Below, piece by piece: positions 1 to 28,008 of a stretch of DNA of 28,008 nucleotides. Made by a program: the position numbers and the translations under genes. The DNA is taken from the IMG/VR virus record IMGVR_UViG_3300017971_000661, positions 1 through 28,008 of that record; one strand, written 5' to 3'. The notes below the pieces were generated by a model that worked only from the letters and a program-made list of their open reading frames with translations, was not told where the DNA came from and searched no databases. Every line of letters begins with the position of its first letter. The first letter of the stretch is position 1. Origin of the DNA: a virus.

Positions 1-2180
1 TCGTACTTGAAAACTGGAAGCGTGAATTTTCCATGTATTCAAGAGTAACGCCAAGGGATATTGTAGTTCTAGTTGGTAGTACCAAGAAAAGAATTGAAAA
101 AATAGAAGAGAGAAAAGGTAGACCTACTATATTTATTCTTAACTATGATGTAATGAATAACGTAGAAATTCTTTATGCTCTACTAAAGCACAGAATTGAA
201 ATATTAGTGTGCGATGAATGTTTCCCAGGAGATACTGAAATCCTCACTGATAAAGGGTTTATTAGATTCGACCAATTAAAAAAGGGTACGCCAGTTGCGC
301 AGTATAGCGGTGAGACCGAGGAAATATCATTTGTTGTCCCAGTAAAATACATTAAGAAAAAAGCTACTGAAGGTCTTTTAAAAATAGAAAGTAAGAAGAT
401 GTCTTTAGTAGCTACTCCAGGGCACGATTTGATATACAATTTTAGAGGAGAAGTTCTCAAGGAAAAATTCAAAGATTTAAAACAAAACTCAAATATAAAA
501 ATCCCTGTTGCAGGTAAAGCAGTGGGTAGAGAAAGTTCTTTAACGAAATACGAAAAGCTTATGATAGCTCTGCAAGCCGATGGGTATATTCCCCCAAGTG
601 GAGATAGAATACAGTTTAGTTTCTGTAAAGATAGGAAAATTAATGAACTACTCAGCCTGTGTAAGGCTATGGGTATCGAATGTAAAGAACTAAATGATAG
701 ACCAGGGAGAAGAAGGTTCTCTGTACCTTGTCTTAAGGAATTTCAGACTAAGAAGATATACGATGTTATTAAATTAGATGAAATATCTTTTTTTAAGGCA
801 AGAGAAATTATCGAGTATATGGTTCTGTGGGATGGATATAAATCAAGCGAGAAAACTTATTACTATTCAAGTGCAGACAAGCTAGCAACAGAGTTCTACC
901 AAGCAGTTTGTATTTTAGCTGGATACAAATCAAATATGACAGTGCAAAAAGATGAGAGGAAAGATTCTTATTCTGATATCTATAGACTTTTTATATCGAA
1001 AACATCATCTCATATCACTTACCAAAATGTAGAGGTAGAGAAAAATAAATTTCAGGGTTATGTATATTGTGTATCCGTCCCCTACGGAAACATAGTTACC
1101 AGAAGAAATGGAAAGCCGATAATCACTGGCAATTGTCATATACTAAAAAATAATACATCTAAACGTGCCAAGGGAGTCTTTACTATTGCTTCTAACGAGA
1201 ATTGCAAGCACAGGTACTTACTCTCTGGCACACCTATTCTTAATAACGCAATGGATTTATTCATGCAGTATAAAGTAATGGACGGATACCTAGAAAAGGA
1301 GTCCACATTTGGGACTAACTTTTTCTGGTTCAGGAATACTTTCTTTGAAGATAGGAACGCAGCATGGTCCGGCCAGAAGAATCATTTCCCAGACTGGCAA
1401 CCAAGAGCTGCTACCTATGATGAGATGAACAAAAGACTTAATGAAAAAATGATGGTTGTTAAAAAAGAAGAGGTATTAAAAGATCTTCCACCACTGGTGA
1501 TCGAGAATAAATACCCTGAACTTTCGCCAGAACAAAAGAAAGCATACAAAGAATTAAAAGATGAGTTCGTTACCTATCTAAAAGAATTAGATGAGAGTGG
1601 GCAACCAAAGGCAGTAGTCGCCAAGCTAGCAATCACTAAAGCCTTGCGCCTTCAACAAGTTGTTACAGGGTTTGTTAAAACAGAAGACGGCGAAGAGATT
1701 GAGTTTAAGAAAGTACCTAGACTTGATGCTTTAAAGGAACTGCTTTCAGAGATTGCGCCAAGGAATAAGGTTATTGTATGGGCCATATTTAAAAAGAACT
1801 ATGAGCAGATAGGAAGAGTGTGTAAGGAGTTGGGCCTTGATTATGTTGAACTACATGGTGGGACCAAGGATCGCCAGGGGGCTGTAGATAAGTTTAATAA
1901 CGAAGCAGGGTGCAGGGTATTAATAGGGCATCCTGGAGCAGGGGGCATTGGAATTAATCTCGTGTCTTCCAACTGTTACATCAGGTACTCTAGAAGTTTT
2001 AAACTTGGAGATGATATACAGAGTGAGGCTAGGAATCACAGGAAAGGCTCCGAGGTACACGACAAGATTACAGGAATAAACTTAACTACGCTTGGTACGA
2101 TAGATGAATTGGTAGCAGAAGCCCTTGATAACAAGCAAAATATTTCAGATAAGATATTGAATTGGAAGGATAGGTTATGA
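1..2180 (+). CDS. SNF2-type DNA helicase, intein-containing, 5' partial
   Basis: ATP-dependent helicase or translocase of the SNF2 branch of superfamily 2, probably acting in phage DNA replication or recombination. The frame stays open to the left edge (in-frame codons from position 3), so the Met at 33 is probably internal. The residues just before it (LENWKREF) look like the SNF2 motif Ia region, and motif I must lie outside the window. Numbering from Met33: motif II is D61-E62 joined after splicing to C368-H369 (DECH), motif III is LSGTPILNN, motif V is GIGINL, and motif VI is the QSEARNHRKGS stretch followed by a typical SNF2 C-terminus. Residues 63-367 are an intein, described separately. 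The helicase assignment is firm; the exact cellular role is inferred from the neighbouring polymerase and nuclease genes. Confidence 0.93.
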   Translation, partial: VLENWKREFSMYSRVTPRDIVVLVGSTKKRIEKIEERKGRPTIFILNYDVMNNVEILYALLKHRIEILVCDECFPGDTEILTDKGFIRFDQLKKGTPVAQYSGETEEISFVVPVKYIKKKATEGLLKIESKKMSLVATPGHDLIYNFRGEVLKEKFKDLKQNSNIKIPVAGKAVGRESSLTKYEKLMIALQADGYIPPSGDRIQFSFCKDRKINELLSLCKAMGIECKELNDRPGRRRFSVPCLKEFQTKKIYDVIKLDEISFFKAREIIEYMVLWDGYKSSEKTYYYSSADKLATEFYQAVCILAGYKSNMTVQKDERKDSYSDIYRLFISKTSSHITYQNVEVEKNKFQGYVYCVSVPYGNIVTRRNGKPIITGNCHILKNNTSKRAKGVFTIASNENCKHRYLLSGTPILNNAMDLFMQYKVMDGYLEKESTFGTNFFWFRNTFFEDRNAAWSGQKNHFPDWQPRAATYDEMNKRLNEKMMVVKKEEVLKDLPPLVIENKYPELSPEQKKAYKELKDEFVTYLKELDESGQPKAVVAKLAITKALRLQQVVTGFVKTEDGEEIEFKKVPRLDALKELLSEIAPRNKVIVWAIFKKNYEQIGRVCKELGLDYVELHGGTKDRQGAVDKFNNEAGCRVLIGHPGAGGIGINLVSSNCYIRYSRSFKLGDDIQSEARNHRKGSEVHDKITGINLTTLGTIDELVAEALDNKQNISDKILNWKDRL
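219..1133 (+). other. Intein (Hint domain plus LAGLIDADG endonuclease) inside the helicase
   Basis: A self-splicing protein element of 305 residues (host residues 63-367). It starts with block A, CFPGDTEILT, whose Cys63 is the splicing nucleophile. Block B carries T128-P-G-H131 (TxxH). Block F is near VYCVSVPYGN and ends PIITGN, followed by the +1 nucleophile Cys368. The penultimate residue is Gly366 instead of the usual His. The centre holds two LAGLIDADG-like helices, LMIALQADGYI (Asp183) and EYMVLWDGYK (Asp267), each followed by DOD-endonuclease-like sequence, so a homing endonuclease is present and may be active. The insertion point is between Glu and Cys of the helicase DECH box. Boundaries are set by the conserved end residues and are confident; endonuclease activity is inference. 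Confidence 0.93.
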
Positions 2181-2212
2181 AAGACCTAGATAAACTAATA
2201 GAGGAAATTTAA
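2177..2212 (+). CDS. Possible 11-codon mini-ORF after the helicase
   Basis: An 11-codon reading frame (MKDLDKLIEEI) starts with an ATG that overlaps the helicase stop (TTATGA). A purine-rich AAGGA lies 6 nt upstream of it. It ends before the ribosome site of the next gene. It could be a leader peptide, a translational coupler or a decayed gene. The size is too small for a firm call, and no homology can be judged. Confidence 0.25.
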   Translation: MKDLDKLIEEI

Positions 2213-2228
2213 AACAAAGGAGATAAAC

Positions 2229-2732
2229 ATGATAGGATTAAATGACTGGGACCTAGACGAGTCGCCAGAATTAAACTTAAAGGATATGGACGACCTTATA
2301 AAAGAGATGAGGGAAGCCAGAGAATTATACGATGAGAAAAAGAAGGCCAGTACAGATGCTTACAAGGATTACGCAGCGCTTGAGACAAAAGTAATGCTAG
2401 CACTTGAAGCTGCTGGGAAAAAGAGTTACAAGGTAGACGGACTCGGTACTTTTACAATAGTAGAGAAGCGTGTAGTTACCACCGCTAAGACTATCGAAGC
2501 GAAGCGTAAGCTTTATGATTGGATTCAAGACAAGTACGGGGAAGAATATTTAATTTCGATACTTGGAGTTAACCACAATACTCTTAACAGTTTTTATAAC
2601 AGAGAGTATAACGAGTACGTTGAAAAGGCCAAGGCAGCGCAGGAGAGAGGGGAAACAATAGAACCTTTTGATCTTCCATTACCTGAGCCAACGTTACAGA
2701 AATCAACTAGCTTCCGCAAGGCAGCTAAATAG
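2229..2732 (+). CDS. Hypothetical phage protein, replication-module member
   Basis: A 167-residue soluble protein that I do not recognise. The start is supported by AAAGGAGA about 7 nt upstream. The N-terminal 70 residues are acidic and strongly helical (DMDDLIKEMREARELYDEKKK), likely a coiled coil. The middle has a short basic beta-rich stretch around FTIVEKRVVTTAKT, and the C-terminus is proline-rich. There is no signal peptide or membrane segment. It sits 9 nt before the next gene, between the helicase and a putative ssDNA-binding protein, so a DNA-metabolism role is plausible but unproven. Confidence 0.8.
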   Translation: MIGLNDWDLDESPELNLKDMDDLIKEMREARELYDEKKKASTDAYKDYAALETKVMLALEAAGKKSYKVDGLGTFTIVEKRVVTTAKTIEAKRKLYDWIQDKYGEEYLISILGVNHNTLNSFYNREYNEYVEKAKAAQERGETIEPFDLPLPEPTLQKSTSFRKAAK

Positions 2733-2741
2733 GAGAATAAA

Positions 2742-3503
2742 ATGAGCAAAAGTATAGAGAAAAAAGAATCAAACTTACCAGCAGAAGCTGCAAACATGGC
2801 AGACTGGGGCGATGCTCCAGCGGTAACTGCCAATGACATCGTAATACCAAAGCTATTGGTAGCCCAACAGATCAGCGATAGAGTTAAGGAGAAGAAGAGT
2901 GAGTATGGAGATATTAACGACTCTGTTACCAATGAAAAGCTTGGGGACTTAAATACTCCAGTGGAGTTCATTCCTTTTCACCTGGAAAAGCAATGGGTAG
3001 AATACGATATTAACGCCAAGGGGAAACGCGAGTACAAACAAACTATCTCGATTCAAGATAACCCACTAAGAGAAGGGTTCAATGATGATCTTCCATTCAG
3101 AGAAGACGGCCTTGAGAGAGATCGCGTAATGCTTTTCTATTGCTTGTTACCAAGTAAATTAGAACAGGGTATTAGCCTTCCATATGTACTAGACTTTAGG
3201 CGCACGTCTTTAAAAGCTGGTAAGAAGCTTGCTACAACTATGTACGTGAATAATCGCGCGGAGAGTCTTGTTCCTCCAGCAAAAGCACTTGCGCTTTCAG
3301 TGAAAGATACTTCCAATGATGATGGCTCATACTGCGTACAAGATGTTGACGTTGTCCGTATGTCTACCAAGGAAGAGATCGAGCAAGCATTGCATTGGTT
3401 TAAGATGGTTAAGAAAGGTGGGACTAAAGTTGATGAGACTGATGTTCAACCAGAAAAATCTGGACCACGTACTGTTAGTAATGATAATGAAGGTAAATTT
3501 TAA
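2742..3503 (+). CDS. Putative ssDNA-binding-like or recombination accessory protein
   Basis: A 253-residue protein with an AGGAG ribosome site directly upstream. The N-terminal 30 residues look disordered. The core (about 30-210) reads as an alpha/beta domain (DIVIPKLLVAQQ, then NTPVEFIPFHLEKQW, then LPYVLDFRRTSLKAGKKL). The C-terminal 30 residues are charged and end in DNEGKF. An acidic tail closing with an aromatic residue resembles the tail of T7 gp2.5 and the function of SSB tails, and the position between helicase and polymerase fits. I see no diagnostic OB-fold signature, so the function is an inference. It is the last gene before the structured intergenic region at 3507-3680. Confidence 0.8.
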   Translation: MSKSIEKKESNLPAEAANMADWGDAPAVTANDIVIPKLLVAQQISDRVKEKKSEYGDINDSVTNEKLGDLNTPVEFIPFHLEKQWVEYDINAKGKREYKQTISIQDNPLREGFNDDLPFREDGLERDRVMLFYCLLPSKLEQGISLPYVLDFRRTSLKAGKKLATTMYVNNRAESLVPPAKALALSVKDTSNDDGSYCVQDVDVVRMSTKEEIEQALHWFKMVKKGGTKVDETDVQPEKSGPRTVSNDNEGKF

Positions 3504-3506
3504 TTA

Positions 3507-3680
3507 GTTTTTTGTGGGTAGCGTGTAAGCTGTGGCGAGTAGTGTACTGCACTCACTCTTAAACGAGATGTAAACGGCCATTAGACACGAGTGAAAACTG
3601 TGTATCGTACATACGACCTAACTTGATTAGGCAGCAGATGCGGACACTACCCCTTGCGAGGGGCCTACATTTTTATTTGA
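3507..3680 (+). ncRNA. Structured intergenic RNA candidate with terminator-like end
   Basis: A gene-free stretch of about 190 nt with dense base-pairing potential. A long-range closing helix pairs GGGTAG (3516-3521) plus TGT (3524-3526) with ACA (3644-3646) plus CTACCC (3647-3652). Inside are CCTAA-CTTGA-TTAGG (3617-3631), TCGT-ACAT-ACGA (3605-3616) and a paired GAGT/GTG...CAC/ACTC arm near 3537-3558. It ends at a CCCCT-TGCG-AGGGG hairpin that shares three C residues with the closing helix, so the two structures exclude each other. It could be a regulatory leader of the gene at 3697, an RNase III processing site or a stand-alone RNA. I recognise no named family. Confidence 0.45.
3650..3678 (+). 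terminator. Possible weak intrinsic terminator or attenuator
   Basis: A perfect 5-bp GC-rich stem (CCCCT/AGGGG, loop TGCG, 3650-3663) is followed after six bases by TTTTTATTT. The U-tract is displaced from the stem, so termination is probably partial. It would separate the genes upstream from the small-gene cassette starting at 3697. Confidence 0.4.
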
Positions 3681-3696
3681 CAGCCAAGGAGATACA

Positions 3697-3981
3697 ATGA
3701 CACCAAATAAACCAAGAACATTCTGGCTTGCCAACACTCATCATTTTAAAGACACCAATCTAGTTGAGATTGAAATGTCTGAGCATGTCTTTTTGGCATC
3801 AAGCTTAGAGCCAAAATTTGAAACACCTCATGAGATGATCAAGGTGATTGAGCATGATGCCTATGATTCATGCGTTGAAATGCTCAAGGACATCATCAGG
3901 AATTCACGTTGTGTTGTGACCAAAAAAATGTGTTCAAATTTTTTAGTGAAATTAGGGGAGTTGGAAAGTGACAATATGTGA
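3697..3981 (+). CDS. Hypothetical small protein
   Basis: A 94-residue soluble protein, not recognised. The start is chosen for the AAGGAGA site about 7 nt upstream. It carries three Cys residues (one near residue 58 and two near 71-78) and a mostly helical second half (MIKVIEHDAYDSCVEMLKDI). There is no membrane segment. It follows the structured intergenic RNA and overlaps the next small gene. The two may form an accessory cassette inserted between replication genes. Confidence 0.65.
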   Translation: MTPNKPRTFWLANTHHFKDTNLVEIEMSEHVFLASSLEPKFETPHEMIKVIEHDAYDSCVEMLKDIIRNSRCVVTKKMCSNFLVKLGELESDNM

Positions 3982-4072
3982 TATTTGCAAAGGAGACATC
4001 CCTGATGATGAGCAAAAAACCATTCACATTTCAAATGAGGATGCCTTTGCAATCACAGTATCAAGTTCATAA
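3968..4072 (+). CDS. 34-residue CxxC mini-protein (GTG start)
   Basis: A small gene starting with GTG at 3968, inside the last codons of the preceding gene, and ending with TAA at 4070-4072. A strong AGGGGAG ribosome site lies 7 nt before the GTG. The product begins MTICDICKGDIPDDEQ and ends in a Ser-rich tail. The C-x2-C pair near the N-terminus is a half zinc ribbon, so the protein may bind a metal as a dimer or with a partner. Overlap with the previous stop suggests translational coupling. The function is unknown. A competing 37-codon frame at 4005-4118 is recorded among the rejected items. Confidence 0.55.
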   Translation: MTICDICKGDIPDDEQKTIHISNEDAFAITVSSS

Positions 4073-4101
4073 ATATTTTAAAAAATTGGAGGAGAAAAAC
4101 A

Positions 4102-4344
4102 ATGACTACAACAGATGAACAGGTAAAGAAAAACCTTGAGCCACCTACTAAACCTAAATTTGGTATGGAAGAAATCAAGAAAACTCTACCAAAGATTGCC
4201 ACGTTTCATAGTGAATTATCTGAAATGGAACTAAACCTTCCAGCAGATCAAAGAGCCAATGAGTTATCGGTAGCAATCGAAAAGCTTGCAAGTGCCGTAA
4301 CATTATTAACTAAGTTTCACAACGACAACAGGAGAAGAAAATGA
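4102..4344 (+). CDS. Hypothetical small protein
   Basis: An 80-residue protein preceded by TTGGAGGAG. Residues 20-75 look like two or three amphipathic helices (MEEIKKTLPKIATFHSELSE and ELSVAIEKLASAVTLLTKF), and the C-terminus is basic (NDNRRRK). The stop overlaps the ATG of the H1-like gene (ATGA), so the two are translationally coupled and may work together. The family is not recognised. Confidence 0.7.
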   Translation: MTTTDEQVKKNLEPPTKPKFGMEEIKKTLPKIATFHSELSEMELNLPADQRANELSVAIEKLASAVTLLTKFHNDNRRRK

Positions 4345-4619
4345 GCGATACAAAAACATTATACGTAAGAGGCGTTGATACAGAAGTAATCAACCACGTT
4401 ACAAACCATCACTTGATCAAAGGTTTTAAGAGCCGAGGCGAGTTTGTAAATACTTTGCTTAAGGCTGGACTACAGGCTTATAGAAGTTCAGTGAAAAAGA
4501 CTACTAAAAAGGTAGCAAAAAAGGCCACTAAAACTACCAAAAAGGTAGCTAAAAAGGCTAAAAAAGCCACTAAAAAGGCTGCTAAAACTACTAAAAAGGC
4601 CACTAAAAAGGCTAAATAA
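4341..4619 (+). CDS. Ribbon-helix-helix protein with histone H1-like lysine tail
   Basis: A 92-residue two-part protein. Residues 3-48 (a TLYVRGVD strand followed by two helices ending in FVNTLLKAGLQAY) have the pattern of a CopG/Arc-type ribbon-helix-helix DNA-binding domain. Residues 50-92 are almost only Lys, Ala and Thr in KKATKK/KKVAKK repeats, like the C-terminal tail of histone H1 and of bacterial H1-like proteins. The likely role is sequence-directed or general DNA binding and condensation in the infected cell. The start has GGAGAAG upstream and overlaps the previous stop; the stop TAA overlaps the ATG of the exonuclease gene. The domain assignment rests on pattern, not on alignment. 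Confidence 0.8.
   Translation: MSDTKTLYVRGVDTEVINHVTNHHLIKGFKSRGEFVNTLLKAGLQAYRSSVKKTTKKVAKKATKTTKKVAKKAKKATKKAAKTTKKATKKAK
4491..4617 (+). repeat. Degenerate lysine-codon repeat encoding the H1-like tail
   Basis: About 125 bp of imperfect tandem units around CTAAAAAGG(C/T) with short spacers encode the K/A/T-rich tail. The repeat structure makes the tail prone to length change by slippage. The opposite strand gives a spurious hydrophobic frame. Confidence 0.8.
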
Positions 4620-5248
4620 TGGTAGTAACTAAAGATAACATGCGCCAAGTAATCGAACACCTTCAATGCCAGACAAATATTGGTATTGATACAGAAGGAT
4701 ATGGCACAGAATTCGACGATAGATTGTTTGCTGTATCCTTCGCTACCGATTCATATAAGTTTTATTTGAACTTATATGATGGCCCTGATTATCTAGGGAA
4801 CCACGCGCCAGATAAATATGTAATGCCCTACGAATCTCTGAAAGAGTTCTCGCCTGTTTGGGATAATCACAATATCCACTGGTTTATCCACAATGCTTCA
4901 CATGATCTCCAGAAATTAGAATATGAAGGTGTAAAGCTTGCTGGCACTGTAGTTTGCACCATGATCTCAGAGAGAATACTTACCAATAACCTTGGTCCCA
5001 AAGACTACTCACTGGCACATTGTTCCCTGAGACGTGGCTGGTATAAGATTGATGAAGTTGAAAAGTGTATCACTGAAAATAAATTATATACCATGGTCCA
5101 AGTGCCAGGTAAGAAAAAGAAAATAAAGCGCAAGCACTTTGAGAAAGTTCCTTTTATATTGCTGGCTGAGTACGCTGAAAAAGATGCTGAGTTACATTTA
5201 AAGATAGGGTTGAGCCAGAGGAAAAAGGTTTATGAAAGCAGTCTATGA
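4619..5248 (+). CDS. Family A DNA polymerase, 3'-5' exonuclease subunit (split gene)
   Basis: The proofreading exonuclease part of a PolA-type DNA polymerase, made as a separate 209-residue protein. ExoI is D24-T-E26 (GIDTEG), ExoII is HNASHD (N92, D96) and ExoIII is Y185-AEK-D189, so all catalytic acids are present. It stops just after the linker that normally leads into the polymerase domain (the QRKKVYE region). The reading frame ends at 5248, while the polymerase begins at 5232 in the +1 frame. The start overlaps the preceding stop (TAATG). The two proteins probably associate to form a complete polymerase. Confidence 0.9.
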   Translation: MVVTKDNMRQVIEHLQCQTNIGIDTEGYGTEFDDRLFAVSFATDSYKFYLNLYDGPDYLGNHAPDKYVMPYESLKEFSPVWDNHNIHWFIHNASHDLQKLEYEGVKLAGTVVCTMISERILTNNLGPKDYSLAHCSLRRGWYKIDEVEKCITENKLYTMVQVPGKKKKIKRKHFEKVPFILLAEYAEKDAELHLKIGLSQRKKVYESSL

Positions 5249-6410
5249 TAATGAAATAAAACTTACAAAAGCCTGCAATGCCATGAAGGTTAGGGGCATT
5301 AAACTTAACTACGACTACACAGTTAAAGCAATGGAGTATGATCTTGGGGAACTGCAAAAAGAAAAAGAAAATTTTGAGAAGGTCACCGGAAGAACATTTA
5401 AGGACTCACCAAAGTTATTTAGAGAAGTATTTGATGAAGCAGGGGAGACGTACCCAAGGACCGAAAAAGGAAACCCCTCGTTCAAAAGAGAAGCCCTTGA
5501 AGAAATTAACACACCGACGGCGACTTGTATCAATAAAATAAGGAAGATAGAAAAGAAAATATCCTCATTCTATACAACATTCCTATACCTGGCAGACTCC
5601 AATAATATAATACACGCAAGCGCAAACTCTGGTGGAACTGTCACTGGCAGATTCTCCTACAAAGAACCAAATCTTCAGCAGCTTTCCAAGGAAGATAAAG
5701 AAAACGATGCTGGTAAACCCTTTTATATACGCGGCTGCTTTGAACCAAGGCCCGATCACTTCTACTGCGCGATAGATTACCAGGCTCAAGAGTACAGACT
5801 GCTAGTTGATTACGCTGGAGAAAAGGGAGTTATTGATGCTGTTATGGCAGGGGAAGACGTTCACCAAACAGTTGCGGATATGCTTGGAGTTTCAAGGAAG
5901 ATTGCTAAGAACTGTTCCTTCGCTCAACTTTATGGAGCTGGTATCCAAAAGCTTGCGGACATGATTGGTTGTAGCTATGAAGAGGCTAAGCATTTGCGCT
6001 CGTTATATATGGCACGACTTCCAAAGGTTAAGAAGTTTATCCAAGACGTAATGTACGTTGCAGAGAACCGAGGTTATATTAAAAACAGATACGGAAGAGT
6101 CCTTAGATTCCAGAGAGGGGAAGAATACAAAGCTGTTAACCATTTGATTCAAGGGACTGCGGCAGATACATTAAAGTTTTCTTTAGCCAAGATTTACGAG
6201 CAGAATAAACTAGATTATTTCCCAGTCACCTGCCTCATTCATGACGAGATAGTTTTAGAACTAAAGGAAGAACACACTGGAGTTATTGATAGTGTAAGAG
6301 ATATTATGTCTAAGACCTATGAGTCTTTTGATAAAGATTTGATCTTAGAGACTTCTGCGGAAGTATCTAGAAAATCTATGTCTGTTTGGGATATGCAAGA
6401 GTATGTCTGA
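5232..6410 (+). CDS. Family A DNA polymerase, polymerase subunit (split gene)
   Basis: A template-directed DNA polymerase for genome replication, 392 residues, corresponding to the palm, fingers and thumb of PolA. Motif A is D182-YQAQE. Motif B has R222, K226, F230, Y234 and G235 in the spacing of the O-helix. QGTAAD is conserved, and motif C is H337-D338-E339. F230 aligns with E. coli Pol I Phe762. The N-terminal residues (VYDNEIKLTKACNAM then KVRGIKLN) continue what the exonuclease gene lacks, so the two are halves of one ancestral gene. ATG 5232 has GAGGA about 9 nt upstream, inside the exonuclease gene, which suggests coupled re-initiation. A +1 frameshift is an alternative. Confidence 0.93.
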   Translation: MKAVYDNEIKLTKACNAMKVRGIKLNYDYTVKAMEYDLGELQKEKENFEKVTGRTFKDSPKLFREVFDEAGETYPRTEKGNPSFKREALEEINTPTATCINKIRKIEKKISSFYTTFLYLADSNNIIHASANSGGTVTGRFSYKEPNLQQLSKEDKENDAGKPFYIRGCFEPRPDHFYCAIDYQAQEYRLLVDYAGEKGVIDAVMAGEDVHQTVADMLGVSRKIAKNCSFAQLYGAGIQKLADMIGCSYEEAKHLRSLYMARLPKVKKFIQDVMYVAENRGYIKNRYGRVLRFQRGEEYKAVNHLIQGTAADTLKFSLAKIYEQNKLDYFPVTCLIHDEIVLELKEEHTGVIDSVRDIMSKTYESFDKDLILETSAEVSRKSMSVWDMQEYV

Positions 6411-6714
6411 GATAGCCTTTGAACGCAGGACTATGCGCAAGTTTCAACAACTGGCAAATAGTTTCTGGTTTGATAAGATTGAAAGCGCCAGCATACGTGG
6501 GATACCTGACCGGATAGGAATAATTAATGGACGCTTCATAGCATTGGAGTTTAAAAAAGACGATAAAGACTTGTTTCCGCCAAAGGGTAGAGCTAAACTG
6601 CAAGCGCATGAACTCAGAAAGATAAGAAGGGCTGGAGGCTACGCAGAGTTTATTTTCCCTGGCAACTTCACCAAGATTTATAACGATTTAAAAAGGATTA
6701 GTAATGGGATTTAA
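6403..6714 (+). CDS. VRR-NUC domain nuclease
   Basis: A 103-residue stand-alone VRR-NUC domain of the PD-(D/E)xK nuclease superfamily. The signature is G33-IPD36 followed by ALE49-F-K51, with Gln67 on the following helix, and a typical ending (GGYAEFIF). Phage members are thought to act as structure-specific or Holliday-junction nucleases in recombination and DNA processing. The start overlaps the polymerase stop by 8 nt, and the end overlaps the next gene. The family assignment is strong; the substrate is inferred. Confidence 0.87.
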   Translation: MSEIAFERRTMRKFQQLANSFWFDKIESASIRGIPDRIGIINGRFIALEFKKDDKDLFPPKGRAKLQAHELRKIRRAGGYAEFIFPGNFTKIYNDLKRISNGI

Positions 6715-7129
6715 TACTACAAATTCAGAGTCAGAAAGAGAACTCACCTTCCAACATCTAAATCGCTACGGCATCAACCCGTTTGCCGCAAAAGCACTGG
6801 TGGTTGAGTATATAGAAAAGGTATCGCCAAGGCCGTTAGTTGTTACAGTGAACCTTGAATCTAAAGCCAAAGATATTATGGACTTAAGGGAAGGGACCAA
6901 GCGCCAGGTTTATATCGAGATGAGAACACCAGGGAGAGTAGGCGTGAAAGCAACTGATATTGGCGTAAATAATACTATGCTTAAGATGCTTGCACTATCC
7001 TACTACCTGAATCGTAGGCCCAAGCCTTTTAGTTTCCTGTTCGCAGGAGTCGAGATTCATTTAAGGACTCCAGGAGTAGCTGAAGATAAGTACACCAATA
7101 TTGCTCGTAACATAATGGCTCGCAAATGA
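6704..7129 (+). CDS. Hypothetical protein in the replication operon
   Basis: A 141-residue soluble protein with mixed alpha/beta predicted character and no recognised motif. The start ATG overlaps the nuclease gene by 11 nt, and the stop overlaps the next start (ATGA), so it is part of a coupled operon. The charged helical first third and the short beta stretches (PLVVTVNLES, RQVYIEMRT) do not identify a family. Confidence 0.75.
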   Translation: MGFNTTNSESERELTFQHLNRYGINPFAAKALVVEYIEKVSPRPLVVTVNLESKAKDIMDLREGTKRQVYIEMRTPGRVGVKATDIGVNNTMLKMLALSYYLNRRPKPFSFLFAGVEIHLRTPGVAEDKYTNIARNIMARK

Positions 7130-7572
7130 GATCAAAAGACTTCTGCATAATACAAAGTGATGGCTCGATAGATTGTGGTGATGCTGTTAACTATGAAGGC
7201 CACTATAATTATTTAAACCCTACCAATCCCCTAGTTAAATCATTCTCTAAGTTCTATGAGGTTAAAGAAACTGGTGGATACGTCAGACATCCGGACCCAA
7301 CTATGACCAACTATGGTTTTGGTGCAGTCTATATAGACTACAAGAGAGGGTGTATAACCAGGGATCAGATGGTTGGCATTATCATGGGATTATTCGCCCA
7401 AGGCGATGAGGTGGCTAGTCTTCGGTTCGCATTGCACCACAAGAGGAGACACTTCCTTCGTACGTATTCAATGGTTAAAAGAGGTGAAGACATTAGAGAC
7501 AATGTAACCAGACAAGCAGATCTTACTGGCCCTGAGATATGGCAAATGGAAATAAGATTGCTGGGTGCTTAG
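7126..7572 (+). CDS. Hypothetical protein, last gene of the early operon
   Basis: A 148-residue protein, not recognised. It begins on an ATGA overlap with the previous gene. It has Tyr- and Gly-rich stretches (AVNYEGHYNYLNP), a central segment (GFGAVYIDYKRGCI) and a basic helix (ALHHKRRHFLRTYSMVKR). There is no membrane segment. It is the last tightly coupled gene before the 535-bp noncoding zone. No clear plus-strand terminator follows, so early transcription may run into that zone. Confidence 0.75.
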   Translation: MRSKDFCIIQSDGSIDCGDAVNYEGHYNYLNPTNPLVKSFSKFYEVKETGGYVRHPDPTMTNYGFGAVYIDYKRGCITRDQMVGIIMGLFAQGDEVASLRFALHHKRRHFLRTYSMVKRGEDIRDNVTRQADLTGPEIWQMEIRLLGA

Positions 7573-7620
7573 CCGTCTTCTGAAATGACCTCGACTTTGT
7601 ATGATTCCATCCTTATCTCC

Positions 7621-7667
7621 AACAAAAAGAACCGGGGAGTGAGACGTGCACTCTCAACTCCCCCGGT
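7621..7667 (-). terminator. Strong intrinsic terminator, minus strand
   Basis: Read on the minus strand, ACCGGGG(G)AGU(U)GAGA pairs with UCUCACUCCCCGGU around the loop GUGCACG. This gives a 14-bp stem with two single-base bulges (7631-7667). It is followed immediately by TCTTTTTGTT (7630-7621). It would stop the noncoding RNA below as well as any late read-through before it reaches the early genes. Confidence 0.85.
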
Positions 7668-7794
7668 CAATCCAGATCTTTCTCTGGTGTCCACCGATTA
7701 GCCTATTCTGACGTTGTCATCGGCAAGGAACTACGGCCTTGGATTAATTTATTTAGCGGTCAATCAGATCCTAGGCTACTGCGACCCCACCTTT

Positions 7795-7823
7795 ATTATA
7801 GATTAAAATGAACGGATTGTAAA
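7795..7823 (-). promoter_or_regulatory. Sigma70-like promoter P2, minus strand
   Basis: TTTACA (7823-7818), a 17-nt spacer, then a perfect TATAAT (7800-7795). Transcription would begin near 7788 and give a shorter RNA of about 165 nt ending at the 7621 terminator. The -35 element lies in one of the TTTACAAT motifs that recur in this zone. Confidence 0.65.
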
Positions 7824-8003
7824 TAATGAAAGCCACATTTTGTCGGGGCTCGAACCCGACTCCTGGATCTTGCTAGCGAGGAAGTCTGCCAGCACTCAAG
7901 AGGTATTTCTACCGATTTATTTTCCACCAACTATTGCCAGTCAGACTACTTAACGGAGTTCATCTTTTAGCTCAGGGAAGATATGTGGCACTCTCCCCAA
8001 TTT

Positions 8004-8032
8004 TTGATTCAAAAAGAAAGCCCCATTATAGT
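8004..8032 (+). promoter_or_regulatory. Possible plus-strand promoter toward the orphan ORF
   Basis: TTGATT (8004-8009), 17 nt, TATAGT (8027-8032). It overlaps the -10 element of P1 on the other strand, so the two could not be used at once. It would start near 8039 and feed the ORF at 8107-8523. It is weaker than P1 and could be fortuitous. Confidence 0.35.
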
Positions 8033-8053
8033 GATTGTAAACCCAATTGTAAA
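8025..8053 (-). promoter_or_regulatory. Sigma70-like promoter P1, minus strand
   Basis: TTTACA (8053-8048), a 17-nt spacer and a perfect TATAAT (8030-8025), with transcription expected to start near 8018. Five of six -35 bases and all six -10 bases match consensus. It has the same architecture as P2 about 230 bp away. Confidence 0.7.
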
Positions 8054-8079
8054 CCCTTGGGAGAATTAATTGTAAACTT
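8034..8079 (+). repeat. Three direct repeats ATTGTAAAC(CC)
   Basis: Copies of ATTGTAAAC lie at 8034, 8046 and 8069 (the first two continue as CCC), with spacings of 12 and 23 bp, about one and two helical turns. A related ATTGTAAA lies at 7816. One copy contains the -35 of P1. Possible operator sites or iterons, or remnants of duplicated promoters. Confidence 0.7.
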
Positions 8080-8097
8080 ATAAGGAGTTTACCCTAG

Positions 8098-8136
8098 TTT
8101 ATTAAGATGAGACCAAAATTGATTCATCTTAATAAA
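8098..8136 (+). promoter_or_regulatory. 13-bp perfect inverted repeat over a start codon
   Basis: The arms 8098-8110 and 8124-8136 (TTTATTAAGATGA and its exact complement) flank a 13-nt spacer. The ATG of the downstream ORF (8107-8109) is inside the left arm, so an RNA hairpin would hide it. It could also be a DNA operator. It has no U-tract, so it is not a classical terminator. Confidence 0.75.
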
Positions 8137-8523
8137 AGAGAAGGCCTGGGATCGGCTGGGAGGAGCTGCGTCTCCCTTACCGCGGCCATGGATCCGTCGT
8201 TATCTCTGCTCGAGACCGAATCCCAGGTCCTAGTGGCTGGATTCTCTGACTGGACTCTGCTTTATCTATGTGACGCTTGGTTACTGCTTGCTACTATATT
8301 CGATAGGCTTAACAGTAATGAAGACAACATAACATTCCTTGGCCAAGTGATAGTAGCCTTGGAACATCAACCAACTTTAATTGGCAAGTGGTTTATCAGG
8401 AATATAATCAGCATTAACCAGCAAAGAAAAAAGCTTAACAAGTATTGGGGTGGCTGGAGAAACAAAAGTTTCATGGTTCAACCTTACATTCAAAAACTCA
8501 TTAAGCTTCAAGTCGGTGCTTAG
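8107..8523 (+). CDS. Orphan plus-strand ORF convergent with the endolysin gene
   Basis: A 138-codon frame with no family I recognise. The last 90 residues have ordinary-looking phage codon use and composition, with a hydrophobic stretch (LLYLCDAWLLLATIF) and a basic end (RKKLNKYWGGWRNKSF). An open frame this long is unlikely by chance in AT-rich DNA. The first 45 codons lie in an unusually GC-rich, palindrome-rich segment. Translation signals are weak: AAGGAG is 19 nt from ATG 8107, and ATG 8188 has no visible ribosome site. The stop overlaps the endolysin stop region by 4 nt. It may be a late-added early gene, or a chance frame across a structured RNA. Confidence 0.45.
   Translation: MRPKLIHLNKREGLGSAGRSCVSLTAAMDPSLSLLETESQVLVAGFSDWTLLYLCDAWLLLATIFDRLNSNEDNITFLGQVIVALEHQPTLIGKWFIRNIISINQQRKKLNKYWGGWRNKSFMVQPYIQKLIKLQVGA
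8142..8229. other. GC-rich structured island with clustered palindromic hexamers
   Basis: CCTGGGAT plus CGG (near 8145-8155) pairs with CCG plus ATCCCAGG (8216-8228), giving an 11-bp stem with one bulge. Inside is a GGGAG/CTCCC hairpin (8158-8176). The interval between carries CCGCGG (8180), CCATGG (8186), GGATCC (8190) and CTCGAG (8209) within 35 bp, with AGGCCT at 8142. The island is clearly more GC-rich than the flanking DNA. It could be an RNA domain on either strand. Confidence 0.55.
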
Positions 8524-9095
8524 AACGGTTTAAGGAAGCCTCTGACTAACATGCTTCCTGTGCCTTTAATGTTTCTCTTCACCAGGTAAACACCGCCACC
8601 GTCTCTTACAACGTGACCATCAACAACACCTTTTTCAGTGTTACCTTCAAGTGTCCACATCTCGTCACCATCTGTGGCAAATACAATTCCAGTGTGACCT
8701 GAATTAGTCTTACCCTTTCTCCAGATAATGACAGCGCCGGGTAAAGGATAGAACCTAATCCTTTGTTCCTGGTCCGTTTTATTCCAGCAAGTTTGGACAT
8801 GTTCAGTTGCAAAAACTGGAGACACAATCTTAAACCTATTCTCAACGTAGGCAATCAGAGTCTGAACAAGGCTCATGCACCAAGGCTCAGATACAGCACC
8901 ACCAATAGTCTCTTGGATAAGTTCAACGAACTCTCCTCTATTGTTACCGCCTTCCTCTCTTATTCCTACGCAAGCTTGCGCTGCACAGACAAGAAGTAAA
9001 CGCGCGTCCCTATGAACTATTGCGTGTTGGGCAACTCCATTGCTATGAAGCTTGCTATCAATCCAATTATACATTTTCTTTTCTATTTTTCTCAC
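8520..9095 (-). CDS. CHAP-type endolysin (cysteine peptidase/amidase)
   Basis: A 191-residue peptidoglycan hydrolase of the NlpC/P60-CHAP superfamily. The catalytic Cys is in EPWCMSLVQ and the His is in SGHTGIVFA, followed by the typical LEGNT segment. It probably cuts stem-peptide bonds of the host wall at lysis. No signal peptide is present, so release needs a holin. The start is GTG at 9095, overlapping the preceding stop (GTGA), with a modest AAGGGA upstream. It is the last gene of the late operon. Confidence 0.85.
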   Translation of the reverse strand: MRKIEKKMYNWIDSKLHSNGVAQHAIVHRDARLLLVCAAQACVGIREEGGNNRGEFVELIQETIGGAVSEPWCMSLVQTLIAYVENRFKIVSPVFATEHVQTCWNKTDQEQRIRFYPLPGAVIIWRKGKTNSGHTGIVFATDGDEMWTLEGNTEKGVVDGHVVRDGGGVYLVKRNIKGTGSMLVRGFLKPF

Positions 9096-9394
9096 TTACC
9101 GCAATCCCTTTTCAGCTTATTGTAACGCATAACCAACTCTTCAAAGTCTTCAGTAGTCGTGCCGATCATACCTTTTTTGTGTGACTCAGTTAAGGTCATA
9201 GTCTTCTCACAGACTTCCTTACCTTCAACTTCAATAGGAACACACCATTGAAACCTATACTCTGGAGTTATCTCTAAGTACCAGAAATCAAAGTCTTTCT
9301 CTTGCCTATCGCATGAACTGGCACCAAGGCTAAATATCGCCAAAGCGACCAATAAGATTACGTGCCGCTTTTCTAGCTTTCTGAACATCTTCAT
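9092..9394 (-). CDS. Lipoprotein-like protein, possible outer-membrane spanin
   Basis: A 100-residue protein with a basic start, a hydrophobic segment (VILLVALAIF) and a lipobox-like ASSC before Asp, so export and lipidation at Cys28 are likely, although Ala at -3 is not ideal. The rest is soluble with a Cys pair (WCVP and KEVCEK). Its ATG, with an AGAGGA site, lies 65 nt inside the end of the preceding gene in another frame. That embedded layout is typical of Rz/Rz1 spanin pairs. With the endolysin next to it, an o-spanin role is the best guess. A plain phage lipoprotein is the alternative. Confidence 0.65.
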   Translation of the reverse strand: MKMFRKLEKRHVILLVALAIFSLGASSCDRQEKDFDFWYLEITPEYRFQWCVPIEVEGKEVCEKTMTLTESHKKGMIGTTTEDFEELVMRYNKLKRDCGK

Positions 9395-9590
9395 CGGTTA
9401 TTTCCTCTGCCTTAATAATTCTATCGGCTATGACTTCATTTCCTTTCTTGAACTCTTTCGCAGCTTCAGTTGTTTTCTCGTTGTCTTTATCTTCTGCATG
9501 CTTGTTCTTAATCCAAATATAAAACTTTTCTAGTCCCCACACCAAGGCGCTCGAAAGCACCTTGGATAGGACTACTGAAAGCGCACCCAT
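9330..9590 (-). CDS. Small membrane/coiled-coil protein, possible inner spanin or holin
   Basis: An 86-residue protein with an N-terminal hydrophobic or amphipathic stretch (VVLSKVLSSALVWGLEKFYIWI) followed by a long charged helix suited to a coiled coil. One N-terminal membrane anchor plus a periplasmic coiled coil is the plan of inner-membrane spanins. The next gene starts inside its 3' end, as Rz1 does in Rz. Its start overlaps the preceding stop (TAATG). A holin role cannot be excluded. Confidence 0.6.
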   Translation of the reverse strand: MGALSVVLSKVLSSALVWGLEKFYIWIKNKHAEDKDNEKTTEAAKEFKKGNEVIADRIIKAEEITDEDVQKARKAARNLIGRFGDI

Positions 9591-9793
9591 TACATTAATT
9601 CCTTGGCTACACCCTTCCAGTCAAGATTTTCTCTAGCCGCAGCCACAATCTTAACAAGAGCGTCATCAACAGTGTTGTCAGACTTTGCAGCTAGATCTTC
9701 TAGTGCATCAATAACATCAATCTCAGCGTGTACTTTGATGATGCCGTTCTCTACTTTTACTTCAGCCATTACAGCTTTCTTTTCTTCAGACAT
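9590..9793 (-). CDS. Hypothetical small protein in the lysis cassette
   Basis: A 67-residue acidic protein with beta-rich first half (AEVKVENGIIKVHAEID) and helical second half. There is no membrane segment or recognised motif. The GGGGGACATATG context gives a usable ribosome site. It sits between two membrane-protein candidates of the lysis region. It might modulate holin timing, but that is only positional inference. Confidence 0.65.
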   Translation of the reverse strand: MSEEKKAVMAEVKVENGIIKVHAEIDVIDALEDLAAKSDNTVDDALVKIVAAARENLDWKGVAKELM

Positions 9794-9802
9794 ATGTCCC
9801 CC

Positions 9803-9991
9803 TTATATTTGTTTGTGCTTAAGCACTTCCATTGCAAATTGAATTAATAACGTGACTACTATGCTTGCGGCTCCTGCGCCGCCTATTATTTGCCACTTAA
9901 AGGCAATCAGTGTATCCATCTTTTTATCAATAGCTGAAAGCCTTTCGTTAGTATGCTTTATAAAATAGTCCACTAAATCTTTATCTGCCAT
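9803..9991 (-). CDS. Small single-span membrane protein, holin candidate
   Basis: A 62-residue protein: residues 1-32 are a charged helix (LVDYFIKHTNERLSAIDKKM), and residues about 33-56 are one membrane span (IIGGAGAASIVVTLLIQF). The tail is short and basic. This order (cytoplasmic coiled coil, then one C-terminal span) resembles XhlA-like haemolysin and small holin accessory proteins. With the endolysin downstream and no better holin in view, it is the main holin candidate. Confidence 0.65.
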   Translation of the reverse strand: MADKDLVDYFIKHTNERLSAIDKKMDTLIAFKWQIIGGAGAASIVVTLLIQFAMEVLKHKQI

Positions 9992-9992
9992 A

Positions 9993-12326
9993 TTACCACT
10001 CCGTTGTTTCCACTAAAGGTTCAATTTCTTTTAATTGCGCCCACGTCTCATCCTTGGACGAATTGCCATTAATAACAGAACTACCGCCAACACTCGCAGA
10101 CACAAAGGTGAGAGTTGTTGTTGTCGCTTGAAATACCGCAGATGTATGTCGAAGATCGGCTGCCCCGTTAAAAGATAAAGGTATAATTTGCCTAGCCACT
10201 TTTGAGCCATCATGCTCAATATTTATATCCACGTTGTCTGTGGTTGCCGCCGTTAGAGCGGCCCTACCATGTAAGTCAACCTCATACCACTGACCAACAA
10301 CTAAGTTTGAAAAGGTTAAATCACTCATAGTTGTATTTGTAGTTATATCTGCCGTTAAATATTTTATTTGGGTTTTCTTCGTCCCTCTATACTCACTATG
10401 CTTTGAAGTGTCTTGAACACTGGCTATAGATAGGTAATGATTTATAGAGTTAAATAAAGTAAAGCCTGTATCACTTCTAATCCCGACTACTTGATCTTTC
10501 TCTAAGTATTTCTCTGCATGAAAAGTTTTTATAGTGGTTGCTGTTGGATTGTTAGATACAGGTATATCTATTGTTCCATCAATATAAAGATACATAGTTG
10601 CGGCTTGGCTCGCGGTAGTCCCCACCGCTCCTGTAAATACATACTTGCCATCAGCAGGGACAGTAAACTGGGAACCACTCCACGCACCTAGTTCGTCACT
10701 TACTTCAGTAAAATCAAGATTGGTAGTACTGGCTGTGATTGATGTCCCGCCGTTTCCTGAGCCGCGCACATCAACATTCTTATAATCAACCGCAGCACTA
10801 GAAAATAAAGCCCCTGACTTCCAGCCTTCTATTGGTACTGTAAATTTAAAACTTACATAATCCCCAGAGACAAAAGAAAAGGGACTTGTATTTGTTACTA
10901 CAGATGCCCCGTCTGCTAGCACTCTTACTGTGTTACCTGGTTGATAAAAGAATACTTGCCCGTGTTGTCTATTTCCCGCTGTGCCAGAGTCGAATAGAAA
11001 AGCAGCACCTATAGAAGGTCTATCATTAGATTGACTTATCTTTGATTCATCGACTGTCTCATCTAATGTTAAATCAAGAACTGTAGTACTTGCTGGTGTC
11101 CCCGTTAATTGGACCGTAACTTCATACTCTGCCGAGTCACCTACCCTTCTTTTTTTCGCCGATACTGTGCTGTTCGTCCAGCTATCTGTTACCGTGGCAG
11201 TCTCCCACTCACTTCCAATAAACCCAGGAACTAGTTCGTCTGGCGCAAGCTTTGTTCTATCAACGTAAACGTCATAAGCTGTGGCATTGGTACTCGCCAC
11301 GTGAAAGATAAACCTTAAGTTCGTGTCAGAACTTGTGGCATTTAATAAACATTTATAATCAGAACCGTCATCGGCTTTCAGTAATTCATTTGTTGGTGGA
11401 CCTGTTCCAATAACTGTCGTTCCAACACATTGATGTATCTCATTTGAGCCTATCAAATAATACCAAATAGTAACGTCACCACTGGCATAATTGGTACTGG
11501 TTTCATAACTAAATGAAGCGACCATTGTATTAGGTCCGACTTTTTCCAACCTGTAAAAGTTATCTGAAGCAATGGCAAAGCCTTCACCTTGAGCATCATT
11601 GGCTGACTTTGCAATCTTATAACTGGCGTCACCTGATAGTTGAACTGAAGTCTCACTTGATACCGTTAAGTAGTCAACCGTTCCACCTGTACCATCCACA
11701 GGGTTCGCAGCCCCGTCGTCATAAGTAGTTACGTTTGAAGTGTCATCTGCTTCAAAGTCTGGAAAGTAAGTGATACCACCAAGACCGGAGCCACCGCCAG
11801 CCCCTATTGCTGTTTCTGTTCCAGAACTATTAAGCACATACAATGTGTCATCGTTCTTTGCATAAACTTTTACGTTGCCAGAGGAAGGATTACTTGGTGT
11901 CGTCTCATGGCTTAAAGTCATTGGATCTGTTAGTATTAAACCATCAAAAGTAGGCGTATCAGTTGTCACTAGACTTTGGTCTAGTACACCTAAATATCCC
12001 CACTGTGTGTTGGAGATTGTCACCGAATCAATGTTTTCAATTTGATCTGCTTCAGCACTTGTAATGTCACCAAGAATAGAATCAAGGCTATCTAAAATAA
12101 CACCGTCCGCTGCAACATCTCTACCATCTATGGTCCCAGTTGTAGTTGTGTTTCCAGTAATTGCTAAGTCACTTGTAGGCGTTAACGCTATATTACCGCT
12201 TGTAGAACTTATTGTGTTGCCATTTATATTTATGTTATCTACCTGTAGTTCTGGCAGTTGAGATACACCCCAAGCCGCCACACTGGTAAACAGTACTATT
12301 AATATGATATGTATTGCCCGTCTCAT
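9993..12326 (-). CDS. Large tail or adhesion protein with signal peptide and C1q-like domain
   Basis: A 777-residue protein, probably part of the tail-fibre system. Residues 1-20 are a classical signal peptide (basic start, IIHILIVLF-like core, AWG cleavage region). The start is fixed by GGAGG 5 nt upstream and by a TAATG overlap. Residues 35-130 carry the low-complexity T/G/D pattern common in fibres (TGTIDGRDVAADG). A beta-sandwich lies at about 375-505 and includes FTVPIEGW. Residues about 540-640 fit a C1q/TNF-like jelly roll (GSQFTVPADGKYVFTG ... YLEKDQVVGI). The C-terminal domain is unknown. A cleavable export signal is odd for a virion part. It may be a host-surface or lipid-face protein instead of a virion protein. 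Confidence 0.75.
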   Translation of the reverse strand: MRRAIHIILIVLFTSVAAWGVSQLPELQVDNININGNTISSTSGNIALTPTSDLAITGNTTTTGTIDGRDVAADGVILDSLDSILGDITSAEADQIENIDSVTISNTQWGYLGVLDQSLVTTDTPTFDGLILTDPMTLSHETTPSNPSSGNVKVYAKNDDTLYVLNSSGTETAIGAGGGSGLGGITYFPDFEADDTSNVTTYDDGAANPVDGTGGTVDYLTVSSETSVQLSGDASYKIAKSANDAQGEGFAIASDNFYRLEKVGPNTMVASFSYETSTNYASGDVTIWYYLIGSNEIHQCVGTTVIGTGPPTNELLKADDGSDYKCLLNATSSDTNLRFIFHVASTNATAYDVYVDRTKLAPDELVPGFIGSEWETATVTDSWTNSTVSAKKRRVGDSAEYEVTVQLTGTPASTTVLDLTLDETVDESKISQSNDRPSIGAAFLFDSGTAGNRQHGQVFFYQPGNTVRVLADGASVVTNTSPFSFVSGDYVSFKFTVPIEGWKSGALFSSAAVDYKNVDVRGSGNGGTSITASTTNLDFTEVSDELGAWSGSQFTVPADGKYVFTGAVGTTASQAATMYLYIDGTIDIPVSNNPTATTIKTFHAEKYLEKDQVVGIRSDTGFTLFNSINHYLSIASVQDTSKHSEYRGTKKTQIKYLTADITTNTTMSDLTFSNLVVGQWYEVDLHGRAALTAATTDNVDINIEHDGSKVARQIIPLSFNGAADLRHTSAVFQATTTTLTFVSASVGGSSVINGNSSKDETWAQLKEIEPLVETTEW

Positions 12327-13219
12327 TATGCCTCCAAAACCATTCTTTTAAATTTAATCGTACCTGAAAAACCAGTCCCACCAAGAGTACCTAAAGCAAG
12401 CTTAACTTGTCCAGCATCAATCGTGAAATCTGCCTGGAAAATGTCACCCTCAAATAAACTCTTGTGTACCGAGTATGCACTTCCATTGTAATGACCTACC
12501 ACATGGCCTGTTAAAAACTTAGTGCCAGCAGTTGATGTAACCTTCACTTCTACAAACCACCTTGCACTTGTTTCAGTTGAACTATCCATCGTCATACCAG
12601 TTACATTGGTAGCTGATTGACCATCGGTTAAAGTATCCGATTCTTTGTCCCCGTACCCTGCACCAATTTCCACATCCTCAACTTCTTCCAGTAATTCCGC
12701 TGGAGTCCAGAACTTCATTCCGTCAGTTCCGTCAAATCCCCAAATACCATTCTCAGGTATGGTTACAGGTAAAGTCATATTGGCTTCACTCTTTTGTTCC
12801 GTGATAGAAAGCCTTGGAACCCTGGTTAAGATCTCATTCAACTGCTGAATCATCGCAATCGCTCTATCGTACGCAAGTTCTAGGGCCGCTGGGCTATAGT
12901 TGCCAGCATTTGTAAGATCAAGAGGCTGGGTTAAAGGTAGCTCCCTAATCACAATAACCTTATCCGTGCTTGCAGGTGCGGTATTAAACTCCACGTCCGT
13001 GTGGAACGAGGAGGCGTCCGGTGCCCCTGTTAAAGTATAGTCTTGAAGTGCGCCTTCTGTTTGAAGTGCCTCAGTGATTGCAGTAGGAGTTGACTCGTCC
13101 CTGATGTAAACCTTTACTTCGGCTGAATCATCTACAACATTGGCGTGAGGGATAGCAAATGTAGTATTTGCACCGTCGCCAACATAAGTAGCTTTAACTG
13201 TTAAATTACTTATAGACAT
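12326..13219 (-). CDS. Tail fibre protein, T7-fibre N-terminal-domain type
   Basis: A 297-residue protein that should attach to the tail tube and hold the distal fibre. The first 120 residues fit the T7 gp17 N-terminal connector pattern (YVGDGANTTFAIPH ... VKVYIRDE ... DKVIVIRELPLTQP). Next come a helical linker (ALELAYDRAIAMIQQLNEIL) and a short C-terminal beta domain (200-297). It is shorter than T7 gp17, as in phages whose receptor-binding tip is on a second protein, here possibly the 777-residue product encoded immediately downstream. Confidence 0.87.
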   Translation of the reverse strand: MSISNLTVKATYVGDGANTTFAIPHANVVDDSAEVKVYIRDESTPTAITEALQTEGALQDYTLTGAPDASSFHTDVEFNTAPASTDKVIVIRELPLTQPLDLTNAGNYSPAALELAYDRAIAMIQQLNEILTRVPRLSITEQKSEANMTLPVTIPENGIWGFDGTDGMKFWTPAELLEEVEDVEIGAGYGDKESDTLTDGQSATNVTGMTMDSSTETSARWFVEVKVTSTAGTKFLTGHVVGHYNGSAYSVHKSLFEGDIFQADFTIDAGQVKLALGTLGGTGFSGTIKFKRMVLEA

Positions 13220-13222
13220 TTA

Positions 13223-16200
13223 CTATCTCCCTTGAACTTTAAGTCTAAATTTACGTTCCATTCTCTTAAATTCTTCCTCAACTCCCTCGATCTCAGACAT
13301 CATCTTTTTCTTCGCAAGACTTCTATACTGCTTACCTACTTGGTATATCATTGCTTTTCTTGCAAGATCAGTAGGAGCGTTTTTGTATGCAAAGCTATCT
13401 ATTAATTTAGATAAAGATTGCTTAAGAGTAGGTCCACCAAGGCCGATTCCAGCACTTAATTTAACTAGTTTATGGTACTGTTTAGCATCTAATTCATACT
13501 TAAATACACCCTCTTGGGCCTTAGAAGTAATCCCTGTACTACCTACAACCATACCGAAGTTTACAATTCGATCTGGCATTGAAAGCAGTTCTCTAAAAGG
13601 TTCTGCTGCATCTGTAAATTCATCTGGTGCCAGCCTATAAAGTTCTTTATAAACAGGGTCCATGTTCTCATTAGTTAGATCATGTCTAAAAAATGGTAGC
13701 GCGTGTTCAACCTTAACGCCAGGAGGATAAGCTACCTCATCACCAAGTACGTTTAGTAATGGTGGCATATCTTTACCTAGACCTATTGTATCTAAGGCTT
13801 TATTGAAAACCTCGTCCCAGGCTTTCATAATACCCTTGGCCTTTGATTTAGTGTCACGTTTTATAGGATCAGATGCTACTGTACCAGTTTTTGTAGCTTC
13901 TTTAACTAACCCACCCATAGGGATAAAACCAGTTAAACTTAAAGGTACGTTGCCAGGCTTAGGGTCAGATAAGAACCTTGCAAGATCACCAAAGTTATTT
14001 AATGGTCCTTCAGGTATCATTAAATCTTTAACTAAAATTGCAGCCGCTCCTACTAACTCTTCATGGTCTGTGAAGTTGTCGTCTCTTACATAACCTGAAA
14101 TCTCCGCAAGATCAGCGCCTATTCCAAGTAGAGTTCCCAAAGGATCTAACCTGTCATACTTAACTGGCTTATCTCGACCTGGGATATTTAATACGTATTC
14201 ACCGTACCTAGAATCTCCAGTTAATTTCTTTTTAAACTTTCTTGAAGCAGCATTCCCACCAGTCATGTGACCTTGGTGAGTTAAAAAGGCCGCAGCTCCT
14301 AGTACCGAAGTACCCATTATTGTCTTGGAGATTGCTTCAGCCCTTGCCGCACCACCAGACGCAAATCCTGCTCTAATCTTAGGGCTAAGTAAGTTAATTC
14401 CAGGTACTCTTTGTACCGAGAAGTCCGCAAGGTTAGTTGCTGTTCTTACGAAAGGAACTGTTACGTTTACCACAGGTATTCTAGATAAACCCTTTTCAAA
14501 GTAATTAAGCACTTCACCAACATTTAAGTCATCAGTTCCTATAATAGGTACTTCACTTGCTCTAGCTCCAAATGCTGCTCTACTTGCAGCGCCTTCAACT
14601 GTATTAATTAACTCTGGCGTAGGGTTAGCAATAAGCTTTGACATATGTTGAGAAAACTCTTCAGTACCCTCTTTCAAACCTGCTTCTACAGCATCCCTAT
14701 AAACCAACTGGTTCATTGTAGATCGTTTAGCCACAGTCCTTGAAAAAGCATCCACCGCTTGAAGTCTACCCTGCCCACTTATTAAGTTACCTGTCGTATG
14801 AACTACTTTATTCCAAGCAGAACCCGTCTCTCCGGCTAAACCTAAACTCTCCATAGTGTCAGTAAATACTCTCTTAGTGTCAGTAAATCTTTGCTTAGTA
14901 ATATCTGTAGGTAACTTTGAGTGAACAAAGAAGTCTTTTGTATTTGTTAAACCTTCGATAAATGAAGTTGGTATTGCACGAGCTGCTGAAACTACTTCAC
15001 CAACGCTTGCGCCTTTTATGAAAGGTGATATCATACCCTGTATTGCCAGTTCTCCAGATCTTACAACACCGTATGATGCGTTACCTACCATTGCTGTTTT
15101 AGTAGTACCAAGACCTGCAATTAAGTTTGATAAGTAATAACCTTGGAATTTCTTAGATAATGTATCAAGTCTACCTTGCCCCATTGCTCTAATCGCGTTC
15201 CGTAAGTCAGCAGGTTTTTTTAATTTCCTAATCTTATCCATCTCTTTCACAAGATCAACAGCGTTATCTTTCCCCACCACTTTCATATATTGGTTTAAAT
15301 ACTCTCTTCTTAAGTCAGAGAGTTCCATTGTGTCAGTGACTTTAGCGATGTTCAAGGCTCTACCAATTTCAGAGAAAGTAGAGTTCCTACCCATCATTGC
15401 AACCTGAGCTTCCTGCATTTTAAGTACAGCCGCTTGCAGGTTTATGTCGTCACCATCAAAGTTCTTAATGTTTTCCATGAAGTCTACAACTTCATTCACC
15501 TTAGCTCTAGTGAAAATGTCTACGGCTCTAATCTCTTCAGCATTTAAAACTTCACCTGGAGTATGTGACCTTTGTAGAACTTCATTAAATTTCTTTTTAT
15601 TCGCCAGTATCCCAACTGCACGTAATGTAGTTTCTTCCTGCGGTATTTCACCACGTTTTGCAAGAGCTGTTATCTTCTTGATCTCAGCGTGTTTAGAAGT
15701 TTCCAGGAAAGCTGCCTCTAACTCTTCTAAAGAATTAGCTCCTTGTATTGTCTCCAAGTCTTTTGCATTAAAGTCCGAAGGCTCATACAAAGCTTTAAGA
15801 ACTTCATCTTCCTCTGGAGTAACTGGTTTAGCTTCTACCTTTGGTTTAGCCGTTTCCTTTGAAGGTATAGCGTCACCAACAGCACTTTCTTCAACCGCAG
15901 GAATACCAGTCTTTTGAGCAGCTTTTAGCTTACGCCCTTTTCTAACCATATTAAAAGACTTAGCAACAGCAGTTCCAAGTCCTGCCAGTCCTGCATCAAC
16001 CAATAAACTCTCTACAGAGTTTTTAACCCTAGACTCAAAAGCCTCATCGTCTTCATCAGAAAGTAACCAGCTTGGCACTAGCGGTGAAAGCATAGGCACT
16101 TCATTGGCGAAGTCTGCCACACGTTTCTCATCAGGGTCCATTAAGACACCGTTAATGGCAGCAGAACCAGCTAAAGCTTTACTTGCTTTGATAGCCTTAG

Positions 16201-16645
16201 AACCACCTGTAACTATCTTTGAAAGACCTGCATAAGGCATAACATAACTAACAACACCACGTACCACGTTGTCTACAGGGTTAGCACTTGGAGGAATAAT
16301 CTTCTCCGCAAAAGTTGTAGCCTTACCAGGCTCAAAAACATCACCTTCGCCAATTCCCATTTCAGCCAGCCAATTCTCTCCCCAGTCTAAAATATCGTGA
16401 GTTGTGTTTATTAAGTCTTGGCCTATGTCCAAAACTCCACCTGCGGCTTGCTTCACAGTCTCAGTACTTACTTCACCTTCCTGCGCTCTAACATCTGCTT
16501 GCATTACATCTAGAAAGTTCTGGCCTTCAGATTCTCTTTCTTGCCTGACCTGTGATTCAGTCTTCACTTCTGGAGCTGTAGTAACATCTCCTGTGTCAGC
16601 TTCATTGGCTAGTCTTAGTAACTCTTGATCTGTAACATCAGCCAT
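13223..16645 (-). CDS. Large internal virion / DNA ejection protein
   Basis: A 1140-residue protein in the slot of T7 gp16, expected inside the capsid and injected to build the channel for DNA entry. It is alanine-rich and mainly helical with charged coiled-coil segments, and there are several hydrophobic patches in the second half (for example MGTSVLGAAAFLTHQG). I see no lytic transglycosylase signature of the kind found at the N-terminus of T7 gp16. Assignment is by size, order (tubular B, 172, 534, 1140, fibre) and composition, not by a catalytic motif. The start overlaps the previous stop (TAATGG). Confidence 0.8.
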   Translation of the reverse strand: MADVTDQELLRLANEADTGDVTTAPEVKTESQVRQERESEGQNFLDVMQADVRAQEGEVSTETVKQAAGGVLDIGQDLINTTHDILDWGENWLAEMGIGEGDVFEPGKATTFAEKIIPPSANPVDNVVRGVVSYVMPYAGLSKIVTGGSKAIKASKALAGSAAINGVLMDPDEKRVADFANEVPMLSPLVPSWLLSDEDDEAFESRVKNSVESLLVDAGLAGLGTAVAKSFNMVRKGRKLKAAQKTGIPAVEESAVGDAIPSKETAKPKVEAKPVTPEEDEVLKALYEPSDFNAKDLETIQGANSLEELEAAFLETSKHAEIKKITALAKRGEIPQEETTLRAVGILANKKKFNEVLQRSHTPGEVLNAEEIRAVDIFTRAKVNEVVDFMENIKNFDGDDINLQAAVLKMQEAQVAMMGRNSTFSEIGRALNIAKVTDTMELSDLRREYLNQYMKVVGKDNAVDLVKEMDKIRKLKKPADLRNAIRAMGQGRLDTLSKKFQGYYLSNLIAGLGTTKTAMVGNASYGVVRSGELAIQGMISPFIKGASVGEVVSAARAIPTSFIEGLTNTKDFFVHSKLPTDITKQRFTDTKRVFTDTMESLGLAGETGSAWNKVVHTTGNLISGQGRLQAVDAFSRTVAKRSTMNQLVYRDAVEAGLKEGTEEFSQHMSKLIANPTPELINTVEGAASRAAFGARASEVPIIGTDDLNVGEVLNYFEKGLSRIPVVNVTVPFVRTATNLADFSVQRVPGINLLSPKIRAGFASGGAARAEAISKTIMGTSVLGAAAFLTHQGHMTGGNAASRKFKKKLTGDSRYGEYVLNIPGRDKPVKYDRLDPLGTLLGIGADLAEISGYVRDDNFTDHEELVGAAAILVKDLMIPEGPLNNFGDLARFLSDPKPGNVPLSLTGFIPMGGLVKEATKTGTVASDPIKRDTKSKAKGIMKAWDEVFNKALDTIGLGKDMPPLLNVLGDEVAYPPGVKVEHALPFFRHDLTNENMDPVYKELYRLAPDEFTDAAEPFRELLSMPDRIVNFGMVVGSTGITSKAQEGVFKYELDAKQYHKLVKLSAGIGLGGPTLKQSLSKLIDSFAYKNAPTDLARKAMIYQVGKQYRSLAKKKMMSEIEGVEEEFKRMERKFRLKVQGR

Positions 16646-18249
16646 TATTTACCTTCCTCTACCTTATCTAATCGAATAAGTTCCTCTAGGGATTTCTTCT
16701 CGTTTTCTCTTCTAATAAACTCAGGGATAGCTTTAAGAATATCTCTAGCTCTGTTCTTATCGTCCCTTGATTTTAACTTACCGCCCTTAATATCGTCTAC
16801 GATCTTTCTTTTGATTAACTCTACCTTTTGAGCATCGTCTTGAGCATCCAAAGGAATATGAGGAATAATTACCTTTGGTGTTAAACCAGAAGCAATCAAA
16901 GCTTTTCGCATAGCCTTTGTAGGACGCATACCCTTGTCGATATTAACTGCGTAAAGTTCTCTAACTCCAGCTACTCTGGCTAAGTTCTTACCCTTATAAA
17001 AAGCACCAGTTATATCAAATCCATCAGGCGTAACCGTCGCATTAAGTAAAGACTCAGCAGCCTTCTTATCAATCGCAAAAGACTTATCACTTGTCGATTT
17101 CTTAGAATTAGCTCTAAGCCTATTAAGGAGAGTTACCGCATCTCTTGGGTCAAGTTCCCTATTACCAATAGCAGCGTTTATATCTGCCATCAGGCTTTTC
17201 ATGTCACGTCCTTTATAAATCCTTTCCTGAAAATCATAAAAGACTTCATCTTGTACTTGCTTGCGCTCAGGATCTTTAAAAGACTTTACTATATTTCTAA
17301 TTTCTTTTGTAGCAAGAGTCGGATTAGCTTGGAATACAGACTGTACCTCTGCTTCAACTTCAGCTATCGTCTGCAAGTCATCGCCAGCTTCAATCAACTT
17401 ATTCATTACAGCACTTGAAAAGTCTTCACGCTGATCTTGCAATGCTTGTTTCTGTTGAGTACGTTCCCTCTGATCTCGTGTGTAATTAATATTAGCAACC
17501 TGTTGTTGCTGATTAATAATGTCTTTCACCAACGATGTTTTTTGCTTGGGGGAAAAGTTATCACTATTCATTACATGTTCAGTAGCACTCTGGTAGTTAC
17601 CCTTTAAGGCATGGCCTTGGGCTATTGCCAAGTCTGCACTTTCATTAAACTCAGATTCTACCTTTGCTCTAGTCTCAGGATCTAAACCTAACGCATCCAC
17701 ATAGTCAGTAAACCTATTCCTAGCTTCATCAATGGAAGATGCTTCTGGGTTAGCCATCATTGTAGTAGTCATCGAGTCCCTAAAGTCCTCAACTCTTTTA
17801 GCTTTATGGGCAGCATCGAAGCCTATCATATTACTATAAACTTTCTTGGTAAACCCGTTTGAAACGTCTAAAGAAATACGTCTAGCCACACGTTTATTTA
17901 AACCGTCGTCCATTCCCTCAATCTGTTCGTTAAAACCGCTTGAGTGTTCTTTGTATAACGCCAGCATATTACTGCCATCGTCTTCAAGTCTCTTGTCTTG
18001 ACGTGCTTTAAACATAGCCTCTTGGTAAACCTGCTCGGCTCTAACTCTAACTTCATGTTCAAATAATTTGTTGTCTACTTTATTTTTCTTTTCAAAGTAG
18101 TTACCCAAGGCTCCAGATAAGTTACCAAGGGCTGCACCTGCTCTAGCTATATTTTCGCCTTCACGTCTTGCAGCTCCAGGACTCTCGCCCTGAACTGGTG
18201 AAGCTTGTGATAATCTTTGACCTTCTCTTCTAGTAGGTATTCTAGCCAT
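16645..18249 (-). CDS. Internal virion protein, gp15-like position
   Basis: A 534-residue hydrophilic, helical protein rich in Arg, Lys, Asp and Gln (QQQQVANINYTRDQRERTQQKQA). There is no membrane segment or enzyme motif. It lies between the small and the large internal virion proteins, as T7 gene 15 does, so a role in the internal core and ejection tube is likely. Its start overlaps the previous stop by 1 nt, suggesting coupled translation and fixed stoichiometry. Confidence 0.8.
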   Translation of the reverse strand: MARIPTRREGQRLSQASPVQGESPGAARREGENIARAGAALGNLSGALGNYFEKKNKVDNKLFEHEVRVRAEQVYQEAMFKARQDKRLEDDGSNMLALYKEHSSGFNEQIEGMDDGLNKRVARRISLDVSNGFTKKVYSNMIGFDAAHKAKRVEDFRDSMTTTMMANPEASSIDEARNRFTDYVDALGLDPETRAKVESEFNESADLAIAQGHALKGNYQSATEHVMNSDNFSPKQKTSLVKDIINQQQQVANINYTRDQRERTQQKQALQDQREDFSSAVMNKLIEAGDDLQTIAEVEAEVQSVFQANPTLATKEIRNIVKSFKDPERKQVQDEVFYDFQERIYKGRDMKSLMADINAAIGNRELDPRDAVTLLNRLRANSKKSTSDKSFAIDKKAAESLLNATVTPDGFDITGAFYKGKNLARVAGVRELYAVNIDKGMRPTKAMRKALIASGLTPKVIIPHIPLDAQDDAQKVELIKRKIVDDIKGGKLKSRDDKNRARDILKAIPEFIRRENEKKSLEELIRLDKVEEGK

Positions 18250-18767
18250 TATAAACCTGCCTTTTTCACCGCGCTGTTGCTTCCACTGAAGAATACATCT
18301 GGACTTTTACTTGAAGCCTCTGGGTTACTTCTTCCGGCTACTGAAGCCCCTACGTTAGCCACTGTTGAAATAACATCGAAGAAGTTACTGCTTCTAGCTC
18401 TATCTGCATTTCTAAGTGACTCATCAGCTTTCATGCCAGCTAATTTTGTACGCAACTTACCTTGCTCTAGGATAGCTCCTTCTTCTTGTCTAACTGATCT
18501 CTTAGTCTCAGTCAATGAACGCAGAATACTTCCAGATAAATCAACGCCAGCTTTTGTGTAAGCACTTACTTGGTCGCCAAAGAAAGCTTCAGACTCCCTC
18601 TGGAAAATATCTAATTCACGTCTAGTTGCAAGCTGTGAAATCTTTTGCTGTTCACGAAAGAACTCAGCGTTTCTTTCGTGAGCCTCTGCTTCAGCTTGGT
18701 TAGCCCTAATCTTTCCTATTATCTGAACACCGCCAGATATTAACATCGCTGCCGTAAACGGGTCCAC
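18249..18767 (-). CDS. Internal virion protein, gp14-like position
   Basis: A 172-residue protein with a short hydrophobic N-terminus (PFTAAMLISGGVQIIGKI), then a long charged coiled coil with A/E/R/Q repeats, and a small glycine/serine-rich end. This is the usual plan for the smallest ejected protein of T7-like phages, which inserts in the outer membrane. The start is GTG at 18767, 6 nt after a strong GGAGG. It follows tubular protein B directly. Confidence 0.8.
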   Translation of the reverse strand: MDPFTAAMLISGGVQIIGKIRANQAEAEAHERNAEFFREQQKISQLATRRELDIFQRESEAFFGDQVSAYTKAGVDLSGSILRSLTETKRSVRQEEGAILEQGKLRTKLAGMKADESLRNADRARSSNFFDVISTVANVGASVAGRSNPEASSKSPDVFFSGSNSAVKKAGL

Positions 18768-18779
18768 TACAAACCTCCA

Positions 18780-21641
18780 TTATTCATAAGCTATACCTCT
18801 TGCAACAATACATGTAATGTTACATGGTAAAGGATCAGAACCCTTGAATACAACTGTTTCATTTAGTCCATAATCTCCATCTAAGTAAATCTCTTTGTCG
18901 TCCGTCACAAGCGCGATAGGGTCAGCAAGAGGAGTATCAGCGTCACGAAATATAATAGAATCAACATCATCTGCTGTAGGGCCAGCGTTGCAAGCCGCAG
19001 TTCCTTCAAATCTTGCCACAATCCTGTCAAGCCTCGTTGTTTCTCCCTGTCTTGTTCCAATTGCCCCTCCAAAATTAATTGCTAAAGGCTCTAGTAAATG
19101 CTCGTAAGAAAGGCCCACTATAACAGTAGAATACGTATCATCAAGAGTTATACTTCCAGATGAAACTGTTTTATCACTCTGCACCAATCCATCCGCAAGT
19201 ACCTTAACCGTTTGTCCCTCTAAATAATCAAGACCTCTTATCGTAGTAGACGCTCCCTGATACTCGTACCACTCGTAGTCCGCTGTGTGCTGGACACTAT
19301 CGAATATAACAAGGTTAGCTCCTCTTGCATTTAAAGCAGGAGTTGCAGCATTGTATGCCGCTCCCATTCTAATAAGGTCTATACTTGTATCTCTAGTCCC
19401 TGTTGCAGCAAAGGTTGTACCTAACTGCTTGCCGTTAACAAAGAGTCTTGTCGCACCATTGGTTAAGTCGTAATTTAATTCAAAGTGATATGGGGTCCCG
19501 CCATTCAAGTATCCAGATGGAGCGCTTTCGCCAATATCAATTCCAGATAATGTAGAGTTAATCACTGAACTACCTGTAGAATCAAAAATGATAATCCCGA
19601 TAGAATCATCAGCTTCCCAAGAAACCTGAATTAAGTTGTCGATGTCACTAGCCGCTTTACAGATAGATACCATTGTTTGCTTAGTACCTCTTTTACTAGG
19701 CCACCAGTCCCAACGTATGCAACCTACTTGAGCGGAGTCAGCATTATCTGTACCATCCCAGTCAATATAGCTTGCACTACCGTCATCAAACTGTGCCTTA
19801 TCTCTGGCGTAAGTTATAGTACCTGTTTCAGTACCCGTACCAGTTCCATCAGAAGTATCAGCGTCGGCATCAGATCTTAAGCTAGCATAGAAAGTAGCAG
19901 GACCAGAAGTTCTAAACATTTTAGCAGCGTCCATATACACAGGCTGTCTGTACCTAGCATCAACATCAGGGTGAAGAGACTCCTCAAAGAAATCATTCCC
20001 AAGTTTTTCCCAAAATACAACCTCCGTACTATCCACTGTTCTTTTCACCAGTAAGTGAAGTTCATCATATGTACCATCTTTTGAAGGAACGCTTGCAGCA
20101 CTTAATACCTTTGGTATGTCTGAAGACAGTACACCACCAAGTTCATGTCTGTGCCAAGCTTTTACGTCACCTTCCTCCGCTACTGTGCAAGAGTAAAGAT
20201 AGCCGTTGTTGTCCCAAGCCCATAAAAGCTTGTTGTCTAAACGCTGTTCAGTAATGCCCTTTATCTTTGGAGCAGAAGGGCTTGTGTAAATACTTAAACT
20301 TTTCTTTGTTATATGCTCCGCTATGAAAGTAAGATCTGTGGAAGTGTATCCTCTGATCTGCTCAATGTACTTCATATCTCTTATTTTTCTAAAGCCACGT
20401 TGAACAAAAATAGGCGTGTTATCTACAACCGCTGGCTGAACATACTCAGAACCATTGTTGGAATAAGGACTAACTGAAACAGTACCTATTCCTAAACCGC
20501 TTGCAGCGTATTCACGTCCTCTACTTCCAAATAAAAGATCTCCTCTTCCGGCTACTAGCCAGTTGATCTCATTCACCTTATCCGAAGCTACTGTCACAAT
20601 CTGTGGGTCGTCTTCTGTTAAAGCTTCGCCAGGGTCGATAACGTCATCGTTATTCATTTCAAAAACATCACCAAGTTGTGAAGTCCATAAAGTATCTGGT
20701 TGTGATTCGTTACCGCCAAATACGAGTCTTCCTTGCCAGAAAGAAACTGTTCTAGGCCATCCTCTGTAGTCAGACCAAGCGCACTCATACCATTGTGTAC
20801 TGCCTGATGTAAAAGCCGCAGCACATGCTTGGATAATTTCTACTGTCACCGAAGTAGCAGAACTATACGCAGTTACTATGGCATAACCAATCGTACCGCT
20901 ATCTTGAAAAGCAAACATAGTTCCAACGTGAAGTGCATTAAAAACATCATCGCTTGCAGTTAGTGTTCTACCTGTCCCAACTGTGACAGCACTTAAAGTT
21001 AATGTTGTATCAGACGTGTTCTGATCTCTGAAAGGTGCGCCGTTTGCTGTTATCTTCCCTGAGAAGTTTACCGGAGTAGTCGAAACATACTCGTTAGCTG
21101 TAAACTCATTCACGCCAGTTCTTACAAAGTAAAAAGGCGGCATGTCCTTATGTGCGAAAATCATTACGTCACCAGACTGGTCGTACTGTATTTCTTTTAT
21201 CTTATCCGCATCTTGCAGTACCGTAGTAGTATTTGCACTACTTGAGAATACTGTATCACCAATCCCTAATGCTACAGGGTGAAATGTCTCGTCTTTCACA
21301 TTGTAAACATAGAATAAATGCTGGTTTAGACCATCAAAGTAATCTGCTGTAAGGAGTATTAAATATGACTCTTCCTCTGAAACAACAAAAGGAATCAACC
21401 TCATACTATCAGATAGAGCTAGAATATCCCCTGTGTTTGATGTAGTCTCGTTTCCTGTTGAGTACTCATCAGTTACAAACTGACTTCCTACCCTGCGACG
21501 TGCCCCACCTTGAGGGACAACAATCATATTCTTAATATTCTTGCAAGCACGTCTGTAAATCTCTGAATCAGTTCTTCCGTAAATACGAGGACTAACTTCG
21601 CCATTTACAAAGTTGTTGATTATGTCATTAAACCTAGCCAT
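18780..21641 (-). CDS. Tail tubular protein B (gp12-like) with LamG-like insertion
   Basis: A 953-residue nozzle protein of the short tail, homologous in plan to T7 gp12 (794 residues). The N-terminus (FVNGEVSPRIYGRTD) and the stretch VPQGGARRRVGSQFV are characteristic, as are WPRTVSFWQGRLVFGG and STTIRGLDYLEGQTVKVLADG. Between about residues 575 and 798 the family pattern is interrupted by a domain that reads as a LamG/concanavalin-type jelly roll (WDWWPSKRG ... YHFELNYDLTNGATRLFVNG). That accounts for the extra length and may add a glycan-binding surface. Confidence 0.92.
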   Translation of the reverse strand: MARFNDIINNFVNGEVSPRIYGRTDSEIYRRACKNIKNMIVVPQGGARRRVGSQFVTDEYSTGNETTSNTGDILALSDSMRLIPFVVSEEESYLILLTADYFDGLNQHLFYVYNVKDETFHPVALGIGDTVFSSSANTTTVLQDADKIKEIQYDQSGDVMIFAHKDMPPFYFVRTGVNEFTANEYVSTTPVNFSGKITANGAPFRDQNTSDTTLTLSAVTVGTGRTLTASDDVFNALHVGTMFAFQDSGTIGYAIVTAYSSATSVTVEIIQACAAAFTSGSTQWYECAWSDYRGWPRTVSFWQGRLVFGGNESQPDTLWTSQLGDVFEMNNDDVIDPGEALTEDDPQIVTVASDKVNEINWLVAGRGDLLFGSRGREYAASGLGIGTVSVSPYSNNGSEYVQPAVVDNTPIFVQRGFRKIRDMKYIEQIRGYTSTDLTFIAEHITKKSLSIYTSPSAPKIKGITEQRLDNKLLWAWDNNGYLYSCTVAEEGDVKAWHRHELGGVLSSDIPKVLSAASVPSKDGTYDELHLLVKRTVDSTEVVFWEKLGNDFFEESLHPDVDARYRQPVYMDAAKMFRTSGPATFYASLRSDADADTSDGTGTGTETGTITYARDKAQFDDGSASYIDWDGTDNADSAQVGCIRWDWWPSKRGTKQTMVSICKAASDIDNLIQVSWEADDSIGIIIFDSTGSSVINSTLSGIDIGESAPSGYLNGGTPYHFELNYDLTNGATRLFVNGKQLGTTFAATGTRDTSIDLIRMGAAYNAATPALNARGANLVIFDSVQHTADYEWYEYQGASTTIRGLDYLEGQTVKVLADGLVQSDKTVSSGSITLDDTYSTVIVGLSYEHLLEPLAINFGGAIGTRQGETTRLDRIVARFEGTAACNAGPTADDVDSIIFRDADTPLADPIALVTDDKEIYLDGDYGLNETVVFKGSDPLPCNITCIVARGIAYE
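19248..19919 (-). other. LamG-like domain inserted in tubular protein B
   Basis: Codons about 575-798 of the gene. The flanks (VYMDAA before, STTIRGLDYLEGQTV after) are usually near each other in gp12-type proteins. The insert has the strand pattern and the LFVNGKQLG hairpin of laminin-G-like lectin folds. It starts with a Gly/Thr/Asp-rich linker (SDGTGTGTETGTITY). Confidence 0.65.
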
Positions 21642-21643
21642 GT

Positions 21644-22222
21644 CTACGCCCTTATATCAGTCCACTCATTAGCTTCCACTTCTTCTAGTGAATTCTCTTG
21701 AGCGTCGAATGATCTAGCTTCCGCTACCTCTGCTTTATAAAGAGCCATCATGTCTCGCATTAACGCCCTTGATTGCACTAAAGGATACGCAAGATCTGCT
21801 GCAAGCATATACGCAAGCGCTTCTTCAAAGTCAGTTGCAAATAATGTTGTGTCTGTCACATCTTTTATGTAACGAACTTTAACAGAACTAGAGTTACATA
21901 ATAGAACTTTGTTCCCGTCTGTGTTCTGCTCTATTACCCAATTAGAACCTTCTATCAAATCTGTTTCCAGGATTCGTAAAATGTCACTAGGCAAAAGGAA
22001 CTCATTCGTAAAACCAAACGAAGGAGTATTCGCGGTGGCAGCCAGCGACTTCCTAAATATTGCAAAATTCCACAGATGACTTCTGAGTAGTTTCTTTCGT
22101 AACTTGTCGTACTGCTCATTACATAAGCGAGCGGCCTTGGTGTCATCACTCAAGGCCGTAATAGTTTTAGCTCCGATTTTTATAAGAGCCGAGTTGCAAA
22201 TCTCCACAGAACTTGTTGCCAT
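21644..22222 (-). CDS. Tail tubular protein A (gp11-like)
   Basis: A 192-residue gatekeeper/adaptor that joins the portal to the nozzle. It has the typical N-terminus (VEICNSALIKIGAKTI), the helix CNEQYDKLRKKLLRSHLWNF, and a central FLLPSDILRILE segment. The length matches T7 gp11. It lies just upstream of tubular B, as in T7, with an AGGAGG ribosome site. Confidence 0.92.
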   Translation of the reverse strand: MATSSVEICNSALIKIGAKTITALSDDTKAARLCNEQYDKLRKKLLRSHLWNFAIFRKSLAATANTPSFGFTNEFLLPSDILRILETDLIEGSNWVIEQNTDGNKVLLCNSSSVKVRYIKDVTDTTLFATDFEEALAYMLAADLAYPLVQSRALMRDMMALYKAEVAEARSFDAQENSLEEVEANEWTDIRA

Positions 22223-22244
22223 CGGAGCCTCCTATTAAAAAATA

Positions 22245-22736
22245 TTAGTCAAGAATGTAGTACATCTCAACAAAGATTGTTCCATCAGTTGTTGTAGCTT
22301 CTGGAATAGCAATCTGAACATCAACTTCCGCAGCGAACTTCTTACGAAATCCAGCGACAGCGTTAGTCATTGCAGTTCTGCTAATCGCAGCAGCGTTAAC
22401 ATCAAGATCAGCGAAGAATCCGTCGTCGTCAGCAGCTTCTAAAACTGTACCGTTTTCGTCAACTTCTTCAGAGTCAGCCCAACCGATGTCTAAGTCACCA
22501 GTAGTACCAAGGTCGTCACTTGAAGCTAAACATTCAATTACTCTTGCACCTTTTGGTAACTTGAATAATTTTACGATAGCACTTGTTCCTAAAACATCAC
22601 CAGATGGAATTGTGTACTCACCTGAAAGGTAGCGTAAACGTCCATGCTGAAGACTTACATCATTTCTTACTTGTGGTTCAGCAACATAACTATTGTTATA
22701 CTCTGTTCCGTATAAATTTCCTGACAATGTAGCCAT
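22245..22736 (-). CDS. Putative head decoration or minor structural protein
   Basis: A 163-residue soluble protein between the capsid and tubular A. It has an N-terminal arm (NLYGTEYNNSYVAEP), then a beta-rich domain (SAIVKLFKLPKGARVIECLA, DLDIGWAD) ending FVEMYYILD. The order and composition fit a small capsid-associated structural protein. No specific family is proven. The gene has AGGAG 8 nt before its ATG and follows a terminator hairpin, so it is expressed at a different level from the capsid. Confidence 0.7.
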   Translation of the reverse strand: MATLSGNLYGTEYNNSYVAEPQVRNDVSLQHGRLRYLSGEYTIPSGDVLGTSAIVKLFKLPKGARVIECLASSDDLGTTGDLDIGWADSEEVDENGTVLEAADDDGFFADLDVNAAAISRTAMTNAVAGFRKKFAAEVDVQIAIPEATTTDGTIFVEMYYILD

Positions 22737-22781
22737 TTTGAAAATCTCCTATTTAAAATTAAAAATCTAAATTCTAAGGAA

Positions 22782-22801
22782 AGGGCCGAAGCCCTCACCT
22801 A
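22782..22801 (-). terminator. UUCG-tetraloop terminator after the capsid gene
   Basis: On the minus strand AGGGC-TTCG-GCCCT (22795-22782) is a very stable 5-bp stem with a UUCG loop, placed 7 nt after the capsid stop. It is followed by TTTCCTTAG and a T-rich stretch. The U-tract is imperfect, which suggests partial termination, like T7 T-phi after gene 10. Confidence 0.65.
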
Positions 22802-23725
22802 TTACTCAGCGCAAAGTCCGATAACAACTTTCTTCTCTTCCATACGAGTAGCACCAATTCCCATTGATACGTAAACTTGTGTAGAGTAAGACTTGTCAGC
22901 ACGTCTTTCGATCTCTGCTTGCACATCGTCAGCAGTTGCCATAAGCAATCCGTCTTGTGCCCAGAAGATACAACGTCTTTGACCAACAACTGAACTTCCA
23001 GAACCAACAACACCTGTAGTAGTATTAGCACTTAAAGCATCAACTTGCGTATCTAACCTTTCTGTCATAACGAATTCAAAACCTAAGAAGGTATTGATCT
23101 CACCCATAACTAATGCACGAACTGTGTTGAAATCAGAACTAGTAACTTCAGTCTCAGAAAGTAAACTTTCAGACTGGCTAGAAGTGAAAGCACAGTATCT
23201 GCGGATTGATGGATCTACTTCGCCAGCATCTAAAATCTTCTTAGAGCCACGTAATAAACCTACGTTCATGTTAACAAAACCAGAGTTTACAGAAGCTAAC
23301 TTCTGAGCGTTTGGTAATGTAACTTCAGTTGAACCTTCTTCTCCACCGTAAGCAGAACCGTTAGCAGCAGCGATGATCTCATCATCCTTCGCACGACCCA
23401 TTGCCCACATTGCAGCCATAGCATAATCGCCAGCAGGGTTTTGAAGTAAACGACGAAGATCTTCCTTGTCGATTAAGTCAGCCCATTCGTAGTCACTTAA
23501 AGTAACTCTACGTCTAGAGTGAGGAGTGTCAATCTGTGGAGTATCGCTGTGACGAGATACTTTCTTCTGTGCAGTTACTGCACCAATTCTATCATAAAAA
23601 GCCGATTTACCACGTTGAGTTTCACGTCTTACTTTATCTTGTAAGCGAGAACCCTTCTGTTGTGATAAATGGAAAACTTCAGCACTATATTGCTTTACAA
23701 AAGCCGTAGTAATTTCTGTAGACAT
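22802..23725 (-). CDS. Major capsid protein
   Basis: The capsid shell protein, 307 residues from ATG 23725 (MSTEITTAFVKQYS). That start is chosen because GGAGG lies 5 nt upstream; a longer frame from TTG 23743 would run through the ribosome site. The sequence has the pattern of T7-like and marine podovirus HK97-fold capsids: N-terminal arm, RRRVTLSDYEWADLIDKED, a central AMWAMGRAKDDEI helix, LVMGEINTFLGFEF, and an alanine/glycine-rich C-terminal domain. It is preceded by its own promoter-like region and followed by a terminator, in line with high expression. Confidence 0.9.
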   Translation of the reverse strand: MSTEITTAFVKQYSAEVFHLSQQKGSRLQDKVRRETQRGKSAFYDRIGAVTAQKKVSRHSDTPQIDTPHSRRRVTLSDYEWADLIDKEDLRRLLQNPAGDYAMAAMWAMGRAKDDEIIAAANGSAYGGEEGSTEVTLPNAQKLASVNSGFVNMNVGLLRGSKKILDAGEVDPSIRRYCAFTSSQSESLLSETEVTSSDFNTVRALVMGEINTFLGFEFVMTERLDTQVDALSANTTTGVVGSGSSVVGQRRCIFWAQDGLLMATADDVQAEIERRADKSYSTQVYVSMGIGATRMEEKKVVIGLCAE

Positions 23726-23777
23726 TATGTCCTCCAAAATCAAAGTTAATAAAATGTTTGTGGTTTCTCGCCTCGGA

Positions 23778-23838
23778 ATTGTCCCTTGTAGGATTCACGC
23801 TTTTTATAGCCAGGATCTCAGCGACTAAGATTGTCCCT
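23778..23838 (-). repeat. Two copies of AGGGACAAT in the capsid leader
   Basis: AGGGACAAT occurs at 23838-23830 and again at 23786-23778 on the minus strand, 52 bp apart, in the untranslated leader. It could be a site for a phage regulator or polymerase. Two copies are too few to define a motif. Confidence 0.5.
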
Positions 23839-23872
23839 GAGTAAATAATACATACTCAGGGATCGGTGTCAA
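23835..23872 (-). promoter_or_regulatory. Promoter with inverted repeat upstream of the capsid gene
   Basis: Minus strand: perfect TTGACA (23872-23867), 16 nt, TATTAT (23850-23845). The -10 lies in the 9-nt loop of a perfect 9-bp inverted repeat CCCTGAGTA/TACTCAGGG (23835-23843 and 23853-23861). The repeat could be an operator or an RNA hairpin ending scaffold transcripts. The leader from the expected start to the capsid ATG is about 110 nt. Confidence 0.6.
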
Positions 23873-23878
23873 CTTTAA

Positions 23879-24742
23879 TTAGCTTGGATAAGCTATTTTG
23901 TAAAGATTCTGGACTTCTTTTTGAGCCGCTTGGTGGTTAGGGTGACTTGGGTTTCTATACGGGTGGTCCATATTCCCTTGTATATCACGCGCTTTTTGAA
24001 GTGCCTCTTCTGGAGACATAGAACTAAACTTAGCTCCACCGTGGCCTACAATCTTGTCTTCATCAAAAAACTTAGAAGCGCTTGCCAGCATTTTCATTAC
24101 TGTTTTATTCTTCGCAAGACCTGACTCAACAAATTCTTTTCTCTCAGCTTCATTAGGAATAAGCTCTTTTAAAGCAATCCCAGACCTTTGTAGATTCTCG
24201 TCATAAGCCTGTCCCCATTCCTGGCGCAAATGCTGCTCGTCTTCTGCAAGCTGTGCCGTCATCTTAGCTTTATGAGCATCCACAACTTCAGTAGTATAAT
24301 CACGATACCACTTGAAAACTTGCTCTGCTTGGTGAGGTAATACACCAGCTTCGTGAGATGCCTTAGTAAAGTTCTTAACGAAATCGTCATCGCCCTCTAC
24401 ACCTTCAGGAAGACCAAACTTATAGTCCTCAAGTTTCTCAGATAGACCAAGTTTAAACATTACCTGTCTGTAGTCTTCAGAACTTGCATGCTGGTCTGGC
24501 ACTACAATCTTATCTTTACCGATACTCTTTTGAGCATGAACGTAAGACTTAGCTAAACCTTCTAAAGAAGTAACAGTCTTAAATGCGTCAGCATCTCTTA
24601 AGTCTTCAGGTAACGCTGCTTTCACAGTATCCCAACTTGGCAGTTCCGTTCCACCTGTTGAACCGCCGCCGTCGCCGCCTTCAGTCCCGTCGCTAGCCTC
24701 ATCCATTACCATTGGATTCATTAATCTCCAATAATCAAACAT
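23879..24742 (-). CDS. Scaffolding protein
   Basis: A 287-residue acidic, helical protein between portal and capsid, the standard scaffold position. It has a Gly-rich disordered N-terminus (DGTEGGDGGGSTGG), a middle domain (KFGLPEGVEGDDDFVKNF, a frequent podovirus scaffold motif) and a coiled coil (VVDAHKAKMTAQLAEDEQHL). The basic C-terminus would bind capsid protein. The start lies 7 nt inside the end of the preceding small gene. Confidence 0.87.
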   Translation of the reverse strand: MFDYWRLMNPMVMDEASDGTEGGDGGGSTGGTELPSWDTVKAALPEDLRDADAFKTVTSLEGLAKSYVHAQKSIGKDKIVVPDQHASSEDYRQVMFKLGLSEKLEDYKFGLPEGVEGDDDFVKNFTKASHEAGVLPHQAEQVFKWYRDYTTEVVDAHKAKMTAQLAEDEQHLRQEWGQAYDENLQRSGIALKELIPNEAERKEFVESGLAKNKTVMKMLASASKFFDEDKIVGHGGAKFSSMSPEEALQKARDIQGNMDHPYRNPSHPNHQAAQKEVQNLYKIAYPS

Positions 24743-24977
24743 TGTCTTCCTCGCTTTCTTTTTCTAGTTGCTTAATATCTTTCTTCATAAACTCTTGTAT
24801 CTGTAAATAAACAGATCTTTGACCTTCATTAAAACTCGTGCCATGAGGGTCATTAGGGACAAAACTAATCTTATCCCCGTACATATGCTTAAACCAGTCA
24901 AGAATAACCTCTCCATTCTTTCCTGTAAATACTTGCTGGAACATACTCACTAGCTCCAGCTCTGTGTATCTCTTCAT
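24735..24977 (-). CDS. Hypothetical small protein between portal and scaffold
   Basis: An 80-residue, mostly helical, charged protein (ELELVSMFQQVFTGKNGEVI ... KKDIKQLEKESEEDNV). It starts on a TAATG overlap with the portal stop and overlaps the scaffold start, so it is embedded in the head operon. Small proteins at this place occur in many T7-like phages; the role is unknown. Confidence 0.75.
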   Translation of the reverse strand: MKRYTELELVSMFQQVFTGKNGEVILDWFKHMYGDKISFVPNDPHGTSFNEGQRSVYLQIQEFMKKDIKQLEKESEEDNV

Positions 24978-26605
24978 TACGACTCCGCTTGTTGTGCTTG
25001 CTGAATTGCAGGACTCATTTTCTGCACAGCCTCGGCATTGTCAAGACCTTGTTGTCTTTCTCTAGCCTCTTGCTGCGCTTGGGCACGAGATTCCCTGATT
25101 GCCTCTATCTCTTCTTTTCTTCGAAGAACAGTTTGGCTCGCACCGTAGTTTATCCAGTTCTCACGTACAACCTTCTCAACGTCGATAATATCAAACGCTT
25201 GAGGACTCTGCTCTAAGAACGGGGCACTTGCTTGGAAAGCTCTAAGAGTATTGTTACCCTCATCGACTCTCTGCGCTCTTGCAATAGTAGACGAGTATTT
25301 AGGAACAAGGTCAGCACCTCTTAATAACTCTGGTGGCTCTCCGATTAAATCTTTCTTAACCATAATATCGAATAGTCTTTCAATTAATGGTGCCAAGAAC
25401 TCTGATTGTTGGCGGCCTAGCATAGGACCAAGTAAACGCATACGCTCCTCAGTTCTACGGTTAACCTCAGTTGCCGTCATCTGTGGACCTTCTCTTAACT
25501 GTAGTTGATCTACAAAGAAAGATTCTCTAATTCTAAATTGACGATCTCTTGTTATTTCCACACCAATGTCTAAACGTGTGTCGTTAAAGACAGGCTGAAT
25601 ACGATCATTAGTACCAGCTCTGTAGTACAAGATAGCCCCTGGAGTTGTTCTTTTAGGTCTAACAAATCCGTCATCCGGTGCTTGCAATGGAGGATCTACT
25701 GTTTTTTGAGCGCCTTTCAATACCGCAAGCGACATCGCGTTTAACGTCTTAGCTTCAGGTAAAGCGTTCATTCCAGGGCTTCTACCGTATGTTTCACCAG
25801 TTGCTTTAGTCCAGCGTGGAACCATATAAGGGAAAGTTCTAAAACCACCCACATGAATTTCTTTCTTCTCCAGCTCTAAAATGTACTGGGAAGTATATGG
25901 TTGTTTAGCTTTCTCTCTGAAGTCACTCTTGTAAACAGCGTGGTAAACAATGAACTTATCATTCTTACCCTTTTCAAAAGCCCTTGCAACACTTCTACCT
26001 AGCTTCTCTTCAACCTTCTCTAAATCTTCAGCATCGTTAGGAGCAAACTCTTGTACCAGCTTTCTAGCAGTCCACTTGAACTTTCTATAAACCTCGTCAA
26101 TGAATCCCTTGTTTCCTTCAACCGCAAACATCTCGGCAATGTGATTGGCATGAAACCTAACAACTGTTTCATCGTCTTCATCCATGTGCATGAAAGCAGT
26201 ACCAAGTACCACTTCATCTAAGTACACTTCGTGAACTTCTGTTTGGAAGTTGGAGTTATTTAGAATGTTATGCATACGCTTTGTTAAGCCTTGCAAGTAA
26301 ATACGCACATCATCGTTGGCATCTAGATTTTCATTACCAGTCGTTAGTTCAAACCACTGCTGGGAAGGGTTAGTTAATAAACCATGTAATGCACCTGCAA
26401 GCAGCTCAGCCGAGTTCATCGCGGTGTTATCGTAAAGTTCGATACCCTTTTTTCTTCCCTTAACTTCATCAGTACGGATAATGTCATTCTTTCTAGGTAA
26501 CATCATATCAGTTAAGTCTTGCCAGTGAGTTTCCCACACTGATCTTTCAGACTTTAACGTCTGCATCATTTGAATAATTTGCTCAGGGGTCATCTTCATA
26601 GCCAT
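24977..26605 (-). CDS. Portal (head-tail connector) protein
   Basis: A 542-residue dodecameric portal that anchors the packaging motor and the tail. It matches the podovirus head-tail connector family: WETHWQDLTDMMLPRK near the N-terminus, NSAELLAGALHGLLTNPSQQ, then YGRSPGMNALPEAKTLN, PPLQAP, and MTATEVNRRTEERMRLLGP. The length agrees with T7 gp8 (536). The C-terminus is a Gln-rich coiled coil. The start has AGGAG 7 nt upstream. Confidence 0.95.
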   Translation of the reverse strand: MAMKMTPEQIIQMMQTLKSERSVWETHWQDLTDMMLPRKNDIIRTDEVKGRKKGIELYDNTAMNSAELLAGALHGLLTNPSQQWFELTTGNENLDANDDVRIYLQGLTKRMHNILNNSNFQTEVHEVYLDEVVLGTAFMHMDEDDETVVRFHANHIAEMFAVEGNKGFIDEVYRKFKWTARKLVQEFAPNDAEDLEKVEEKLGRSVARAFEKGKNDKFIVYHAVYKSDFREKAKQPYTSQYILELEKKEIHVGGFRTFPYMVPRWTKATGETYGRSPGMNALPEAKTLNAMSLAVLKGAQKTVDPPLQAPDDGFVRPKRTTPGAILYYRAGTNDRIQPVFNDTRLDIGVEITRDRQFRIRESFFVDQLQLREGPQMTATEVNRRTEERMRLLGPMLGRQQSEFLAPLIERLFDIMVKKDLIGEPPELLRGADLVPKYSSTIARAQRVDEGNNTLRAFQASAPFLEQSPQAFDIIDVEKVVRENWINYGASQTVLRRKEEIEAIRESRAQAQQEARERQQGLDNAEAVQKMSPAIQQAQQAES

Positions 26606-26607
26606 AG

Positions 26608-27069
26608 CTACACTCCTAAATTAGAAACACTATCCACGAAACGAGTTTGTTTCTGACCTGGCTTGTCTCTGGTTATCTGTAAAAATTCTTCTGTTGCTTG
26701 TCTTGCTTTAAACTTAGAGCCAATTCCCTCTTTTGCTTGAGAAAACGTACCGCTAATAGAACTAAACGCACCATCGTCTAAAACGCCAAGGGTATCAAAT
26801 CGCTTCAACAACTCTCCCCTTGTTACTTCAGATATGGTCTGATCTTGCATTATCTCATTGAACAATGTTTTGTTCCTGCTTGCATTGGCAAGTATCTTAG
26901 CGTTTCTTTTCTTTTCATCAATCTGAGCGTCTGTCTCAAAAGTACCGTCAGTTATAAGGTTTTCACCTCTTTCAAATAAACCAAACGCTTGGTCAATTAA
27001 AGAGTCCTTTCCTACAAATACGCTTGCAGTATTCTCAGCAGCTTCAATTAAATCATCAAATATACCCAT
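26608..27069 (-). CDS. Hypothetical small protein between terminase and portal
   Basis: A 153-residue protein from ATG 27069, chosen because GGAGG is 6 nt upstream; an extra GTG codon at 27072 is too close. It is helical and polar (MGIFDDLIEAAENTASVFVG, then repeated Lys/Arg/Asn-rich helices), with no recognised motif. The ATG overlaps the terminase stop (TGATG). Position suggests a structural or packaging accessory role. Confidence 0.75.
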   Translation of the reverse strand: MGIFDDLIEAAENTASVFVGKDSLIDQAFGLFERGENLITDGTFETDAQIDEKKRNAKILANASRNKTLFNEIMQDQTISEVTRGELLKRFDTLGVLDDGAFSSISGTFSQAKEGIGSKFKARQATEEFLQITRDKPGQKQTRFVDSVSNLGV

Positions 27070-28008
27070 CACATTCCTCCGAATACATCGTAGTCAGTTT
27101 CTAATTGGTCTGGCAGAAAATCCCTGCCTTCTATCTCTTCCTCTGAGATAAGACCCATTGCATATGTTCTCATACTATCAGCGCCATGTGAAGCCCAATT
27201 GTGCCTTGGCCTACCTTTAAACACTCCCTCTTTAGCATCGAACACACGTTCATATGCTTGCAGGCAAGCTATTCCGTAACTACATTTGTGTTCATCAAAC
27301 CAGAATGTACTAAAGATATTCCTAACCTCGTTAATCCCATCTTCAACAGAACTTCGTTTCACAACGATATAGTTATGCCTGTTAGGTACAAGGTTTAGCT
27401 TTTTCAATGTTTCAAGTCTTGTCTTCTTAGTTTCCAGGGATCTCACCATCACATCATGAGGCAGATAAGCAAATCTTAACATGTACCCTTTTTCATGAAT
27501 CTCCGGCACAATCTCGTCAAAGCCTTTCCCAGAGCACTCATAGTAGTCAATAACCCTTCTTTCTCTTCCGATTGTTTGTATAAACCAAACCGCTGTGGAA
27601 TCGTCAATGCCAAGGTCAAAAGAAATATCAACGGGATAACCAGACTCATATGGTACACGAGTAATACGGTTTTCCTTATTAACTCTAATAAATTGTCTTT
27701 TATAGTACGCACCTGCAAGCGCTGCCCCGAAATCACATAAAAACTCCTGGTTATATTCATCCTCGGTCATCGTGGAACGAGCCGCTTCTAGCTCTGATTT
27801 AGGCACAATCCCCGTCTCAGAAGCTTTATACATAGCTCCAAACCACTCAGAACCAGCTTTCTTCATAGCCTCTTTAGCAAATAAGTACATCTTCTGGAAA
27901 GCGTTAGCTCCCCTTGGTGTACCTATAAATATAGCCCAGCCCTTTCTATCTGAAAGCATCGGTCTAATAATCGTTCCCCAGACACTTCCTGACATAATCC
28001 CAAACTCA
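27069..28008 (-). CDS. Terminase large subunit, 5' partial
   Basis: The DNA-packaging ATPase/nuclease, of which only the C-terminal two thirds is in the window. The frame is open to the right edge (codons through 28007), so Met 27995 is internal. FIGTPRG is the ATPase coupling motif. The nuclease domain has the RNase H-like DISFDLGIDDSTAVWF acidic motif and the late acidic motif ASHGADSMRTYA. Walker A and B lie outside the window. The ribosome site for the next gene is embedded in its last codons. Confidence 0.95.
   Translation of the reverse strand, partial: EFGIMSGSVWGTIIRPMLSDRKGWAIFIGTPRGANAFQKMYLFAKEAMKKAGSEWFGAMYKASETGIVPKSELEAARSTMTEDEYNQEFLCDFGAALAGAYYKRQFIRVNKENRITRVPYESGYPVDISFDLGIDDSTAVWFIQTIGRERRVIDYYECSGKGFDEIVPEIHEKGYMLRFAYLPHDVMVRSLETKKTRLETLKKLNLVPNRHNYIVVKRSSVEDGINEVRNIFSTFWFDEHKCSYGIACLQAYERVFDAKEGVFKGRPRHNWASHGADSMRTYAMGLISEEEIEGRDFLPDQLETDYDVFGGM

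Follow-up and report, generated by a model that had tools for sequence, protein, structure and literature searches.

A LAGLIDADG intein in motif II of a phage SNF2 helicase, with an occupied and empty allele pair that points to recent homing with co-conversion

Inteins seated in the active sites of enzymes have been described from several systems. The ribonucleotide reductase R2 of Aquifex aeolicus carries a LAGLIDADG-type intein of 346 amino acids, inserted between two active-site residues of the di-iron centre, for which splicing in E. coli has been reported (PMC8772380). In mycobacteriophages, TerL1-e, which sits in a Walker B motif, and HEL, in a HepA-related helicase, are described as active-site insertions in phage ATPases (PMC5050341). 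An intein reported to splice is also carried by Snf2 of Deinococcus radiodurans, an SNF2-family host. The intein presented here resembles all of these, but it lies in a helicase rather than a reductase and is shorter than the Aquifex element, occupies another host gene than the mycobacteriophage inteins, and differs in class from the Deinococcus one, which is reported to belong to class 3.

The window, a virus record of 28,008 bases analysed over its whole length, opens with a frame (3..2180) that is open for 725 amino acids and whose 5' end lies beyond the left contig end. Its product matches SNF2 (PF00176, 1.2e-13) and Helicase_C (PF00271, 1.7e-8) on either side of an insert, and the helicase family profile matches 1z63 at 3e-69. 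The missing beginning is found in a sibling contig of 31,773 bases (IMGVR_UViG_3300028840_001126, hereafter G001), the single close relative returned by the related-locus search, which encodes the helicase without the intein and contributes the gene start and 61 extra N-terminal residues with the Walker A motif GTGKT. With both domains, Walker A and a DExH motif II, the host gene is an SNF2-family helicase, and the 305-residue intein splits its motif II (Walker B) as DE/CH, a slash marking each junction (Table 1). This insertion point, between Glu and the residue that precedes His, had been read correctly in an earlier note made from the window; the numbering given there, D61-E62 and C368-H369, holds if the ATG at 33 is taken as residue 1. 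The gene starts farther upstream, however, and with the N-terminus taken from G001 the site becomes D132-E133/C134-H135. The same note had asked for alignment with intein-free SNF2 helicases. All five homologues aligned run straight across the site with the block absent, as do all of the best 80 of at least 533 viral relatives (matches among at least 600 stretches, near-duplicates left in, a set that favours intein-free genes because it was ranked against an uninterrupted query). The idea that the block is a normal helicase domain was rejected on these grounds.

Table 1. Coordinates of the intein, its host gene and the divergent flanks in the window
Feature	Positions	Strand	Remarks
N-extein, SNF2 helicase	3..218	+	Ends ...ILVCDE, with Asp and Glu of motif II at 213-218; 5' end missing at the contig edge; Walker A encoded in G001, beyond the window
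Upstream divergent tract	104..218	+	12 of 15 differences in 115 bases; bases 1-103 identical to G001
Intein	219..1133	+	915 nt, 305 aa; class 1 type; Cys1 (219-221), T66-P-G-H69, F-block VYC284V, terminal G-N305 (Asn at 1131-1133)
First LAGLIDADG-type motif, KLMIALQADGY	555..587	+	Acid D121 kept by all nine inteins aligned; coordinates derived from the translation
Second LAGLIDADG-type motif, IIEYMVLWDG	807..836	+	Acid D205 kept by all nine inteins aligned; coordinates derived from the translation
C-extein, SNF2 helicase	1134..2177	+	Begins CHILKN, with His of motif II at 1137-1139; has Helicase_C
+1 Cys, TGT	1134..1136	+	Fills the variable position of DExH; G001, the empty sibling, has TCA (Ser)
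Downstream divergent tract	1134..1139	+	3 of 15 differences in 6 bases; bases 1140-1244 (105) identical to G001

Two other loci in the window were noted in passing. A 92-amino-acid protein at 4341-4619 has a lysine-rich tail with KKxTKKxAKK-like repeats, similar to that of histone H1, and had no match in PHROGs. At 4619-6410 the DNA polymerase appears as two overlapping frames of 209 and 392 amino acids that match adjacent parts of phrog_17, and these are either separately encoded parts or the product of a frameshift.

With its junctions, the insert reads ...ILVCDE/CFPGDTEILT ... VYCVSVPYGNIVTRRNGKPIITGN/CHILKN..., and it has the residues on which protein splicing depends, namely a nucleophile at position 1, a block B TxxH, a terminal Asn and a Cys at +1. 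Among the nine inteins of its group that were aligned, Cys1, T66, H69, D121, D205, C284, G304 and N305 are invariant. The two LAGLIDADG motifs retain their catalytic acids, QAD121G and WD205G, as in a homing endonuclease of this family. The insert scores above the cut-off of the intein_Nterm model TIGR01445 (28.9 bits vs 24.5), while Intein_splicing PF14890 is found at E 3e-6 with 27.6 bits, below its curated cut-off of 35.8, and a genome-level search with PF14890 gave no match in the window record. An AlphaFold model of the intein (pLDDT 91.6) aligns end-to-end with TliVMA (Z 23.0, 290 residues, 3.8 A) and PI-PfuI (Z 20.9, 293 residues, 3.3 A), and its top structural matches are solved inteins with a LAGLIDADG endonuclease (Z 20 to 23); the predicted fold is thus HINT with a built-in LAGLIDADG endonuclease. 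By sequence, the intein alone drew only chance matches to ribosomal protein L38 from the PDB, and a profile of nine inteins reached the AceL NrdHF intein at 2.3e-5. The recognition of the insert as an intein, already made in the earlier note, is upheld by these models, by the flanking helicase domains and by a near-identical phage with the empty site.

As to class, the penultimate residue is Gly, not His, and a Cys is present at the F4 position. Class 3 inteins have been defined by the lack of an N-terminal nucleophile together with a Trp-Cys-Thr triplet at B12, F4 and G5 (PMC3196547). Cys284 (F4) and Thr303 (G5) are present here; however, the intein begins with Cys1, block B has no Trp, and the sole Trp, W204, belongs to an endonuclease motif. 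Class 3 was rejected for these reasons, and the intein is filed as class 1.

Outside the helicase, the window contig and G001 differ by 2 mismatches in 19,771 shared bases (window 8238-28008), whereas the helicase overlap, with the intein left out, holds 15 differences in 329 bases (Fisher P 1.6e-25 vs elsewhere). All 15 are confined to 121 bases around the insertion, between window positions 104 and 1139. The substitutions are largely silent (pS 0.44, pN 0.035; about 12 of 15 synonymous, P 1.4e-6 against random), and the tract therefore resembles a functional helicase gene from a diverged lineage rather than sequencing noise. An occupied and an empty allele that diverge solely in the flanks of the insertion are the pattern of homing with co-conversion, a pattern that fits either direction of change, and the tract boundaries are seen over short distances, each identical flank running for about 105 bases and stopping at a contig end. 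Searches of viral contigs returned no donor with the diverged tract, no close relatives of the intein by sequence, and no close relatives of the downstream helicase. A third near-identical contig (G002, locus L231, IMGVR_UViG_3300017963_000774) comes from the same phage, with 5 mismatches in 12,838 bases compared, and it does not type the insertion site because it contains no SNF2 gene. The window contig and G001 both end some 105 bases away from the tract; contig breaks are expected where an assembler meets two alleles, a hint, though not proof, that both alleles are present in the samples. This evidence of mobility had escaped the earlier note because the empty sibling lay outside its view.

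The differences next to the junction bear on the splicing residue itself. In the empty allele motif II is encoded as GAT GAA TCA CAC (DESH), and in the occupied allele as GAT GAA, the intein, then TGT CAT (DECH). The proposal that the +1 nucleophile is also the variable residue of DExH is thereby borne out by natural alleles, Cys when occupied and Ser when empty. Among the best 80 viral relatives this position is Ser in 76, Ala in 2 and Ile in 2, with no Cys, while all 42 of the other complete inteins found after DE (among at least 119 loci) have Cys at +1. Because Ser marks 76 of 80 intein-free relatives and Cys every one of the 42 inteins, the intein is most simply seen as having supplied its own +1 Cys through co-conversion.

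Taken together, these observations make it highly likely that the window holds a mobile class 1 LAGLIDADG intein which recently homed into motif II of this helicase with co-converted flanks, and it very probably records one recent homing event. After translation, the intein would excise itself by means of Cys1, Asn305 and the +1 Cys, joining DE to CH. During co-infection, its endonuclease would cut intein-free helicase genes at the site, and repair from an intein-bearing copy would insert the intein. Its source would have been a diverged helicase allele, from which about 115 bases upstream and 6 bases downstream came along, and the recipient an otherwise near-identical phage. The co-converted flank would have turned DESH into DECH, providing the Cys found at +1 in this intein group. 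We also consider it likely, if with somewhat less assurance, that the contig pair reflects very recent homing in a wild, near-clonal phage population in which the alleles coexist, and that the change from DESH to DECH leaves the spliced enzyme permanently unlike its counterpart in the uninvaded sibling.

The same localised divergence would be expected if the intein allele were the older one and recombination with an intein-free relative had removed the intein from G001 and replaced the tract, and no near outgroup fixes the polarity. Loss is nevertheless unlikely. The Ser at +1 in G001 is the common state among the relatives counted above, exact loss requires an intein-free partner, and the intact-looking endonuclease of the intein would drive gain; the polarity, gain and not loss, is taken from the Ser state of distant relatives. 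Even less probable is an assembly chimera, in which the window contig would combine one phage's intein-bearing helicase with another phage's genome. Both contigs do stop some 105 bases away from the tract, the behaviour of an assembler at a branch point, but identical flanks of 103 and 105 bases beside a tract diverged by 12 percent suggest a mosaic on one molecule, and the frame is intact throughout.

It had also been proposed that the splicing state controls the helicase; as a regulatory switch, the intein would keep the enzyme inactive until a signal allowed splicing. With motif II interrupted, the precursor is very probably inactive, which is a fair inference, and conditional splicing has been reported for other inteins. 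However, the intein is present in one of two near-identical phages and absent from the other, so this helicase does its work without the insert; complete splicing in the natural form has been reported for a phage intein whose final Asn is preceded by Gly (PMC5050341); and no sequence feature in the window points to a signal or to conditional splicing. A regulatory switch is hence the least credible of these explanations, and the claim of control finds no support. Under the preferred explanation of recent homing, the element is most likely a selfish class 1 intein, its splicing unregulated and its spread owed to the cutting of empty alleles.

The suggestion that this exact site merits cataloguing stands only weakly, as insertions after DE recur in viral contigs. 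A census, made by a degenerate-pattern scan for DE followed by a Cys-type intein start, found at least 119 viral loci, a figure that measures recurrence, not frequency. Besides the window, 42 complete inteins were called among them (34 groups at 90% identity), with CH as the extein junction in 30, although the junction finder favoured CH. The 77 uncalled loci are truncated, short N-terminal halves, members of an ALDIYADE group, or unclear. Many flanks look like Walker B sites of ATPases or helicases, and a Pfam scan of 10 of the 42 complete loci found helicase domains in all 10. The DE/CH insertion site is not new, then, and recurs even in two SNF2 helicases, L099 and L126, which carry other inteins at the same position; inteins of several types have repeatedly settled in motif II of phage helicases. 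No published description of this site in a phage SNF2 helicase was found in the literature searched, with subscription journals and InBase lying outside that search.

Further loci of the census are worth recording in their own right. Many viral helicase-like frames of the form VIVDE/C[FL].GDTL... (L023, L025, L030, L042, L051 and others) run for about 102 intein residues before they end, which is what the N-terminal half of a split intein at this position would give. In another group (L013, L017, L027, L037, L044, L045, L060, L067, L088 and L117), the intein start follows ...ALDI..DE in a host that is not plainly a Walker B ATPase and may be portal-like.

The nearest inteins to that of the window are L078/L095 and L091 in IMG/VR, 41% and 37% identical respectively. 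L078 and L091 match it over the full length, at the same motif II place and with the same GN/CH junction, but their DE/CH sites lie in ResIII-type helicases, another family, and they are known here as contigs alone. L099 and L126 share the SNF2 host family and the DE/CH position, and yet their inteins have at most the N-terminal motif in common with it. Phage records matching the intein at E <= 0.01 number 241 of 50,697. In 156 the match covers 80% or more of its length, and identity among the matches listed is at most 32% full-length and 35% partial. Vibrio phages account for 80 matching records; in one of these, Vibrio phage 19E33.1 (L132), an intein of related type sits beside the Walker A stretch of an annotated putative DNA helicase, GEGG/C...GN/TGKS, a junction read from this single record. 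Bacterial genome contigs yielded 14 relatives, among them the Aquifex reductase type. This relative, L219, shares 32% identity across residues 1-305 and ends VYCVSVP...GN/C, and its exteins, DEL/../CH, match the published Aquifex R2 site Glu228-Leu229/Cys230-His231 (PMC8772380).

As a class of element the intein is ordinary, a known kind of insertion in a known kind of site. The new part, and the part worth keeping, is the occupied and empty pair with its sharp co-conversion tract, which gives the likely target sequence before invasion, suggests that the intein carries its own +1 nucleophile, and could serve to measure the cost of the intein and of the Ser-to-Cys scar to a phage helicase. A published counterpart is the haloarchaeal MCM-d site, where invaded alleles are reported always to have Ser at +1 and uninvaded alleles mostly Pro, a change from which the authors infer co-conversion (PMC10643990). 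There the host is an archaeal MCM and the change runs from Pro to Ser, whereas in the window the host is a phage helicase and the change would run from Ser to Cys.

Follow-up and report, generated by a model that had tools for sequence, protein, structure and literature searches.

The locus at the junction of the early and late genes of this phage raises the question of what, if anything, is transcribed from a long stretch of DNA that does not appear to code for protein. The window analyzed here, by which we mean the whole 28,008-base virus record (positions 1-28,008), is derived from an uncultured, podovirus-like phage whose proteins include a T7-like portal, a tail tube protein, a DNA polymerase carried by two ORFs, a SNF2-type helicase and an endolysin. 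Two near-identical sister contigs (G001 and G002) are 99.9-100% identical to the window over most shared stretches. Because G001 overlaps both window ends, the map closes arithmetically at approximately 39.7 kb, and this contig contributes primase and terminase genes from beyond the window. Early genes on the plus strand and late genes on the minus strand meet at the junction locus, confirming the convergent arrangement described in an earlier note on this DNA. The same note placed the locus directly downstream of the lysis genes. The region does lie downstream of the endolysin (8520-9095), but an opposing plus-strand ORF (8107/8188-8523) that had been missed intervenes between them, and its stop overlaps the endolysin stop.

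Two further features of the early genes were observed. The polymerase ORFs (4619-5248 and 5232-6410) overlap and match successive parts of one polymerase profile. The helicase gene (window 3-2180) contains an in-frame insert of approximately 917 bp (about 220-1136; L007:1-329) with a sub-threshold Intein_splicing match. This insert is missing from the near-identical G001 and is likely an intein that is present or absent between sister phages.

The stretch from 7573 to about 8187 is the longest in this phage without coding signal. Codon statistics detected no coding signal in any of the six frames between 7560 and about 8190, the longest ORF wholly within 7573-8106 encodes 49 aa, and no trace of a decayed ORF was found in six frames of the region. 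These results agree with the proposal of about 400 nt of minus strand free of ORFs. GC skew over 7500-7949 is negative (-0.11 to -0.15), having the sign of the minus-strand late genes and the opposite sign to the plus-strand early genes, and the minus strand therefore looks like the sense strand.

Analysis of the minus strand identified two near-consensus, sigma70-like promoters. P1 had already been recognized, while P2, which lies inside the unit and is as good as P1, had been overlooked. Both are located on one strand, 230 bp apart and upstream of the terminator, and they represent two of only four sites with at least 11/12 matches in the approximately 40 kb scanned, as judged against a sigma70-type consensus that may not be that of the host. 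Dinucleotide shuffling of 7573-8187 (n=4000) produced one minus-strand site of at least 11/12 in 0.35% of the shuffles and two such sites in none of them. The presence of P2 inside the unit means that two nested transcripts are to be expected. Also overlooked were four same-strand TTTACAAT boxes at 8076, 8053, 8041 and 7823. Half of the eight TTTACAAT copies in approximately 40 kb fall in this region, and three or more were obtained in 0/4000 shuffles. The -35 hexamer of P1 sits in the middle one of three direct GTTTACAAT boxes, and that of P2 in a fourth TTTACAAT. The near-helical spacing of the GTTTACAAT boxes suggests a bound regulator, making the array a possible operator.

The intrinsic minus-strand terminator described previously proved to be strong, since none of 300 dinucleotide shuffles of the region equalled it. 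A search for plus-strand terminators across 7572-8520 yielded nothing beyond one weak 5-bp hairpin. Elsewhere in the window, a 193-nt gap between early genes (3504-3696) contains a CCCCTTGCGAGGGG hairpin and, after it, a T-rich tail, with an overall fold at chance, and another strong hairpin resembling a terminator (GGTGCTTTCGAGCGCC, -24.4 kcal/mol) is located near 9524 on the minus strand, within small late ORFs upstream of the endolysin.

Table 1 Features of the junction locus and its flanking genes (positions in the window)
Feature	Position	Strand	Details
Last early-block ORF	7126-7572	+	No family; stops 48 bases short of the terminator's far end (7621)
Intrinsic terminator, CCGGGGGAGT...CACTCCCCGGTTCTTTTTG	7621-7668	-	-22.3 kcal/mol, followed by a T-run
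Predicted short transcript from P2	7621-7788	-	About 168 nt, ending in the terminator
Predicted long transcript, noncoding	7621-8018	-	About 398 nt; no coding signal; G-rich like sense strands elsewhere
Promoter P2, TTTACA-17-TATAAT	7795-7823	-	11/12 match; predicted start about 7788
T-arm-like hairpin, GTCGGG-TTCGAGC-CCCGAC	7842-7860	-	No other with a 6-bp stem in about 40 kb
Promoter P1, TTTACA-17-TATAAT	8025-8053	-	11/12 match; predicted start about 8018
Three direct GTTTACAAT boxes	8034-8077	-	Start-to-start spacing 12 and 23 bp
Perfect 13-bp inverted repeat	8098-8136		Between P1 and the opposing ORF; z -5.5 and -6.7
Opposing ORF, 138 aa (111 aa from ATG at 8188)	8107/8188-8523	+	No family; copies only in the two sister contigs
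Endolysin, last recognized late gene	8520-9095	-	PHROGs endolysin families

A promoter and a terminator on one strand around ORF-free DNA is the arrangement by which phage small-RNA genes are recognized, and it is the arrangement found here. As read from the DNA signals, namely the promoter pair, the terminator, the noncoding DNA and the GC skew, the central claim of the earlier note, an independent minus-strand noncoding transcription unit, is well supported. Its likely products are nested RNAs of approximately 398 and 168 nt, predicted to be made by a host sigma70 polymerase. Use of the host polymerase fits this phage, since no RNA polymerase gene was recognized among the scanned proteins of the window and sister contig, a set that included part of the small ORFs.

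With regard to function, the layout leads us to favor, as a plausible rather than a probable reading, a two-promoter, one-terminator small-RNA unit that occupies an accessory slot and has an antisense or insulator action resembling that of lambda OOP. Host sigma70 RNA polymerase would start at the tandem minus-strand promoters, and both transcripts would end at the single intrinsic terminator to give the nested noncoding RNAs. Late transcripts reading past the endolysin would end at the same terminator (7668-7621), while a rightward early transcript continuing past 7572 would run through the unit. Because no plus-strand terminator lies between the early block and ORF 8107/8188-8523, the unit would oppose any early readthrough, and its RNAs would be perfectly complementary to the leader of this ORF on the readthrough transcript, an untranslated stretch of approximately 400 nt. 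Antisense pairing or promoter collision could then limit ORF 8107/8188-8523 and prevent early transcription from reaching the late block, in the way that lambda OOP acts on cII. An RNA of the OOP type acting in cis would be expected to reduce expression of the gene it faces by way of RNase III. The plus-strand coding signal of the opposing ORF increases from about 8220 onward until it equals that of the neighboring early genes, and its average over the ORF is borderline (near the 95th percentile of the null). Structure prediction of the 111-aa protein without an alignment gave an unusable model (mean pLDDT 49). Temperate model phages account for most of the phage small RNAs known, and the present unit suggests that noncoding RNA is employed by uncultured podovirus-like phages as well, at the junction of early and late transcription. 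Two of the genome's best sigma70-type promoters lie in the unit, which provides exact predicted 5' and 3' ends.

Nearly as likely as this OOP-like antisense model, and likewise only a possibility, is that the RNA of the unit is trans-acting or structural, serves host or phage regulation or protein binding, has no role in cis and is carried as accessory small-RNA cargo. The strong promoters combined with a terminator are in keeping with such cargo, as are the T-arm-like hairpin (7842-7860) and the relative G003, which lacks the locus in the manner expected of cargo. RNAs of this kind are top transcripts in L5, D29 and StarStuff (PMC5712189) and in ICP1 (PMC7567579). However, structure outside the terminator is near chance, and no target was found among phage translation starts, the set scanned here. 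Antisense pairing to these starts was no better than that of shuffled RNA; the best pairs involve the start at 8188, yet their energies are reached by 4/60 and 16/60 shuffles.

To place the locus in an evolutionary context, relatives were sought via the endolysin, DNA polymerase, portal, ORF 6704 and ORF 8188. This search returned the two near-identical contigs, one usable relative without the locus (G003) and others that do not cover it; divergent homologues of the locus were absent from the collections searched. Among the relatives found, G003 alone extends over the end of the early block, and its identity to the window is 59% for the DNA polymerase, 51% for ORF 6704 and 74% for the portal. 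An endolysin-like ORF of G003 (L019:1215-1715) matches the same PHROG endolysin families as the endolysin of the window, and 17 bases separate it from the last early-strand ORF (1733-2176). As the G003 junction consists of these 17 bases and holds no trace of the locus, we regard the locus as accessory. ORF 8107/8188-8523, with no relative beyond the sister contigs, is probably accessory too. Both sister contigs break within or beside the locus (at 7927 and 8238), which may reflect a variable block or assembly trouble, and 7573-7926 is consequently known from this one record only. At another site in G003, a GC-rich stretch of 186 nt separates two early-strand ORFs (L019:4783-4968, minus strand, equivalent to L024 about 13897-14082). 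The stretch is closed by a long stem (z -2.34, 1/200 shuffles) and has no Rfam match.

The contig breaks also bear on the view that the region is an ordinary untranslated end of the late operon, with promoter matches that are not used or remain from an accessory gene since lost. The breaks would fit a variable, possibly decaying block, and the terminator is located where the late operon must stop. We nevertheless consider this view unlikely, as two near-consensus promoters with box repeats would very rarely arise by chance and six-frame analysis revealed no remnant of a decayed ORF.

The unit had further been described as hairpin-rich and compared to ornate phage RNAs, and folding of the minus strand does not uphold this description of the body. 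The z score of 7621-8018 is -1.94 but only -1.26 without the terminator, that of 7830-8018 is -1.58, and that of the short RNA (7621-7788) is about -1.1 to -1.3. In 150-nt windows, most of 7700-7950 folds at background. A stronger signal was detected outside the region originally described, at 8090-8240 (z -3.75 on the minus strand and -2.73 on the plus strand), and 7621-8240 as a whole reaches -4.1. The latter value is not evidence for the RNA body because the folded stretch takes in both the terminator and the 13-bp inverted repeat. The inverted repeat, which has no T-run on either side, and the GC-rich 8139-8232 lie beyond the predicted transcripts, on the upstream side of P1. The 8139-8232 segment (63% GC) displays an imperfect 11-bp closing stem, a minus-strand fold z of -2.17 and the six-base palindromes CCGCGG, CCATGG, GGATCC and CTCGAG, and it overlaps a possible start of the opposing ORF. 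The signs said to favor the minus strand (a G-U pair, a GAAA loop and a TTCGAGC loop) were all located on that strand. The T-arm-like hairpin occurred in 0.5% of region shuffles in a post hoc test. A 7-bp helix (GCCACAU/AUGUGGC) closes a multibranched fold of 7830-8018, and three unpaired As separate the hairpin from this helix, unlike the arrangement in tRNA or tmRNA.

Family searches were consistent with the earlier statement that no known family could be recognized. Rfam gave no match at gathering score on either strand of the window, and a permissive search of both strands of 7500-8600 (E up to 10) retrieved no GOLLD or ROOL, group I intron or HEARO. ARAGORN, with and without introns, reported no tRNA or tmRNA, and its relaxed mode returned only low-quality overlapping calls. 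DNA similarity searches of phages, plasmids and distant relatives produced no match to the locus, exact T-arm patterns were absent from the viral contigs and genomes, and the T-arm followed by AAAA was present in no contig of genome_contigs. A tRNA or tmRNA identity was rejected, as ARAGORN finds no cloverleaf or tmRNA architecture and the T-arm-like hairpin fits no recognisable one. Membership in GOLLD or ROOL was rejected on the lack of a covariance-model match, a longest P1-to-terminator transcript of 398 nt and a z of -1.3 without the terminator, and a group I intron or HEARO was rejected for want of an Rfam match.

It is doubtful that the unit represents a new phage RNA family in which a tRNA T-arm mimic would form the 3' end of the first half and which, with tandem host promoters and a GTTTACAAT-box operator, would control the point where early transcription meets late. 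The reading first offered, a new family of structured RNA that is ornate or tRNA-like, appears very unlikely: the T-arm-like hairpin and the 7-bp helix closing 7830-8018 would suit it, but the fold z of 7830-8018 is only -1.6 and that of the body -1.3, three unpaired As lie between the T-arm and the closing helix, and neither an ARAGORN or Rfam match nor any relative was found. An attP integration site or tRNA remnant, to which the T-arm consensus hairpin might point, can be considered most improbable, given that no integrase was found among the scanned proteins (part of the small ORFs included) of the window and sister contig, which jointly close the map, and that the T-arm with AAAA recurs in no contig of genome_contigs.

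Comparison with known systems indicates that the unit, as judged from its DNA, is probably a further example of the small-RNA genes already known from phages. Its proposed novelty therefore stands for the sequence, which is unmatched in the collections searched, but not for the type of gene. GOLLD and ROOL are likewise phage-borne noncoding RNAs whose function is unknown, but they are large (many GOLLD members exceed 800 nt), have a complex conserved structure and often lie near tRNAs (PMC12286853). The present unit differs from them in all three respects: it is half that size or less and without homologues, it folds near chance apart from the terminator, and the genome pieces read yielded no tRNAs. 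The ICP1 noncoding RNA, the most abundant ICP1 transcript, is a counterpart by setting, being an ORF-less phage RNA that adjoins the lysis cluster (PMC7567579), although it measures approximately 800 nt in a space of approximately 1 kb. In the cluster A mycobacteriophages L5, D29 and StarStuff, the noncoding RNA from Pleft (approximately 500 bp, no ORFs, strong early promoter) supplies the most abundant transcripts (PMC5712189). It is positioned at the start of the early block without a clear terminator, whereas the present unit has a strong terminator at a convergent end. Lambda OOP RNA, which runs from pO to tO and opposes cII (PMC5869508; PMC12197685), overlaps the end of the cII coding region by 52 bases, whereas the unit described here overlaps no recognized coding sequence, has longer predicted RNAs and two promoters, and belongs to a phage in which no lysogeny genes were recognized. 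The two nevertheless share a common design, in that each small RNA, predicted in the present case, has its own promoter and is ended by an intrinsic hairpin terminator; OOP is directed against an early transcript (PMC5869508; PMC12197685), as the unit would be if early transcription reads through.
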